Source of the DNA: Clostridiales bacterium
GTDB taxonomy: Bacteria; Bacillota; Dethiobacteria; Dethiobacterales; Dethiobacteraceae
NCBI GenBank assembly: GCA_018335855.1
Contig: JAGXRM010000037.1
Coordinates: forward strand, 1-64,000
Reading direction: 5' to 3'
DNA: 64,000 nucleotides
The position numbers and the translations under genes were made by a program. Positions 1 to 64,000 of the stretch are shown here, in pieces. Each line of letters opens with the position of its first letter. Positions within the stretch are counted from its first letter, which is position 1. Under the pieces are notes generated by a model. The model saw nothing but the letters and a program-made list of their open reading frames with translations, was not told where the DNA came from and made no database searches.

Positions 1-98
1 CTCTAGCAACTTCCGGTCAGGCAATACCGTCAAATTTAGTGCTTTCACCTAAAAGCAACCCTTTTTGACTATGAATCAGGCGCACAGAATACTTACAT

Positions 99-872
99 TT
101 AATTTTTCTCGGCTTTAATTTTTTCGATGCCTTCTATTGTGGAATTAAGCTCTTCTTCAATTTTAGTAACTTCGCCCAGATATGACCCATCCTCAATCTT
201 CTGCCACTCTTTTAGTTTATTGTCTTTAGCAATTTCAAGGTCAAGATGAAGGTCTCTTTCTTCAATTGTCATTTGCTTTTTCTTATTTTGGCTTTGAGGA
301 TCGTTCTTTTTCTCCACTCTTTTAATCTCAATATTCTTACTGTCAATGACATTTTGTAATTGCTGAATATCTAATGCCAAGGTATCACAAAGCTTAAAAT
401 AATTTTCTCTAAATCTTATAATATCTGCCATAAGCTCTGCATCTTCAATTTTATCGATTTGATACCATAAGGATTTATTTTCATCCTGAGGACGTCTGAA
501 AGTATTCATCGGAAAATTAATGACTTGCTGCTTCAGTTGTTCTTTATTATCGACGAGGTTCTTCCTCCCATCGATATATTTTTTTGCTTTCTCAACTTCA
601 AATTTTAACTGAATTAATGTTGGTAGCTGTTGGATAATTCGTCTATTCCTTTCTTGATCTTTATGATCTTCTACCTGTATCCTTGCCACCACGAACGCTA
701 CAAGACCTACTAATATTGCACCAAATAACGCCCCAAAGTAACTGCCGTAAAATGAGATCCAATCGCTTGTGCTCCCTTGACTCCAAACTGTTGAAACCAT
801 TATCGGAGCAAACATCAAAGCAAGTAATATAACAACCCCCGAGATGATAATCACCTTGCTCTTCTTCATCAT
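99..872 (-). CDS. Membrane protein with cytoplasmic coiled coil, unknown function
   Basis: I do not recognise this protein. About the first 65 residues hold two hydrophobic segments (around residues 6-24 and 40-65 of the ATG form) joined by a short polar loop containing a WISFYGSYFGA stretch. The rest, roughly 190 residues, is highly charged and rich in Lys, Glu and Asp, with heptad-like spacing typical of coiled coils. The layout suggests a small membrane anchor with a long cytoplasmic helical arm. The reading frame can open at a GTG at 878, but ATG codons at 872 and 869 sit just behind AAAGGTGG, so 872 is preferred. It lies beside a cluster of broken restriction genes; a defence role is only inference from context. 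Confidence 0.6.
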   Translation of the reverse strand: MMKKSKVIIISGVVILLALMFAPIMVSTVWSQGSTSDWISFYGSYFGALFGAILVGLVAFVVARIQVEDHKDQERNRRIIQQLPTLIQLKFEVEKAKKYIDGRKNLVDNKEQLKQQVINFPMNTFRRPQDENKSLWYQIDKIEDAELMADIIRFRENYFKLCDTLALDIQQLQNVIDSKNIEIKRVEKKNDPQSQNKKKQMTIEERDLHLDLEIAKDNKLKEWQKIEDGSYLGEVTKIEEELNSTIEGIEKIKAEKN

Positions 873-929
873 GACCACCTTTCATTCATTATCAAGAATA
901 CACGCCTAAACATCTGGGAAGTACTTACA

Positions 930-990
930 AACTATATCTATCTTATCAACTCAACTATACAAAAAACACCCGTTATCTATCCTGTCAACT
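930..990. repeat. Degenerate repeat array, partner of 6591-6651
   Basis: Two copies of a motif resembling GTTGACAGGATAGATAACGG (minus-strand reading) lie about 35 bp apart. The same pair, with the same TATACAAAAA linker, recurs at 6591-6651. The pair brackets the restriction-gene remnants. Multiple short repeats of this kind resemble transposase-binding arrays at insertion-sequence ends; that identity is inference. Confidence 0.5.
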
Positions 991-1084
991 CACTTCCTTG
1001 ATTTTCAAAATACTTATTTTCTTCTTTACACACCATGAATTACAGCCATTCGGTCGAGAGAATGATATTGATGTCACATCCAAA

Positions 1085-2185
1085 TTAATAGTGTATTACC
1101 TTTGGACGGGTTTTCCAATCACTAAGATCAATAGTCCAATACTTTGCCCATTCCTTCATTTCCCCATATTCCGGATGATTTGGATTCTGTATGATTTCAC
1201 GGAAGTTCACAAATCCTCCGACACCGCCCACATCCTCAGGTGGTGTTTGACCACTTGCTTCCAACAAGTAGGGTGATTCCTTGTCGTGCCCCTCTATCAC
1301 GCGTACCAGCTGAATTTCGTGCTCCCAATTATCCCCCATGTCATAAGTATAGAGCATATGCTTATGCTCGGGGAAAAACTCTGACAAGATATGTCCTTCC
1401 ATTAATATAGCGCCTTCATCGTACTCCAGGTCCTCTTCAAATGGAACAAGTCTGGCAACCGGTATATGGTTGTTGCCGTCAAAGATGGCAAAGTCATATA
1501 AGTGGCAGTTCTTCCAGTCAAAGACCGACTGCAATACCTTGTGTAAACATGCAAATTCTATATCAGCAGGGACAATTATTCTCCGCACCGCTTTGTATAC
1601 ATCCAAATCAAGGGTGACCATCAATTCAAAAGCACGGTATTTATAAGCTTGCTTTCCTGTAAGTTCAGAAAGTGCACTAATCATTGCTTTGTAAGGGTAG
1701 AACCCCTCGCTTGTATTGCCGGTATAATTGACAATACGGTAATTTGCGGGAACACCAACCGTATCACTGAACATTTTTGCAATACTGTTATATTCTCTTC
1801 CAACATAAAAAGCACAGTCCAGTCCTGCTTTTGTTACCCACGCCGCTGTCTGTCTGTTACGATTTTGGGTAAACTCCACCTCGCCTGCCAAACGCAAATA
1901 TTCCCCCACCAGTTCGGGGTTTAAATTCATGTACAAAAGTGTGTTTAAAATGGCGGTTCTCATCATCTCCGCTACATTTTTCAGATCCTTCCGCTTAACT
2001 TGGTAAATCGCAACGGTAAAACGTGTGGCGTTGTTCACTAAGACAAGCATGTCCTCTGCTCTACGATTGTCCCATACTTTAGTCCAATTTGCTGTCCAAG
2101 AAAACAGCGGGTCTACGACTTTGTGTACGGATGGACAATCGACTCCCATGGCATCCGCTAGTTTTTTCGTCAGTGCAATTTGCAT
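1085..2185 (-). CDS. DUF6933-like plus plasmid pRiA4b ORF-3-like protein
   Basis: The C-terminal half matches the pRiA4b ORF-3 family (also called the IS1096 passenger-like domain), with the hallmarks YDMGDNWEHEI and PPEDVGGVGGF. The N-terminal half, opening MQIALTKKLADAMG, resembles DUF6933, a domain of unknown function often found alone or fused to this partner. The family occurs on plasmids and mobile islands; no biochemical role is established that I can name. The start is set at 2185, where GGAAGTGAG precedes the ATG; a longer frame from 2209 would include the ribosome site. The gene looks intact at 366 residues. Its neighbours are broken fragments downstream and the membrane protein on the other side. 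Confidence 0.8.
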   Translation of the reverse strand: MQIALTKKLADAMGVDCPSVHKVVDPLFSWTANWTKVWDNRRAEDMLVLVNNATRFTVAIYQVKRKDLKNVAEMMRTAILNTLLYMNLNPELVGEYLRLAGEVEFTQNRNRQTAAWVTKAGLDCAFYVGREYNSIAKMFSDTVGVPANYRIVNYTGNTSEGFYPYKAMISALSELTGKQAYKYRAFELMVTLDLDVYKAVRRIIVPADIEFACLHKVLQSVFDWKNCHLYDFAIFDGNNHIPVARLVPFEEDLEYDEGAILMEGHILSEFFPEHKHMLYTYDMGDNWEHEIQLVRVIEGHDKESPYLLEASGQTPPEDVGGVGGFVNFREIIQNPNHPEYGEMKEWAKYWTIDLSDWKTRPKVIHY

Positions 2186-2246
2186 ATTCTCACTTCCTTT
2201 TTCTATCATTAAGTTATCATCGTATCGTAAATACGGATCAAAGTTT

Positions 2247-2461
2247 TCATTTTTTATAGAAACGACAATTCAGTTCGTGCAAAGCAAGCAGCGGACCCTG
2301 ATCATAAGTTTCACCTGGATACAGCTTTTTCATTTCGAAGAATCTGTCCAGCATCCAAGGAATGGTGTCTTCTTGCCCTCTGAAGCCAAGAATCAGACAA
2401 ACTACTGACTGCACATAAGGGCTTCGGATATCAGCATACTGTTCCTTTAGCACCGGAGAAT
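2247..2461 (-). pseudogene. C-terminal fragment of an unidentified helical protein
   Basis: About 70 residues read cleanly to a stop at 2247 and include helical stretches such as VQSVVCLILGF and TIPWMLDRFFEMKK, which suggest the last alpha-hairpins of a HEAT-like repeat protein. There is no convincing ribosome site at the internal ATG (2453), and upstream the frame runs into a fragment of a different family at about 2461. I read it as the 3' end of a gene lost by deletion. Confidence 0.4.
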
Positions 2462-2599
2462 AGTCTTTTTTACTCTATCATCCCAATTATCAGTAAGTTT
2501 ATTGATTCCATCAACGGCACGGTGATAAGTTTCTAAAGTATCAATTCTAGTGTTTAAGGTCAGGTTTTTGATAATCCGCAACCATTTTGTTAAAGAATC
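2462..2599 (-). pseudogene. DUF262-like fragment
   Basis: A minus-strand frame without a start codon reads DSLTKWLRIIKNLTLNTRI followed by LETYHRAVDGINKL. This resembles the helical region of DUF262-family proteins, where a WMRxxxNLxxNT block is followed by an RAxxxINxL block. It is joined at both ends to unrelated fragments, so only about 45 codons survive. Together with its neighbours it shows at least two deletion junctions within 400 bp. Confidence 0.4.
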
Positions 2600-2831
2600 A
2601 TTGTTTTTCAATCAAAACAATGCTCCCATTGTTGTCAACTGCAGTTAAGTCACTCCGACCATTCTTTTCATTTTTAACTTGCCGTCCAACGATGAGCATT
2701 GATTCCTCATCGTCACATAGCATATCGATGCTGCATCTTAGAATTTCTTCTATATCGTTTTCCTGTATGCCTAGATCTGAAAAAGTTACAGCTTCAATTT
2801 TCTCAGCTTTCTTTCCCTTGATATTGTACAC
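2598..2831 (-). pseudogene. DUF91/NucS-like nuclease, N-terminal fragment
   Basis: Seventy-seven residues start at an ATG behind AAGGAGGTGCA. They resemble the N-terminal part of DUF91 or NucS/EndoMS-type PD-(D/E)XK proteins: the sequence GRSDLTAVDNNGSIVLIE has the D...(I/V)xE spacing of that fold. The catalytic E-x-K is cut right after the Glu, where IEKQ runs into a stop at a junction with the DUF262-like fragment. Family assignment rests on this short match only. The gene start and ribosome site are intact, so a short peptide may still be made. Confidence 0.45.
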
Positions 2832-2903
2832 ATTGCACCTCCTTAGCCTAGATATCGATAAATTCGGATCCTGTCACACACCGAAGAGAATATTGCTTCA
2901 TTT

Positions 2904-3040
2904 TTACTTAAAGAGCTTTCTCATTGCCCTTCCTGTTGCTTTTCCAGCTGTCCTTCTACCTACCCTCTTTGCCATTTTCTTTGGACTCCCGCTGGTAATA
3001 GCAGACACATCCCCCAGTAGCTTAGCGATCTGATACAAAA
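2904..3040 (-). pseudogene. C-terminal fragment of a small basic protein
   Basis: A minus-strand frame with no start codon reads RGVLYQIAKLLGDVSAI, then KKMAKRVGRRTAGKATGR, and ends RKLFK at a stop at 2904. It is very basic. Similar short basic tails occur in clostridial proteins of unknown function, but I cannot name a family. It abuts the broken end of hsdR, marking another deletion junction. Confidence 0.35.
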
Positions 3041-3054
3041 CTCCTCGTGTTTTG

Positions 3055-3584
3055 CTAATCGACAATGTTCTCACACCTTGTTGTGCCGTCTTCCACTGCT
3101 CGGGTCATATCATACACATCAATATAGTCACCAAAGACCGCTCTGGTGTTTTTATCAGTCAATTCTACAGGCGTACCCGTAAACCCGATATAGGAAGCAT
3201 TAGGCAGACTATCTCGCATGTATTTGGCATAGCCATACTTTACATCGGCTTCGGTTTTACCTTTTACCACCTCTGCCCCGAAACCATACTGACTGCGATG
3301 GGCTTCATCAGCTATGACGATGACATTCTTTCTGTCTGTCAGAATCACATTTTTTGCATAGTCAGGTGAACTTTCCGCTACTTTATCCAAAACAGGATAA
3401 GAATGAGAGTTTTCTTTCACTTCATTGGCAAAGGGAGCAAATTTATGAATGGTTGTAAAGATAATGCCCCCGCTGGTGCGGTTGTTAAGCAGCTCTCTTA
3501 AAAAACTATCTCGTAACCCAGCTCTTCAAACCATTCTAGAGTAGCTTCTTCCAGATGGGATTCACAGAAACTATTCTTTGCCAT
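3055..3584 (-). pseudogene. hsdR: Type I restriction subunit HsdR, doubly truncated
   Basis: HsdR is the ATP-dependent translocase and nuclease of type I restriction enzymes. Here the first 28 codons are present (ATG at 3584 behind [30 protein letters not shown]), then a stop and a jump to the motor domain: [20 protein letters not shown], the DEAH box in [14 protein letters not shown], and motif III in GFTGTPVEL. The frame ends at 3055 soon after [12 protein letters not shown]. Nuclease domain, Walker A and the second motor lobe are all missing, so the product cannot work. The start overlaps the end of the KilA-N gene by 14 bp, the usual close spacing of a type I operon. Confidence 0.85.
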
Positions 3585-4455
3585 TTACTGCACCTCCTCT
3601 TGCCTTGGTTCCTATATCTTCTAATTTTTTAATCGTTTTATTATCTAATAACGACTTTAATTGCGACCTAGCTATTTTGTTGAGGGTAATAAGCCTCTCG
3701 TGCTGAGGTAACCCATCATCAATAAAAACAGCATTCATATTTTCTAGGTTAACCATGACAATAAGCTGTTCAATTGTAGCATAATCTCGGACATTGCCTT
3801 TATAATCTGGATTCTCATCACGCCACTGCTTAGCTGTTTTGCCAAATAGGGCAACATTCAAAACATCTGCTTCATTAGCATAGGTTATTCTTTTTTGTTT
3901 TTCAGTTAAATTATTTGTAATTAAGTTTTCTTTAATTGCATCAGTATGTATTTTATAATTTAGTTTTGCAAGAACTCGATTAATATTCCATTCAAGAGAT
4001 AGTCTGCTATTTTCATCAGTCTTTAATCGTTGGTAGTCTTTGATAATATATAGCTTAAATTCCGGTGATACCCACGATGCGAATTCAAAAGCTATATCCT
4101 TATGAGCATAAGTGCCTCCATACCTTCCGGATTTCGAAATAAGACCTATAGCACTGGTAGATATTATCCACTTTTGTGGTGATAAAACAAAGGTGTTTGT
4201 TCCTGCTTGATTTTTAAACTGGTCGAATTCGACCAGTTTAAAATCCTGATTGTTAAGTTGTTCCCACAAGCCTAAAAATTCAATGGTACTTCTACTTCTA
4301 AGCCAATACTTTACAACATCTGCTGGAAACTCAGGATTTTTATACTTTGCAATGTCAGTCAGACTTATATAGTCACCATCATTACCTGCTGAAAAAATTG
4401 CAATCTCTCTGCCTTTGGCTTTAATCTTAGCTTTTAATACCTTATCCTTAACCAT
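3571..4455 (-). CDS. KilA-N domain protein
   Basis: The N-terminal 140 residues match the KilA-N DNA-binding domain of phage and viral proteins: DGDYISLTDIAKY near residue 30, a WLRSRSTIEFLGLWE block, then SGRYGGTYAHKDIAFEFASW and FKLYIIKDYQRLK. The remainder is helical and probably a C-terminal accessory domain. KilA-N genes often sit inside type I restriction operons between hsdS and hsdR, as here. The start at 4455 follows GGAGG with 8 bp spacing and overlaps the end of the hsdS remnant. It seems intact at 294 residues. Role in the operon is not established; a regulatory or DNA-binding function is inferred. Confidence 0.85.
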   Translation of the reverse strand: MVKDKVLKAKIKAKGREIAIFSAGNDGDYISLTDIAKYKNPEFPADVVKYWLRSRSTIEFLGLWEQLNNQDFKLVEFDQFKNQAGTNTFVLSPQKWIISTSAIGLISKSGRYGGTYAHKDIAFEFASWVSPEFKLYIIKDYQRLKTDENSRLSLEWNINRVLAKLNYKIHTDAIKENLITNNLTEKQKRITYANEADVLNVALFGKTAKQWRDENPDYKGNVRDYATIEQLIVMVNLENMNAVFIDDGLPQHERLITLNKIARSQLKSLLDNKTIKKLEDIGTKARGGAVNGKE

Positions 4456-4823
4456 CTATTATACCTCCTATCGCCACTCGGATTTCGCCGGACATTAGTT
4501 TGGGGAGTAGGGCATCTCTTATCTCTTATCGCTTTAAGTTTTCCGTTTTGTATGCTAATCTCTATCATTTGTTTAAAAATTGGGGTCATGATACCACTTA
4601 ATGTCTTCATGTCAGGATCTTTTGGTATAAGCACCTTAGATTCTGATAAATGACTTCTTTTGATGTGACCCATTGTTGTTGCTTTATCTTTTGCAATCGC
4701 CCTAAATCTTTCAAGATGTTTTAATGTCCACATGTAGTAGAACCACTTATCATACTTATCTGAGGTAACCTTGAATAAATGTTGATTTAGTCCTCCTACG
4801 CCGCCGCTCCAAATCTTTACCAT
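4434..4823 (-). pseudogene. hsdS: Type I specificity subunit HsdS, frameshifted C-terminal half
   Basis: HsdS carries two target-recognition domains that set the DNA site of type I enzymes. This gene holds only the end of one such domain (GGLNQHLFKVTSDKYDKWFYY) and the following conserved helix. Near its end the frame is broken: codons read IRDKRCPTPQ, whereas removing one copy of a 7-bp tandem duplication at 4515-4528 restores IRDALLPKLMSGEIRV, the normal HsdS ending. The start ATG at 4823 overlaps the stop of the upstream gene. The N-terminal recognition domain is absent. It could be read as a complement to the target-recognition domain carried by the upstream gene. Confidence 0.8.
4515..4528. 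repeat. 7-bp tandem duplication causing the hsdS frameshift
   Basis: TCTCTTA is present twice head to tail (4515-4521 and 4522-4528). Deleting one unit brings the conserved LPKLMSGEIRV ending of HsdS back into frame, so this duplication is the lesion. Confidence 0.85.
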
Positions 4824-6418
4824 TAATGTTCCTGACCAATTAATTGGTTATATAAACCGTCTTTAATATTTGACCAGCGACTTTCCGCCTTTTTGATGGT
4901 TTCCTTATACACTTCTAATTCGACCTGGTACTGATTGATGATTTCCTGCTGCTTGTCAAATGGCAGCAATGGGATCTCCATTTCCATGATGTCTGAATAA
5001 TTTATATTCATGATGGTCGTGCCCCGCTGGAAGCTTTTGATGATCGCCAGACCAACAGGGCTTTCAAAGAATATTTTGATAAACTCACCTTTGACCTTTT
5101 CCTTGGTTCTAATAACAATGAGATTTGCTGAGGCAATGATAATTTTATCTTGTTTTGCAAATACAGCTGATTTAATCGCCGTCCCCCGGCAGGAGAGTAC
5201 TACATCGTCTGTCATCAGTTCGTAACGCTTAACCTTCCGTTCTTCTTCATCGATGGTATCCATATCCCGGTAATCTATTTCCCCGTTTTCAATGTTGGAG
5301 ATATTTAAAATTGAGATGTTTCCAAGGGAAGTATCTTTTTTAAGAATGGATTTTCCTCTAAATACCTCTGCCACATCTTTCAGCTTGACCTTCTGGATAT
5401 TGGAGTTTTTGAACCTTTGAATGTGTTCATCATCATCTGCTAACAATAGCTCTATGCGCCAGTCTTCATGAGATAAAAACTCATTTGTTGGGATGGACTT
5501 CCTATCCTTAACCTCTACAACCTTCTTGTTCGGTTCAAACATACCGATTTCAACTTTAGCCTTTCTCTTTGTAGATATCGACAGAAGATAAGTTTTAATA
5601 GCGGTTACTGGCCTGAAAGTGCCTTCCGGCAAAATGTATATACTGTCTACGTGGAAGTTGTCTACAATATAAGTACGTAGCTTTTCATAACCCATTGTTG
5701 CAAAGGTTATTTTTGCAGGAACAATGATATCCAAAGTTCCACTCTCATTCAGATGTGTCAGCATGTTTTCAATGGCAATACCGTCGCTGTCTTTTGTTAG
5801 AAACTTTCTGCTTATATCATCCGCTTTATGTCCGAAATCCGGAAGTGAATAGATATAATCAAAATTGTTATCTTGTAAGCAGATTGTGTAGATGGACTCA
5901 AACCTGATGGTAGCGTTTCTTTTATCTCCAAAGGATAATTGTAGTAAAATATGCATGGGCTTATATTGTGTCGTCAATATAAACTCTGCGTCCTGAAATC
6001 CATCAATTAAATCCCTAAGGCCCGACAGGTGCTTTTCAGCTTCGGTGATAAGTATTTTCCTAGGCTTGAGAGAACTTATTCTGTCGCTGATATAATGGGT
6101 GAGATGCATGGGAGAGATCACCATACCCATTCGATCGTTTTTATAAATTTCCAACGCGAAGTCGATCAGGTCAATTTTCCTTAGTGCCTCGAAGATATCA
6201 AAGAAATCATCTCTATCAGCGGGAAAGAAGCCTAATTCATCTTCTGTGGTTTTTTTCATTAATTGAAAGAGCTTCTCTTTGTCATTCTTAATATCTAGTT
6301 TCTCTTGAAGCTTCTTCAATGTCATTTTTACACGAAGCATCTCCTTCAGAAGTTGCTCTCTGGAAGATATCTGTCTCTGGTATAAGACATTCAATGCTGT
6401 ATCAATGTTCATGCCCAA
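4823..6418 (-). CDS. Methyltransferase-like domain lacking catalytic motifs, fused to HsdS-type recognition domain
   Basis: Residues about 1-300 follow the layout of N6-adenine methyltransferases of type I systems: an N-terminal helical part, then a Rossmann-like region. The cofactor motif is replaced by RKILITEAEKHLSGLRDL and the catalytic NPPF position by IYSLPDFGHK, so methylation is unlikely. Later strands are well kept (GTLDIIVPAKITF, VDSIYILPEGTFRPVTAIKT). Residues about 345-520 form an HsdS recognition domain (VKLKDVAEVFRGKSILKK; then SFQRGTTIMNINYSDIMEMEIP, a typical HsdS block) ending in a conserved long helix. The start is TTG at 6418 behind GGGGAGG; ATG at 6412 is the alternative. 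A strong promoter precedes it. No active HsdM is in the window. It could be a DNA-binding remnant or an adapted recognition factor. Confidence 0.65.
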   Translation of the reverse strand: MGMNIDTALNVLYQRQISSREQLLKEMLRVKMTLKKLQEKLDIKNDKEKLFQLMKKTTEDELGFFPADRDDFFDIFEALRKIDLIDFALEIYKNDRMGMVISPMHLTHYISDRISSLKPRKILITEAEKHLSGLRDLIDGFQDAEFILTTQYKPMHILLQLSFGDKRNATIRFESIYTICLQDNNFDYIYSLPDFGHKADDISRKFLTKDSDGIAIENMLTHLNESGTLDIIVPAKITFATMGYEKLRTYIVDNFHVDSIYILPEGTFRPVTAIKTYLLSISTKRKAKVEIGMFEPNKKVVEVKDRKSIPTNEFLSHEDWRIELLLADDDEHIQRFKNSNIQKVKLKDVAEVFRGKSILKKDTSLGNISILNISNIENGEIDYRDMDTIDEEERKVKRYELMTDDVVLSCRGTAIKSAVFAKQDKIIIASANLIVIRTKEKVKGEFIKIFFESPVGLAIIKSFQRGTTIMNINYSDIMEMEIPLLPFDKQQEIINQYQVELEVYKETIKKAESRWSNIKDGLYNQLIGQEH

Positions 6419-6431
6419 ATTAGACCTCCCC

Positions 6432-6489
6432 TCTTAACTATTTTGACAATATTATTATACTTCTTAACTATTTAGTATGTCAATACTAA
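6432..6489 (-). promoter_or_regulatory. Promoter with operator-like repeats upstream of the methyltransferase-like gene
   Basis: Minus strand: TTGACA (6478-6483), 18-bp spacer, TATAAT (6454-6459). The motif AAATAGTTAAGA occurs twice, 30 bp apart (6432-6443 and 6462-6473), straddling the -10 box. A TAGTAT/ATACTA inverted repeat (6474-6489) covers the -35 box. This arrangement fits a repressed or autoregulated promoter. Confidence 0.75.
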
Positions 6490-6590
6490 ATTTGTGTTTT
6501 TAGTAAATATTTTTTAATTCACGGTACACTTCGCTGACATCATGGAAACATTAATAACTATTTCCACCATAGATCACAACGGTTAAACTA

Positions 6591-6651
6591 CATCTATCCT
6601 GTCTCCACAACCTATACAAAAATGGCCGTTATCTAATATGTCAACTCAACC
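6591..6651. repeat. Second copy of the 930-990 repeat array
   Basis: Contains GTTGACATATTAGATAACGG and GGAGACAGGATAGATGTAG (minus-strand reading) joined by a TATACAAAAA linker, matching 930-990 with scattered differences and in the same orientation. Region 6490-7110 holds no credible gene; it is made up of this array, an inverted repeat, an attachment-site copy and another repeat array. Confidence 0.5.
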
Positions 6652-6700
6652 CTCTCACAATCAATGCCGTTGACCTGTTCCCACACATAACAAAAATAGG

Positions 6701-6761
6701 GCTTTCCAGTCAAACTGCCGCCAGCTATTTTTATAACATTAAGCAGCAAACACTGGAAAGC
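6701..6761. repeat. Inverted repeat GCTTTCCAGT
   Basis: A perfect 10-bp inverted repeat (6701-6710 and 6752-6761) with a 41-bp loop. It lies just beyond the duplicated rlmD 3' end and may be the original rlmD terminator or a small element's ends. No T-run clearly favours either. Confidence 0.4.
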
Positions 6762-6796
6762 TCTTTATTACCGGGTTTCTTCATCTATCATTTTCA

Positions 6797-6830
6797 ACCC
6801 TTGACATCAATACTACCGTCTCCACGTGGC
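6797..6830 (-). repeat. Putative attachment site, duplicated rlmD 3' end (distal copy)
   Basis: This 34-bp stretch matches 29033-29066 with one mismatch (6823). Read on the minus strand it encodes the residues HVETVVLMSRV, the C-terminus of RlmD, and runs on in frame to a TGA. Such duplication of a gene's 3' end is the signature of an integrative element inserted there; the intervening 22 kb is the presumed island. Confidence 0.75.
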
Positions 6831-6875
6831 ACGAACCGTTCATTTTGATGTCTAGACTGTAGTTTAGCATATTTC

Positions 6876-7082
6876 CGTCGAAGGAAATATGTCCACGCTG
6901 TTTTTCACATTCTGTACGTTCGCGGGAATATGTCCACGTTTTTAGGTCGAGTGCTCAATTTGGATGTTTTCCCAAATGTAAAATGGCTCAAGAGGACATC
7001 ATTGATGATTTGCAAGCTGTCCGTTCTCGGAAACATATCCACGGTATTTTTTACACTAAAGGTAGACGGGAACATATCAACA
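6876..7082. repeat. Four degenerate CGGGAAYATRTCCACG repeats
   Basis: Copies lie at 6876-6897, 6921-6938, 7026-7043 and 7064-7082, all in one orientation and most followed by a T-rich run. They resemble the rlmD coding sequence just beside the attachment site (GCGGGAACATGTCCAC at 29073-29088). The first copy also forms a perfect CATATTTCC/GGAAATATG hairpin (6868-6891). They may be leftovers of successive integrations or transposase-binding repeats of a lost insertion sequence. Confidence 0.6.
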
Positions 7083-7110
7083 TAAAAATATGTACGGATA
7101 TTTCTTGCAT

Positions 7111-8550
7111 TTAAGCCATATCTTTAATGTATTCAAAATTCATTATGCAAATCATATATAGTACAGATGGCAGTATGCCTTCCTGCAATGCAATATAGCT
7201 TATACTTGCATTTTGCTGCAAAAATCCTTTCTCATCTGTTGTAGTATGGAGAGGATTCCTCTTTTGCATATCTTTCTTCACCAGTTTGCACAATCGTTTC
7301 ATTTCAAATGGAGGGATCTGATTTACTTTCTTTATAATAGTTTCCTTAGAAACCACATCATCAGATAATGCATTAAATATACCTATAAATTTCTCAAGAT
7401 CTTGACTTGGTAATTGGTAATTGCAATAATAGGTCTTTACTTTGCATTCTAATCTTCTCCATAGTGTATCTACTTTTTCACATTGGAATAGTTTCTTTGG
7501 AAAATGAGTCTCAATAAACGCTCTGTCTTTTTCATCATAATAATAAAAAATTACTTTTGATAGTTTCTTATTATTTAGTATGGCATCGAAAATGTGTGCA
7601 TCATTGTTTGGGGACATCCCAATAAGAGCCAATTCTCCTTGTATTTTGCTGAAATTATCAAAATAGTATTCTGTTGCCATATTCAATTCCGGATGTGAGA
7701 TTTTCGTCATAATCATGCTATATTCTAAAGGTTTTTCTTCTTTTAACCTTCCTACCTGAAATTTGAATGTCTCATCATTCGCATACCTGTCAGCAAAAAT
7801 TTCAGACTCCTGAATTAAGCGATGACTATCACTTATGACTTTATATTTTAGTCTACCACTATAATTTAAAAGGGCATTGCAAAAACAATGTTGCATATCT
7901 TCGAAAGCAACTGTTTCTCCAGCTTTCTTTCTAATATATCCCAAAACGTTATTTTCATTTTCGCTATTTGCTAATACTGAAAAATCACCATGCAGGTGAT
8001 AAACTACTTTCTCAGTTAAATTCTCAATATTATTATCATAATTCAAGGTATATATATTATCAAAGGATTTGAAAAAACGTCTAACTTTTTTATATTTTTT
8101 CATTTCGTTATAAACCTCTTGAATATTACCGCCATTAAAGATTGCATCAAGTATTAAATGTTCAAATCCTTGTATTGCGGACTTCCTAGTTTCCTCCAAA
8201 TCGAAATTTTTCAAAAAGAACATATGAACAACAAAAAACCAATCTTCGAGCATTATATCATGTGCATTGTTTATAGTTGTATCATATCGACCTTTAAAAT
8301 CCTTTAATGCGTCTAAAGAATCATCATCTTTAGCAAAAGAATCATACTCGCATTCACGAATTTTGTTAGCTGCTTCAACGAAATTTTCTAATATATTGAC
8401 TATTTCATTTCCTGTAAGTTTATCTCCAAACAACTTATCATAACAATCAAGTTTAGCTCTATATTTTATTCTCTTCATAATAAAATTACTGCTGTATGCA
8501 ATCCCACCAAAGTGAATATTTACACCATTTCCTAATAATAAATTTTTCAA
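7111..8550 (-). CDS. SIR2/AbiH-like protein
   Basis: The N-terminus MKNLLLGNGVNIHFGG has the glycine-rich GNG turn of the SIR2-like/AbiH fold. Conserved partner motifs follow: NIYTLNYDNN at about residue 167, VVYHLHGDF at about 183-190, and LALIGMSPNNDAHIF at about 310-325. In known anti-phage proteins such domains bind and hydrolyse NAD+ or act in abortive infection; which applies here is not shown. The C-terminal 110 residues are helical and unrecognised. The start is taken as the TTG at 8550, eight bases after AGGAGG; a GTG at 8559 overlaps that ribosome site. The gene follows a HEPN-domain gene by 44 bp, probably in one transcript. AT content is far higher than in the core genes. Confidence 0.7.
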   Translation of the reverse strand: MKNLLLGNGVNIHFGGIAYSSNFIMKRIKYRAKLDCYDKLFGDKLTGNEIVNILENFVEAANKIRECEYDSFAKDDDSLDALKDFKGRYDTTINNAHDIMLEDWFFVVHMFFLKNFDLEETRKSAIQGFEHLILDAIFNGGNIQEVYNEMKKYKKVRRFFKSFDNIYTLNYDNNIENLTEKVVYHLHGDFSVLANSENENNVLGYIRKKAGETVAFEDMQHCFCNALLNYSGRLKYKVISDSHRLIQESEIFADRYANDETFKFQVGRLKEEKPLEYSMIMTKISHPELNMATEYYFDNFSKIQGELALIGMSPNNDAHIFDAILNNKKLSKVIFYYYDEKDRAFIETHFPKKLFQCEKVDTLWRRLECKVKTYYCNYQLPSQDLEKFIGIFNALSDDVVSKETIIKKVNQIPPFEMKRLCKLVKKDMQKRNPLHTTTDEKGFLQQNASISYIALQEGILPSVLYMICIMNFEYIKDMA

Positions 8551-8594
8551 AATATACACCTCCTATCACCGTTGTTAATCTTCACAACATCTCA

Positions 8595-9077
8595 CTATTC
8601 TATTTTCCATTTGGAGTTATTAATAATCTCATATAATATTTTAATTATTTTAGGTGTATAACTTTCAAATATTATGGTCCAAGTTCCTACTTCTGCAAAA
8701 GGAAGAGCTTTACCATTAGAATCTTCTAAACAATATTGATATGCATCTTTGTGTGTCATTATATTTCTTATGCTTCGAATACCAGATCCTTTGTTTGCTA
8801 GAAATTCATAATCTTCCTCAGATAAAATGTTTTTGTTTTTCAAATCGGACAAATCCTCTAAAAAGTTTTGATTATAATTTTCTCTTACAGATTTACAGAT
8901 TAACTCCATCGTATTAAACAAAACTAATATAGCTGCATAATCTTCCTCATTATCATGTAAACGAAGTGCAGTAAATAACATGTCGCCATAGTAGTGTGAA
9001 TATTGCCAAATTTCATCTATCATCTCATTCATAAAATTATCTGCCCCTTCAACTAAATGACTTCTTCTATCCGACAT
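8595..9077 (-). CDS. HEPN-like domain protein (candidate RNase or toxin partner)
   Basis: A 160-residue, all-helical protein with R104-N-I-M-T-H109, the Rx4H signature of HEPN RNases, preceded by GSGIRSI. HEPN domains act as metal-independent RNases in toxin-antitoxin and abortive-infection systems. The gene lies just upstream of the SIR2/AbiH-like gene, so the two form a likely pair. The start codon at 9077 lacks a clear ribosome site; instead a GTTGCT/AGCAAC hairpin sits directly before it. A 29-codon frame without a start (ending YEQR at about 9080) lies just upstream and may be a relic of another gene. Confidence 0.65.
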   Translation of the reverse strand: MSDRRSHLVEGADNFMNEMIDEIWQYSHYYGDMLFTALRLHDNEEDYAAILVLFNTMELICKSVRENYNQNFLEDLSDLKNKNILSEEDYEFLANKGSGIRSIRNIMTHKDAYQYCLEDSNGKALPFAEVGTWTIIFESYTPKIIKILYEIINNSKWKIE

Positions 9078-9195
9078 TATTAACGTTGCTCATAAGCAAC
9101 ATTAAGCACATCTGCGATGCTGACATTCTTTTTTTTCACATAACAGTCATACTCGTTATAAATCTAAATCCATTTACTCCCATGGAGCAAAAGTA

Positions 9196-10887
9196 TCACC
9201 CTAGCAACTCATGTATCCTTTCCACAAGTATTGCTTTTCTTGCATCATAAAACGCTTCAAAATCTTCAATTTCAAGTGAAGCATTCTGCGGAACCATAGC
9301 CTGTTTACAAAATTCGATTTTTTGCCCATCATTCATATCATTGTAATAATCAATTAACCTCATATCATTTTTACTGCCGTTACTTCTACCTTCAAGCAAA
9401 TGTAAATTAGGCAGTCGATTGCGCATTCCACGCCATCTTTTCCAATCTGCTATTGCAACTGAAACGGGTTTACTTTCATTGAACCTGTTATCTGGATGAA
9501 GATGATCTTGTTCATATTTGAAGCTTTTATTTGTCCAATCAAGGTTCAAGTAGTAAAGAACTTCTCCAGCAACTCTGCTTCCTTTTTCTGTGTTAAGAAC
9601 ATCTTCAATTTTTCCATCTGTGACTCTCAAATCATTCATCTGATCGAGCATTTCAATAGTAATTTCATAGTCAAAACTATTGATATTACTCTTCATCTGT
9701 TGCAGCTTACCTGTAGTACCGGATTGGAAATAAGTAAAGAATATCGCCCTAAGTAAATAAGCACGAACACCCTTAATGTTTTTATCGTAATCAGTATTAT
9801 AGTAAATATAATAGATAATCGGCAAAAGCACGTTCCAACTACTTGAAAAACGGCTTACATCAATTTTCATTTCCTTGAGTAGACTTTCTAAATTTGTCAG
9901 TGCTTTCTTGAACCCGTTCCAATCGTTTTTCATATCCTCTGCTATTTTTTTGTTAATGTTGGATTTTACAACATCGCCATACAGCATCAGAGCAGAACGT
10001 ATAATAAAGTCCGAACCAAATCCTTCATATGAATCAACAAGAATTTTTCCAAACTCAGTTTTTGCACTTGGCCAGTATGCCTCGAGAATTGACATTGTTA
10101 TTTCAGATTTACGCAACGCTTTACCGCCGCTATTAAACCTTACAAACATCTCAAGAGCATCATCTTGTTTCATATCTGTAATTTCCGTATATCTAACCAG
10201 TTTTTCGACGAAAATCTTTTTATACAACTTTTTCAGAATATTTCTAGCGTAATCCTTGCTATCTGCTGGAACATTCACTATGGCTTCTTCAATTGCTTTT
10301 TCTCTTGTGGTTTCATCCTGGTATTTCTTATTAAGAATGTTTTTTACCTCAAACTGGGTCGGACTCAATTTCCCAACCTTATCACTAAAAGTAATGTCGA
10401 ATTTTTTGGTGTTGTATTCTTGCTCATCAACAGAAATCTTATGTTTGTTCAGTTCTACCAGTAGTTTGGTTACAATTCTATCACCATTCTTCTTTCTTGC
10501 GTAATTTGGACGGATGTATGCTTCTCCAAATAATGATAAAAAAAGTGATGTTAGCCTTTGCTGTCCATCTAGTACAGCCGTATCTGTATTCTTAAGGTTG
10601 ATGCTCATCAACCCATAGTTGACACTGTCTGCCTGTTTTCTATTATCGAATGTAACCTCTGATAAAAACCCACAAAAGTATGTATCCCATGTCACATTGG
10701 AGTCATCAACGTGCCAAAATAGAAATGTAGCAATAGGATAATCCAACAAAATAGAATCCCATAGTTTTTCAATTTGCTCCATTCCCCAAACAAATTGTCT
10801 TTGAAATGCAGGCATTACATATTTTCCGTCTTTGATGCTTTGTAAAGCTTCATAAATTGTTATGCTGCTATCTATTAAGTTGCTCAT
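9196..10887 (-). CDS. DUF262/DUF1524 protein, GmrSD-like nuclease family
   Basis: The N-terminal DUF262 domain is a ParB/Srx-like NTP-using fold. It shows YVMPAFQRQFVWG at about residue 25-35, the diagnostic DGQQR at 107-111, and MFVRFNSGGKALRKSEI. The C-terminal DUF1524 domain has an HNH-type nuclease core: YEQDHLHP at about 460 and RLPNLHLLEGRSNGSKN at about 490. This is the arrangement of GmrSD, a type IV enzyme that cuts glucosylated hydroxymethylcytosine DNA, although the family is broad and the substrate here is unknown. The start at 10887 follows GAGAGGTG. Length (563) fits the family and no lesion is visible. Confidence 0.85.
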   Translation of the reverse strand: MSNLIDSSITIYEALQSIKDGKYVMPAFQRQFVWGMEQIEKLWDSILLDYPIATFLFWHVDDSNVTWDTYFCGFLSEVTFDNRKQADSVNYGLMSINLKNTDTAVLDGQQRLTSLFLSLFGEAYIRPNYARKKNGDRIVTKLLVELNKHKISVDEQEYNTKKFDITFSDKVGKLSPTQFEVKNILNKKYQDETTREKAIEEAIVNVPADSKDYARNILKKLYKKIFVEKLVRYTEITDMKQDDALEMFVRFNSGGKALRKSEITMSILEAYWPSAKTEFGKILVDSYEGFGSDFIIRSALMLYGDVVKSNINKKIAEDMKNDWNGFKKALTNLESLLKEMKIDVSRFSSSWNVLLPIIYYIYYNTDYDKNIKGVRAYLLRAIFFTYFQSGTTGKLQQMKSNINSFDYEITIEMLDQMNDLRVTDGKIEDVLNTEKGSRVAGEVLYYLNLDWTNKSFKYEQDHLHPDNRFNESKPVSVAIADWKRWRGMRNRLPNLHLLEGRSNGSKNDMRLIDYYNDMNDGQKIEFCKQAMVPQNASLEIEDFEAFYDARKAILVERIHELLG

Positions 10888-10924
10888 CCTCGCACCTCTC
10901 AATCACAAAAACTTGATTATTTTG

Positions 10925-11231
10925 AACACCACACTGACCTCAGCTTTTTGGCGTTCTGCATATCCCTTAGGTGGTTTCGGTTTAGCTTTCCCTTCTAGAA
11001 ACCCTGTCGCGTTTTAGGCATTGTAAAACACGGATTTCCCTTATGCATATGCCCAGAAGCATCTGTTCACAAATACAACAGTCTTGTATTTTGGAAGGAC
11101 AATGTCAGGACAACCAGAATATCTTTAGTCATTCTTCGAATACCGTAACCAGCGTGAGAACAGATATTTCCTGACGATTGTCTCTGGCTTGGTCTTCTTG
11201 CTATGTATACGGGACATCGTATAGCTTACTT
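10925..11231 (-). pseudogene. vsr: Very short patch repair endonuclease Vsr, degraded
   Basis: Vsr nicks T:G mismatches that arise when 5-methylcytosine deaminates, and its gene often accompanies cytosine-C5 methylase genes. The minus strand reads MSRIHSKKTKPETIVRKYL, then a stop; in the next frame GCPDIVLPKYKTVVFVN and CFW; in a third frame the remnants MPKTRQGF and KLNRNHLRDMQNAKKLR. All are in Vsr order. At least two frameshifts and several stops are present, and the conserved GCFWH is altered to RCFWA. It lies directly downstream of the methylase operon, so it was probably the operon's last gene. This relic fills the 360-bp gap between the two flanking genes. Confidence 0.85.
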
Positions 11232-11249
11232 TCTCTTGTGTCACCTACA

Positions 11250-12221
11250 TCAACTTATAACAGCTTCGTCCGCTCCTGTCGGCAATACTAAATATGAAGT
11301 AGGTTGCATTAGCCAACTGTCGGATTCAATAACTGTCTTTGCCGGGTTTCGGATAATGGTTGGTGCATATCCAGGTTGTGCAGCCTTTTCGGCATTTATT
11401 AGGTATAGATAGTATTTATCACCATATAGCGTTGCTACTTCAATCTCATTCTTTGACCAGTAAAAATGAGGCTGACCTACAAAGGACTTGACCTCAATAA
11501 AGCGGTCATACTGAACAGATGCGTCCTCCTCAAATGAAACTATGTCATATCCAGCAGAAACATCGATACCCGAAATACGCTTAATCTTTTCAGCAAGTGC
11601 TGTGCTCAACAAGCGAGCCTTTTCATATCCCACCACATACTCCTCAGCGGCTTCACCTTGAAGGTCCTGAAGTTCCAGCTGCTTTTTCAACGCATCGAGG
11701 GACATTTTCCGTTTTGCCTTCTTTTGAACCTTGGTAAAGATGGTTTCATAATATTCGCTGATTTCCAAGGAACCAGAGCCATCCCGTAGCTCTGACAGCG
11801 CGTTAAGCTGTATAAGAACATTCCTGAAAACGGCGGAGGCAATTGGGAATCCATGCCTCTGAATGTAGTATGTACCCTTTGCGGCATCAAAACGCAAGGC
11901 ACTGATATCGATAATTCCATCGGCAGTTACCTTGTTAAGGCAAGCTTCGCATAAGGCTTCCTCAAAACCATCACAGAGCAACAAATAGAGTTTTTTCCCA
12001 TCTTCAGTTGGTCTCAGTGAGTCTACAGAAATCTCGATGAACCCCAAATATTCAAAAAAGGCAACTGCACCGTTGAAATTAATTCTTATGCCGTCGACAA
12101 ACGAACATATCTGCCGTGCTGAGTCTCTCAATATTTTGTCACTCTTGAGGACTGTGCCGGCAAAGTACATGATTCCACGGGAGTCACCTATGGTGTTACT
12201 TCGCCTTAGATCTTCTTGCAT
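11250..12221 (-). CDS. DUF3883 protein, putative PD-(D/E)XK nuclease-like
   Basis: The C-terminal 110 residues match DUF3883 (NOV C-terminal domain): ISGIDVSAGYDIVSFEE, then RFIEVKSF with the E-x-K pair, WSKNEIEVATLYGDKYYLYL and a distal segment. The D...ExK spacing is that of the PD-(D/E)XK fold. The domain often occurs with SNF2 or DEAD-box proteins in defence islands. The N-terminal 200 residues look like a winged-helix or helical adaptor and are not recognised. It overlaps the SNF2-like gene by 26 bp and is the last intact gene of the operon. Nuclease function is inference from the fold. Confidence 0.75.
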   Translation of the reverse strand: MQEDLRRSNTIGDSRGIMYFAGTVLKSDKILRDSARQICSFVDGIRINFNGAVAFFEYLGFIEISVDSLRPTEDGKKLYLLLCDGFEEALCEACLNKVTADGIIDISALRFDAAKGTYYIQRHGFPIASAVFRNVLIQLNALSELRDGSGSLEISEYYETIFTKVQKKAKRKMSLDALKKQLELQDLQGEAAEEYVVGYEKARLLSTALAEKIKRISGIDVSAGYDIVSFEEDASVQYDRFIEVKSFVGQPHFYWSKNEIEVATLYGDKYYLYLINAEKAAQPGYAPTIIRNPAKTVIESDSWLMQPTSYLVLPTGADEAVIS

Positions 12222-14163
12222 AGTCCCTCAACACCGCCTTTATATCGTCATCTCCACCCTCCTCAAGGCTGTTGTCAAAGAGCGGGATAGGCATACTCTC
12301 AATAATCTCCAGCAACCTACGCTCCTTTTCAGCAAGCCGTTCGTGGATTGTCAAGTCCACGGAATCTGCAGACAGCAAGTAATAATAATTGGTAACGACA
12401 TCTTCACCAAGCCCGTATCGGTGAATCCTGTCCTTCGATTGCAGAAAATGGGCAGCGTTGAAAGAACGCTCCAAGTAGATGGCATTGTGACAAGCTTTGT
12501 GGAGCGAGATTGATTCCGCAACCGCAAACGGGTTGGCGATTATAACATTATATGGACAGTCCGCTCTATGGAATTCCCGGACTATAGATTCTCGAGTAAT
12601 GGAATACTCCTCATCATCCTCGCTTATTCCATCGCCAGCTACTGGAGTCGCACCATATAGGATTCGCGACTCAATACCTTGCAAGTGCAGATAATCCTGC
12701 AACATTTCAATATTTTTTATATAGCAAGCCCAGACTATTGCCTTTTCGCCGCGGGCAATAATGCGCTGGAGAATATCCCTGACGGCGATGTACTTTGCTG
12801 GAGTTTCGGCATCCGAATAGCGCAGTATTTCATTAAGCATTGCAGTGTCGTCCTGAACCATACCAAAGTCAACATCCTCAACCAATGCGAATTCTGACAA
12901 AGGTTGGCGTAAGAGTGCAGGGTTTGAGGATGCCTGCATCAGGCGAATAAGCCTTGCCCTTACCAATTCATTCTGGAATCGCTGGTCTTTGCTGCTTGCA
13001 ATATCGAAGATATACTTCTTCTCAATATAGTCGTATATCCGCCGTTGACTTTCGCCCATCTCCACCATTACTGGCGGGTTGTTTGTAGCGGGAGGTATGC
13101 CAAGGTCGCTCTTCCTAATCCTGATAAAGAACGGGGAGATAGAATTCAGCAACGAATCTACCCTTGGGTCGTTTTGTGTCCTCGACATATCCTTCAGCTG
13201 ACCAATGTGGAAACGGATGATTTCTTTCGTTGGCCAGATGAACTTGAATAAGTTATATAAGTCCTCGTATCCATTAGGTGCAGGCGTTCCCGTAAGGACA
13301 ACCCGAGCTTTGCTGTCTTGTGCCAATGACATTATATTTTGGGCAATGATTCCGCCATTCGTATTCTTGATTTTATGAGCCTCATCAAGCACTACCATTA
13401 CCCTATGTTTCCGTAGAAAAAATCCTAGTTCATCGGCAATTGACATTACTGACGCATAGGAGATGAGTGTAAGTTCGGACGGGTTGTTGTCGTACAAATA
13501 CTGCTTTTTCGCATCTATTTGTAGTTTTCCTGTGAGCCGCTTCGATGCTGGCTTTACGCCAAAGCACTCCTCAAATTCCAGCTCCCAAGGCCCAAATGCG
13601 TTGAGTGGGCCAATAATCAGTAACTTGTTGACTTTCCGGGGATGTCCTTCCGGCAGGTTCTTCAGGTATACATAAGCTCCGTAAACAATACTTGTTTTCC
13701 CAGCGCCTGGGACGGAGAAATTGCAGGCATTCTGTGAAAATGCCATATGATATGCTGAAAGCATCTGTAAGCTATAAAGGGTTCTGGAAGGCATATGTGC
13801 TACGAGGGCATCGCGGAATGATTGAAACTCATGCACATTGCAGTCGTTGTTCCGAATTGCAAGAGCTTTCGCTGAAAACTCAGCAAACTTGCCCTCCTCC
13901 TCAATGTAAGACCGTATACCTTCATTCGCTTCACCAGAGAGTTCTACATCGCATTTAGCATATACGGCCGCTGTCCGTACCCTATCGATACTCTTGTTCA
14001 AGCTGTCGGCGATAGAAATATAAACCACACCGTCAGAGAGGGTATAGTCCGTATTATCCTTAAGAAAGCGAGTGGCACGTCTGCTTTCTAAGAGCTGCCC
14101 AACATCCCCAGTGACTATGAGTTGATTGTCGGCTATATTTGAATCAATGCGTAACACACCCAT
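12196..14163 (-). CDS. SNF2-type DNA translocase
   Basis: An SF2/SNF2 ATPase: Walker A in VPGAGKTSIVYGAY (about residue 153), LLIIGPLNAFGPW (motif Ia), the DEAH box in VVLDEAHKIKN (about 260), VVLTGTPAPNGYEDLYNL (motif III), and C-lobe motifs ending SKDRIHRYG (motif VI, arginine finger). The first 140 residues are a family-specific N-terminal domain. Such translocases move along DNA and often power restriction or remodelling. The frame opens at a TTG at 14178, but the ATG at 14163 behind GGTGGG is preferred. It directly follows the ParB-like gene and overlaps the DUF3883 gene. All motifs needed for ATP hydrolysis are present. Confidence 0.85.
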   Translation of the reverse strand: MGVLRIDSNIADNQLIVTGDVGQLLESRRATRFLKDNTDYTLSDGVVYISIADSLNKSIDRVRTAAVYAKCDVELSGEANEGIRSYIEEEGKFAEFSAKALAIRNNDCNVHEFQSFRDALVAHMPSRTLYSLQMLSAYHMAFSQNACNFSVPGAGKTSIVYGAYVYLKNLPEGHPRKVNKLLIIGPLNAFGPWELEFEECFGVKPASKRLTGKLQIDAKKQYLYDNNPSELTLISYASVMSIADELGFFLRKHRVMVVLDEAHKIKNTNGGIIAQNIMSLAQDSKARVVLTGTPAPNGYEDLYNLFKFIWPTKEIIRFHIGQLKDMSRTQNDPRVDSLLNSISPFFIRIRKSDLGIPPATNNPPVMVEMGESQRRIYDYIEKKYIFDIASSKDQRFQNELVRARLIRLMQASSNPALLRQPLSEFALVEDVDFGMVQDDTAMLNEILRYSDAETPAKYIAVRDILQRIIARGEKAIVWACYIKNIEMLQDYLHLQGIESRILYGATPVAGDGISEDDEEYSITRESIVREFHRADCPYNVIIANPFAVAESISLHKACHNAIYLERSFNAAHFLQSKDRIHRYGLGEDVVTNYYYLLSADSVDLTIHERLAEKERRLLEIIESMPIPLFDNSLEEGGDDDIKAVLRDYARRSKAK

Positions 14164-14178
14164 ATTTTTCCCACCCAA

Positions 14179-15465
14179 CTATTGTAATATTTCACCATAC
14201 TCCTTCACTTTCTTCCCAATTTCATCAAGGTATTCCTTGACTCCGGGATCATCTTTGAAAGAGTCTTGACTGGTATCGACCGCAGATATAGCCGCCCATG
14301 CCTTCTGAAGCAGCTTTATAGGTTCTGCAGCTTGTTGCTTGTTATTTAGTTTATCGCGCGAGCGTTGGAAATTCTCATTTAGCTTTTCGCCGATAGCATC
14401 CTTCCAAGCATTATCCCTTGCACGGAGTAGGCGTCCAACATCTGCTCCGGGATTCTCTCGGATAATGTCATCAACGGATTTCTCGTTAATTCCCTCAACC
14501 GCCTCAAAATGAGCATCTGTGAATTGCTGCCAAATTTCTTCATTTGAGAAGAAACTGGCATCCGTGTTATTTTTGCTCGGTTTCCTGATAATGTCACGAA
14601 AGTCCTGCTGATCCAAGCCCAAACGGATGTAATCAAAGGCAATACTCTTTAGGTCTGAAACATCCGCTTCAACGTCATAACCCCACATCTTAGAAACCCC
14701 ACCAGCGGCATAGCCACGCAAAGCACTATCCAACTTTTGGAAAGAGTCCTCCCTTGTATCGAGAACCGTATATATCCCCGTGTAGCCGTAAGTATCCAAA
14801 TATTCATCCATCATCTTAAGGACATCTATGTACATCTTAACGTCTGCAAGTTTAACACCCATAAAGTTAGCAATTTCATTGTTAGAAAAGCCCTCACTCG
14901 CCAAATCGCCTGCCTTGAGGTACTTTTCTATGGGACCGTAGTCAACTTTGGCATCCTCACCCATCTGGTACGTAGTCTCGAGGCGTAGGATTTCTTTTCT
15001 GTCCGCATCTATCGGGAGAATGATGGCTTCGAAGAACTGAGCATGCTGTTTGAGGTTAGCAGCAATACTGTCATCGCGCCAAATGTTGTTTAGCAAGCTG
15101 GCGCGGCGGTTTCCGTCAATGATTTTCCCGTCGGCAGTAACAATACCATATCGCTGCTGATGGTCTTCGAGTAGACTCTTCTTTGTCCTCTCGTTTGCCT
15201 CTTTCTTTGACTCCCACAGAAATTTCTCAATAAGAACAATGTCGTTAGAGTTGTCAGGGTCGAGCGCATGGTTTTGGCGTTCATATGACTTGACCACACT
15301 GCCTATTCGCCCATTGTATGGGTTGTAAGTCAGGATGCTTAACGGAATCCGATAGGCATTGAACGTTGTCCGTTCTCCGTGGTATGTGAGCGTTATCCCT
15401 GTCATACAGGGAGTGGTTGTTTCCTGAATCCTTTTGAGTTCAGATTTTCTTTGTTCTGCGTTCAT
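14179..15465 (-). CDS. ParB/Srx-like domain protein
   Basis: The N-terminal region carries a ParB/sulfiredoxin-like nuclease domain: PLSILTYNPYNGRI near residue 42, then VTADGKIIDGNRRASLLNNIW with DGNRR at 117-121, the equivalent of the ParB GxxR or DndB DGQHR box. A helix-turn-helix follows (SEGFSNNEIANFMGVKLADVKMYIDVL, about 195-220), as in ParB. The C-terminal 200 residues are helical. ParB-like proteins bind DNA and CTP or other nucleotides; in restriction cassettes they can act as regulators or loaders. The 4-bp overlap with the upstream gene implies translational coupling. The exact role in this operon is unknown. Confidence 0.75.
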   Translation of the reverse strand: MNAEQRKSELKRIQETTTPCMTGITLTYHGERTTFNAYRIPLSILTYNPYNGRIGSVVKSYERQNHALDPDNSNDIVLIEKFLWESKKEANERTKKSLLEDHQQRYGIVTADGKIIDGNRRASLLNNIWRDDSIAANLKQHAQFFEAIILPIDADRKEILRLETTYQMGEDAKVDYGPIEKYLKAGDLASEGFSNNEIANFMGVKLADVKMYIDVLKMMDEYLDTYGYTGIYTVLDTREDSFQKLDSALRGYAAGGVSKMWGYDVEADVSDLKSIAFDYIRLGLDQQDFRDIIRKPSKNNTDASFFSNEEIWQQFTDAHFEAVEGINEKSVDDIIRENPGADVGRLLRARDNAWKDAIGEKLNENFQRSRDKLNNKQQAAEPIKLLQKAWAAISAVDTSQDSFKDDPGVKEYLDEIGKKVKEYGEILQ

Positions 15466-16406
15466 TGACTATTCCTCCCGTTATAGTAGTTTATTATATC
15501 GCCGATAGAGCCAAGTGTCTGAAGATTAAGCAGGTAATTGGAGCATCGCTCAATTTTATTTAGGTCTGACTGACGGGCTACCCATCCTGCACCATCGACG
15601 ACATTGACAAAGCCAATGTGTTGCTTCGGTGGCATCTTCGAGTTTAGCTCCCTAATCTTTATCGCTTTAGCTTCAGCTCGTTCAGCATATCTTGTTTGCG
15701 CACTTGACGTAGTTATTCCATAGGTGATATCTATGAGCAACTTAGGATTAGATTCATCAGGAATAGCAACACTGACCACTTTTCCTACAATAGGAACATT
15801 CTTCTTAATTGCATATGTTAATCCCGTTGCTTCGCACCCTCGTATGATGGCATCTGATGCGCACTTGAAAAAGCTATCTCCGATTCTATTGTTGTAATTG
15901 CCTTCCAAACCCTTCTTGACCAACCTGCGAATATCATCAGGGCTTGCAAGCCGGCCAAGCGTCGAGGCATCAATCTGGAAGTTCTCAAGGTAATACGCCG
16001 GAATAAGAGACTTATATTTATCCAACGTTGCGCCTTTCATTAGTAAGTCACAAATCTCATTCATAAATGCGGAGCTTGAAACCATTTGCTCCCGAACTTT
16101 TGAAAGCGACCACTCGGATGTAGGCATGTGCCTTTTTTGAATGCGAAGCATTGTGATAATACGCTTAAATTTTTCTTCCGAAATATTAAGCAAGCTGGTA
16201 ATCCGATCAAGAGATTCTCTATCATCGCCGATATACTTCTTCAAACCATCAGAAGTAGCTATTCCCAATAACCGCGTCTGGAGTTCATTTACACTGGCAG
16301 ATACGCTGTCAGCGTACTGTTTCTCAAGGGTAGTGTCTATGTAGAACATAGTCGCTGATTTTATGAACTCCTCTACCGTAAGTGCCTTAGGTTTTTGCTG
16401 TGTCAT
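15462..16406 (-). CDS. Candidate type II restriction endonuclease-like protein
   Basis: No family is certain. Residues 1-215 are mostly helical. The C-terminal 100 residues look like a restriction-enzyme core: KLLIDITYG with Asp226 at the end of a beta strand, a helix with YAERAEAKAIKIRE, then HIGFVNVVDGAGWVA (about 265-277), which resembles the strand-and-turn VTDGxGW seen near the end of DpnII/MjaIII-type enzymes. It sits directly after the cytosine methylase with a 4-bp overlap, the usual place for the cognate nuclease. GGAGG precedes the ATG. It could instead be a non-nuclease subunit. The catalytic D...ExK cannot be placed with certainty. Confidence 0.55.
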   Translation of the reverse strand: MTQQKPKALTVEEFIKSATMFYIDTTLEKQYADSVSASVNELQTRLLGIATSDGLKKYIGDDRESLDRITSLLNISEEKFKRIITMLRIQKRHMPTSEWSLSKVREQMVSSSAFMNEICDLLMKGATLDKYKSLIPAYYLENFQIDASTLGRLASPDDIRRLVKKGLEGNYNNRIGDSFFKCASDAIIRGCEATGLTYAIKKNVPIVGKVVSVAIPDESNPKLLIDITYGITTSSAQTRYAERAEAKAIKIRELNSKMPPKQHIGFVNVVDGAGWVARQSDLNKIERCSNYLLNLQTLGSIGDIINYYNGRNSQ

Positions 16407-17761
16407 TGTTTTGCGCCTCCACTCATTACAGAAATGTATTGTGCCGCCAATCGCTCACTGACCGCTTCTATCACAGGTACGCAGACAGTGTTTCCAAGCA
16501 AGTCAAAGCCCTGTTTTTTTCCCTTTTGAGTATCTTCGAAATCACATAATCTATAATCTTCAGGGTATCCAAAAAGCCTAAGCCCTTCGCGCAGAGTCAA
16601 TTTTCTAATTCCGCAATTATCAATAACTCCAATTGTCGACATGTCCATCGCTACTAGCGTGGGGGTAACAGCTTGAGGATTTAGAATTCGACTAAATTCA
16701 AAACTCAGCTTTCCTGTTACTATGTTATATCCCATTGGCTTCGTCACGTCTGGAATGCGCTCATATAATGTTCTGTCAGGTGTAGAATTTTCACTTTCTA
16801 CTCTCTTTTTGGGATGCTCCAAAACTAAATACCCCTGTTCGACCAGTTTGTCTAACATTGTCTGCAAGTCTTCAACATTATGAAACGTGCGTATTTGCTC
16901 GGCCGTCAAAGGCATGCCATCCATCCAGTCAATCCCTATTTTTTCAGCCCAATGTCTTTTTCTCCGCTCCAACAATAGGGCATTAAGCAAGGTTTGTTCT
17001 TTTTGGGTTACATGCCCCCTTATGCCAATATCCCAACTATGAATGTTGTTTTCTCCACCACGCTTGTCCTTTATAGCCTTGCCATATAATTCTTCTGGCT
17101 TATACTTTTTAAATAACTTTTGCGCAAACTCCCCATTCAAAGTTTTTCCCCCAGCTTCCATAACGTCAGCAAAAGTGGATCTTGTCTGTGGAAAGTTTTC
17201 CAAGGATACCTTACCTTTTTTTGTACCCACAATGTATATACGCCTTCTGGCTTGGGCTAATCCGAAATTTTGGGCGTCCAGGATATCCCAAGTAACCGTG
17301 TAGCCTAATTCTGTCTCCAGCTTATATAGTATTGCTTTTAATGTTCTTCCAGGCTTCACTGTGTTGTGTTCCAAGTCGTGAACAACTAAGCCCTCCACGT
17401 TTTCGAGCAAAAAACCATATGGGTTCTTATCTTTGAGAATTCTCTCAATTTCAAAAAAGAGCGTCCCGCGTGTATCCGCAAATCCACGCTGTTTTCCAGC
17501 GACGCTAAATGCTTGGCAAGGAAAACCACCCAGCAAAAAATCAAAATCAGGTATGTCTTCAGATTTGATTTTCGTAATATCCCCGTTAATGTGGTGTTCG
17601 TTAAAGTATTTTTTATAAACACTAACCGCCGACTCTTTAATTTCGGATGTGAGAACGCACTCTGTTTTATAACCTGCCTGTCGAAAGGCTTGCTCGAAAC
17701 CAAGACGTATGCCACCCATTCCGGCAAACAAATCTATGAAACGTACAGTCTTATTCATCAT
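16403..17761 (-). CDS. DNA (cytosine-5-)-methyltransferase
   Basis: Transfers a methyl group from S-adenosylmethionine to C5 of cytosine in a specific DNA site. All main motifs are present: I (IDLFAGMGGIRLGF, about residue 9), IV with the catalytic Cys (GGFPCQAFSVAG, about 79), VI (GFLLENVEGLV), VIII (QARRRIYIVGT), IX (LTLREGLRLFGYPEDY) and X (LLGNTVCVPV). The variable region between VIII and IX, about 200 residues, is the target-recognition part. At 452 residues it is a typical single-chain enzyme. It overlaps the XRE regulator by 11 bp. Its start codon abuts a hairpin that covers the ribosome site. Protection of self DNA from an associated nuclease is the expected role. Confidence 0.95.
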   Translation of the reverse strand: MMNKTVRFIDLFAGMGGIRLGFEQAFRQAGYKTECVLTSEIKESAVSVYKKYFNEHHINGDITKIKSEDIPDFDFLLGGFPCQAFSVAGKQRGFADTRGTLFFEIERILKDKNPYGFLLENVEGLVVHDLEHNTVKPGRTLKAILYKLETELGYTVTWDILDAQNFGLAQARRRIYIVGTKKGKVSLENFPQTRSTFADVMEAGGKTLNGEFAQKLFKKYKPEELYGKAIKDKRGGENNIHSWDIGIRGHVTQKEQTLLNALLLERRKRHWAEKIGIDWMDGMPLTAEQIRTFHNVEDLQTMLDKLVEQGYLVLEHPKKRVESENSTPDRTLYERIPDVTKPMGYNIVTGKLSFEFSRILNPQAVTPTLVAMDMSTIGVIDNCGIRKLTLREGLRLFGYPEDYRLCDFEDTQKGKKQGFDLLGNTVCVPVIEAVSERLAAQYISVMSGGAKQ

Positions 17762-17999
17762 GGAGGCTTGCCTCCGTTACTGAGCTATTATGACTGCCCT
17801 CATCAACGATATCCATTATGTCACCGACGTTGCAATTTAGAGCTGTACATATTTTAGCGAGTATCGCCGTAGTTACATTTTCATTCCGCCCAAGTTTGGC
17901 AATTGTTACCGCACTAATGTTAGCCGCACTCTGTAGGTCTTGCTTCTTCATGTCTCTATCTATTAATAATTTCCATAACTTTTTATAATTAACTTCCAT
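17751..17999 (-). CDS. XRE-family regulator (controller-like)
   Basis: An 82-residue helix-turn-helix protein. The DNA-binding core is MKKQDLQSAANISAVTIAKL (about residues 17-36), followed by NVTTAILAKICTALNC and a short acidic tail. Size and layout fit small Cro/CI-type proteins such as controller (C) proteins that time methylase and nuclease expression. It is the first gene of the operon and overlaps the methyltransferase gene. The start follows GAGGAGATAG. Likely binding sites are the paired TAAGCTAT motifs upstream (18082-18110). Controller function is inferred from position. Confidence 0.8.
   Translation of the reverse strand: MEVNYKKLWKLLIDRDMKKQDLQSAANISAVTIAKLGRNENVTTAILAKICTALNCNVGDIMDIVDEGSHNSSVTEASLHDE
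17762..17775 (-). promoter_or_regulatory. Ribosome-site hairpin before the methyltransferase gene
   Basis: Minus strand GGAGGCAAGCCTCC immediately precedes the ATG at 17761. GGAGG is the ribosome site and pairs with CCTCC across a CAAG tetraloop, so translation would depend on opening the hairpin, for example by ribosomes finishing the overlapping regulator gene. Confidence 0.65.
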
Positions 18000-18081
18000 T
18001 GTACTATCTCCTCTGCAATAGTGTCAGACAGACTTATTTCGAATAAGCATATCACATTTAAATAAAAATATCAATATTATA

Positions 18082-18110
18082 TAAGCTATTTCAAATATTT
18101 TTTAAGCTAT
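18082..18110. promoter_or_regulatory. Paired TAAGCTAT sites, candidate controller operator
   Basis: TAAGCTAT occurs at 18082-18089 and 18103-18110, 21 bp apart, two helical turns, so both face the same side of DNA. They lie in the 236-bp divergent region between the minus-strand methylase operon and the plus-strand XRE/ImmA genes. A minus-strand TATAAT-like box (about 18078-18084) overlaps one site. Confidence 0.5.
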
Positions 18111-18174
18111 CGTTTATATAATATGTCGAAATTCTAAACTGTGAAAAAAAGTTAAAAATAAGTTCACACTAATA

Positions 18175-18223
18175 TTGACAAACTTCCCACCTCAGTGTTA
18201 ATATGTATATGAACATATTAACA
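18175..18223 (+). promoter_or_regulatory. Promoter with palindromic operator for the XRE/ImmA operon
   Basis: TTGACA (18175-18180), 18-bp spacer, TAATAT (18199-18204). A perfect 11-bp inverted repeat, TGTTAATATGT and ACATATTAACA (18196-18206 and 18213-18223), covers the -10 box and probable start point. This is the expected autorepression site of the XRE protein. The ribosome site AGGAGGTG follows at once. Confidence 0.85.
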
Positions 18224-18235
18224 GGAGGTGTACAA

Positions 18236-18619
18236 ATGGAAGAAGATAAATTGTCGTTCGGTGCTTTTGTAAGGGCAAAGCGTGAGGCCTTGGGTAAGTC
18301 CCTTAGGAGTGTTGCCGCAGATATCGATATGGCCCCGGCATATTTGAGTGATGTCGAGAAAGGTAATAGGTGGCCACCAGTTAAGTATCTTGAGACGCTT
18401 GCCGAAGTCCTTGGAATTACAAAAGAGGATGAGCTAAGCTTGTTCTACGACTTGGCAGGGGAAATCCGTGAAGGTAGCTATCCAGACCTGACCGATTATA
18501 TCGGCAAAACTGACATTGCCCGCGTAGCCCTACGAAAAGCGAGGGATCACAATATATCCGAAGAAAAATGGCAGCAGTTCATTGATGCTATTATTATAAA
18601 GGAACAAAAAGGAGATTAA
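18236..18619 (+). CDS. XRE-family transcriptional repressor
   Basis: A 127-residue regulator with an N-terminal helix-turn-helix: FGAFVRAKREALGKSLRSVA, then DIDMAPAYLSDVEKGNRWPP (about residues 7-46). The C-terminal part is helical and probably serves dimerisation or contact with the protease encoded next. Paired XRE and ImmA/IrrE genes typically control mobile elements: the protease cleaves the repressor after a signal such as DNA damage. The start is placed at 18236 behind AGGAGGTG rather than at an upstream ATG at 18203 that lies inside the operator. Confidence 0.85.
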   Translation: MEEDKLSFGAFVRAKREALGKSLRSVAADIDMAPAYLSDVEKGNRWPPVKYLETLAEVLGITKEDELSLFYDLAGEIREGSYPDLTDYIGKTDIARVALRKARDHNISEEKWQQFIDAIIIKEQKGD

Positions 18620-18622
18620 AAC

Positions 18623-19348
18623 TTGAAACTGAATTACGGACAAGAACCCAACGGTATGTACAAGTTGAATAAAACAGATTTCGACGACATTGCACTATCG
18701 TTGTTGAGGGAGCATCTTGCAACCGTTGTTGAAAGCCCACGTGAGGTAGATATTAATCACCTTATAAAAGACTGTTTATATCTTGATGTTTATAGCAAGC
18801 ACCTTTCTGCTGACAAATCAGTTTTGGGATTGGTGGCTTTCGAGGACACGACTATACCTTGCTATGACTTACACTATAATCCGATTTCAGTTGATATTGT
18901 TGCTGGTAATATTGTAGTTGACTTGTCACTTAGCGGCCAGCGGCAACTTCCCAGGAGACGTTTCACCCTAGCGCACGAACTGTCTCACTGGGTGCTTCAC
19001 CGCAGCTACCATTCTCCCACCAATCAGGTGTTTGCTCTAAAGAAGGTGGATTATTTACCGTGCGGAGATGCAGATATTGCTATAAAAAAAAAGACATTAA
19101 AGACGGATTCTGACAAAGAAGAGTGGCAAGCAAACTCCCTTGCGGCGGCTATCCTCATGCCCAAGTTTGCCTTCCTTAAGTGTGCGCATCAGGAGATAAG
19201 GCGACAATATGGTGCTTATACATCCTCTATCATCGATAAGGATGATCCAGAACGGTACAGGTCCACAGTTGAGAATATCGCAGGGGTCTTCAACGTGTCG
19301 TTTCAGGCAACTGAGATACGCCTTGACCAGTTTGACCTCATTATTTAG
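18623..19348 (+). CDS. ImmA/IrrE-family metallopeptidase
   Basis: A gluzincin-like protease with H118-E119-L-S-H122 in FTLAHELSHWVLH, the zinc-binding HExxH of the family, and a downstream conserved block EEWQANSLAAAILMP that supplies the third ligand. It probably cleaves the XRE repressor encoded 3 bp upstream, releasing the element's genes. The start is TTG at 18623 behind AAGGAG; this fits the short gap. The two genes are co-transcribed from the operator-controlled promoter and end at a strong terminator. Length 241 is normal. Confidence 0.85.
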   Translation: MKLNYGQEPNGMYKLNKTDFDDIALSLLREHLATVVESPREVDINHLIKDCLYLDVYSKHLSADKSVLGLVAFEDTTIPCYDLHYNPISVDIVAGNIVVDLSLSGQRQLPRRRFTLAHELSHWVLHRSYHSPTNQVFALKKVDYLPCGDADIAIKKKTLKTDSDKEEWQANSLAAAILMPKFAFLKCAHQEIRRQYGAYTSSIIDKDDPERYRSTVENIAGVFNVSFQATEIRLDQFDLII

Positions 19349-19356
19349 CCGATAGT

Positions 19357-19385
19357 AACGGCTCACTTTGGTGAAGCCGTTTTTT
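19357..19385 (+). terminator. Rho-independent terminator after the ImmA/IrrE gene
   Basis: AACGGCTCAC and GTGAAGCCGTT form a stem with a short TTTG loop, followed by TTTTT. It closes the XRE-ImmA unit 8 bp after the stop codon. Confidence 0.85.
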
Positions 19386-19396
19386 CAGACCTAAGT

Positions 19397-19416
19397 GTTA
19401 ATGTGGACATATACAA
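19397..19416 (+). promoter_or_regulatory. Second, imperfect operator-like site
   Basis: TGTTAATGT GG ACATATACA resembles the repressor site at 18196-18223 but with a shorter centre. It lies just before the zinc-ribbon gene, so the same XRE protein may control the next transcript. Confidence 0.45.
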
Positions 19417-19446
19417 ATATACATGATAACTAATCGGAGGGATGCT

Positions 19447-19605
19447 ATGGAGAAGAAAAAAATGAAATGTCCAAACTGTGGGCGCAGAGCCTTTGACATA
19501 TCAAGACTACCCAAAGAGGAAGTCGAGGTTACGCTCAAGTGCCCTCAGTGCGGCAAGTTCGTTTCGGTTCCATGCAATGAAAAATCGGAACTGAAAGTGT
19601 CTTGA
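19447..19605 (+). CDS. Small zinc-ribbon protein
   Basis: Fifty-two residues with two CxxC knuckles: KCPNCGRRAFDIS and LKCPQCGKFVSV, a compact zinc ribbon. Similar tiny proteins are common in clostridial prophages and conjugative elements and are thought to be regulatory or nucleic-acid binding, without known function. The start at 19447 follows CGGAGGGA; an in-frame ATG at 19423 lacks a ribosome site. It begins a new plus-strand run after the terminator. Confidence 0.75.
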   Translation: MEKKKMKCPNCGRRAFDISRLPKEEVEVTLKCPQCGKFVSVPCNEKSELKVS

Positions 19606-19640
19606 ACCAAATCATTATGCCGTGAAAGGAGGTGATTATC

Positions 19641-19787
19641 ATGGCTAAGACCAATAGCAAACAGACATCCCCGTCAGTTGCGAGCAAGGCTTCGTCTCTA
19701 TTAAGGGATGGAAGAACCGGCTCTAAAACAAAATCCGTAGCAGGCAGTGCGTTGTCTCAGACAAAGCAGTCGCCAAAGAAAAAATAA
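19641..19787 (+). CDS. Small basic Ser/Thr/Lys-rich protein
   Basis: A 48-residue frame behind a perfect AAAGGAGGTGATTATC ribosome site. It opens MAKTNSKQTSPSVASKASS, continues LLRDGRTGSKTKSVAGSALS and ends KKK. The strong ribosome site and the orderly repeats of Ser, Lys and Ala argue that it is real. Proteins with a SKxSSLLRDGRTxxxxKSxAGSALSQ layout are widespread in accessory DNA of bacteria; I know no function. It is the last small gene before a large nested hairpin. Confidence 0.75.
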   Translation: MAKTNSKQTSPSVASKASSLLRDGRTGSKTKSVAGSALSQTKQSPKKK

Positions 19788-19811
19788 GTCATTAATCCAT
19801 ACCGAGCAACG

Positions 19812-19902
19812 GAGCCGAGTGCGAGCTACCAAAAGGCCGGATGCGTTACGAAATGCAAATTCGTAACCATCTGGCCTTTTGTATTTCGTAAGCATTCGGC
19901 TC
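19812..19902 (+). terminator. 91-nt nested hairpin, probable terminator or attenuator
   Basis: Outer arms GAGCCGAGTGC and GCATTCGGCTC (19812-19822 and 19892-19902; one G-U pair) enclose a long inner stem. AAAAGGCCGGATG and GTTACGAA pair with TTCGTAA and the CATC/GGCCTTTT side. The outer arm is followed by TTTTA and the inner one by TTTTG, so either can end transcription. The double stem upstream of a sigma-factor gene suggests regulated readthrough. Confidence 0.65.
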
Positions 19903-19919
19903 TTTTACATATCTTGCGC

Positions 19920-19945
19920 TTGGCTCCTGCATTGAAAGGAGCCAA
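19920..19945 (+). promoter_or_regulatory. Hairpin masking the sigma-factor ribosome site
   Basis: TTGGCTCC and GGAGCCAA form a perfect 8-bp stem with a 10-nt loop. The right arm contains the ribosome site (AAAGGAG) of the gene starting at 19948, so translation would need the hairpin to open. Confidence 0.7.
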
Positions 19946-19947
19946 TC

Positions 19948-20412
19948 ATGGACAATCAACATCGTTACATCGAAATCGATGGTCAACAAATCCCAGTATC
20001 CGAGGAGGTCTACCGTGCCTATAAGCGTCCGGCATGGGCCGAGCACAAACGTAAAGAGCGCGAAATACGCTGCCGTGATGAAAACGGTAACCGCTGCACC
20101 GCCGACTGCAGTAATTGCAATAAACAGCGGACTGGCAGTGTCCTTTCGATGGACAGGTTCACTGATGAAGGCTTCGAGGTCGCGGATACTATCGACCTGA
20201 CTGAACTCATCGCGGACAAGCTTCTTTTTGAAGAATTGTACGCCGCCCTGGAGGAACTCGCCCCGGATAACCGCCGGATCATGGAGCTTTTCAGCATCGG
20301 CAAGTCCGAGCGGGAAATCGCCACTGACATTGGCCTCTCCCAGAAGGCAATCAACAAAAGGAAAACCAAGCTGTTTTCTCAGCTACGGGAACGCTTGAAA
20401 GATTCCATCTGA
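19948..20412 (+). CDS. Phage-type sigma-70 region 4 protein
   Basis: The C-terminal half is a sigma region 4-like helix-turn-helix: LYAALEELAPDNRRIMELF, then GKSEREIATDIGLSQKAINKRKTK (about residues 98-145). The first 60 residues contain a CxxDCSNCNK cysteine cluster that may bind zinc. Proteins of this type (about 150 residues) are typical early regulators of clostridial prophages and integrative elements, directing RNA polymerase or regulating late genes. The gene precedes a replication module (DUF2800, DUF2815, DNA polymerase). Its ribosome site is held in a hairpin. Confidence 0.8.
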   Translation: MDNQHRYIEIDGQQIPVSEEVYRAYKRPAWAEHKRKEREIRCRDENGNRCTADCSNCNKQRTGSVLSMDRFTDEGFEVADTIDLTELIADKLLFEELYAALEELAPDNRRIMELFSIGKSEREIATDIGLSQKAINKRKTKLFSQLRERLKDSI

Positions 20413-20418
20413 TTCTAG

Positions 20419-20528
20419 TACTCAAAGCGCCCTCTGTTGTCCTGTGGATGTCAGAGGGCAACACCAAAAAAAGATTTTTTCAAATTCGGTACTCAACCTT
20501 GCATCTTCTGTCCTGTGGATGGTGAGGG
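20419..20528 (+). repeat. Two imperfect 40-bp direct repeats
   Basis: TACTCAA, an 11-nt spacer, then a block ending TCCTGTGGATG and AGGG occurs at 20419-20458 and 20490-20528, 71 bp apart. The first copy forms a GCCCTCTG/CAGAGGGC hairpin. They fill the gap between the sigma-factor gene and the replication module and might be sites for the sigma factor or a replication protein. Confidence 0.5.
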
Positions 20529-20561
20529 AAAGAAAATGGCCCTCGGAACGGAGGTTCAAAA

Positions 20562-20744
20562 ATGGATACACAAGCAAAACAAACCGACACCGAATGCCGT
20601 GACCATGAGATGGACGAGGAACTGGCAGATGTCCTCACGGCAATCAGCGTGGTGTCAAAACGCCTCGCCCGGAAGCTGACTACACTTTCACGGCAGGACA
20701 AAGAAACGACGGAAGGAGGAAAAACGGATGAGCAAGATGAGTGA
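20562..20744 (+). CDS. Small phage-type protein, unknown
   Basis: Sixty acidic residues starting MDTQAKQTDTECRDHEMDEE with one predicted helix (ELADVLTAISVVSKRLARKL). The ATG follows ACGGAGG. It overlaps the next gene by 17 bp and is tightly packed with the replication genes, which supports expression. Comparable short proteins occur at this place in clostridial prophages; I know no function. Confidence 0.6.
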   Translation: MDTQAKQTDTECRDHEMDEELADVLTAISVVSKRLARKLTTLSRQDKETTEGGKTDEQDE

Positions 20745-21060
20745 ATTATCCCTTGCAGTTACGGAATTGAAGCGTTGCGGTGAAGCTCTGATCGGCATAT
20801 CAGATTCACTGGTTGGCTTGTTCAGCAACAATGAGGATTCCCCGGCTGCGGATCGGCCAATAGCAGATACGCCTGAACCGAAGGAAAACCCAATCACCCT
20901 TGAAGCGGTCAGGGCAGTTCTTGCAGAAAAGAGCCGAGCCGGACATACCGCCGAGGTCCGTGAGTTGCTCGAAAAGCATGGCGCCGGGAAGCTCTCGGAG
21001 ATCGACCCTTCAGAATATTCGGTGCTCCTTTCAGAAGCCGAGGTGCTGGGAAATGGGTAA
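20728..21060 (+). CDS. Small phage-type protein, unknown
   Basis: A 110-residue protein. The N-terminal half is a helix (LSLAVTELKRCGEALIGISD), then a proline-rich linker, then ITLEAVRAVLAEKSRAGHTAEVRELLEKHG, a pattern seen in small proteins upstream of DUF2800 in phage replication modules. The start follows GGAAGGAGG. It overlaps the DUF2800 gene by 8 bp, implying translational coupling. Function unknown. Confidence 0.65.
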   Translation: MSKMSELSLAVTELKRCGEALIGISDSLVGLFSNNEDSPAADRPIADTPEPKENPITLEAVRAVLAEKSRAGHTAEVRELLEKHGAGKLSEIDPSEYSVLLSEAEVLGNG

Positions 21061-22165
21061 ACACGCTCTCCTTTCAGCTTCCTCATCCCACAGGTGGCTG
21101 AACTGCCCACCATCCGCAAGGCTCAGCGAGAGTTTTAAGGATAAGGTCAGCAACTACGCAGCGGAAGGCACTGATGCACACACACTTTGCGAGTATAAGC
21201 TTAGGATTGCGCTTGGCATTCCAGCCAAAGATCTTACCGCCAACCTTACCTACTTCAACGAGGAGATGGAGGAATGCGCCACCGGCTACACCGCTTACAT
21301 CCTTGAACTGGTAGAAGAGGCAAAGCAAAAATGCGTCGACCCGGTTGTCCTTATCGAACAGCGACTTGACTTCTCAAGGTATGTTGAGGGCGGTTTCGGC
21401 ACAGGTGACTGTGTGGTCATCGCAGACGGGACGCTCCACATTGTGGACTACAAGCACGGTCAAGGCGTCCTAGTGGAAGCTGAGGATAATCCACAGATGA
21501 AGCTGTATGCACTCGGCGCCTTAGAAATCTTCGATGGCATCTACGACATAGATACGGTTTCCATGACCATATACCAGCCCCGCCGAGACAACGTTTCAAC
21601 CCATACGGTATTCAAAGAATCCTTGTACCAATGGGCAAATGAAGACCTGAAACCAACTGCAAAACTCGCATACGCCGGTGAAGGTGAATTCAGTTGCGGC
21701 GAATGGTGTCAATTCTGTAAAGCAAAGCACGACTGCCGCGCCAGAGCCGAACGCAACATGGAGCTCGCCACGTACGACTTCGAGCTTCCACCGCTGCTTG
21801 CTGACGATGAGGTCGAGGATATCCTTGGAAAAATCGACGACCTGATTTCTTGGGCATCGGACATCAAGGACTACGCCCTGCAATCAGCAGTCAGCGGGAA
21901 ACATTGGAAAGGCTGGAAGTTGGTCGAAGGACGATCCAACCGAAGATACACAGATGAAACCGCAGTTGCTGAAGCCGTCAGTGGTGCAGGCTTTGATCCA
22001 TATGAACACAAGGTTCTTGGTATCACCGCCATGACCTCACTGATCGGCAAAAAACGATTTGAAGAAGTCCTCGAAAGCTACATTGAAAAGCCACGAGGAA
22101 AACCAACGCTCGTGCCGGAGGGCGATAAACGACCGGCAATCCATACTGCACAACATGAATTTTAA
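21053..22165 (+). CDS. DUF2800 family phage protein
   Basis: A 370-residue member of DUF2800: HALLSASSSHRWLNCPPSA at the start, EGTDAHTLCEYKL, GGFGTGDCVVIADGTLHIVDYKHGQG with the D...ExK-like DYK of a RecB/PD-(D/E)XK nuclease core, and a CxxC...C cluster (CGEWCQFCKAKHDCR) typical of an iron-sulfur or zinc site at the C-terminus. The family is probably a RecB-like exonuclease in phage replication or recombination. The start is the ATG at 21053; a longer frame overlapping the previous gene is unlikely. Confidence 0.85.
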   Translation: MGKHALLSASSSHRWLNCPPSARLSESFKDKVSNYAAEGTDAHTLCEYKLRIALGIPAKDLTANLTYFNEEMEECATGYTAYILELVEEAKQKCVDPVVLIEQRLDFSRYVEGGFGTGDCVVIADGTLHIVDYKHGQGVLVEAEDNPQMKLYALGALEIFDGIYDIDTVSMTIYQPRRDNVSTHTVFKESLYQWANEDLKPTAKLAYAGEGEFSCGEWCQFCKAKHDCRARAERNMELATYDFELPPLLADDEVEDILGKIDDLISWASDIKDYALQSAVSGKHWKGWKLVEGRSNRRYTDETAVAEAVSGAGFDPYEHKVLGITAMTSLIGKKRFEEVLESYIEKPRGKPTLVPEGDKRPAIHTAQHEF

Positions 22166-22178
22166 GGAGGAAAATCAA

Positions 22179-22757
22179 ATGTCCAATAATGCAAACAAAT
22201 CAGTCAACAATCCTATGAAGGTTATCACCGGTCCCGACACCCGCTGGTCTTACGCCAACATCTGGGAAGCCAAATCCATCAACGGCGGCACACCAAAATT
22301 CTCAGTATCGCTGATTATCCCCAAGTCCGACACCCGCACTTTAGCAAAAATCAAGGCTGCGATTGAAGCTGCCTACCACGAGGGCGAAGCAAGACTGAAA
22401 GGTAACGGAAAATCCGTACCGCCTCTTTCTACTATTAAAACTCCTCTGAGAGACGGCGACACCGAACGCCCTGATGATCCCGCTTACACCAATTCCTACT
22501 TCATCAACGCTAACTCCGCAACTGCGCCAGGCATAGTCGATGCCGACCGTAATGTCATCATCACCCGCTCTGAGGTTTACAGCGGTGTATACGGAAGGGC
22601 AAGCATCAACTTCTACGCCTTCAACAGTAACGGTAACAGGGGCATCGCTTGCGGACTGAACAATCTGCAGAAAATCCGCGACGGCGAACCACTCGGTGGC
22701 AAGTCCAAGGCTGAGGACGATTTCTCCACCGAACTTGATGAGGATTTCCTCTCGTGA
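22179..22757 (+). CDS. DUF2815 family phage protein
   Basis: A 192-residue protein of the DUF2815 family, thought to be a single-stranded DNA-binding protein of phage replication modules because it is always found between DUF2800 and the DNA polymerase. Conserved stretches include VITGPDTRWSYANIWEAK, SVSLIIPKSD and YGRASINFYAFN, with an acidic tail (EDDFSTELDEDFLS) like those of SSB proteins. The ATG follows AAGGAGG. The stop overlaps the GTG of the polymerase gene. Confidence 0.85.
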   Translation: MSNNANKSVNNPMKVITGPDTRWSYANIWEAKSINGGTPKFSVSLIIPKSDTRTLAKIKAAIEAAYHEGEARLKGNGKSVPPLSTIKTPLRDGDTERPDDPAYTNSYFINANSATAPGIVDADRNVIITRSEVYSGVYGRASINFYAFNSNGNRGIACGLNNLQKIRDGEPLGGKSKAEDDFSTELDEDFLS

Positions 22758-24274
22758 AAACGATTAGCATCGACATAGAAACGTACAGCAGTGTAGACCT
22801 CGCCAAAAGCGGGGTCTACCGCTATACGGAGTCACCGGACTTTGTAATCCTTCTCTTCGGCTATTCTGTTGACGGCGGCGAGGTACAGGTAGTTGACCTC
22901 TTGTGTGGTGAAGCGATTCCGCCTGAAGTCGTGGCTGCGTTAACGGATGAGGATGTGACGAAGTGGGCTTTCAACGCCCAGTTTGAACGCATCTGTTTGT
23001 CGAGGTGGCTTGGCATGTCTACGGGCCAGTACCTTGATCCACAGTCATGGTGCTGCTCCATGGTCTGGTCCGCGTACATGGGACTTCCCCTCTCCCTCGA
23101 AGGAGCTGGTACTGTCCTCGGTCTGGAAAAGCAAAAGCTGACCGTGGGAAAAGACCTTATCCGATACTTCAGCAAGCCATGCAATCCTACCGCTGCCAAT
23201 GGCGGGAGAGCGCACAACCTGCCGGTCCATGCCCCGGAGAAATGGCTTGCATTCAAGGAATACAACCGCCGTGACGTGGAGGCTGAGATGGCCATACAGC
23301 GAAAACTGATGAAATTCCCCGTGCCGCAGAACATTTGGATGCAATACCACCTTGACCAGGAGATCAACGACCGGGGCGTCGCTCTGGACATGCAACATGT
23401 CCGTTGCGCCATCGATGCGGATAAACGTTCCCGTTCTGAATTAACCCGTCTAATGCGCGACCTTACGGAACTGGAGAATCCCAACTCGGTGGCACAGATG
23501 AAGCAATGGCTTTCCGACAACGGCCTTGAAACCGACACCCTCGGCAAAAAGGCGGTTGCCGAAATGCTGAAAACGGCACCTAAGCAACTCAGCGAGGTGT
23601 TGTCACTCCGTCAGCAGCTGGCAAAATCATCAATAAAAAAGTATCAGGTAATGGAAAACGCTGTCTGCACCGATGGCCGCGCTCGCGGGATGTTCCAGTT
23701 CTATGGAGCAAACAGGACGGGCCGGTTTTCAGGCAGGCTGATCCAATTACAGAATCTCCCTCAGAACCATATGGATGATTTGCATCAGGCGAGAAGCCTT
23801 TTGAAAAGCGGCAACTTCGAGGCACTGGCAATTCTGTACGATTCCGTTCCCGAGGTACTGTCCGAACTGATCCGTACTGCTTTCGTGCCAAAACCCGGAA
23901 GTAGGTTCATTGTGGCTGATTTCGCGGCAATCGAAGCGCGGGTCATCGCTTGGCTCGCTGGAGAAAAGTGGCGTCTGGAAGTCTTCGCTTCCGGCGGTGA
24001 TATCTACTGTGCGTCGGCTTCACAGATGTTTCGTATGCCGGTTGAAAAAAACGGCATCAACGGACATCTGCGGCAAAAAGGAAAAATCGCCGAATTGGCC
24101 CTCGGCTACGGCGGATCGGTCGGAGCACTGAAGGCAATGGGCGCTTCACTGTTATGGATTCTTTACTATTTACTTTTTAATTTTATGTACTCAGAAAATG
24201 ATGATGCTCCTAATTTTCGATTTTTAGCAAGCATAGATGCCCAAATAGTATTTCCGTCATCTTCTGTAATATAG
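22754..24274 (+). pseudogene. Family-A DNA polymerase of phage type, truncated
   Basis: Begins with a GTG overlapping the previous stop. The 3'-5' exonuclease part (ISIDIETYSSVDL with the D-x-E pair; WAFNAQFERICL; YNRRDVEAEMAI) and the first half of the polymerase part (RTGRFSGRLIQLQNLP, then DFAAIEARVIAWLAG with the catalytic motif A Asp) are intact. Homology ends at about residue 466 (around 24152) in LGYGGSVGALKAMGA; the rest of the frame to 24274 is antisense to a PIN-domain gene. Motifs B (partly) and C are lost, so polymerase activity is not expected. The break is a junction with the toxin-antitoxin-like operon. Confidence 0.85.
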
Positions 24275-24702
24275 CCTTTTTCTAATGCCTCAATTAATAT
24301 CTTTCCAGTGGTTATGTGCTTCAAACCAAATTCTCTTATATACGAGCTAATATCTTTTAAGTTATTGCTAGCTACAATGCCATTTTTAGTTCTTGCCAGT
24401 GCAATGGAAGCTGCTTCTCCTGGGCCAATAAACTTATGCCCTTTATCTGGAGCAGTAGTGAGCTTTTGATACAGTTCATATGCATCGCTATCCACATTGA
24501 TAGTTTCCAAGGTTGCTTGATTATTGTCAATTAAATAATCTATTCGGATTTTCAAATGCGGTGTAGTTGGATATGATAATTCATCGTATGTTGGTTTAGG
24601 AATAACAATTCTTCCTGGGTAAAGTAATACCAATAAATTTTGTTTGTTTACCCATAAAAATGCAGATATACCATCACAATCAAAGAAAAGCGAATCAGTC
24701 AT
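24166..24702 (-). CDS. PIN-like domain protein, candidate toxin
   Basis: A 178-residue protein resembling DUF3368/PIN RNases: an N-terminal strand with acidic residues (MTDSLFFDCDGISAFLW), IVIPKPTYDEL, and the core GPGEAASIALARTKNGIVASNN (about 93-114), where the conserved Glu is present but one usual Asp reads Asn. PIN toxins cut RNA. It ends an operon of XRE regulator, ImmA/IrrE protease and this gene, overlapping the protease gene by 8 bp. GGAGG precedes the ATG. Activity is uncertain because of the Asn change. Confidence 0.65.
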   Translation of the reverse strand: MTDSLFFDCDGISAFLWVNKQNLLVLLYPGRIVIPKPTYDELSYPTTPHLKIRIDYLIDNNQATLETINVDSDAYELYQKLTTAPDKGHKFIGPGEAASIALARTKNGIVASNNLKDISSYIREFGLKHITTGKILIEALEKGYITEDDGNTIWASMLAKNRKLGASSFSEYIKLKSK

Positions 24703-25450
24703 TCAATTCGCCTCCTTTGGATTCATCACCAAATACGAGATCAGGCCTGAAAGCAGTCAGCAATAGTTGCTCATATTTACCTGTTGAAACAAGATCCTTT
24801 TCTAGAAGCTCTTCGGCTTGTTGAATATAATATCCATATGTTTTGTATTGCTTGTTCTCCGGAAGTGATTTATAAAGAGTATCATCATAACCTAAATTTA
24901 CTGCCGAACGAATTACACCTTGCCTGAACTTATCAGCCTGTTGTGGTGTTAACTTATTATCTTCAATTAATCTATACAGCATTGCTTGTCTGCTTACCCT
25001 AAAATATTGTTCCAGTTTGACAATTTCTTTGATTCCAAAACTGTCTATTGAACTTCCTTGTCTTTTTTTTATTGCTTCTGATAAAGCGACTGGTGGCAAA
25101 AGAAAATAGGAAGCAAACTGGTCAGCAACCTTTTCAACATCATTGCCACTCCCAATTTTCATTGTACATACCGTCGAATGCTCATTCTCATCAAAAAACA
25201 AGTGAAATAATTCATGAGCCATGGAGAAACGTTGTCTGCCTACGGACATAGAAGAATTGACGGCAATAACTGGATTGCCATCATTCTTTATACACATTCC
25301 ACTTAAATGATCACCCATAGGATAAAAAACTAATGTTAATTGCGGGATTGTGTATGCCAACGAAAAAATGTCGATTGGAGATGTTGTATCTTGACCCAAC
25401 TCTTTACGTAAACTTAAAGCTTTTGTGCAAAGATCTAACTTATCTGTCAA
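24695..25450 (-). CDS. ImmA/IrrE-family metallopeptidase, antitoxin-like partner
   Basis: H79-E80-L-F-H83 in FSMAHELFHLFFDENEH is the zinc site; VEKVADQFASYFLLPPVA supplies the third ligand region. A helical C-terminal part follows. The start is TTG at 25450, eight bases after GGGAGG. It sits between the XRE and PIN-like genes with overlaps on both sides. In such trios the protease may activate or destroy the XRE protein or handle the toxin; which one is unknown. It is distinct from the other ImmA/IrrE protein in the window, with little similarity outside the motif. Confidence 0.8.
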   Translation of the reverse strand: MTDKLDLCTKALSLRKELGQDTTSPIDIFSLAYTIPQLTLVFYPMGDHLSGMCIKNDGNPVIAVNSSMSVGRQRFSMAHELFHLFFDENEHSTVCTMKIGSGNDVEKVADQFASYFLLPPVALSEAIKKRQGSSIDSFGIKEIVKLEQYFRVSRQAMLYRLIEDNKLTPQQADKFRQGVIRSAVNLGYDDTLYKSLPENKQYKTYGYYIQQAEELLEKDLVSTGKYEQLLLTAFRPDLVFGDESKGGELND

Positions 25451-25793
25451 TACCGTTGCCTCCCAACAATTTTGTCATAAAATTTACATTTAAGGCGATT
25501 CTATTTATGGCACTAATTGTCTCTAAATCACCCTCGCTAATCTCGCTCGCTCTGAGAGCAAATGATACTCGCTTTGTTGGAATCGATTCGCTATTAAAAC
25601 TCTCTGTTGTAATCCCAAATAACGTAGATAACTTATCAAGCATATCTGAAGTTATAACTCGTTCACCATTTTCAATTTTAGATATTAAACTTTGGTCAAC
25701 TTGTAAATATTTCGCAATATTGCTTTGCGTAAAACCGCTTTGTTCCCTTAAAGCCTTTATATTTTCACCAATATTAATTATTGCACTGCTCAT
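25440..25793 (-). CDS. XRE-family regulator of the PIN-like operon
   Basis: A 117-residue protein with an N-terminal helix-turn-helix: IKALREQSGFTQSNIAKYL, then QVDQSLISKIENGERVI (about residues 13-48). The C-terminal half is helical and probably dimerises. The start follows GGGGAGGTTTAATT. It likely represses its own promoter through the TGTCATAA/TTATGACA pair upstream. The gene is first in the three-gene unit and overlaps the protease gene by 11 bp. Confidence 0.85.
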   Translation of the reverse strand: MSSAIINIGENIKALREQSGFTQSNIAKYLQVDQSLISKIENGERVITSDMLDKLSTLFGITTESFNSESIPTKRVSFALRASEISEGDLETISAINRIALNVNFMTKLLGGNGIDR

Positions 25794-25819
25794 AATTAAA
25801 CCTCCCCTTCTTTACTATC

Positions 25820-25874
25820 ATTATATCCGATTTCTGTCATAATTAAAACGTTTTTTTAAAAATATTTTATGACA
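25820..25874 (-). promoter_or_regulatory. Promoter and operator of the XRE/ImmA/PIN operon
   Basis: Minus strand TATAAT at 25820-25825 with a weak TTTTAA box 17 bp upstream. TGTCATAA (25835-25842) and TTATGACA (25867-25874) are perfect inverted copies; the nearer one lies in the promoter spacer. A repressor dimer there would block RNA polymerase. Confidence 0.65.
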
Positions 25875-25925
25875 ATATATATACACTTGCGCTTACCCCA
25901 ATATTTAACCTACTCTTTAACCTTG

Positions 25926-26273
25926 GGAGATCCGGAAAAATCATGAAAACGACAAAATTCTTGATGTCATTTACAAGGGTCTTGAGGAACTTCAAACTGA
26001 GCTTTTGAAACCGGCAAGTCAGATTACGAGGATGTCGCCGATGAGATTTACTGCCTACGCGAAGAAAAACAAAAGGTACAGCTGGAAAGCGCCGGACGGG
26101 ATGAACTGAAAAAACGCATTGCCGATATGGGCGATTTCCTAAAGGGGCAGACCACAACAATTACCGAATATGACGAGTCACTTGTCCGGCGACTGATTGA
26201 AAAAGTCACTGCCTACGAGGAAAAATTCACCGTGGAATTCAAATCCGGCGTGACGGTGGATGTGGAAGGATAA
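25926..26273 (+). pseudogene. Large serine recombinase, C-terminal remnant
   Basis: The plus strand reads NDKILDVIYKGLEELQTELL, then after a frameshift DYEDVADEIYCLREEKQ, then TITEYDESLVRRLIEKVTAY, ending VEFKSGVTVDVEG and a stop at 26273. This is the typical coiled-coil and C-terminal strand pair of large serine recombinases of clostridial integrative elements. The catalytic N-terminal domain and zinc domain are missing. It probably marks the end of the element whose start is the XRE/ImmA to DNA polymerase run; the loss makes the island non-mobile. Confidence 0.8.
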
Positions 26274-26290
26274 GGGTAATAACGAACAAG

Positions 26291-26326
26291 GCACCCTACG
26301 TTCACAATTAACGTAGGGTGTCTTGA
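26291..26326 (+). terminator. Terminator after the recombinase remnant
   Basis: GCACCCTACGTT and AACGTAGGGTGT (26291-26302, 26310-26321) form a 12-nt stem, followed by a T-rich run to about 26333. A-rich sequence upstream is weak, so it probably acts in the plus direction. Confidence 0.85.
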
Positions 26327-26419
26327 TTTTTTTGTGTTTAGGTTCAAGGACAGATTGGAATTTATCTTTCACGCGAACTTAGTTTCTTTTCCATCAATGC
26401 TATCCCTATTGAATTTAAG

Positions 26420-26677
26420 TTAGTCGTCATCATTTGGCAAGTACCAACCATGCTCACGATGTCTTGGTTTTGCGTCAGGATGCTCTTTTTCATATTTTTC
26501 ATTTGAACGCCTAACCATCTCATTATCTATTCTTCTCATTTCAGGGGTTTTGTCACCGTCACCCTTTTTCAACCAGTCTAACCTTCTTTCTTCATATCCA
26601 TCTGCAAGTTCTTCATCCGATGCCGTTTCAAGCCAGCTTTCAAAAGCACTCTTAAAAAGGTCTCCAAATAATCCCAT
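26420..26677 (-). CDS. Small acidic protein, unknown
   Basis: Eighty-five residues: an N-terminal GLFGDLFKSAFESWLE, then TASDEELADGYEERRLDWLK and a C-terminal HREHGWYLPND. Proteins with this DEELxDGYEERRxxWxK pattern are widespread in Firmicutes and often phage-associated, without known function. The start at 26677 follows GGAGGAG; an upstream in-frame ATG at 26692 lies before the ribosome site. It stands alone on the minus strand, between a terminator and an insertion element. Confidence 0.7.
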   Translation of the reverse strand: MGLFGDLFKSAFESWLETASDEELADGYEERRLDWLKKGDGDKTPEMRRIDNEMVRRSNEKYEKEHPDAKPRHREHGWYLPNDDD

Positions 26678-27028
26678 TATATTCTCCTCCATAATTCTTT
26701 GTATTTACAACTTCAAATTTATCACCGCATTAATTACATATACATTATAACAGAAATCGCATTGCAATTGTCTCAAACTATCCTAAAAACAGTTCCCCTT
26801 GAAATGCAAAAGTAAATTCCACCCATCCATTATCAATCTATGGAATTTAAACGTTCAAATCAGTATGTTGAATTTAATGCTGCAAATAATTTCTCTATGA
26901 CGCAATCTAAAATGAAAGGTGGGCGGAGCCGCGTCGCTATGCGACTTTAATCCCAAACGGGCCTAATGGGTATAATCATCTTTTAGATGATGTTACTCAT
27001 GCAGCTGGTGGATGAAAGGAGCACTAGC

Positions 27029-28357
27029 ATGCCAAATCAAAAACATTTAACATTTGATGAACGAAGTTTTATCCAGAACGGTCTCAATAGCGGTTATTCC
27101 TTCCGGTGTATTGGATCACAAATTGGCAAGGATCCTACAACAGTTTCCAAAGAAGTCAGGCGTCATCGAGTTTTGCACAATGTCGGTGCGTATGGCCGTA
27201 TTACCAACAGGTGTATCCATAAAGGAAATTGTACGGTACAAGGTTTGTGTGATTCTTTACAGTGCAAACGTAGTTACTGTCGTAGTTGTAAAAAGTGCAA
27301 TGAATTATGCTCTGACTACCAGGAAGAACACTGTCTCTTCTTAGCACAGCCACCTTATGTTTGTAATGGCTGTAAGCATAGGAGCCGCTGTGTTCTAACT
27401 AAATATCTCTACGCAGCTGTCACAGCACACAAGAATTATCTTGACACACTTTCCTCGTCCCGTGAGGGCTTTTCCTATACCGAAGAAGAGATTCAAGCTA
27501 TTGATGAGGTCATTGCACCTCTGGTTAAAAAGAAGCAATCGATTCATCATATTTATGTTTCTCAGACAGATAGGCTTTTTTGTAGTGAACGCACTATTTA
27601 TAACTTGGTTGATCAATGTGTTTTAACCGTTCGCAATATTGATCTGCCGCGTAAGGTTCGATATCGTCCCAGACGGCGCAGTAAACCGTTCAAGGTAGAC
27701 AGGAATTGCCTTAAAGGCCGTAGTTATCAGGATTATTTGGCATTTCTACAAGAACATCCCGACACGCCCATCGTACAAATGGATACAGTTGAAGGACGAA
27801 AAGGCGGGAAGGTTTTTCTAACAATCTTTTTTACGCAAGCCGATCTATTACTTATTTTTCTTCGAGACCGTAATACTTCACAGTCAGTAATTGATGTATT
27901 TAGTACCCTAGAGCAAACGCTGGGAGTTGAAACCTTCAGACGCCTGTTTCCTGTTATTCTCACCGACAATGGGACGGAGTTCTCAAATCCTGCAGCAATC
28001 GAAACAGATGCAAATGGTTGTCAGCGGACTAGATTGTTTTACTGTGAACCTTCTTCCCCTTATCAAAAGGCTGAGATTGAACGAAGTCATGAATTTATTC
28101 GCATGGTCCTACCCAAAGGCACCTCTTTCGATCACCTGACCCAAGACCGTGTATACTTGCTGGCCTGTCATATCAATTCGCTGATAAGAAAAAAGCTGAA
28201 CGACAGGTCTCCAGCAACCGCGTTCAGCTTTTTTCACGGAGCTCAAGTTCTCCGCGACCTTAACATTACAGTCATTCCACCGGAAGAGGTTACACTCTCT
28301 ACGGCCTTACTGACTGCTTGTAAGGAGGTGCCGGTGTCTGATGGAGAAAACCTATGA
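27029..28357 (+). CDS. IS30-family transposase
   Basis: A 442-residue transposase: an N-terminal helix-turn-helix (LTFDERSFIQNGLNSGYSF, IGSQIGKDPTTVSKEVRRH), a cysteine-rich zinc-binding stretch (residues about 68-130 with repeated CxxC and CxxxC), and the DDE catalytic core with IVQMDTVEGRKGG, VILTDNGTEFSNP and SPYQKAEIERSHEFIR giving D, D and E. The C-terminal half ends KEVPVSDGENL. The start at 27029 follows GAAAGGAG. All three catalytic residues are present, so it may be active. It overlaps the next frame by 17 bp. Confidence 0.9.
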   Translation: MPNQKHLTFDERSFIQNGLNSGYSFRCIGSQIGKDPTTVSKEVRRHRVLHNVGAYGRITNRCIHKGNCTVQGLCDSLQCKRSYCRSCKKCNELCSDYQEEHCLFLAQPPYVCNGCKHRSRCVLTKYLYAAVTAHKNYLDTLSSSREGFSYTEEEIQAIDEVIAPLVKKKQSIHHIYVSQTDRLFCSERTIYNLVDQCVLTVRNIDLPRKVRYRPRRRSKPFKVDRNCLKGRSYQDYLAFLQEHPDTPIVQMDTVEGRKGGKVFLTIFFTQADLLLIFLRDRNTSQSVIDVFSTLEQTLGVETFRRLFPVILTDNGTEFSNPAAIETDANGCQRTRLFYCEPSSPYQKAEIERSHEFIRMVLPKGTSFDHLTQDRVYLLACHINSLIRKKLNDRSPATAFSFFHGAQVLRDLNITVIPPEEVTLSTALLTACKEVPVSDGENL

Positions 28358-28544
28358 CGATATCCTCTTTGACGAGTATGGGCAGTCCGTTCCACTTACG
28401 GCAGATGAGTTTACCGAGTACCTCCTGGATAACTTACACCAGCTTCGGTACAAGTGTGATCGTTTAGAGAAACAACTGGCCAACATCCGGTGCATTCTTA
28501 ACGATCAGCAACCTGGCGAAGATATCTCGATTAACAACTTTTAA
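28341..28544 (+). CDS. Small coiled protein accompanying the IS30 transposase
   Basis: Sixty-seven residues, acidic start (MEKTYDDILFDEYGQSV) and a helical centre (LLDNLHQLRYKCDRLEKQLA). It overlaps the transposase end and lies inside the inverted repeats, so it travels with the element. TAAGGAGGTG lies about 10 bp upstream. Function unknown; it may regulate or partner the transposase. Confidence 0.65.
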   Translation: MEKTYDDILFDEYGQSVPLTADEFTEYLLDNLHQLRYKCDRLEKQLANIRCILNDQQPGEDISINNF

Positions 28545-28820
28545 TTCTACCTGACACTGCATGAGTAACATCGTCTGTTCTCATGGCTTTCAAGGGGGTG
28601 GAATTTTATTCTGCAAAATTTTGCGTTTCTTTCCATCCTCTATTTGCCATACCCATTTTTAAAGAAACCGGCTCAATTATTCCTTATTATGCCTTAAATT
28701 GTGAGATATTAGCCGGTTTTATTTGTTTCTTAAGTTAAGGCTGGATTTTACTTCTGCAAACTAGAATTTAGTTTTGCATTTGAGCAAAAACAGTTCCCTT
28801 ATCTCACAAGGCAAAAAAAA

Positions 28821-28905
28821 CATCTAAATCGACCACTCACGAATCTCTGACATCCAATCTGACCACTCGCCAGACTATGACATCTAAATCGCTCTGTCAC
28901 AAGGT
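28821..28905. repeat. Degenerate repeats with ACATCTAAATCGACCACTC core
   Basis: Nearly three copies of a 30-nt unit (28821, 28849, 28880) in the gene-free stretch 28577-29022. They look like end-binding repeats of a lost insertion sequence. The rest of that stretch holds an AAACCGGCT/AGCCGGTTT hairpin (about 28672-28720) and AT-rich DNA without a gene. Confidence 0.5.
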
Positions 28906-29022
28906 TAAAGGCTTGTTTCGATATGTTCACACGAAGCAAAAAAAATCATTTTTTTCATACCCCTATTTTTAAACACAAAACTCACAAATGGCTTAAATTC
29001 TAGCCTTTTAACACACACTCAC

Positions 29023-30402
29023 TCACTCTTTTACCCTTGACATCAATACTACCGTCTCAACGTGGCTTGTATGCGGGAACATGTCCACAGGTTGCACTTC
29101 GGTGACTGCATAACCTTTGCCTGTCAGGTATTTCAAATCCCGGGCCAGTGTGGCGGGATTACAGGATACATAAACAATCCGGGAAGTTTTCATGGAAACC
29201 ATGGCAGACAGTAGTCTTTCGTCACAACCTTTGCGAGGTGGGTCAACAATAACCACATCAGCTTTGGCACCTTTCTTTAAACGCTCAGGAACTAGCTGTT
29301 CGGCTGCGCCCTTATGAAACTCAACATTTGTGATTCCATTTAGTTCTGCATTCTTTTGCGCGTCTTTAACGGCGGCGTTAACCAATTCTACCCCAATTAC
29401 TTTGCCTGCGTAACGACTAAGATAGAGGGAGATGGTGCCGATTCCACAGTAGAGGTCATACACAGTCTCTTGGCCGGTGAGTGCTGTGTATTCGCGCACC
29501 TTAGCGTACAGTGCGTCTGTTTGTAGAGTGTTGACCTGGAAGAAAGACCTGGGTGAAACATGGAAGGACAGGCCATCCAGGCTCTCCTGAAGGTACGACT
29601 TGCCCCAGAGAAGGATATCTTCATTACCGAGAATCACATTTGCTTGTTTCATGTTGATGTTTTGCACAATTCCCGTTACTTTGTCCACGTTCTTTCGAAT
29701 TGCTTCAACGACATCGTTCTGACGGGGTAGTTTACGCCCGTTGGTAACCAAGATCACAAGGATTTCCCCTGTGGAGAAGGATGTACGTACAACGATATGC
29801 CGAATCAGGCCTGTATGGTTTTTTTCATCATAGATGGGAATAGCCATTTTTTTTAGGATTGCACGGACAGCGTGAACTACTAAATCATTAGATGGGTGTT
29901 GGATATGGCAACAATCGAGGTCTACAATCTTATGAGTTCTCTTTTCATAAAAGCCTGCTTTTAGAGTGCCGTCCATACCAACAGGAACCTGGGCTTTATT
30001 GCGGTACTGCCATGGTTCAGCCATGCCAAGGACAGGGTGCACAGGAACGTCTAATCCGCCTATTCTGCGCAAGGCGTCAATGACAATATTGCGCTTGATC
30101 ACCAGTTGCTGCTCATAGTTTATGTGCTGCAGCTGACATCCGCCGCAGTCGTCATAGTGTGCACAGGTGGGAGCTATGCGGTGAGGAGACTCGTTAATAA
30201 TCTCTTGCACGAGTGCTCTGGCATATGTCTTCTGAAGAGAGATTATTTTTGCACTGACCCGGTCTTCGGGGGCAGTGCCGGGCACAAAGACAGTGAAGCC
30301 GTCAACTTTGCCTACACCTTCCCCGTCATGATTCAGGCGTTCGATATTGATCTCAACTATCTGCCCTTTGGCCACAGGTAAATTAGTATTTGTCTGCTTC
30401 AT
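29023..30402 (-). CDS. rlmD: 23S rRNA (uracil-5-)-methyltransferase, RlmD/RumA-type
   Basis: Methylates a uridine of 23S rRNA at C5 using S-adenosylmethionine. The N-terminal TRAM domain (IVEINIERLNHDGEGVGKVDG) is followed by the iron-sulfur cysteines C80, C86 and C89 in CAHYDDCGGC, the SAM motif YDLYCGIGTISLYL, VDPPRKGCDERLL, and the catalytic Cys in YVSCNPATLARDL. It is complete (459 residues) and ends QPVDMFPHTSHVETVVLMSRVKE. It could also be the related TrmA/RlmCD type; Firmicutes RlmCD methylates two sites. The last 30 bp carry the attachment site. It stands apart from the ribosomal operon. Confidence 0.9.
   Translation of the reverse strand: MKQTNTNLPVAKGQIVEINIERLNHDGEGVGKVDGFTVFVPGTAPEDRVSAKIISLQKTYARALVQEIINESPHRIAPTCAHYDDCGGCQLQHINYEQQLVIKRNIVIDALRRIGGLDVPVHPVLGMAEPWQYRNKAQVPVGMDGTLKAGFYEKRTHKIVDLDCCHIQHPSNDLVVHAVRAILKKMAIPIYDEKNHTGLIRHIVVRTSFSTGEILVILVTNGRKLPRQNDVVEAIRKNVDKVTGIVQNINMKQANVILGNEDILLWGKSYLQESLDGLSFHVSPRSFFQVNTLQTDALYAKVREYTALTGQETVYDLYCGIGTISLYLSRYAGKVIGVELVNAAVKDAQKNAELNGITNVEFHKGAAEQLVPERLKKGAKADVVIVDPPRKGCDERLLSAMVSMKTSRIVYVSCNPATLARDLKYLTGKGYAVTEVQPVDMFPHTSHVETVVLMSRVKE
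29033..29066 (-). repeat. Putative attachment site inside rlmD (proximal copy)
   Basis: The rlmD 3' end from HVETVVLMSRV on is repeated at 6797-6830 with one mismatch. The proximal copy keeps the rlmD reading frame and stop codon at 29023, as expected when an integrating element restores the end of its target gene. Confidence 0.75.
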
Positions 30403-30459
30403 AAATTTTTCTCCAATTCTATTTTCCAGTTCGTGTATAGTATACCAGTTTTCATGCTA

Positions 30460-30486
30460 AAAGAAAAAGAGACGCTTTTACGTCTC
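30460..30486 (-). terminator. Terminator after the small 30.5-kb gene
   Basis: Minus strand GAGACG TAAAAG CGTCTC stem (30469-30486) followed by TTTTTCTTTT. It ends the transcript of the small gene before rlmD. Confidence 0.85.
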
Positions 30487-30497
30487 CTTCGTTTATT

Positions 30498-30662
30498 CTA
30501 TGTTTCTTCAATATCGATTAGCCCTTCCCTGTGCAGTGCCATAATGACGTCTTTCACATCAGCTTTTTCTTCCGGGGGTAAGGTTGCTACAAAAGCGTCT
30601 ATTTGGTCTTGCTCTACCAGCTTCGTGACTTTAAGTGTTCCCACTGTAAATGTATCTGCCAA
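30498..30662 (-). CDS. Small acidic protein, unknown
   Basis: About 54 residues containing TLKVTKLVEQDQIDAF and VIMALHREGLIDIEE, helical and acidic. I do not recognise it. The upstream ATG (30683) lies before the GGAGGG site, so a TTG at 30662 nine bases after it is the likely start. It lies 66 bp after azlD and is followed by a strong terminator, so it is probably the last gene of the azl transcript. Confidence 0.6.
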   Translation of the reverse strand: MADTFTVGTLKVTKLVEQDQIDAFVATLPPEEKADVKDVIMALHREGLIDIEET

Positions 30663-30728
30663 GTATGTTTCCCTCCAGTGCATTTTTTGTTATTGTGCTA
30701 CGTTTTTGTATAATTATTCGCTGAAAAT

Positions 30729-31046
30729 CTAGTTCAGATATTGTAATACTAGCACAACACCCATGCCTACTGTTACGGTAAACATCATGTTTTTGGTACG
30801 CCAGGCGATGAGAAAAGCGAGCAGTGAAGCAATAAGGTAAGAGTTATCCAGGGCTATATATACTTGGCGGTTTGCAGTAATAATTCCGGGAACAATTAAT
30901 GCAGCCAAAACGGCCACGGGAACATAGCGTAGCCAGTCAATGACGATTTTGGGTATTTCCAGCCGTGTGAGTACATACAGAGGGAGAAAGCGAGGTACGT
31001 ATGTGACAGCAGCCATACCGAGAATAATTAGAAAGATTCTTTCCAT
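30729..31046 (-). CDS. azlD: Branched-chain amino acid transport protein AzlD
   Basis: A small membrane protein with four hydrophobic segments: IFLIILGMAAVTYVPRFLP, WLRYVPVAVLAALIVPGII, LIASLLAFLIAW and VTVGMGVVLVLQ. The pattern and the PRxxP turn match AzlD, partner of AzlC in exporting branched-chain amino acids and analogues. The start at 31046 overlaps the end of azlC by 19 bp, implying translational coupling. Length (105) fits the family. Confidence 0.85.
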   Translation of the reverse strand: MERIFLIILGMAAVTYVPRFLPLYVLTRLEIPKIVIDWLRYVPVAVLAALIVPGIITANRQVYIALDNSYLIASLLAFLIAWRTKNMMFTVTVGMGVVLVLQYLN

Positions 31047-31717
31047 CGTTCCGCACTCACCCCCATTGTGGCCGTACATACTGTGGCCAGAATAATGTAC
31101 CAACTGCCTGGTATATATAGATAAAAGAGCAGTGACAAAGCGCCGGAGAAAGATGCTGCCAGGAAAAGTTTCCGCTCTGTCATTTGGATGACCAGGAGAA
31201 AAATAAACATGGCATAGAGTGCGTACTCCATGGTCATGGCAGCGTTGGCGCTGCTAAAAAAGCCGCCAAACAGTCCACCCAATACGCCGCCAAGAACCCA
31301 TCCTGTGTAGGACGTACCGAAAAGGCCAAGCATGTAGTGATGACCCCGTTCACAGTTTCTGAACTCGCCACAGGCCATGGCGTAATTTTCATCTGTCAGC
31401 CAAAAGGCCAAGAGTGGCAGAGAGCGGCGGGGATAGTTCTGAAAGTAAGGGGACAGGGAGGCACTCATTAGCAGATGGCGTAAATTGACAAGGAAAACGG
31501 TGGCCACAATAGATGCTCCTCCGGCACCTGCCGCTAGCATGCTGACGGAAATAAACTGGCCGCTGCCGGCGAAGACAATTAACGACATCAGTACAATCAG
31601 GGCAAGGTCCAGTCCTGCAAGACGGGCCAGAGCCCCGTAGGCAAAGCCAAGCGGCAAATAGCCTAGTACGATGGGAATAGCCTTTTTCGCTCCTTCTGCC
31701 ATATCTGCTGAACGCAT
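31028..31717 (-). CDS. azlC: Branched-chain amino acid permease AzlC
   Basis: AzlC/YgaZ-type inner-membrane exporter. The conserved opening GAKKAIPIVLGYLPLGFAYG leads into several membrane spans (ALIVLMSLIVFAGSGQFISV; IVATVFLVNLRHLLMSASLS), with the family motif FWLTDENYAM. It works with AzlD as an amino acid/proton antiporter. The start is uncertain: GTG at 31726 or ATG at 31717. The gene follows the rpsI terminator and probably has its own promoter. Confidence 0.85.
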   Translation of the reverse strand: MRSADMAEGAKKAIPIVLGYLPLGFAYGALARLAGLDLALIVLMSLIVFAGSGQFISVSMLAAGAGGASIVATVFLVNLRHLLMSASLSPYFQNYPRRSLPLLAFWLTDENYAMACGEFRNCERGHHYMLGLFGTSYTGWVLGGVLGGLFGGFFSSANAAMTMEYALYAMFIFLLVIQMTERKLFLAASFSGALSLLFYLYIPGSWYIILATVCTATMGVSAERWKESF

Positions 31718-31750
31718 CTGTGTCACATCCCTGATATTTCTGGTAAGGAA

Positions 31751-31780
31751 AACGCCAATCCCGCTGGACGGAACTGGCGC
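31751..31780 (-). terminator. Terminator after rpsI
   Basis: AGCGCCAGT and ATTGGCGTT form an imperfect stem on the minus strand, followed by TTTT. It lies between rpsI and azlC. Confidence 0.65.
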
Positions 31781-31788
31781 TGTTTTTA

Positions 31789-32181
31789 TTACCGTTTGGA
31801 GAACTGTGGTGCCCTCCGAGCTTTCTTCAGACCGTACTTTTTACGCTCTACCATCCGTGGATCCCGGGTTAGGAATCCGGCGCGCTTCAGCGCGGGACGG
31901 AAATTCCCTTCTGCTTTCAGCAGTGCGCGGGCGATACCATGACGAATCGCACCGGCCTGGCCGGATGTGCCGCCGCCTTCAACCTTGGCGACAACGTTAA
32001 ATTTTTCAACAGTCTCCGTCAGCTTAAGGGGCTGCCGGACAATCAGCTTTAATGTTTCTAAGCCGAAATACTGGTCGATATTTCTATCGTTTATGGTAAT
32101 CTGACCGTCACCGGGTAGCAAGCGTACGCGGGCTGTGGCGTTCTTCCTGCGTCCGGTTCCGTAGTATTGGACTTGTGCCAA
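31789..32181 (-). CDS. rpsI: 30S ribosomal protein S9
   Basis: A 130-residue S9 of the small-subunit head: [20 protein letters not shown] at the start, [19 protein letters not shown] in the middle and the basic tail RRAPQFSKR whose last Arg reaches the P-site tRNA. It follows rplM by 21 bp, the usual L13-S9 pair. Intact. Confidence 0.97.
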
Positions 32182-32202
32182 TTAATTTTCCTCCCTTCTC
32201 AC

Positions 32203-32634
32203 CTAAAATTCCCGAACTTCGGGTTGTTGGGCTTCATGCGGGTGCTCACTGCCGCCATAAACGCGGAGTTTTCTGAGCATGGCCGAACCCAAAGTGTTGT
32301 GGGGAAGCATCCCTTTGACAGCCAACATAACGACCCGGTCGGGCTTTGATGCAATCAGTGTTCCATAAGAAACTCTCTTCAGGCCGCCGGCGAAGCCGGA
32401 ATGGCGGTAGTAGAATTTCTGTTCCGCTTTTTTACCCGTTAACTTGACCTGGGAAGCGTTAATGACAATCACATGGTCTCCGGTATCAATACTGGGAGTG
32501 TAAATCGGTTTATGTTTGCCGCGTAAGACGCGGGCAACTTCGCTGGCTAATCTGCCTAAGGGCCGATCAGTAGCGTCGATGATATACCATTTACGCTCAA
32601 TTTGCCCTTCTTTAGGCATAAACGTGGTGCGCAT
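32203..32634 (-). CDS. rplM: 50S ribosomal protein L13
   Basis: A 143-residue L13, an early assembly protein of the large subunit: [20 protein letters not shown], then [18 protein letters not shown] and [18 protein letters not shown]. The start at 32634 follows AAGGAGGG; a longer frame from 32703 is rejected. A promoter lies in the 168-bp gap upstream, so the L13-S9 unit can be expressed apart from ecf-truA. Confidence 0.97.
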
Positions 32635-32711
32635 ATTTTCCCTCCTTGCTTCAAACACTCTGTGACATACGTTATTAACGGGGCAGGAAACAACGAATGA
32701 CACAAAGATAT

Positions 32712-32739
32712 TTTATAATAAACTATCCAGACCTGTCAA
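32712..32739 (-). promoter_or_regulatory. Promoter of rplM-rpsI
   Basis: Minus strand TTGACA (32734-32739), then TATAAA (32712-32717) at 16 bp spacing; a TAAAAT at 18 bp is the alternative. It lies about 80 bp before the rplM start. Confidence 0.7.
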
Positions 32740-32802
32740 GCAATTCTAGTATACAGCACAAAAAAACTAAAATAAATGTCTCAAATCGTGAAAATGAATA
32801 TC

Positions 32803-33534
32803 TTAATAGAACACATGACGCAGAACGAGCCCTTGAGGTGGAACTGTCCAGCCGGCTGCCCTCCGGTCCTGTGCCGCCAGTACCTTAGCCAGATTACCAT
32901 CGCGTTTTCCTCTGCCTACATCAATCAGTGTGCCCGTTATAATGCGCACCATGTTGTATAGGAAGCCGTCCGCTTCGGCTGTGATGGTAATGAAGCGGTC
33001 TGACTCGACAACATCCAAACGCCGTAGCGTACGGGTGGTACTTCGTACTGAACTGCCGGTTGCCCTAAACGAGGCAAAATCATGGCACCCAACGAGTTGT
33101 GCGGCACTGGCAGCCATGGCTGCTGCATCAAGCCGGTGTTTAACATGGAAGGAGTGATTCCGTTCCAGTACGCGAGGGTGCGCTCCATTGTCAATACAGT
33201 ACGTATACAACTTACCCGTGGCACTGAATCTTGCATGGAAGGAGTCTGGCACGAATTCTGCATGGTAGACAACGATATCACGGGGCAACACAGCATTAAT
33301 AGCAAACGGAATCCGGTCTGCGGGGATACCTTTATCACTGTAAAAATTAACAACCTGTCCGGTAGCATGAACGCCTGTGTCTGTTCTCCCTGCCAGGATG
33401 ACGCGAATCTGTTCACCAAAAACAACGGCGATAGCTTTCTCCAGCACTTCCTGCACTGTCAACGCATTCGCCTGAACCTGAAAGCCGTGATAGCCGGAAC
33501 CATCATAACCTAAGGTGAGTTTTATGTTCTGCAT
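32803..33534 (-). CDS. truA: tRNA pseudouridine synthase A
   Basis: Makes pseudouridine at positions 38-40 of tRNAs. KLTLGYDGSGYHGFQVQ opens the fold, and the catalytic Asp lies in AGRTDTGVHATGQV (about residue 50). GKLYTYCIDNG and a late FLYNMVRIITGTL are family blocks. Length 243. The start at 33534 follows GAGGTGATC; the longer frame to 33666 would translate a repeat. The gene is in the usual place after ecfT. Confidence 0.95.
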   Translation of the reverse strand: MQNIKLTLGYDGSGYHGFQVQANALTVQEVLEKAIAVVFGEQIRVILAGRTDTGVHATGQVVNFYSDKGIPADRIPFAINAVLPRDIVVYHAEFVPDSFHARFSATGKLYTYCIDNGAHPRVLERNHSFHVKHRLDAAAMAASAAQLVGCHDFASFRATGSSVRSTTRTLRRLDVVESDRFITITAEADGFLYNMVRIITGTLIDVGRGKRDGNLAKVLAAQDRRAAGWTVPPQGLVLRHVFY

Positions 33535-33566
33535 GAACGGATCACCTCTACAGCAAGGATCTAGTT

Positions 33567-33666
33567 TTGCAACCCGGGGACGGTTCCTAAGTTGCATGTT
33601 TGCAACTATCAGAACCGTCCCCGGGGTTGCATCTTTGCAACTTGAGAACCGTCCCCGGGGTTGCAA
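33567..33666. repeat. GC-rich hairpin repeat between ecfT and truA
   Basis: TTGCAACCCGGGGACGGTTC (33567-33586) is followed by two inverted copies, GAACCGTCCCCGGGGTTGC at about 33612-33630 and 33646-33665. The first and second copies form a long stem. It abuts the ecfT stop codon. The pattern fits a REP-like palindromic element. Confidence 0.75.
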
Positions 33667-34470
33667 TTATATTTTTAGCAGGATGAATGTTGTGAGGAAT
33701 AGGGCGGAGAGGAGTATGGCGTAATAGTCGCGGGGAGCGGCGGAGAGTTCGCGCAGGCGGGTTCGGCCTTCGCCGCCGCGGTAGCAGCGGGATTCCATGG
33801 CGATGGCTAGGTCGTCTGCACGACGGAAGGCGGAGACGAAGAGGGGGACGAGGAGCGGGATCATGTTTTTGGCGCGGCGGAAGATATTACCGCTTTCAAA
33901 ATCTGCACCCCGGGCCATCTGTGCTTTCATGATTTTTTCGGCTTCTTCCATTAGGGTGGGAATGAAGCGGAGAGCGATGGTCATCATCATGGCGATTTCG
34001 TGGGACGGGACGCCGATGCGTTTCAAAGGCTTCATTAGATATTCCAGACCGTCAGTCAACGCGATGGGCGACGTGGTTAGGGTGAGGAGCGATGTGGCTA
34101 CGACCAGGAAAATGATGCGCAATGCCATGAAGACTCCCAGGTAAACCCCGTAGGAATCAATGGATAAGAAACCAATGCGAAACCATGTTTGACCGCCTTT
34201 CGTCATAAAGAAGTGTACAATGACGGTAAACATCAGGATATAAAAAACCGGCCGGAGTCCACGGAAAAAGTATGGCAAAGGCAGACGGGAAGTTTTAAGC
34301 AGTGTGAAGACAACGGCGGCCAGGACCAGATACCCGGTAAACGAGCGAATAGTAAAAACTGTGATAATTAAGAGAATAAGGGCAATAAACTTCGCTCGGG
34401 CATCCAGTTTGTGCAGCAGAGAATCACCGGGAACATACTGTCCGATCGTAATACTTTTAAACATGCTCAT
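33667..34470 (-). CDS. ecfT: Energy-coupling factor transporter membrane protein EcfT
   Basis: The transmembrane coupling subunit of ECF vitamin and metal importers: several hydrophobic helices (FIALILLIITVFTIRSF; YFLMFTV-type spans) and the cytoplasmic coupling helix with two family boxes, here MMMTIALRFIPTLMEEAEKI and KAQMARGAD. It transmits ATP hydrolysis by EcfA1/A2 to substrate-binding S components, encoded elsewhere. It overlaps ecfA2 by 4 bp. 267 residues, intact. Confidence 0.95.
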   Translation of the reverse strand: MSMFKSITIGQYVPGDSLLHKLDARAKFIALILLIITVFTIRSFTGYLVLAAVVFTLLKTSRLPLPYFFRGLRPVFYILMFTVIVHFFMTKGGQTWFRIGFLSIDSYGVYLGVFMALRIIFLVVATSLLTLTTSPIALTDGLEYLMKPLKRIGVPSHEIAMMMTIALRFIPTLMEEAEKIMKAQMARGADFESGNIFRRAKNMIPLLVPLFVSAFRRADDLAIAMESRCYRGGEGRTRLRELSAAPRDYYAILLSALFLTTFILLKI

Positions 34471-35327
34471 TGTTTTTCACCCCGCAGCATGGCCAAAACG
34501 GCTTCCTTGGCCTGGTCGACGGTAAAAATATCTGTGGGCACATCTTTGCCAAGACAATGAAGCCTGTGCATGAGCAGTGTCATTTGCGGCAGTGAGAGTC
34601 CCATTTCTTCCAGCTGTTCTTTGTCGGTGAAGACTTCGGTCGGTGTGCCGGTGAGACGGATTTCTCCGTCTGCCATCACAACCAGGCGACTGGCCACCCG
34701 GGCAACGTCATCCATGCTGTGCGAAACGAGGATAACCGTCAGCCCCTGCTGCCGGTGTAATGAAACTACTTTTTGCAACAGATCTGCTTTTCCCTGGGGG
34801 TCAAGGCCGGCGGTGGGCTCGTCCAGGATAAGGATTTCCGGTTCCATGGCCAATACTCCTGCCATAGCCACACGACGCATTTGACCACCGGACAGGGAAA
34901 ACGGTGAGCGTTCTCCAAATTCAGCCAGATCCAACCCGACCAGTTGTAGCGCCTTAGCTACCCGGTTTTTTATTTCTTCTTCGGGCAGTGCCAGGTTTCT
35001 TGGCCCAAAGGCCACATCGGCATAGACAGTCTCTTCAAAAAGCTGTTGTTCCGGGAACTGGAAAAGCAAACCGACCCGGCGGCGTACTGCCGTCAGTTCA
35101 GCTTTATCCTTACCGATTTCCCGGCCATCCAGGATTACTTTCCCAGACGTAGGCTTTAATAAACCGTTTAAGTGTTGCACGAGAGTAGATTTGCCTGAAC
35201 CGGTTTCACCAATAATAGCCAACAATTCTCCACTTTGGATTTCCAGGTTAATATTCTTCATGGCGGCCACTTCAAATGGAGTGCCGGGCATATACACATG
35301 ACTTACATTCTCTAATTTCAGGAGCAT
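34467..35327 (-). CDS. ecfA2: Energy-coupling factor ATPase EcfA2
   Basis: An ABC ATPase with Walker A GETGSGKSTLVQHLNGL (about residue 40), Q-loop FQFPEQQLFEETV, signature LSGGQMRRVAMAGVLA, Walker B ILILDEPTAGLDP and the switch His in LVSHSMDD. Pairs with EcfA1 to drive vitamin uptake through EcfT. Overlaps ecfA1 by 10 bp. The QFPEQQLFEETV form is typical of the A2 subunit. Confidence 0.95.
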   Translation of the reverse strand: MLLKLENVSHVYMPGTPFEVAAMKNINLEIQSGELLAIIGETGSGKSTLVQHLNGLLKPTSGKVILDGREIGKDKAELTAVRRRVGLLFQFPEQQLFEETVYADVAFGPRNLALPEEEIKNRVAKALQLVGLDLAEFGERSPFSLSGGQMRRVAMAGVLAMEPEILILDEPTAGLDPQGKADLLQKVVSLHRQQGLTVILVSHSMDDVARVASRLVVMADGEIRLTGTPTEVFTDKEQLEEMGLSLPQMTLLMHRLHCLGKDVPTDIFTVDQAKEAVLAMLRGEKQ

Positions 35328-36151
35328 AGCGTTTCCACCAACTCATCCAGTGTCATCACGTCCCGCTTTATTTCGACTCCTGCAAGGCGCAGTTGCCAAA
35401 CTAACTCTACCACCGGGGGTACATCCAGACCCACTGCACGCAGCTCTTCCACGCGCTGAAAGATTTCCCGCGGTCCGCCGTCCAGTTCTGTCCGGCCCTG
35501 ATTAAGAATCAGCACTCTGTCTGCAACCATGGCTTCTTCCATGAAGTGGGTAATGTAGATGACGGTAATGCCCTCTTCACGATTGAGGCGGCTCACTGTA
35601 TCCAGAACTTCCTTGCGTCCACGGGGATCAAGCATGGCAGTCGGTTCGTCCAGTATTAAACATTGTGGTCGCATGGCAATAACACCGGCGATGGCCACAC
35701 GTTGTTTCTGTCCTCCGGAGAGCAGATGGGGCGCATGACGTCGGAAGGAAGCCATGCCGACCAAAGAAAGTGCTTCCTCTACCCGGTCTCTGATTTCCGC
35801 AGAGGGCATTCCCAGGTTTTCCGGACCAAATGCCACGTCTTCTTCCACGGTGGTAGCTACAATTTGGTTATCCGGGTTTTGAAATACCATACCCGCCGTC
35901 TGACGGATTCGCCAGCGGTTTGCCTCGTCGGATGTGCATAATCCGTCCACCCAAACTGCTCCCGCACTCGGCAGGAGCAGAGCATTAAAATGTTTGGCAA
36001 GTGTTGATTTACCAGAACCGTTAGGTCCGAGGACGGTGAGAAACTCGCCACGGTTTATGGATAGATTAATGTCGGATAGTGCCCAGCTTTCTTGGGCATC
36101 CTCACTTTGATAACGAAAACCTAACCCCTCGGCACGGATGATTTCTGACAT
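35318..36151 (-). CDS. ecfA1: Energy-coupling factor ATPase EcfA1
   Basis: An ABC ATPase: Walker A GPNGSGKSTLAKHFNALL, Q-loop FQNPDNQIVATTVEEDVAFG (A1 type), signature LSGGQKQRVAIAGVIA, Walker B CLILDEPTAMLDPRG, switch His in YITHFMEEA. Partner of EcfA2. First gene of the ecfA1-ecfA2-ecfT-truA run, which in Firmicutes lies downstream of rplQ. The 210-bp gap to rplQ holds two hairpins. Confidence 0.95.
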   Translation of the reverse strand: MSEIIRAEGLGFRYQSEDAQESWALSDINLSINRGEFLTVLGPNGSGKSTLAKHFNALLLPSAGAVWVDGLCTSDEANRWRIRQTAGMVFQNPDNQIVATTVEEDVAFGPENLGMPSAEIRDRVEEALSLVGMASFRRHAPHLLSGGQKQRVAIAGVIAMRPQCLILDEPTAMLDPRGRKEVLDTVSRLNREEGITVIYITHFMEEAMVADRVLILNQGRTELDGGPREIFQRVEELRAVGLDVPPVVELVWQLRLAGVEIKRDVMTLDELVETLCS

Positions 36152-36189
36152 AATGACCTCCGGCCCATAGACTTTTCATTGCATACAAG

Positions 36190-36232
36190 AAAGGCGTGCT
36201 CTTTTCAGTTCCCTTAAAGCACGCTTTTCAGT
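36190..36232 (-). other. Hairpin upstream of ecfA1
   Basis: GCGTGCTTT and GAGCACGC-type arms form a stem on the minus strand with a short loop, about 40 bp before ecfA1, followed by only a short T-rich run. It may be a weak terminator of the ribosomal operon or a leader structure. A repeat AAAGTGATATAATTTC lies beyond it at 36263-36278. Confidence 0.4.
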
Positions 36233-36290
36233 ACTCTACTTCACTAGACACTTTACAAATGTAAAGTGATATAATTTCCTTTAGAGTATA

Positions 36291-36330
36291 AAGAAAATCG
36301 ACGGTCTAAAGGCATGTCGATTTTCTTAGC
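36291..36330 (-). terminator. Terminator after rplQ
   Basis: AAGAAAATCGAC and GTCGATTTTCTT pair around a 14-nt loop, with T-rich tails in both directions; it can act both ways. It ends the alpha operon 31 bp after rplQ. Confidence 0.85.
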
Positions 36331-36361
36331 TCATCATTGTTTGTATTGGAAATTCAGCAGT

Positions 36362-36703
36362 TTAGCGAACTAATTCCAGGATGGCCATTGGCGCTGCGTC
36401 ACCGCGACGTGGCCCAATTTTAAGAATGCGGGTGTAACCGCCCTGACGCTCTTCATAACGGGGGGCTATTTCCTCAAATAGCTTTGTAACCGCATTTTCA
36501 TCGAGGAGATAGGCCAATGCTTGGCGGCGGGCATGAAGATCGCCACGCTTTCCCAGGGTAACCATTTTGTCAGTAATGCTGCGGATTTGTTTGGCTTTCG
36601 CTTCGGTGGTCTCTATCTTTTCGGCGAGAATCACGGAAGTGACCAGGTTACGCAGCATAGAGCGGCGGTGCGCACTGCGACGGCCAAATTTTCTTAATAC
36701 CAT
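36362..36703 (-). CDS. rplQ: 50S ribosomal protein L17
   Basis: A 113-residue L17 near the tunnel exit: [20 protein letters not shown], then [20 protein letters not shown]-type block and ending PMAILELVR. Last gene of the super-operon, 14 bp after rpoA. The start follows AAGGAGGG. Confidence 0.97.
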
Positions 36704-36717
36704 GGCTTCTCCCTCCT

Positions 36718-37665
36718 TTACTCGTTGCTGTCACGCAATAATAAATTTAACTCTTCCAGCTTTTGTTGAACTTCTTCCAGGGACTTTTTCCCGAGATTGC
36801 GGACTTTCATCATCTCGTCTTCGCTCTTTTGTACCAATTCCTGAACGGAATTAATACCGGCCCGCTTCAGGCAATTGTAGGAGCGGACAGACAGGTCCAG
36901 CTCTTCAATAGTCATTTCCATAATTTTCGCCTTGTCGTCTTCATCTTTCTCGTCTGCAATCTCTACCTCATCAACTTTTTCTGTCAGGTTGATAAAGAGG
37001 CTCAGATGTTTGGAAAGAATTTTGGCTCCCAGGCTGATGGCTTCGTCGGGACGAATACTGCCGTCAGTCCAGACCTCAAACGTAAGCTTATCAAAGTTGG
37101 TATGCTGTCCGACCCGTGTATCTTCCACTTTATAGTTCACCCGCTTGATCGGTGAAAACAAGGCATCAACGGGAATTACACCTAAAGGCTGGCCGGATTC
37201 TTTGTTCCGCTCAGCGGGAACATAGCCGCGTCCGTTAGCGATAGTAATCTCCATGTACAGCCGGCCGCCCTCTTCCAGAGTTGCGATATGCAAGTCAGGA
37301 TTAAGGACCTCGGCATCAGCAGGAATTTTAATGTCACCGGCGGTGACAACTCCCTGACCAGTAGCTACTACAATCAGTGTCTGCGGCTCATCACTGTGGA
37401 TTTTCATAGCCAGCTGTTTAAGATTCAGAATGATTTCCGTAGTGTCTTCAAGTACACCGGGAATGGTAGAAAACTCGTGTAGTACATTCTCAATCTGCAC
37501 CGCAGTGACGGCAGCACCGGGTAGTGATGATAACAGGATACGGCGCAGGGAGTTACCCAGAGTAATGCCGTAACCGCGCTCCAGAGGCTCAATAACGAAT
37601 TTGCCGTACATGGGGTCATCTCCACCTTGGACACGCTCAATCTTTGGCTTTTCAATTTCTATCAA
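36718..37665 (-). CDS. rpoA: RNA polymerase alpha subunit
   Basis: The N-terminal domain ([31 protein letters not shown]) dimerises and starts core assembly. The C-terminal domain (about 245-310: [34 protein letters not shown]) binds UP elements and activators. Length 315 is normal. Lies after rpsD in the usual alpha-operon order. Confidence 0.98.
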
Positions 37666-37724
37666 GGTTCAAACCCTCCTTCTCGATTCCATTACCAACG
37701 CGAGGGTGATTCGTTTTCCTCAAA

Positions 37725-38354
37725 TTAACGGGAATAAAGCTCAACGATGAGGTGCTCGGTTATGGGAATATCGATTTCTTCCCTGTTGGGCAAGCGAACA
37801 ACTTTGCCGGTCAGGTTTTCGCGATCTACTTCCAACCAATCTACGGTACCGTGAGTACGCATCAGTTCGGCCACATCTTTAAAACGACCTTTGTCGCGGC
37901 TGTTTTCACGAACAGTGATTACGTCTCCAGGACGAACCTGGAAGGAAGGAATAGAAACTTTTTGACCGTTAACAGCAAAATGGCCATGACGAACGAGTTG
38001 ACGTGCCTCTGGGCGGGATAATGCCAGGCCGAGACGGAAAACAACGTTGTCCATGCGAGACTCCAGGATCTGAAGTAAGTTCTCGCCGGTGATGCCTTTG
38101 CGACGATCTGCCTCTTTAAAGTACTTTCGGAACTGACTTTCCAATACGCCGTAAACTCGGCGTGCTTTTTGTTTTTCACGAAGCTGCAGGCCATACTCGG
38201 ATTGTTTACCGCGACGACCTTGGCCGTGCTGACCGGGCGGATAGGCCCGACGGTCAACGCCACATTTTTCAGTGTAGCAACGCTCACCTTTCAGATAGAG
38301 CTTTAAGCCCTCGCGTCGGCATTGCCTGCAGACTGCTTCAGTGTATCGTGCCAA
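37725..38354 (-). CDS. rpsD: 30S ribosomal protein S4
   Basis: A 209-residue primary 16S-binding protein, in the cysteine-containing form: CRQCRREG and [14 protein letters not shown] give a zinc site. [17 protein letters not shown]-type block and the S4 RNA-binding domain ([12 protein letters not shown]-like; [16 protein letters not shown]) follow. Many Firmicutes keep rpsD elsewhere; its place in the alpha operon here fits Clostridia. Confidence 0.97.
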
Positions 38355-38375
38355 AGACTTACACCTCCTAAAGTT

Positions 38376-38771
38376 TTATACTCTGCGCCGTTTTGGAGGA
38401 CGGCAGCCGTTATGCGGAATGGGAGTTACATCCTTAATCAGGTTAACTTCCAGGCCTGCGGCCTGCAGGGAACGAATGGCTGCCTCACGGCCGGAACCCG
38501 GCCCTTTGACAAACACTTCTACGTCCTTGAGACCGTGTTCCATGGCAGCTTTAGCGGCTGTTTCCGCAGCCAACTGCGCAGCAAACGGTGTAGACTTCCG
38601 GGAACCTTTGAAGCCGACGGTGCCGGCGCTGGCCCAGGATATCGTGTTCCCTTTTAAGTCCGCAATGGTAATATGCGTGTTATTAAACGTGGACAGAATA
38701 TGCGCCACACCGTGTTCAATATTCTTGCGCTCACGCCTTCTCGTACGTGTGATTTTTTTGCGTGCAACCAA
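38376..38771 (-). CDS. rpsK: 30S ribosomal protein S11
   Basis: A 131-residue platform protein: [33 protein letters not shown] and the ending [17 protein letters not shown]. Twenty-one bp upstream of rpsD in the order S13-S11-S4-alpha. Intact. Confidence 0.98.
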
Positions 38772-38784
38772 GTCTTTTCCCCCC

Positions 38785-39156
38785 TTACTTTTTGCGTCTT
38801 ACACCGACGGTACGCTTGGGACCTTTACGGGTCCGGGCGTTATTTTTCGTGGTCTGACCACGTACAGGTAGTCCACGGCGGTGGCGGATACCGCGGTATG
38901 AGCCGATTTCCATCAATCGCTTGATGTTCATCGCCACTTCACGGCGCAGGTCTCCTTCTACCTTGTTGTTTTTGTCAATATACTCACGCAGCCTGTTTAC
39001 TTCATCTTCGGTTAAATCCCGAACCCGTGTATCTTGATTGATGGCGGTCTGGGTCAGGATGCTTTGCGCGGTCTTGCGGCCGATACCAAAGATATACGTA
39101 AGCGCTACTTCCACGCGTTTTTCCCGCGGCAGGTCGACTCCGGCAATCCTCGCCAT
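38785..39156 (-). CDS. rpsM: 30S ribosomal protein S13
   Basis: A 123-residue head protein that contacts the P-site t[51 protein letters not shown] and a basic tail ending RTVGVRRKK. The start is the ATG at 39156; three upstream codons in frame are unlikely to be used. First alpha-operon gene after rpmJ. Confidence 0.97.
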
Positions 39157-39220
39157 AGGATGCACCTCACTTTCTTCCTAGAACAGAATTAGAATTTCCA
39201 ATCAATTGCCAAATTATACC

Positions 39221-39552
<332 letters not shown>

Positions 39553-39578
<26 letters not shown>

Positions 39579-39885
39579 CAGGTTCAGTTCCCTCCCTTTC
39601 TCCCCCGGGATGGTCTAAGATAACAACCATTTCACGGATTGCCCGTGCAATCTCCTCATCACGTGCCTGCTTTTTACGGATTTTTTCCGCTAACTCAGCA
39701 GAACTGCGTTGGTGAACCGCGAGATGACGAAGATTTTTCTTCTTTGGGCTCTGCAGGGGACGGTTTACGCCGTTGGCAACGAGTACAATATTTGGCTCCA
39801 TTGTGCCGACGACCAGGTAATGTTCACCGGTGTCACGACCAGCAAGCGAATGGACTAACACCCCTACTTGAGGTGGTTGAACCAT
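39553..39885 (-). CDS. KOW-domain RNA-binding protein
   Basis: The N-terminal 50 residues resemble the KOW/L14e-like domain: [20 protein letters not shown] then [19 protein letters not shown]. The rest is a charged helix ([22 protein letters not shown]) and a short tail. Such genes lie between map and infA in many Clostridia and are thought to bind rRNA; function not proved. Start behind GGGAGGTTGAAG. Coupled to infA by overlap. Confidence 0.8.
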
Positions 39886-39902
39886 ATATCTTCAACCTCC
39901 CT

Positions 39903-40664
39903 TCACTTGCCAGCAGTGGAAAGAACGGTTAAGATTTCAGGTTCGTCTTTCCCCACGGCCACTGTATGCTCAAAGTGGGCGGACCATTTCCGGTCCAGTG
40001 TAACGACGGTCCAGTTATCCAGCAACGTTTCCACCTGCCATGTACCAATGTTAACCATGGGTTCAATGGCCAGTGCCATTCCTGCCAGCAGTCGAGGTCC
40101 GCGTCCCGGCTTACCAAAATTGGGCACCTGAGGTTCCTCGTGCATCTGGTTGCCTATGCCGTGACCGACGTAATTACGCACTACGGCAAACCCGTTATTT
40201 TCCACATGTGTTTGGACGGCATAAGATATATCCGTCAGATGTTTTCCTTCAACAGCCTGGGCAATTCCCATATGCAGTGACTCCCTGGTTACTTCGAGGA
40301 GGCGTAATGCCTCCGGATCCACGTCACCCACAGGAAATGTGGCTGCGGCATCTCCGAAGTACCCTTGAAAAACAGCTCCCACATCAACACTGATGATATC
40401 TCCATCGGCAAGACGTCGTACACCGGGTATCCCGTGCACTACTTCTTCATTGACAGAGGCACAAATCGTAGCGGGGAAACCGTGATATCCTTTAAAAGCC
40501 GGGATACATTTAGCTTTGCGAATGCGGCGCTCAGCCATTTTGTCCAGTTCTCCTGTTGAGATTCCCGGCCGTACGGCTTCAGAAATCTCCTGCAGAACTT
40601 CCGCAACAACACGACCCGCCTGACGCATGAGCTCAATTTCCCTTGGCGATTTAATGGTGATCAT
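39903..40664 (-). CDS. map: Methionine aminopeptidase, type I
   Basis: Removes the initiator Met from new proteins. Metal ligands lie in DIISVDVGAVFQGYFGDAAATF (two Asp), GHGIGNQMHEEP (His) and the two Glu positions near MALAIEPMVN and FEHTVAV. Length 253. The start at 40664 follows GGAGGCAGGC. It begins 12 bp after secY ends; adk, which normally lies between them, is absent. Confidence 0.96.
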   Translation of the reverse strand: MITIKSPREIELMRQAGRVVAEVLQEISEAVRPGISTGELDKMAERRIRKAKCIPAFKGYHGFPATICASVNEEVVHGIPGVRRLADGDIISVDVGAVFQGYFGDAAATFPVGDVDPEALRLLEVTRESLHMGIAQAVEGKHLTDISYAVQTHVENNGFAVVRNYVGHGIGNQMHEEPQVPNFGKPGRGPRLLAGMALAIEPMVNIGTWQVETLLDNWTVVTLDRKWSAHFEHTVAVGKDEPEILTVLSTAGK

Positions 40665-40675
40665 GCCTGCCTCCA

Positions 40676-41932
40676 CTATTTCATGAAGCCCTGGTAGTTC
40701 CTCATCAACATATGGCTTTCAATCTGCTTCATTGTTTCGAGGACAACACCGACGACAATAATCATACCTACACCGCCGAAGATGATATTAATGCGGAAGA
40801 GATTTTGTAATATAACCGGCATGGTTGCGATGGCCGCAAGTGCAATGGCACCGGCCAACGTCAAACGGCTGGAAACACGGCCGAGAAATTCAGCTGTGGG
40901 CCTGCCCGGGCGAAGTCCCGGAATAAAGCCGCCGTATTTTTTCATATCATTGGAGATTTTAACCGGGTCAAACTGAATGGCAGTATAGAAGTAAGCAAAG
41001 AACAAAATTAACAGAATATACAAGAGGGTGTGAACCGGTGCGCCGACACGGAACATACTTTCAAAGAACCGGGCTATCGGGTGGTTAATAAACTGTGCAA
41101 TTGTCGCAGGGAACATTAAGAGTGCCGATGCGAAAATGACAGGAATAACACCGGATTGGTTGACTTTCATCGGAATATGGGTGGACTGTCCACCGTACAT
41201 TTTCCGTCCAACCACTCGTTTCGCGTACTGAACCGGAATACGGCGCTGGCCTTCTTCCAAGGCTACAATGGCCACAATCAGGCCGAGCACAATAATCACG
41301 GTAGCCAGAACGGTAAAGATGTTCAGTTCTCCCAGCCGGGTCAATTCAAAAGTCTGCAGCATGCCCGGTCCGAAACGGGAAACAATCCCTGCAAAGATTA
41401 TCAGCGAAATCCCGTTGCCGACACCTTTTTCAGTAATCAGTTCCCCCTGCCACATCAGGAACGCCGTTCCTGCAGTCAGCGTGATAATAATGGTCAGGTA
41501 GGTAAAGAATGTGGGGTTAATAACAGCTGCGCTGAAGATACCCACTGTCATACCCGTCGCCTGAATCAGAGCCAGGACTATGGTACCATAACGGATGAGC
41601 TGAGCCAGTTTTTTCTGACCTTCTTGCCCTTCCTTGGCCCATTCTTCAAATTTAGGAACTACCACCGTCAAAAGTTGCATAATAATTGATGCGTTAATGT
41701 ACGGCATAATCCCCATCGCGAATATTGTGAAGTTTTCCAAAGCACCGCCGGCAAAAACATTAAACAAACCGAACAGATTATCTCCTTGGAAAAACTCAGC
41801 TAAAACCGTTGGATCTACCCCAGGTACGGGAACATGGGCACCAAGACGGTAGATAAACAGCATAACCGCGGTGAATATTATCCGTTGCCGTAGCTCCTTA
41901 ATTTTCCAGGCGCTGCGAATTGTTTCTAGCAT
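40676..41932 (-). CDS. secY: Protein translocase subunit SecY
   Basis: The channel of the Sec translocon with ten membrane spans: KELRQRIIFTAVMLFIYRLGAHVPVPGV at the start, FTIFAMGIMPYINASIIMQLL (TM2), GNGISLIIFAGIVSR (TM5) and GGFIPGLRPGRPTAEFLGR (loop before TM9). Length 418. It follows rplO by 1 bp. Standard place at the end of the spc cluster. Confidence 0.98.
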   Translation of the reverse strand: MLETIRSAWKIKELRQRIIFTAVMLFIYRLGAHVPVPGVDPTVLAEFFQGDNLFGLFNVFAGGALENFTIFAMGIMPYINASIIMQLLTVVVPKFEEWAKEGQEGQKKLAQLIRYGTIVLALIQATGMTVGIFSAAVINPTFFTYLTIIITLTAGTAFLMWQGELITEKGVGNGISLIIFAGIVSRFGPGMLQTFELTRLGELNIFTVLATVIIVLGLIVAIVALEEGQRRIPVQYAKRVVGRKMYGGQSTHIPMKVNQSGVIPVIFASALLMFPATIAQFINHPIARFFESMFRVGAPVHTLLYILLILFFAYFYTAIQFDPVKISNDMKKYGGFIPGLRPGRPTAEFLGRVSSRLTLAGAIALAAIATMPVILQNLFRINIIFGGVGMIIVVGVVLETMKQIESHMLMRNYQGFMK

Positions 41933-41933
41933 C

Positions 41934-42374
41934 CTAGATCACCTCAGTTTTGCCGCCGGCGGCTTCAATCTTTTCAGCGGCCGTTTTGGTAAAACCATGG
42001 GCAGAAACGGTAAGAGACCGTTCCAAATTGCCATTGCCGAGAATGCGCACGCCGTCTTTCTTTGATTTAATAACTCCCTGCTGCTTGAGCAGTTCGGGCG
42101 TCACTACCGTGCCATCGGCAAAGACATTGAGGCGAGCAATATTCACTTCGTTGTAATCTTTTTTAAAGATGCTGGTAAAGCCCCGCTTTGGCACGGTACG
42201 CTGCAGGGGCATTTGACCACCTTCAAAGCCGGGACGGACACCACCGCCAGAGCGGGAGTTTTGTCCTTTATGGCCTTTTCCGGAAGTTTTGCCAAGTCCG
42301 CTGCCAATGCCTCTGCCCAGCCTTTTCTTCTTCGTCCGGGCACCTTTGGGACTGGATAACTCATGTAAACGCAT
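41934..42374 (-). CDS. rplO: 50S ribosomal protein L15
   Basis: A 146-residue late assembly protein: [20 protein letters not shown], then [20 protein letters not shown] and [17 protein letters not shown]. Ends [12 protein letters not shown]. Located between rpmD and secY. Confidence 0.98.
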
Positions 42375-42388
42375 TGCTTACACCTCCT

Positions 42389-42571
42389 CTAAACTTCTTC
42401 GACTTGAACGAGGTGGATAACTTTATTGATCATACCCCTGATTTGAGGTGTATCCGCATGTTCAACAGCCTGGTGAAGCTTGGACAAGCCCAATGCTTTC
42501 ACCGTCAGCCGCTGGGGTTCAGGCCGCCCGATTACACTATTAATTAAAGTAATTCGTAATTGTTTGCTCAT
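42389..42571 (-). CDS. rpmD: 50S ribosomal protein L30
   Basis: A 60-residue protein: [20 protein letters not shown] then [20 protein letters not shown], ending in a short acidic tail. Between rpsE and rplO. Usual length. Confidence 0.97.
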
Positions 42572-42583
42572 GTGTTCCGCCTC

Positions 42584-43084
42584 CTACCCTAAAAGCTCTT
42601 CCACTGTTTTGCCGCGCAATTTGGCGACATGCTCAGCACTTTTTAAGTTTTTCAGGCCCGTCATCGTCGCATTGATGACATTGATGGCATTGGCGGATCC
42701 CAGTGATTTTGTCAGGATATCCCGCACTCCGGCCAACTCCAACACCGCGCGGACCGGTCCGCCGGCGATAACACCGGTACCTTCCGAAGCAGGCTTTAGC
42801 AATACCCTGCCAGCGCCGAAGACTCCGGTGATGGCATGGGGTATGGTTGTGCCGACCAAAGGAACTGTGACCAGGTTCTTCTTTGCATCTTCAATTCCTT
42901 TACGAATCGCCTCGGGAACTTCGCCCGCTTTGCCCATGCCGGCTCCGACTCTGCCGTTGCCGTCACCGACAACAACCAATGCGGAGAAGCTGAAGCGCCG
43001 TCCGCCTTTAACAACTTTGGCGACACGGTTTATCTGGACGACCTTCTCAGTAAATTCGGATTTAGTGGCATTATATTTATCCAC
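42584..43084 (-). CDS. rpsE: 30S ribosomal protein S5
   Basis: A 166-residue fidelity protein at the small-subunit entry side: [41 protein letters not shown] and [16 protein letters not shown]. Ends KTVEELLG. Order L18-S5-L30 as usual. Confidence 0.98.
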
Positions 43085-43104
43085 GCCGTTATCCCTCCTT
43101 CGCG

Positions 43105-43473
43105 CTAAAATTCCAGGCCCGCTTCGCGGGCACCGTCGGCCAGTTCTTTAATCCGGCCGTGGTAGAGGTAGCCCCCTCTGTCAAATATAACTTGGTTAAT
43201 TCCTTTTTCCACAGCTTTTTGCGCAATAAGCGTGCCGACTTTTCGGGCTGCTTCTTTGTTACCACATGACGTTTTCCCTTCCCCGATTGCGGGGTCCAGA
43301 CTGGATGCGGCAACGATAGTAACACCGTTTTCATCGTCGATGATTTGCGCATAAATATTCTTCAGGCTACGGAAGACGTTGAGCCGCGGGCGCAGCGCAG
43401 TTCCGGCCATTTTTTTGCGGACGCGGAAGTGTCTCCGCTTACGGGCGGCATTTTTATCTTGACGGGTGATCAA
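43105..43473 (-). CDS. rplR: 50S ribosomal protein L18
   Basis: A 122-residue 5S rRNA-binding protein: [40 protein letters not shown] and the ending [19 protein letters not shown]. Complete. Confidence 0.98.
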
Positions 43474-43538
43474 ACCTATCCCTCCTCACCTGTTGCGCCA
43501 GTATGCGCACATATTGACGCAACCATTTCATAAAATGG

Positions 43539-44075
43539 TTATTTGCCGGTCTTACCGACTTTGCGGCGGATTCGTTCTGTGTCGTACTTAATACCCTTAC
43601 CTTTATAGGGCTCTGGTTCACGTACGGCGCGGATGTTTGCTGCAATGCTGCCAACTGCTTCTTTGTCAATCCCTTTAACCACGATTTTTGTGGGCACAGG
43701 GACTTCCAGTTCAATTCCCGCGGGTGGCACAATGTTTACCGGGTGTGAATATCCGATGGATATTACGACGTTATCGCCTTGCTTGTTAGCGCGGTAACCG
43801 ACGCCAACTAAGTCCAGTGTCTTTGTATATCCTTTGGTTACACCTTCGACCATATTGGCCACAAGAGTACGGGTAAGGCCATGCAGAGAACGCTTTTCCT
43901 TTGTGTCCTCATCGCGGCTGACAATTACCTGGTCACCCTGCAGTTCAACTTTTATTAACCGGGGCAACTCTTTTTCCAGTTGGCCCAGCGGCCCTTTGAC
44001 AGTAACAACATTATCATTCTGGGAGAACTCTACGCCTGCCGGCAGTTCTACCGGTTTACGACCGATGCGGCTCAT
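43539..44075 (-). CDS. rplF: 50S ribosomal protein L6
   Basis: A 178-residue protein near the factor-binding site: [45 protein letters not shown] and the ending [20 protein letters not shown]. Complete. Confidence 0.98.
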
Positions 44076-44088
44076 TTTGTCTACCTCC

Positions 44089-44487
44089 TTACCAGATGTA
44101 GCAGAGGACTTCGCCGCCGACGCCGTTTTTACGCGCGGCTTTATCGCTCATAATCCCCTGTGAGGTGGATATGATAGCGATCCCGAGCCCGCTCAGCACT
44201 TTAGGCAGGTCATCTTTTTGTGCATACACACGCAATCCCGGCTTACTGATCCTCTTTAAACCGGTAATGACTTTTTCACGGTTAGGACCGTATTTGAGAT
44301 AAATACGAATGGTCCCCTGCTTATTGTCTTTCTTGAAATCGAACTCCTTAATGTAGCCTTCTTGCTTCAGGATATCCGCAATGGCAAGCTTGATCTTTGA
44401 TCCCGGCATTTCCACCGTATCATGGTGAACCATGTTTGCGTTGCGAATTCTTGTCAGCATATCAGCAATTGGGTCCGTCATGGTCAT
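44089..44487 (-). CDS. rpsH: 30S ribosomal protein S8
   Basis: A 132-residue primary 16S-binding protein and, in other bacteria, the regulator of the spc operon: [30 protein letters not shown] and [23 protein letters not shown] at 44487 or 44481. Complete. Confidence 0.98.
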
Positions 44488-44522
44488 CGCAATCGAACCT
44501 CCTTTCTCTCCTTAAATCCCCT

Positions 44523-44708
44523 CTACCAACTGGCTTTTTTCACGCCGGGGATTTTCCCTTCGTGGGCAAGCTTACGGAAACAAAGGCGACACATACCAAA
44601 CTTGCGCAGGTACGCACGGGGACGGCCGCACAATTTGCAGCGGTTAACACCTTGTACTTCAAACTTGGGGGTCCTGTTTGCCTTAGCAATCATTGATTTT
44701 TTGGCCAC
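44523..44708 (-). CDS. rpsN: 30S ribosomal protein S14, zinc type
   Basis: A 61-residue short S14 with a zinc-binding [10 protein letters not shown] and FGMCRLCFR pair. This type Z form lies in the spc cluster of Firmicutes. GGAGGGG precedes the ATG. Confidence 0.98.
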
Positions 44709-44726
44709 GTTTTCCCCTCCTTTTCC

Positions 44727-45269
44727 TTATGCTGTCCGGAACGGCATGCCCATTTCACGCAGCAGTTCCCTTGCTTCTTCATCGTTATCAGCTGTTGTTA
44801 CAATGACAATATCCATACCACGCACTTTATCCACCTGATCGTAGTTAATCTCCGGGAAAATCAACTGCTCACGCAGTCCCAGTGTATAGTTACCACGACC
44901 GTCAAACGCTTTCGGTGAAACACCGCGAAAGTCACGTACCCTGGGCAGTGCCACATTAAAGAGTTTATCGAGGAATTCGTACATCCTCTCACCCCGTAGC
45001 GTAACCTTGCAACCGATGGACATTCCTTCACGGAGTTTAAAACTGGCCACAGACTTACGAGCTTTAGTGATAACAGGGCGTTGTCCGGAAATCAGTGTCA
45101 TATCATTGACTGCGGCGTCCAGTACTTTGGCGTTTTCTTTTGCTTCACCCACACCCATGTTAATGACCACTTTATTCAAACGCGGGGCTTGGAGGACGTT
45201 TTGATACTGGAAACGTTCCATCAACGCCGGCCGCACTTCGCTGTTGTATTTATCCTTTAACCGGGCCAT
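44727..45269 (-). CDS. rplE: 50S ribosomal protein L5
   Basis: A 180-residue 5S rRNA-binding protein: [35 protein letters not shown] and [20 protein letters not shown]. Ends [12 protein letters not shown]. Complete. Confidence 0.98.
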
Positions 45270-45289
45270 AGTCCGTACCTCCTTTCCGG

Positions 45290-45616
45290 CTACTTATCGA
45301 GGGATTCCCCGCACTTTTTACATACCCTGGCACGTGATCCGTCTTTCATAACGGACTTAGCAATCCTTGTGGCCTTTTGGCAGTTGGGGCAGACGACCAT
45401 GACTTTGGCGCTGTTTAACGCGGCTTCCTGTTCATGGATACCTGCCTGCACACGCTGTGAGGCTTTGGCATGCTTCTTTACGATATTAACCCCTTCGACA
45501 ACCACTTTCCCTTCAGAGGGAATAGCAGCAATCACTTTACCTTTTTTACCCTTGTCCTTACCGGACAGGACTAATACTTTGTCACCTTTTCTTACATGCA
45601 TCTTGGAAACTGTCAA
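45290..45616 (-). CDS. rplX: 50S ribosomal protein L24
   Basis: A 108-residue assembly initiator: [20 protein letters not shown] (KOW motif), VNIVKKHAK and a C-terminal zinc ribbon with [11 protein letters not shown] and [13 protein letters not shown]. The start is probably TTG at 45616, eight bases after AGGAGG; a GTG at 45625 lies inside that site. Confidence 0.95.
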
Positions 45617-45636
45617 TGTTTGCACCTCCTTGGCGC

Positions 45637-46005
45637 TTATATCACTTCCGGCGCGAGTGAGACAATTTTCATAAATTCTTTTTCTCTTAATTCACGGGCC
45701 ACAGGTCCGAAGATCCGCGTCCCCCGCGGGTTCTTCTGATCGTTAATCAGCACAGCAGCGTTTTCGTCAAACTTGATGTACGAGCCGTCATTGCGCCGGG
45801 CTCCCTGCCGGGTACGGACGATGACCGCCTTGACAACATCACCTTTTTTGACAACCCCGCCGGGTGTTGCTTCTTTGACGGCGGCCACAATAATATCACC
45901 GATGTTACCGGTTTTCCGGGTGGATCCGCCAAGAACGCGGATGCACATAATCTTTTTAGCGCCGGAGTTGTCGGCAACGGCCAGATATGTTTGGCTTTGA
46001 ATCAT
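45637..46005 (-). CDS. rplN: 50S ribosomal protein L14
   Basis: A 122-residue interface protein: [30 protein letters not shown] and [19 protein letters not shown]. The start is the ATG at 46005 behind AAGGAGGG, not the longer frame from 46023. Confidence 0.97.
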
Positions 46006-46020
46006 GGTTGCCCTCCTTTC

Positions 46021-46113
46021 CACTACTAGATGTCTGAGGTCTGATGTCAGATGTCGGAACTAATGATTAAATCCTAATGTCTGACCTCTGAGTTCTGACT
46101 TCTGACCTCTAGC
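46021..46113. repeat. Degenerate GTCAGA/TCTGAC repeats between rpsQ and rplN
   Basis: Several heptamer-like units (GTCTGAG, GTCTGAT, GTCAGAT, then TCTGACC, TCTGAGT, TCTGACT, TCTGACC) face each other and could fold as an imperfect hairpin inside the operon. A similar array lies at 50140-50215. Confidence 0.6.
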
Positions 46114-46115
46114 TT

Positions 46116-46373
46116 TTACAGCTGGGATTTCTCCATAATCTCCACAAGGCGCCATCTCTTATCCTTGCTGATAGGCCTTGTCTCCATGATTCTAACTTTG
46201 TCCCCGATGCTGCAAGCATTTTCAGGGTCATGGACTTTATACTTTTTTGACACCCGAATGATTTTCCCGTACAGGGGATGACGGGTGATACGTTCGACGG
46301 ATACAACAGCCGTTTTATCCATTTTATCGCTGACAACGCGGCCAGTCCGTGTTTTACGGTTACTACGCTCCAA
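46116..46373 (-). CDS. rpsQ: 30S ribosomal protein S17
   Basis: An 85-residue primary 16S-binding OB-fold protein: [34 protein letters not shown] and [19 protein letters not shown]. Complete. Confidence 0.97.
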
Positions 46374-46400
46374 GAGCTTTGCCTCCTTTCAACGGCAACG

Positions 46401-46598
46401 TTAGCTTAGTTTTAATTCACGTTCCCGTTGGACTGTTTTAACCCGTGCGATATTCTTGCGCACTTCCCGAATTCTCATCGGGTTTTCCAGTTGGCCCGTG
46501 GCCATTTGAAAGCGCAGGTTAAACAGCTCTTCTTTTAACTCGGACATCTTGCCGTCCAGTTCAACATCGCTGAATTCTTTGAACTCCTTAGCTCTCAT
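46401..46598 (-). CDS. rpmC: 50S ribosomal protein L29
   Basis: A 65-residue helical protein at the tunnel exit: [40 protein letters not shown] and [17 protein letters not shown]. The ATG at 46598 overlaps the end of rplP by 11 bp. Confidence 0.96.
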
Positions 46599-47022
46599 GA
46601 CCTTCACCACCTGTTTCAACACGTTTCAGGAATTTTGTCTTAGTCGGGAGTTTATGCGCCGCTAAACGCAAGGCTTCCCTGGCCACATCTTCCGGTACGC
46701 CAGCCAGTTCAAAAAGAATCCGACCTGGTTTAACAACGGCAACCCAAAACTCAGGGGAGCCTTTACCGGAACCCATCCGGGTTTCCGCGGGCTTGGCCGT
46801 TACCGGCTTATCCGGGAAAATTTTGATCCATACTTTTCCGCCCCGCTTAATATAACGGGTCATGGCAATACGGGCAGCTTCAATCTGTTGGTTAGTAATC
46901 CAGGCGGGTTCCAATGCTTGCAACCCGTATTCACCGAAGACGATATCGTGGCCTTTCTGGGCCATGCCCTTCATCCGGCCGCGGTGCTGTCTGCGATATT
47001 TAACTCTTTTTGGGATTAGCAT
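46588..47022 (-). CDS. rplP: 50S ribosomal protein L16
   Basis: A 144-residue protein near the A and P sites: [40 protein letters not shown] and [16 protein letters not shown]. The start is the ATG at 47022, which overlaps the end of rpsC by 23 bp; the longer frame is rejected by length. Confidence 0.97.
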
Positions 47023-47683
47023 CCGGGTTCCCTCCTCCCGTTCTGGCCTGCTTAGTCGGGAGAACCTCCCCTTTATATATCCAGACTTTGATGCCAATAC
47101 GGCCGTAGGTGGTGTGGGCTTCCACAAAACCGTAATCAATATTGGCTCGTAATGTCTGCAGAGGAACAGTCCCCTCATGGTATGATTCCGTGCGGGCGAT
47201 TTCGGCACCGCCAAGGCGGCCGCTGATCATCACTTTCACACCTTTTGCACCTGCGCGCATAGTACGGAAAACAGATTGTTTCAAAGCACGGCGGAAGGCG
47301 ATCCGCTTCGTTAACTGAACAGCAATATTTTCTGCTACAAGGGTTGCGTCCAGTTCCGGGTTTTTAATCTCCATGATATTAATGTGTACTTGCTTTTTAT
47401 CAGCAATCTTTTCTAGCTTTCTACGCAGCTCCTCAACACCGGAGCCGCCTTTGCCAATAACAATTCCAGGCTTCGCCGTATGGATAGAAATACGGATGCG
47501 GGTAGCAACCCTTTCAATTTCCACACGGGAAACGGCAGCATTTGCTAAGTGTTTGGCAATCGCATTACGGATCTTCATATCTTCGTGGAGAAGGTCCGTA
47601 TAGTTTTTATCGGCGTACCATTTAGCATCCCAGTCCCGGATAATTCCGAGTCGGAAGCCAATCGGGCTTACCTTTTGACCCAC
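47000..47683 (-). CDS. rpsC: 30S ribosomal protein S3
   Basis: A 227-residue mRNA-entry protein with KH domain: [40 protein letters not shown] (the GxxG loop) and [17 protein letters not shown]. The start is GTG at 47683 behind AAGGGAGGG; a longer frame to 47764 overlaps rplV and is rejected. Confidence 0.97.
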
Positions 47684-47687
47684 AGAC

Positions 47688-48026
47688 TTATCCCTCCCTT
47701 TGCTTGAGTATGATGGTGATATGACTGGTGGGCTTACGGATTTTGCTTGCCATACCACGGGCACGGGGGCGGAAACGCTTTAGTACCGGCCCTTGGTCGA
47801 CAAAAATCTGCGCCACATAAAGTTCATCACGGTTCATCTCAAAATTGTTTTCGGCGTTAGCCATGGCGGAATGAAGCACTCTGTAAATCGGCTCCGCCGG
47901 CCGGTTTGGCGTAAAGCTCAGGATGTTCAATGCATCCTTGGCATTTTTGCCGCGTATCGTGTCAGCCACAAGGCGGGCTTTCCGCGGCGACATCCTAATA
48001 TACTTGGCTGTTGCTTTTGCTTCCAC
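47688..48026 (-). CDS. rplV: 50S ribosomal protein L22
   Basis: A 112-residue tunnel protein: [36 protein letters not shown] and [20 protein letters not shown], whose loop lines the exit tunnel. Complete. Confidence 0.98.
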
Positions 48027-48038
48027 GGTAATCCCTCC

Positions 48039-48323
48039 TTATTTCAACGATGTGGACCGTTCCGTATGACCACTGTGCCCGCGGAATGTGCGGGTCGGAG
48101 CAAACTCACCGAGTTTGTGGCCAACCATGTCTTCGGTGACATAAACGGGCACGTGCTTTCTCCCGTCATGGACCGCCAACGTGTGGCCGACCATTTCGGG
48201 GAAAATGGTGGAACGGCGTGACCAGGTTTTAATCACTTTTTTCTCGTTCTTGTCATTCATCTGCTGGACTTTAACCAGCAGTTTGGCATCAATATAGGGG
48301 CCTTTTTTCAGAGACCTGGACAA
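48039..48323 (-). CDS. rpsS: 30S ribosomal protein S19
   Basis: A 94-residue head protein: [40 protein letters not shown] and [20 protein letters not shown]. Complete. Confidence 0.98.
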
Positions 48324-48348
48324 GTCTTGACGACCTCCTTCCTAACGC

Positions 48349-49179
48349 TTACTTATTCCGACGCTTAGCAATAAACTGGTCGGACTTTTTGTTTTTCTGT
48401 CGCGTTTTGTAACCGAGAGTCGGTTTACCCCAGGGGGTTACCGGACTTTTACGGCCAATTGGGGCTTTACCTTCACCACCGCCGTGCGGGTGGTCAACCG
48501 GGTTCATAACAACACCGCGGACGGTGGGTCGCTTACCCAACCAACGGGAGCGTCCCGCTTTACCGATGGTGATATTCTCATGCTCGAGGTTACCAACCTG
48601 ACCGATGGTGGCTTTGCATTCCTGAGAAACCAGGCGAACTTCACCGGACGGCAGACGCACGTGGGCGTACTTACCTTCCTTCGCCATCAATTGGGCTGAA
48701 GCACCGGCGGAGCGAACCATCTGCGCGCCTTTACCCACTTTGAGTTCAATATTATGAATGAGTGTACCTACGGGAATGGACTTTAGTTGCAGCGAGTTGC
48801 CGGGCTTAATATCTGCCGTTGGACCAGAAATTACTTCCGTACCTACGGTAACGCCCACAGGTGCCAGGATATAGCGTTTTTCACCATCAGCATAATGAAG
48901 TAGTGCGATGTTTGCCGAGCGATTTGGATCATATTCGATGGTGGCCACTTTTGCCGGCACACCGTCTTTGTCCCGCTTAAAGTCAATGACCCGGTACTTG
49001 CGTTTATGTCCGCCTCCCTGATGACGTACGGTGATCCGGCCCTGCGCGTTGCGGCCCGCCTTACTTTTCAACGGCTCCAGCAAAGATTTTTCCGGCTCTG
49101 TGGTGGTAATTTCGTCAACCGACCGAACGGTCATAAAACGACGTCCCGGAGAGGTGGGAACGAATTTTTTAATTGCCAT
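48349..49179 (-). CDS. rplB: 50S ribosomal protein L2
   Basis: A 276-residue core protein near the peptidyl-transferase centre: [40 protein letters not shown] and [20 protein letters not shown] with the conserved His of the active-site loop. Complete. Confidence 0.98.
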
Positions 49180-49203
49180 TTTTATATCTCCCTCCTTCCT
49201 GGG

Positions 49204-49497
49204 TTATAGTCCTTCGAAGATTTCGATGGGCTTGCTGCCTTCTTCCAAGGTGACAATGGCCTTCTTCCAGCTTGGACGGCGTCCTACAAACGCCCCCATC
49301 CGTTTCATTTTCCCTGTGACGCGGATGGTGTTTACAGTCTTCACTTTAACCTTAAAGAGTTCTTCCACAGCTTTTTTAATTTCCACCTTATTGGCTTTGG
49401 TGTCAACCTCGAATGAGTATTTTCCCAGTTCCATCAACGAAGTGGACTTTTCTGTGACCAGTGGCTTCTTAATAATGTCTCTGGCATCACGGATCAT
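49204..49497 (-). CDS. rplW: 50S ribosomal protein L23
   Basis: A 97-residue tunnel-exit protein and docking site for trigger factor: [40 protein letters not shown] and [17 protein letters not shown]. Overlaps rplD by 4 bp. Confidence 0.98.
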
Positions 49498-50120
49498 TGG
49501 GCGAATACCTCCTCTACCTGAGCCACGGCATCCCGTGTAATCACCAGGTTGTCGGTGTTGAGAATGTCATAAACATTCAATTGTCCGGCATTCAGCGTTT
49601 TCACACCGGGAATGTTACGTGCCGACTTGATGACGCTCTCCTGCGGAGAATCGATGACAATCAGTACTTTACGACCGGTTTTCAGGTTCCCGAGGACGCT
49701 GACCATATCCTTTGTTCTCGGGACTGCCATTTTAAGTTCGTCAAGTACAATCAGTGAACCATCGTTCACTTTGCTGGAAAGAGCCGATTTCAACGCTAAA
49801 CGTCTCATCTTTTTCGGCATGACAACTTTATAAATGCGGCCTTTAGGTCCAAACGTAATTCCGCCGCCCTTCCAAATCGGTGAACGGGTGGAACCGTGTC
49901 TGGCACGCCCGGTCCCTTTTTGACGCCAGGGCTTACGTCCGCCGCCTCTAACTTCGCTGCGGTCTTTCACAGAAGCGGTGCCAAGTCTCTGGTTGGCCTG
50001 ATAAGCCAAAACCGCTTGATGCAATAACCCTTTATTTACTTTTACAGCGAAAACTGAGTCGGACAATTCGATATCTCCAACCTGTTCGCCTTGTGTGTTA
50101 AATAAAGCTAATTTCGGCAT
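49494..50120 (-). CDS. rplD: 50S ribosomal protein L4
   Basis: A 208-residue protein with the tunnel loop [20 protein letters not shown] and the S10-operon regulatory fold in other bacteria: [20 protein letters not shown], ending [12 protein letters not shown]. Complete. Confidence 0.98.
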
Positions 50121-50139
50121 CCCAAATCCTCCCTTCTAT

Positions 50140-50215
50140 GCTGGAGGTCAGAGCGGGAAGTCGGAAATCGGAAAATGAATTCCGTCTGACTTCTGAGTCT
50201 GCTCTGACTTCTCTG
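50140..50215. repeat. Degenerate GTCAGA/TCTGAC repeats between rplC and rplD
   Basis: GGTCAGAG, AAGTCGGA and AATCGGA face GTCTGACT, TCTGAGT and CTCTGACT, an imperfect inverted array like the one at 46021-46113. It makes the rplC-rplD gap unusually long (99 bp). Confidence 0.6.
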
Positions 50216-50219
50216 ATTA

Positions 50220-50852
50220 CTAGTTTGCTGCTTTCTCCGAGTTTTTTACTGTTAACAAACCACCGCGGGCACCGGGGACAGCACCGCGAATAAGCAGGAT
50301 GTTGCGGTCTGTATCCACTCTTACAACCTGGAGCTTTTGCACAGTAATTTTGTCGCCGCCCATGCGGCCGGGAAGTTTCTTGCCTTTAAAAACACGGGCC
50401 GCGTCAACTGCGCCCATGGAACCAGGGCCTCTGTGGTAATGGGAGCCGTGTGTGGTCGGTCCGCGGCTATAACCGTGCCGCTTAATGTTGCCCGCAAAGC
50501 CTTTGCCCCGGGAAACCCCGGTCACGTCTACCCATTCGCCTTCGGCAAAGACATCCGCTTTTAATTCCTGTCCCACTTCGTAGCCAGCCGTATCTTTTAG
50601 GCGGAACTCGCGAACATATTTTTTAGGAGTCTGTCCGGCTTTGCCAAAGTGTCCGGCCATTGGTTTGGTTACCTTTTTTTCTTTTACCTGAGCGAACCCG
50701 ACTTGAATCGCTTCATAGCCGTCGGTTTCTACCGTCTTTTTCTGTACCACAACGCATGGACCCGCCTCAATCACCGTTACGGGAATTACCCGACCGACTT
50801 CATCAAAAATTTGGGTCATGCCGATTTTTTTACCTAGGATTGCTTTTTGCAC
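50220..50852 (-). CDS. rplC: 50S ribosomal protein L3
   Basis: A 210-residue core protein: [40 protein letters not shown] and [20 protein letters not shown]. Complete. Confidence 0.98.
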
Positions 50853-50890
50853 GTTTTTTGCACCTCCTTAAACTACTCTTCCCATTTTTC

Positions 50891-51199
50891 TTACAGTTTG
50901 ATTTCGATATCCACGCCGGCAGGAAGATCGAGACGCATCAGAGCATCAATCGTTTTCGGTGTCGGCTCAAGAATATCGATTAACCGTTTATGCGTCCGCA
51001 TTTCAAACTGTTCACGGGAGTCCTTATATTTATGAGGTGCCCGGATAACAGTATAAATATTTTTTTCCGTCGGCAGGGGAATGGGGCCGGAAACGGTTGC
51101 CCCGGTCCTTTTCGCAGTTTCCACAATTTTATTGGAAGACTGGTCTAAAATCTGATGGTCAAACGCCTTTAGGCGGATACGTATTTTTTGCTTTGCCAT
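50891..51199 (-). CDS. rpsJ: 30S ribosomal protein S10
   Basis: A 102-residue head protein that also serves NusB antitermination: [40 protein letters not shown] and [16 protein letters not shown]. First gene of the S10 cluster. Confidence 0.98.
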
Positions 51200-51244
51200 G
51201 CTTTTACCTCCTTCTTCGTCTGATTATTACAGACTACTCCGCAA

Positions 51245-51319
51245 AAATTCCCCGGCCTAAAAGGCCGGCAACCTTTTGCTTCATTGTTGGTCCGGGCTTT
51301 ACGTCTGAACTGCCCGGAC
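51245..51319 (-). terminator. Two hairpins after tuf
   Basis: GTCCGGGC/GCCCGGAC (51290-51297, 51312-51319) is followed by CCGGCC TTTTA GGCCGG (51252-51268) and then GGGGAATTTTT on the minus strand. The second is a good intrinsic terminator and probably lowers readthrough from tuf into rpsJ. Confidence 0.8.
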
Positions 51320-51345
51320 AAAGCATATAATGAAACTAAACTAGA

Positions 51346-52548
51346 CTACTTAATAATCGAAGTTGCAACGCCGGCGCCCACAGTACGGCCGCCTTCACGA
51401 ATCGCGAAACGCAGGCCTTCCTCGATGGCGATCGGTGTGATCAATTCAATCTTCATCTGCACGTTATCTCCAGGCATAATCATTTCCACGCCTTCCGGCA
51501 GGGTGATAACACCGGTAACATCAGTGGTCCGCAGGTAGAACTGGGGACGATAGCCTTGGAAGAACGGGGTATGACGGCCGCCTTCTTCTTTCTTCAGCAC
51601 GTATACCTCTGCCATGAATGTGGTATGGGGCTTAATGCTGCCCGGCTTAGCCAGAACCTGACCACGCTCGATTTCTTCACGGTCCACACCACGAAGCAGT
51701 GCGCCGATGTTGTCGCCGGCTTCCGCGAAATCCATGATCTTGCGGAACATTTCCACGCCGGTAACGACAGTCTTACGGGGCTTCTCGGCAAAACCAACGA
51801 TTTCCACTTCTTCCTGAATCTTAACGACACCGCGCTCTACACGACCGGTAGCCACAGTTCCGCGGCCGGTAATGGTGAACACGTCTTCGACGGGCATCAG
51901 GAAGGGCTTATCACGGTCACGCTCCGGAGTGGGCACATATTCGTCCACAGCATCCATCAGTTCCCAAATCACTTTGCAGTCCGGGCAATCCCGGGAGCCG
52001 CAACCATGTTCCAGCGCCCGTAAGGCAGAGCCGACAACAACAGGCAAGTCATCACCGGGGAACTCATACTCGTTTAACAGATCACGGATTTCCATTTCTA
52101 CCAGTTCAATCAGCTCGGGGTCATCAACCATGTCTGCTTTATTCATGAATACAACAATGTGAGGCACGCCAACCTGACGGGCAAGCAGGATATGCTCACG
52201 GGTCTGGGGCATGGGGCCGTCAGCGGCGGACACAACCAGAATCGCGCCGTCCATCTGGGCAGCACCGGTGATCATGTTCTTTACGTAGTCAGCGTGGCCG
52301 GGGCAGTCAACGTGGGCATAGTGACGCTTTACCGTCTCGTACTCCACGTGGGATGTGGAGATGGTGATGCCGCGCTCCTTTTCTTCGGGAGCTTTGTCGA
52401 TTTCGTCAAACGCAGTCTTTTTTGCGAATCCGGCTGTTGAGAGGCAGGATGTAATCGCTGCCGTCAGCGTTGTTTTACCGTGGTCAACGTGACCGATGGT
52501 ACCTACGTTAACGTGGGGTTTTGTTCTTTCAAACTTTTGTTTTGCCAT
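51346..52548 (-). CDS. tuf: Elongation factor Tu
   Basis: GTPase that brings aminoacyl-tRNA to the ribosome: G1 [15 protein letters not shown]2 region with RGITIS, G3 [11 protein letters not shown]4 NKADM, and C-terminal ending [15 protein letters not shown] small insert in domain 1, [15 protein letters not shown], has three Cys and may bind metal; this loop occurs in some Clostridia. 400 residues, intact. Confidence 0.98.
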
Positions 52549-52583
52549 GTCAGTGAACCTCCTTTGGATTTAGACAATTAAAC

Positions 52584-54659
52584 TTAACCTTTTTGCTTAT
52601 CGATAATTTCCGTAGCCACACTCTTTGGCACTTCTTCATAATGGGCAAACTCCATGGAATAGGTGCCGCGCCCCTGAGTACGGGAGCGTAGTTCAGTAGC
52701 ATAGCCGAACATTTCAGACAGAGGTACTTTTGCACGGATTACCTGGGAGCCCATTCGGGGTTCCATTCCCTCAATCCGACCGCGTCTGCTGTTGATATCA
52801 CCCATCACATCACCCATATATTCTTCCGGCATCGTTACTTCCACTTTCATCACCGGCTCGAGTAAAATGGGAGACGCTTTAAGAACACCGCTTTTAAACG
52901 CCATGGAGCCGGCAACTTTAAAGGCCATTTCCGATGAGTCCACGTCATGATAAGAGCCGTCAACCACAGTAACTTTTACGTCGATGACCGGGTAACCGGC
53001 CAACACACCTGTATTCATGGCCTCTTTCACGCCGTTGTCAATGGCTGGTACGTATTCTCTGGGCACAACACCACCAACAATTTTGTTCTCAAAGAGATAA
53101 CCTGCACCCGGTTCCTGCGGTTCCAGCACAAGCCAGCAGTGGCCGTATTGGCCGCGACCGCCGGACTGGCGGACAAACTTGCCTTCCGACTTGGTTGTGC
53201 CTTTGATTGTTTCTTTATAAGCAACCTGTGGTTTACCCACGTTGGCGCCGACCTTAAACTCACGAAGCAACCGGTCAATAATAATCTCCAGGTGTAATTC
53301 ACCCATGCCGGAGATAATGGTCTGTCCCGTTTCTTCATCAGTCCGGGCCCGGAAGGTGGGGTCCTCTTCACTGAGCTTACCCAGGGACAATGACATTTTT
53401 TCCTGGTCAGCCTTTGTTTTAGGCTCAATAGCCACATCAATAACAGGCTCTGGGAATGTTATGTTCTCAAGGAGTACGGGATCTGATTCCAGGCAGAGAG
53501 TATCACCGGTTGTCGTGTTTTTCAAACCAACAACGGCAACAATATCCCCGGCGGAAATCTCCTTAACCTCTTCCCGGTGATTGGCGTGCATACGTAGAAC
53601 CCGACCAATCCGTTCCCGTTTACCCTTCGTCGAGTTGTAAACATAGGACCCACTCTCCATAGTGCCGGAGTATACCCGGATATATGTGAGCTTGCCGACA
53701 TACGGGTCACCCATGATTTTAAAAGCCAACGCCGAAAACGGCGCATTCTCATCAGCCAGTCGGACAACATCTTCTTCGGTGTCCGGGACAAAGCCGTGCA
53801 TGGGAGGGACATCCAGGGGAGAGGGCAAATAATTGATGACAGCGTCCAGCAAAGGCTGGACTCCTTTGTTTTTATAAGAAGAACCGCAGATTACGGGGAC
53901 AACTTTTACGGCACAAGTTGCCTTACGAAGTGCCGCACGAATCTCGTCTTCGCCGATTTCTTCACCGTCCAGGTAGCGGGCCATTAACTCATCATCGTAA
54001 TCTGCTATAGATTCCAGCAGTTTTTCCCTGTATTCCTGGGCTAACTCCAGCATTTCATCGGGGATTTCCGTCTCGTCGCTGTTCGTGCCCAAGTCATCGA
54101 TATAGATCATGGATTTCATACGGATTAAATCGATAATACCCTTGAAATTTTCTTCCACACCGATCGGGAGCTGGATGGGGACCACATTCGCGTTTAGTCG
54201 CAGGCGCATAGATTCCAGTACATGAAAAAAGTCTGCTCCGGTAATATCCATTTTGTTTACATACGCAATGCGCGGGACACGATATTTATCGGCTTGGCGC
54301 CAAACCGTCTCCGATTGGGGCTCCACGCCGCCTTTAGCACAAAAAACACCAACAGCGCCATCCAGTATACGCAAACTACGCTCCACTTCAACGGTAAAAT
54401 CAACGTGGCCGGGTGTGTCAATAATGTTGACGACGTAATCCCGCCAGATAGCTGTGGTAGCCGCTGATGTGATAGTAATGCCTCGCTCCTGCTCCTGAAT
54501 CATCCAGTCCATAGTAGCAGCACCGTCATGCACTTCACCAAGTTTGTGGACACGTCCCGTGTAAAACAGAATTCGCTCTGTGGTAGTCGTTTTACCGGCG
54601 TCAATATGCGCCATGATTCCAATGTTTCTTGTCCTGTTCAGATGAGTTGTTTTTGCCAT
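52584..54659 (-). CDS. fusA: Elongation factor G
   Basis: Translocase GTPase: G1 [15 protein letters not shown]2 region with [10 protein letters not shown]3 DTPGHVDF, G4 NKMD; domain IV block [14 protein letters not shown] and the ending [13 protein letters not shown]. The start is the ATG at 54659 behind GGAGGGG; the frame to 54746 overlaps rpsG and is rejected. 691 residues. Confidence 0.98.
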
Positions 54660-54748
54660 ATAAGTCCCCTCCTTTCCTCCAAATGTGTTTCGTGTTGCGC
54701 CAATAAGCGGCGCTACTCTTCGTTCTCGGTCGTCTCCGCTGGTCAAAA

Positions 54749-55219
54749 TTACCAGCGGTAGTGGGCGAATGCTTTGTTGGCTTCAGCCATCCGGTGGGTG
54801 TCTTCTTTCTTTTTGAAAGAACCCCCGGTGTTGTTGACCGCATCCATCAGCTCACCGGCCAAACGTTCTGCCATAGTCTTTTCACCGCGGGCTCTGGAGT
54901 ATTTCACAATCCAGCGAAGCGCAAGGATATTGCGGCGGTGAGCAGAAACTTCCACCGGAACCTGGTAGTTGGCACCCCCGACACGGCGGGCTTTTACTTC
55001 CAGTACAGGGGCAACGTTCTTTACAGCGGCGTCGAAAACCTCATTTGGGTTACGGCCGGTTTTTTCACGAATAATCTCCATTGCATCATAAAAGATAGCC
55101 TGGGCAACCCCTTTTTTTCCATCCAGCATTAAGGAATTGATAAACTTAGCTACCAGTTTTGAATTATACATCGGATCAGGCAAAACATCCCGTTTAGTTA
55201 CTGGGCCTTTACGTGGCAT
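54749..55219 (-). CDS. rpsG: 30S ribosomal protein S7
   Basis: A 156-residue primary head-assembly protein: [40 protein letters not shown] and [20 protein letters not shown]. Str operon order S12-S7-EF-G-EF-Tu is kept. Confidence 0.98.
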
Positions 55220-55279
55220 ATTCTAAAAATACCTCCCTTCTTCGACGTAATTATATTACGCCTTCTCCCAAAAATCTTG

Positions 55280-55654
55280 CTATTTCTTTTTGCGCTTGGA
55301 ACCATATTTTGAGCGCGCTTGACCCCGGTTTTCCACTCCTGCTGCATCTAAAGCGCCGCGTACTAAGTGATATCGCACACCGGGCAAATCTTTAACCCGT
55401 CCGCCGCGAACCAGGACAACAGAGTGCTCTTGCAGGTTATGGCCAATTCCGGGAATATACGTTGTTACTTCAATCCCGTTTGTCAGGCGGACACGGGCTA
55501 TTTTACGAAGCGCCGAATTGGGCTTTTTAGGCGTAGTCGTTGAAACACGTGTACATACACCACGTTTCTGTGGAGATTCTTCCAGCGCGGGGGCGGTAGA
55601 CTTCATAATTACGTCCTGTCTCCCCTTGCGGACCAATTGGTTTAAGGTCGGCAT
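55280..55654 (-). CDS. rpsL: 30S ribosomal protein S12
   Basis: A 124-residue decoding-centre protein: [38 protein letters not shown] with the Lys that is a streptomycin-resistance site, and [20 protein letters not shown]. Complete. Confidence 0.98.
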
Positions 55655-55723
55655 TCTACTCCACCTCCTTCCTGAACATTCAAAATGTGTTGCACTCCGC
55701 CCATAACAGGCGGAGGCAAAAAT

Positions 55724-55975
55724 TTAATCTTTGAGTATAGCGGCCATAGCCGCTTTCACTTTAATATTACACGCTTTGCCCAGATCTTCCATGGTTTCTG
55801 CATAGTCGACCGGAACATGATTACTTGCACAGACTTCCAACACCGGACGCAGTATACGTTCATCAGCGTCTTTTGCGACAAAAACCTGGGCAGCTTTTCC
55901 CGCCTCAACAGCTTTTGACGTCTGTTTTGTACCCGTCACAATCCGGCGGGCACCTTTCAGGCTATCGAGACCCAT
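55724..55975 (-). CDS. L7Ae-like ribosomal protein (RplGB/YbxF)
   Basis: An 83-residue kink-turn-binding protein of the L7Ae family: LKGARRIVTGTKQTSKAVEA, AAQVFVAKDADERILRPVLE and VCASNHVPVDYAETM. Its place between rpoC and rpsL is typical of Firmicutes. GGG-rich site before the ATG is weak. Confidence 0.9.
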   Translation of the reverse strand: MGLDSLKGARRIVTGTKQTSKAVEAGKAAQVFVAKDADERILRPVLEVCASNHVPVDYAETMEDLGKACNIKVKAAMAAILKD

Positions 55976-56049
55976 GCCTTAACCCCCATAAATATTGGCA
56001 AACAGACACTTTGTTATTTTATCACCAATTATCCCCGCTTGTCAATAAA

Positions 56050-59000
56050 TTAATCTTCACTATCAACAGCACTTAAATCCATGTCGAGCAAGGCTTCCCG
56101 CTCCTCGTGAATCGGCTTCAGCAGGTCATCATAGTAATTCGGCTCAGCAGGTACCAGGGACTTAATACGAATACTGCGGTACCGTGACATTCCTGTCCCG
56201 GCCGGGACCAGTTTGCCTATAATCACGTTTTCCTTCAACCCAAGGAGTGGATCACTCTTCCCTTTTATCGCTGCTTCTGTCAGGACACGGGTGGTCTCCT
56301 GGAAAGAGGCGGCTGACAGGAAGGAGTCAGTTGCCAGTGAAGCTTTCGTAATACCCAGAAGCAACGGACGTGCCACGGCAGGCTCACCACCGGCTTTGAG
56401 AACTGCTTCGTTTTTCTCATCAAAGACGAACCCGTCTACCAGGCCTCCAGGCAGGAGGTCAGTATCTCCGGCTTCTTCCAGTTTCACTTTCTTCAGCATT
56501 TGCCGGATCATTACCTCGATATGCTTATCGTTAATATCAACGCCTTGTAGACGGTAAACACGCTGCACCTCTTGAAGGAGGTAAATCTGAACGCCGCGCG
56601 GCCCCTTTACTTTAAGAAGGTCATGAGGGTTGACGGAGCCTTCTGTCAGTTCCCGGCCCGCCTCCACCACTTCGCCGTCCTTTACCTTGAGACGCGAGCC
56701 GTACGGAATGAGATAAGATTTGGTTTCACCGTGTTCCGGCGTTACCCTGATCTCACGGCGCTGTCGTGCTTCTACCACTTGAACAGTACCGTCGACTTCC
56801 GAGATGACCGCCAGACCTTTGGGCTTGCGAGCTTCAAAAAGTTCCTCTACCCGCGGCAGACCCTGGGTAATGTCATCTCCGGCCACACCACCGGTATGGA
56901 ACGTCCGCATCGTTAACTGTGTTCCCGGCTCACCGATGGACTGGGCGGCAATAATGCCGACCGCCTCACCTACATCAACAATTCTGCCAGTAGCCAGATT
57001 GCGTCCGTAACAGCGCACGCAGACGCCATGTCGCGTCTTACAGGTTAATACGGAGCGGATATGAATATCGGTAATTCCTTTGTTGATAATTTCGTCAGCT
57101 AAGTCATCATGAATAAAGCCATTTTTGGCAACAAGGAGGTTGCCCTCTTCGGGATCAAACATGTCCGCCATGGCATAACGGCCGTTTATTCTGTCATGCA
57201 AATCCTCGATTACTTCATTACCGTCGCGAATTTCAGAGACAGTTATGCCCTGCTGAGTGCCGCAATCAATTTCCCGGATGATTACATCCTGGGCAACATC
57301 GACCAGGCGCCGGGTTAGATAACCGGAGTCCGCTGTTTTTAGTGCAGTATCGGCCAGTCCTTTTCTGGCGCCGTGGGTGGAGATAAAGTACTCCAGCACG
57401 GTAAGTCCTTCACGGAAGTTGGCTTTAATCGGTAAGTCAATGATACGACCGGTCGGGTCAGCCATCAAACCCCGCATCCCGGCAAGCTGGGTGATCTGTG
57501 AGATATTACCCCGGGCGCCGGAGTTGGCCATCATGTAGATGGGATTGAAGCGATCCAACGTATGCATCAATGCTTTGGTTACGTCATCTTTTGCTTTTGT
57601 CCAAACCTCAATGGCATGATCATAGCGTTCTTCTTCGGTAATTAAGCCCCGGCGGAACTGAATCTCAACTTGTTCAACTTCTTTTTCCGCCCCTGCCAGA
57701 ATTTCTTTCTTTTCCAGTGGAACGGTAATATCGTCGATAGCTACAGTAATTCCGGCCCGTGTGGCATACGTAAAGCCCATTGCCTTAATCTCGTCGAGGA
57801 TTTCCGCAGTGCGCGTACTCCCATACTTACGGTAGCAAAGAGCAACAATGTTACCGAGGAACCCTTTTTTTACAGCGTCATTGAGTCTGTGGTTGCGAAT
57901 TACTTCCGGTATATTTATGCCCCGTTCGGTGATAAAGTCACTGTCATCCACAGGTTTTTTAAAATCGGGTTCATTCATGAATGGGAAATCATCGGGGAAG
58001 ATTTCATTAAAGATGAGTTTGCCCACAGTGGTAATAAAGAGCTTGGGACCCGGGACACGGCGCATTTCTTCCCGCCCGATAAATAATTTGGCGTAATTAG
58101 TAATATTTACGGCAATCCGGGCATGGAGTTCGATGGCACCCATATGATAGGACAATATGGCTTCCCTGGCAGAGGCAAAGATCTTGCCCTCCCCTTTGGC
58201 ACCTTCTTTCTCCACCGTCAGGTAGTAGCAACCCAAAACCATATCCTGTGTTGGTGTGGTTACGGGGCGTCCGTCTTTTGGATTTAAGATATTGTGCGCA
58301 GAAAGCATTAATAAGCGAGCTTCCGACTGAGCTTCAGCAGAGAGGGGAACGTGCACTGCCATTTGGTCACCGTCGAAGTCAGCGTTGTATGCTGTGCAGA
58401 CTAGGGGGTGAATCTTAATGGCCCGGCCCTCAACTAACACCGGCTCAAACGCCTGAATACCAAGACGGTGCAGGGTAGGCGCACGGTTTAAGAGAACCGG
58501 ATGGTCACGGATGACCTCTTCCAGTACGTCCCAGACTTCGGGGCGGACTTTTTCTACCATTCGTTTGGCACTTTTAATATTATGGGCAAGCCCGTCATTC
58601 ACTAAGCGCTTCATGACAAACGGTTTAAAGAGTTCCAGGGCCATTTCCTTTGGCAAACCACATTGATAAAGTTTTAATTCCGGACCCACCACGATTACGG
58701 AGCGGCCGGAGTAGTCTACCCGCTTACCCAGCAAGTTCTGACGGAAGCGGCCCTGTTTTCCTTTAAGCATGTCGGAAAGAGATTTAAGGGGCCTGTTCCC
58801 CGGTCCTGTAACCGGACGGCCGCGACGGCCGTTATCAATAAGCGCATCCACCGCTTCTTGTAACATCCGCTTCTCATTACGTACAATAATATCAGGAGCT
58901 CCCAGATCAAGAAGCCTTTTTAAGCGGTTATTCCGGTTGATAACACGGCGGTAGAGATCATTTAAATCTGACGTGGCAAATCGTCCGCCGTCAAGCTGAA

Positions 59001-59748
59001 CCATGGGACGTAAATCGGGAGGAATCACCGGTATGACGTCCAGTACCATCCATGCGGGATGGTTGCCGGATAGCCGGAACGCTTCGGAGACTTCCAGGCG
59101 GCGAACGGCACGAATCTTTTTCTGACCCGACGCAGTTTTTAATTCAGCCCGTAAATCTTTGACCATTTGCTCCAAGTCAATTTCATCTAACATCTTTTTA
59201 ACGGCTTCCGCACCCATTTCGGCTTTAAAGCCGCGGCCGGCACGGAAGAGATGATCATATTTCTCCCGGTATTCCCGAAATTCCATTTCGGTAAGCAATT
59301 GCTTCTTCACTAAACCGGTGTCGCCGGGATCAATGACAACGTAAGCGGCAAAGTAGAGCACCTTTTCCAGGGCACGGGGCGACATATCCATTAATAAGCC
59401 CATGCGACTGGGGATTCCTTTGAAATACCAGATATGGGAGACGGGTGCAGCCAGTTCAATATGCCCCATTCTCTCCCGCCTTACTTTGGCCCTCGTCACT
59501 TCTACACCGCAGCGGTCACAAACAATCCCTTTATAACGTACACGCTTATACTTTCCACAGTGGCACTCCCAGTCTTTTTGCGGTCCAAAAATCTTTTCGC
59601 AAAAGAGACCTTCCCGTTCAGGTTTGAGAGTACGGTAATTAATGGTCTCCGGCTTTTTAACTTCACCGCGGGACCAAGCGCGAACTTGCTCGGGAGACGC
59701 TAGGCCTATCTTTAAAGCATCGAAATTATTAACATCCAGCAAGGGCAC
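56050..59748 (-). CDS. rpoC: RNA polymerase beta-prime subunit
   Basis: A 1232-residue catalytic subunit: N-terminal zinc finger [19 protein letters not shown] (about 60-78), active-site [16 protein letters not shown] (about 450), bridge-helix and trigger-loop region ([36 protein letters not shown]) and second zinc site [15 protein letters not shown]. Complete; starts 24 bp after rpoB. Confidence 0.98.
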
Positions 59749-59772
59749 TTCCTCCCTTTCTTGTACTTTACC

Positions 59773-62700
59773 TTAGTCCTCTTCATCTTCGTCAACATCG
59801 TCGGCAAACTCATCAAAGCGCTTGCGGCGCCGGGTAAATTCGTAATCTTCATCGTCATCTTCATCATCGTCATCTATCACGACTACTACTTCGTCCAACT
59901 CGTCCAGATCCTCATCAATAACCAAGTCTTCTTCATCCAGAGTTACATCGGCGTCTCCGTCCAGAAGGGCAATCTTATCGATATCATCGTCGGCGATATC
60001 TTCGATGTCCTCTTCGTCCGTTTCGTCGATATCATCCTCAACGAGCAGGGACAAGGCGACTTCTTTATCCATCTTATCTTCGTCTTCCGTCCCTTCAATA
60101 TTGACACCGAGATCACGGGGTTCTGCGTCTTCTTCGCCTTCCCTGATTTCCATCTCGCCGTCTTCGTTGGAAACAATTTTGACGTCCATGCACAGACTTT
60201 GCAGTTCTTTTACCAGAACCTTAAAGGATTCAGGAACACCGGGTTCCGGTATATTTTCACCTTTGACGATGGCCTCATACGTCTTAACCCGGCCAATTAC
60301 GTCATCGGACTTAACGGTTAGAATTTCCTGCAGAGTGTATGCCGCGCCGTATGCTTCCAAGGCCCAAACTTCCATCTCACCAAACCGCTGGCCGCCGAAT
60401 TGAGCTTTACCGCCAAGGGGTTGCTGTGTAACCAGGGAATAGGGTCCCGTTGAACGGGCATGGATTTTATCATCAACTAAGTGGGCCAGCTTCAGCATAT
60501 AAACATAACCGACGGTAACTTCGTTATCAAATCGTTCACCGGTTCTGCCGTCATACATCACTGTTTTTCCTGTAGGCGGCAAGCCTGCTTCCACAAAGCC
60601 CTCCATAACGTCTTCTTCCGTGGCACCGTCAAAGACGGGGGATGCAATATGAATACCCAATGTTTTTGCTGCCCACCCCAGGTGGGTTTCCAGGATTTGA
60701 CCGATATTCATCCGGGAAGGCACACCAAGGGGGTTTAGTACAATCTCCACCGGGGTGCCGTCAGGCATGAACGGCATATCCGCCTCAGGCATAATACGGG
60801 CAATAACGCCTTTGTTGCCGTGGCGACCCGCCATCTTATCCCCTTCAGAAATTCTACGCTTTTGAGCCACATAGGCGCGAACCAGTTGGTTTACACCGGG
60901 AGGAAGTTCATCGCCCTGCTCCCGGGAAAAGACTTTCACATCAACCACCATGCCGGACTCACCGTGGGGTACACGGAGTGAAGTATCACGGACTTCCCTG
61001 GCTTTTTCGCCAAAGATTGCCCGTAGTAAGCGTTCTTCTGCTGTCAGTTCCGTTTCTCCTTTGGGAGTCACTTTACCAACCAGAATATCTCCGGCTCTGA
61101 CCTCGGCACCGACACGGATAATACCGCGTTCATCCAAATCTTTGAGCGCATCTTCGCCCACATTGGGGATATCCCGGGTAATCTCTTCCGGGCCCAGTTT
61201 TGTATCACGGGCTTCTGACTCATACTCCTCAATATGGATAGAGGTGAAAACATCTTCTTTCACCAGTTTTTGACTGAGGAGGATAGCGTCCTCGTAGTTA
61301 TATCCTTCCCAGGGCATGAAAGCCACGAGAATGTTGCGACCCAGAGCCAGTTCTCCCTGATCTGTGGATGGGCCGTCGGCGATGACCTCGCCGTCCTGCA
61401 CCTGCTGGCCCTTTCTGACAATCGGGCGCTGGTTCATACAGGTCCCCTGGTTAGAACGTTTAAATTTTTGCAACGTATAGATATCGCAACCACGGGGGTA
61501 GCTTTCCTTTGGTTCCCCAGGAAATGCTTCCCCGGTGCGACCGTTAATAATTCTGTTGGGCGCCTCCGGGTCTACCAACCGGCGAATCATAATGGTATCT
61601 GCGGTGACATAAACAATCTCGCCGCCGTTTTTCGCTAAGACTACGACACCGGAATCCCGGGCTGTCTTATATTCCATACCCGTCCCGACTAAAGGAGCTT
61701 CCGTACGCAGAAGGGGCACTGCCTGACGTTGCATGTTGGAACCCATTAACGCCCGGTTGGCGTCATCGTTTTCCAGGAAAGGAATCAGTGCTGTCGCCAC
61801 CGAAACCAACTGCTTTGGAGAAACATCCATGAAGTCAATCTGTGAAGGCGGACGCACTACCGTTTCATGCTTGGAGCGGCAGGTAACCCGGTTAGCCATA
61901 AAGTGGCCTGTTTCATCCAACACCGCATTGGCCTGGGCCACACTATAGTTATCTTCATCGTCTGCGGTCAGGTAGACAATTTCCTCTGTAACCCGGCCCT
62001 TTTCCTTGTCGACCTTCCGGTACGGTGTTTCAATAAAGCCGTACTCGTTAATCCGGCCAAATGTACTCAGAGAGCCAATCAAGCCGATGTTGGGTCCTTC
62101 CGGAGTTTCAATGGGGCACATTCTGCCGTAGTGAGAGTGGTGGACGTCCCGGACTTCAAATCCGGCCCGCTCACGGCTCAAACCACCAGGGCCCAGAGCA
62201 CTTAGGCGCCTTTTATGTGTTAACTCAGCCAAAGGATTGGTCTGATCCATAAACTGTGACAGCTGACTGGAACCGAAAAATTCTTTAATTGCTGCAATGA
62301 CAGGGCGGATATTAATCAGTGCCTGAGGCGTAATCGCTTCCACATCCTGGATTGTCATCCGCTCGCGTACTACCCTTTCCATCCGGGACAACCCAATACG
62401 GAACTGGTTTTGCAACAGTTCACCTACGCTACGCAGACGACGGTTACCCAAATGGTCAATATCATCCGTATTACCGAGACCGTCCATCAGGTTTAAAAGG
62501 TAGCCAATAGCAGCCACAATATCTTCTCTGGCAAGATGCTTTATGGACGGTTCTATTCTTTCATTGTTAATTACAGTAACTTCACGTTCACTGAGAGCCA
62601 GCCGTACACGGGTAACTCCTTTTTCCTCAAAGCCCCGTGCTATATCCATGGTTACCATTTCACCGGCCCTTAGCAAAACGTTACCATCTGCGTCGGTGAC

Positions 62701-63582
62701 GTTATCGGCCAGCTTACGGTTATTTACCCTGGTAGCGAAAGATAGCTTTTTATTAATCTTATAGCGGCCTACATGGGCAAAGTCGTACCGCTTCGGGTCA
62801 AAAAAGAGCGACTCAAAGAGTGACCGCGCATTTTCCACGTTTAAAGGTTCGCCCGGCCGCAGCCTTTTATAAATTTCCAGTAACCCGGACTCAAACGTAT
62901 CGGTATGATCCTTCTCCAATGTAGCCAGAATACGCGGATCATGGTCGTACAAACGAAGAATATCATTATTCGAGCCAAACCCGATAGCACGCAGAAGCAC
63001 CGTAGCCGGCACTTTCCGGGTACGGTCCACACGAACGTAGACAACGTCATTTACATCAGTTTCAAATTCAAGCCAGGCTCCGCGGTTCGGGATAATCGTA
63101 CCTTCAAAAAGATGCTTCCCGCTAAAATCAATCTGGCTTTTAAAATATACACCGGGGGAACGGACTAATTGGCTGACGATAACGCGCTCAGCACCGTTAA
63201 TGATAAATGTGCCGTTTTCCGTCATCAAAGGGAAGTCGCCCATAAAGACTTCCTGTTCCTTAACTTCTCCGGTCTCCTTATTGATCAGGCGAACCCTAAC
63301 CCTAAGTGGCACCGAATACGTGGCGTCCCGTTCCTTACATTCATCCACCGAATACTTCGGTTCACCGAGAGAATACCCGATAAACTCCAATACCAGGTTT
63401 CCTGTGAAGTCCTGAATGGGAGAAATTTCGTTAAACATCTCCTGCAGCCCATTCATTAAGAACCACTGATACGATGTTTGCTGTACCTCGATCAGATCCG
63501 GTAATTCCAGGACTTCGTCGATACGGGCATAGCTACGCCGCTTTCTCGTTCCAGCGTCTATGTCTTTGAACATATAAGCCAT
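59773..63582 (-). CDS. rpoB: RNA polymerase beta subunit with long acidic tail
   Basis: A 1269-residue catalytic subunit. The rifampicin region reads [19 protein letters not shown] with [15 protein letters not shown]. The late blocks [20 protein letters not shown] and [15 protein letters not shown] end the normal fold at about residue 1130. The last 140 residues are an unusual Asp/Glu-rich extension with one basic island ([11 protein letters not shown]) near the end. Such tails vary among Firmicutes, but this one is long. The start follows CAGGAGTGAATG-like sequence. Confidence 0.97.
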
Positions 63583-63753
63583 TCACTCCTGTCCCTAGGT
63601 TTTACCCTTACAAGAATAATTAACAGTGCCTTCCTTACAATATTTATGTTTGCAATGTTTCTTTCCAAATAAAGTCACAACATTCTAGTCTTCCCTGTCT
63701 TTGACCAGGTATACATAAATATAGAAAAAAAAGGCATTGTTACGCAGTTTATA

Positions 63754-63782
63754 ATACTACCACAAGCAGTAATTTCTGTCAA
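63754..63782 (-). promoter_or_regulatory. Promoter of rpoBC
   Basis: Minus strand TTGACA (63777-63782), 17-bp spacer, TAGTAT (63754-63759). It lies about 170 bp before rpoB; the leader (63583-63750) has no gene. Confidence 0.8.
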
Positions 63783-63837
63783 GGAAACCAGATAATATTC
63801 TTACAAGGTGCAAAGTGATATAATTTCATACAGTAGG

Positions 63838-63867
63838 AAAAAGGCACTCGAAAACAGAGTGCCTTTT
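63838..63867 (-). terminator. Terminator after rplL
   Basis: AAAAGGCACTC and GAGTGCCTTTTT form an A/T-flanked stem that works in both directions, 20 bp after rplL. A repeat AAAGTGATATAATTTC lies beside it (63812-63827), as at 36263. Confidence 0.85.
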
Positions 63868-63887
63868 AATCCTGCGAAAAACGTAAA

Positions 63888-64000
63888 CTACTTAATTTCG
63901 ACGCTGCCGCCAGCTTCGGTAAGCTTGGCTTTAAGGGCTTCCGCTTCGTCTTTGCTAACTTTTTCTTTAACAGCCTTTGGTGCAGTGTCCACAACCTCTT
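63888..64000 (-). CDS. rplL: 50S ribosomal protein L7/L12, C-terminal end (partial)
   Basis: Only the last 37 codons are in the window: [20 protein letters not shown] then [16 protein letters not shown] and a stop at 63888. This is the end of the C-terminal domain that recruits translation factors. The gene runs off the window edge. Order rplL-rpoB is standard. Confidence 0.95.

What the first reader, a model, noticed from the sequence alone, without database searches (positions are those of the whole stretch)
11250..17999. Six-gene methylase operon: XRE, C5-methyltransferase, nuclease-like, ParB-like, SNF2, DUF3883
Six minus-strand genes are joined end to end, with overlaps of 11, 4, 4 and 26 bp and a gap of only 15 bp between the ParB-like and SNF2 genes. 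All look intact. An ordinary type II unit would need only methylase and nuclease. Here a ParB/Srx-like DNA or nucleotide-binding protein, a complete SNF2 translocase and a PD-(D/E)XK-like DUF3883 protein are co-transcribed. It differs from DISARM, BREX, Dnd/Ssp and type I/III/ISP layouts as I know them. A translocating, methylation-sensitive restriction complex is a plausible reading.
Basis: partly seen in the sequence, partly recalled or inferred. Interest (0 to 1): 0.78.

Follow-up and report, generated by a model that had tools for sequence, protein, structure and literature searches.

The report
Motor-driven restriction-modification cassette with ParB clamp
A prophage-associated gene cassette looks like a bacterial immune system that marks its own DNA at GGNNCC sites and attacks unmarked DNA with an unusual team of a ParB-type DNA clamp, a DNA-walking motor and a nuclease; the same clamp-and-motor pair recurs beside many unrelated restriction systems.

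Summary
In detail: six intact, overlapping minus-strand genes at 11250-17999. The five enzyme genes form a real conserved unit. Twenty-four complete loci (Bacillota, prophages, one Bacteroidetes MAG) keep restriction-endonuclease-like, ParB, SNF2 and NOV_C (DUF3883) genes in order, and all five proteins co-diverge (r 0.92-0.98).

Gene identities: the C5 methylase is 51-57% identical to methylases beside NgoBV-type endonucleases, including the target-recognition region, so it is predicted to mark GGNNCC. The nuclease-like protein folds like BsoBI/BstEII but lacks an obvious catalytic triad. The ParB-like protein folds like KorB/Spo0J, with an invariant GNRR motif. The SNF2 motifs are intact. 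NOV_C keeps an invariant D...ExK.

The ParB-SNF2 pair also sits beside BglII-, Sau3AI- and NgoBV-type endonucleases, N4/N6 methylases and type III Mod-Res. In relatives lacking NOV_C, a PLD nuclease is fused to SNF2 or Res is adjacent. This marks ParB-SNF2-nuclease as a portable restriction motor module. No named system with this composition was found in PADLOC or in the papers searched.

Most likely mechanism (inferred): unmethylated GGNNCC is read, the ParB clamp and SNF2 motor load and translocate, and NOV_C cuts. Activity is untested. Verdict: new variant of restriction-modification.

The parts
17751..17999 (-). Small XRE/HTH_26 regulator, first gene, overlaps the MTase by 11 bp
   Evidence: Pfam HTH_26 2.9e-19. 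Homologues lie upstream of the MTase in L021, L031, L036 and upstream of a type III Mod-Res-ParB-SNF2 operon in L026/L027 at 59-65% identity. Probable controller gene.
16403..17761 (-). DNA (cytosine-5) methyltransferase, predicted specificity GGNNCC (5mC)
   Evidence: Pfam 6.9e-76. 51-57% identical to MTases beside NgoBV-type REases, next best 38%. Target-recognition region conserved. GGNNCC 5mC is the NgoAXV motif in N. gonorrhoeae (PMC6789123).
15462..16406 (-). REase-fold protein: presumed reader of the unmethylated site; catalytic status unresolved
   Evidence: AlphaFold model pLDDT 90.8. Foldseek top hits BsoBI 1dc1 (1.7e-5) and BstEII 9ibq (2.8e-4). Weak Pfam DpnII/BanI. E168, D226 and TTSSxQ conserved, but no conserved catalytic Lys on the third strand and no motif-I Asp.
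14179..15465 (-). ParB-like protein: ParB N-domain with GNRR motif, KorB-like HTH region, long C-terminal helices
   Evidence: Model pLDDT 90.1. Foldseek matches KorB 8qa9, Spo0J 1vz0, pNOB8 ParB, Noc, prob about 1.0. G113, G118, N119, R120 and R121 invariant in 30 of 30.
15103..15117 (-). DGNRR motif of the ParB-like protein (residues 117-121)
   Evidence: GNRR invariant and D nearly invariant in alignment A5.
12196..14178 (-). SNF2-family ATPase (presumed dsDNA translocase)
   Evidence: Pfam SNF2-rel_dom 6.8e-22. PDB matches DDM1/ISW1/Chd1 to 5e-36. Motifs PGAGKT, DEAH, LTGTP and QSKDRIHRYG intact; their key residues invariant in 19 of 19.
13693..13707 (-). SNF2 motif I (residues 158-162, GAGKT)
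   Evidence: G158, G160, K161 and T162 invariant in alignment A6.
11250..12221 (-). NOV_C/DUF3883 protein: presumed nuclease of the complex
   Evidence: Pfam NOV_C 2.3e-13. E193, D226, E243 and K245 invariant in 21 of 21 diverse relatives.
11487..11495 (-). E243-V-K245 of NOV_C (ExK motif)
   Evidence: Invariant E and K in 21 of 21.
18203..19348 (+). Divergent XRE repressor-like gene plus M78 metallopeptidase (CapH/CapP- or ImmR/ImmA-like); possible switch, membership uncertain
   Evidence: PADLOC capP 2.6e-16 and capH 8.7e-5. Accompanies about 20 related cassettes in three different arrangements; absent from others (L034, L037, L053) and from the Vsr branch.

Best explanation
This is an ATP-dependent restriction-modification system carried by mobile, prophage-like DNA. 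(1) The C5 methylase marks self DNA at GGNNCC [specificity inferred from homology, supported by site avoidance]. (2) The REase-fold protein reads unmethylated GGNNCC [inferred]. (3) The ParB-like protein, a nucleotide-binding clamp of KorB/Spo0J architecture, loads next to the site and tethers or licenses the SNF2 motor [inferred from fold and constant pairing]. (4) SNF2 translocates along double-stranded DNA using ATP [inferred from intact motifs]. (5) The NOV_C (DUF3883) PD-(D/E)XK protein cuts during or after translocation [inferred from invariant catalytic residues and from its apparent replacement by a PLD domain fused to SNF2 in relatives]. ParB, SNF2 and a nuclease together form a portable engine that evolution has attached to several different methylase/endonuclease pairs.
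For: Twenty-four complete five-gene loci; constant gene order; co-divergence r 0.92-0.98. REase and ParB folds from confident models. SNF2 motifs and NOV_C D, E and K invariant. The Vsr branch (L051, L052, L054-L056, L064) and L068 keep MTase-ParB-SNF2 without the REase-like gene, with NOV_C wherever the contig reaches it (all but L055), so NOV_C is the only remaining candidate cleaving nuclease there besides the Vsr repair type. In L004, L006, L066 and L067 the SNF2 carries a PLD domain and no NOV_C was found. L069 pairs the module with a BglII-type REase and N4/N6-type MTase; L007 and L024-L027 with type III Mod-Res. MTase 51-57% identical to NgoBV-type MTases. GGNNCC is the most depleted of 16 comparable palindromes in branch A cassettes (102 found, 249 expected) but not in other branches (105 found, 114.5 expected); with codon-preserving shuffles 65 against 110.
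Against: No activity, complex formation or ATP/CTP use was measured. The REase-like protein may itself be the cutting enzyme: D226 is kept in 21 of 23 copies, and one exception (L033, Met) sits beside an extra intact NgoBV REase, as if a lost activity had been replaced. Site avoidance weakens under codon-preserving shuffles, where CGNNCG is also depleted (0.70), and the loci are related. A few ParB-SNF2 pairs (L003, L028) had no methylase found within the fetched flanks.
Confidence: 0.55

Rival explanations
1. A conventional type II RM system: the REase-like protein itself cuts unmethylated GGNNCC, and ParB-SNF2-NOV_C is an accessory machine that processes, resects or degrades the cut ends or remodels DNA to expose sites.
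For: REase fold with BsoBI/BstEII as nearest structures; D226 conserved in 21 of 23, and L033, which lost it, carries an added NgoBV REase. Other branches pair the module with plausibly active REases (BglII-type L069, Sau3AI-type L067).
Against: No conserved catalytic lysine or motif-I acid in the family. The Vsr branch and L068 have no dedicated REase but keep the module.
Confidence: 0.25
2. Two restriction activities share one methylase: a type II enzyme and an independent ParB-SNF2-NOV_C restriction enzyme that uses the methylase, or its own ParB HTH, for recognition.
For: L033 holds an intact NgoBV REase plus the whole quartet beside one methylase; the module exists without any REase in L068 and the Vsr branch.
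Against: In branch A the REase-like gene was not seen apart from ParB-SNF2 and co-diverges with ParB at r 0.975, which suggests one complex.
Confidence: 0.12
3. The cassette serves the mobile element rather than the host: it modifies or organises the prophage's own DNA (anti-restriction, partition or replication control), like the methylase-SNF2 dyads of polyvalent phage proteins.
For: It lies beside phage replication genes (DUF2800, DUF2815, DNA polymerase) and in many viral contigs. The SNF2 matches phage helicase family phrog_62 at 4.7e-57. Methylase-SNF2 dyads are known in phage proteins (PMC5512222).
Against: An invariant nuclease active site and REase-fold partner are unexpected for a protective role; relatives on plasmids and chromosomes lack phage context and pair with classical REases.
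Confidence: 0.06

Closest known systems
NgoBV/NgoAXV-type type II RM (GGNNCC, 5mC)
   Same: Methylase 51-57% identical with conserved target-recognition region; one relative locus (L033) still has the NgoBV REase.
   Different: In the window the NgoBV REase is absent (none found in the whole genome, although that search also found none in its controls); a different REase fold plus ParB, SNF2 and NOV_C take its place.
CglI/NgoAVII ATP-dependent RM systems
   Same: C5 methylase with separate nuclease/reader and SF2 motor proteins; cleavage needs ATP hydrolysis, with translocation proposed (PMC4267653, PMC5737866).
   Different: Their R protein is PLD plus B3 and their motor is DEAD-Z1; here the parts are REase fold, NOV_C, SNF2 and a ParB protein that CglI lacks.
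Type I and type III RM systems
   Same: Methylation-sensitive, motor-coupled restriction is the proposed logic; some ParB-SNF2 pairs lie in type III Mod-Res operons (L007, L024-L027).
   Different: No HsdS, HsdM, HsdR, Mod or Res in the window; C5 methylase instead.
DISARM
   Same: SNF2-like DrmD and C5 methylase DrmMII give partial profile matches.
   Different: No DrmA, DrmB or DrmC; SNF2 and methylase scores are generic.
PD-T4-1, TmtA and PDC-S36 (NOV_C-containing defence proteins)
   Same: Share the NOV_C/DUF3883 nuclease-like domain (8.9e-18 to PD-T4-1).
   Different: Only the C-terminal domain matches; as far as I know those systems have no ParB, SNF2 and methylase partners of this kind.
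KorB/Spo0J/Noc ParB family
   Same: Predicted fold of N-domain plus HTH and the R-R nucleotide-site motif.
   Different: No ParA partner; sits in RM operons; long helical C-terminus; too divergent for Pfam.
PbeABCD
   Same: PLD domain of the SNF2 fusions in the related branch matches PbeA.
   Different: Pbe pairs with phosphorothioation or lies near solitary MTases, has SMC-like PbeC and two small proteins; ParB is not mentioned (PMC6459918).

Membership tests
Type II restriction-modification | Cognate DNA methyltransferase with a complete catalytic core | tested here: met
   Pfam DNA_methylase 6.9e-76 over residues 7-438; NgoBV-type homologues
Type II restriction-modification | Endonuclease that cuts at or near the methylated site without a motor | tested here: inconclusive
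   REase fold confirmed, but canonical active-site triad not found; cutting not testable here
NgoBV-type RM | PF09564 endonuclease beside the methylase | tested here: not met
   Absent in the window; among fetched relatives present only in L033
CglI/NgoAVII ATP-dependent RM | C5 methylase plus PLD-B3 nuclease plus DEAD-Z1 motor | tested here: not met
   Methylase met; motor is SNF2 and nuclease candidates are REase-fold and NOV_C, no PLD or Z1 match in the window genes
Type I RM | HsdR, HsdM and HsdS subunits | tested here: not met
   No such family among the Pfam, NCBIfam or PADLOC matches listed
Type III RM | Mod and Res subunits | tested here: not met
   No Mod; only a partial ResIII match to the SNF2 gene
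DISARM | DrmA helicase, DrmB (DUF1998), DrmC PLD | tested here: not met
   No DrmB/DrmC; DrmA 6.8e-4 over 79 residues only
BREX / Dnd / Ssp / Zorya | Signature proteins PglZ-BrxC, DndCDE/FGH, SspBCD-E, ZorABCD | tested here: not met
   None matched over the cassette genes except shared SNF2/helicase core to ZorD and BrxH
ParB/Srx superfamily (KorB/Spo0J-like) | ParB N-domain fold with GxRR nucleotide motif and HTH domain | tested here: met
   Foldseek prob about 1.0 to KorB, Spo0J, pNOB8 ParB; GNRR invariant 30/30
ParB/Srx superfamily (KorB/Spo0J-like) | CTP (or other NTP) binding and clamp closure | not testable with these tools
   Needs biochemistry
SNF2 ATPases | Helicase motifs I, II, III and VI intact | tested here: met
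   Key residues invariant in alignment A6
PD-(D/E)XK nucleases (NOV_C) | Conserved D...ExK active site | tested here: met
   D226, E243, K245 invariant 21/21; fold itself not modelled here
Restriction system in general | Methylation-sensitive exclusion of foreign DNA | not testable with these tools
   Needs plating and methylome experiments

The most novel reading that the evidence does not exclude
ParB-SNF2-nuclease is a portable restriction engine, and the window shows one instance of a previously undescribed class of RM in which a ParB-type nucleotide-switched clamp, rather than an HsdS or Mod subunit, couples site recognition to a dsDNA translocase. The same engine is grafted onto type II (5mC and N4/N6; NgoBV-, BglII- and Sau3AI-type) and type III systems.
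Probability: 0.45. Interest if true: 0.8.

Novelty: new variant of a known kind. Interest (0 to 1): 0.62.

Why it matters
ParB clamps are known from chromosome and plasmid segregation; finding them fixed beside a SNF2 motor in restriction operons of several types would give a new way to couple site recognition to DNA translocation. The family is modular: the same pair goes with different methylases and nucleases, so it predicts which genes must act together and would let many methylase-adjacent hypothetical proteins be annotated as one restriction engine. The GGNNCC prediction makes the window system directly testable with one methylome and one plating assay.

Tried and rejected
Named-system searches: 9 paper searches and PADLOC/NCBIfam/Pfam/PHROGs scans gave no system with ParB plus SNF2 plus NOV_C beside a methylase; subscription papers, most preprints and newer DefenseFinder models could not be searched. 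BREX-related and Dnd papers (PMC12839542, PMC10853773) mention ParB and SNF2 proteins but in other settings. Pbe was checked after PbeA hits in related SNF2 fusions: only the PLD domain matches, and PbeB-D differ. The idea that neighbouring genes at 7111-10902 (DUF262/HEC-05 and others) belong to the cassette was dropped, because the genes downstream of NOV_C differ between the relatives that I listed. PHROGs hits to phage RNA polymerase and elongation factor at 51-64 kb were rejected as host rpoB, rpoC, fusA and tuf (judged from size, order and neighbours). Searching 398 phylum genomes for the NgoBV family found none, its controls included, so that absence is weak. A broad ParB alignment was too diverse for the genome scan, so a closer one was used.
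Full report
OBSERVATION. The six minus-strand ORFs are present and open at the coordinates given: XRE 17751-17999, C5 methyltransferase 16403-17761, nuclease-like 15462-16406, ParB-like 14179-15465, SNF2 12196-14178, DUF3883 11250-12221. The overlaps are 11, 4, 4 and 26 bp. The 15-bp ParB-SNF2 gap assumes an ATG start at 14163; the ORF itself starts with a TTG that abuts the ParB stop.

GENE IDENTITIES BY SEQUENCE. Pfam gives DNA_methylase 6.9e-76, SNF2-rel_dom 6.8e-22, NOV_C (the DUF3883 domain) 2.3e-13, HTH_26 2.9e-19, and only sub-threshold DpnII (7.7e-4) and BanI (1.2e-3) matches for the nuclease-like protein. The ParB-like protein has no meaningful Pfam, NCBIfam or PADLOC match. PADLOC finds pieces of many systems (ZorD, DrmD and DpdE for the SNF2 core; PD-T4-1 for NOV_C) but no system.

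CONSERVATION. Relatives were collected with the ParB protein or its alignment, or with the REase-like protein, from phages, plasmids, viral contigs and one genome per species. Gene maps show 24 loci with all five enzyme genes. They lie mainly in Bacillota MAGs and isolates and in prophages, with one Bacteroidetes MAG. REase-like, ParB, SNF2 and NOV_C keep this order on one strand in all of them; the methylase is either first on that strand, as in the window, or convergent at the far end. The SNF2/NOV_C overlap of about 26 bp (23-38 bp) recurs in nearly all of them. Pairwise protein distances of the five families correlate at r 0.92-0.98 (Mantel p 0.001), as expected of a unit inherited together; shared ancestry of the loci contributes to this.

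STRUCTURE AND ACTIVE SITES. The REase-like protein gives a confident model (pLDDT 90.8) whose best PDB matches are type II REases, BsoBI (1.7e-5) and BstEII (2.8e-4). Its would-be active site is unusual: E168 and D226 are conserved, but no lysine follows D226 and no motif-I acid is kept. The ParB-like model (pLDDT 90.1) matches KorB, Spo0J, pNOB8 ParB and Noc, including the HTH region, and G-N-R-R is invariant in 30 of 30 sequences. SNF2 keeps its motifs and its profile matches eukaryotic remodellers and an archaeal Snf2/Rad54 helicase. NOV_C keeps E193, D226, E243 and K245 in 21 of 21 sequences, a complete PD-(D/E)XK signature; its fold was not modelled here.

A WIDER MODULE. The ParB-SNF2 pair also occurs with other partners. 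Vsr branch: Vsr-type or HhH-GPD repair gene, a longer C5 methylase, ParB, SNF2 and, where the contig reaches it, NOV_C; no REase-like gene (L051, L052, L054-L056, L064). PLD branch: ParB and a PLD-SNF2 fusion with Sau3AI/MutH-type REases and C5 methylases, NOV_C not found (L004, L006, L066, L067; L066 reaches a contig end). Type III branch: Mod-Res-ParB-SNF2 (L007, L024-L027). N4/N6 branch: a methylase of the N6_N4 family in L068, and a similar one by its sequence in L069, then ParB, SNF2, NOV_C, in L069 with a BglII-type REase (1.2e-10). In a sample of 398 genomes of the phylum 8 had a ParB match at 1e-10, the window included. Six of the other seven have a methylase nearby; the seventh reaches a contig end. 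Exceptions: L003 and L028 had no recognised methylase in the fetched flanks. So a methylase is nearly constant, the REase is optional, and a nuclease (NOV_C, fused PLD, or Res) is nearly always present.

SPECIFICITY. In the plasmid collection the only records whose methylase is above 50% identical to the window's are two N. gonorrhoeae records, a Geminocystis plasmid and an Acinetobacter plasmid, all beside NgoBV-family REases; the next best is 38%. The target-recognition region is conserved. N. gonorrhoeae NgoAXV is listed as GGNNCC, 5mC (PMC6789123); that the NgoBV-family pair is this system and shares this specificity is from general knowledge and was not tested. Relative L033 has an intact NgoBV REase (7.5e-100) inside the cassette, so the methylase lineage is tied to that enzyme. 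The prediction was then tested on the DNA: among the 16 palindromes of form ABNNB'A', GGNNCC is the most depleted in branch A cassettes (102 found, 249 expected; window 2 found, 14.7 expected) but not in cassettes with other methylases (105 found, 114.5 expected). With codon-preserving shuffles the depletion is milder, 65 against 110 (z -4.8) versus 37 against 43 in the controls; CGNNCG is also low. The loci are not independent, so this is support, not proof.

MECHANISM. The most economical model is a motor-driven restriction enzyme: methylase marks GGNNCC; REase-fold subunit reads unmarked sites; ParB clamp loads and links to SNF2; SNF2 translocates; NOV_C cuts. Shown: gene content, conservation, predicted folds of two subunits, intact motifs. 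Inferred: complex formation, direction of action, site specificity, which nuclease cuts. The main rival is that the REase-like protein cuts and the rest processes the product; L033, where D226 is lost and an NgoBV REase has been added, speaks for it.

COMPARISON. CglI/NgoAVII (PMC4267653, PMC5737866) are the closest in logic: C5 methylase with separate nuclease and ATP-driven motor. They differ in every non-methylase part. DISARM, BREX, Dnd, Zorya, type I and type III fail defining features. None of the papers found describes a ParB protein in a restriction complex of this kind.

CONTEXT. The cassette lies next to a divergent XRE-M78 pair resembling CapH/CapP, and to phage replication genes (DUF2800, DUF2815, DNA polymerase). 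The right half of the window is host ribosomal and RNA polymerase genes. It is thus probably cargo of a prophage-like insertion beside core genes.

VERDICT. Real, conserved, not found as a named system; a new variant of restriction-modification with a portable ParB-SNF2 engine. Function remains to be tested.

Noticed in passing
window 18203-19348 (+): XRE plus M78 metallopeptidase pair with CapH/CapP-like PADLOC matches; accompanies about 20 related cassettes in three arrangements, so it may be a damage-responsive switch for the RM operon or the prophage repressor.
   Followed up: partly
window 9196-10902 (-): DUF262/GmrSD_N protein matching PADLOC HEC-05 over its full length (2.2e-105), next to the RM cassette; probably a separate defence gene.
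   Followed up: partly
window 7111-9077 (-): 482-aa protein with weak PDC-S21 similarity and a 160-aa companion, possibly another defence unit.
   Followed up: no
window 20900-24274 (+): Phage replication genes (DUF2800 nuclease-like, DUF2815 ssDNA-binding, DNA polymerase of only 506 aa, apparently truncated), followed by a transposase at 26987-28357: a decayed prophage-like element.
   Followed up: partly
window 30700-63582 (-): Host ribosomal protein, tuf, fusA, rpoC and rpoB genes, judged from size and order; PHROGs labels them as phage RNA polymerase and elongation factor, which is misleading.
   Followed up: partly
window 29023-30402 (-): A 459-aa protein matching phrog_11787 DNA methyltransferase (2.9e-174) between the mobile element and the ribosomal genes.
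   Followed up: no
L033 1818-2570 (+): Intact NgoBV-type REase inserted between methylase and REase-like gene; the REase-like protein there has lost D226 (Met).
   Followed up: yes
L067 5561-8251 and L003 5329-7938: Unknown 870-900 aa protein directly upstream of ParB in two loci (sigma-70 region 4 match in L003; L067 not scanned with Pfam); function unknown.
   Followed up: no
L051 6546-7175 (-): HhH-GPD glycosylase-like gene in the place where relatives have Vsr, suggesting interchangeable repair of 5mC deamination.
   Followed up: no
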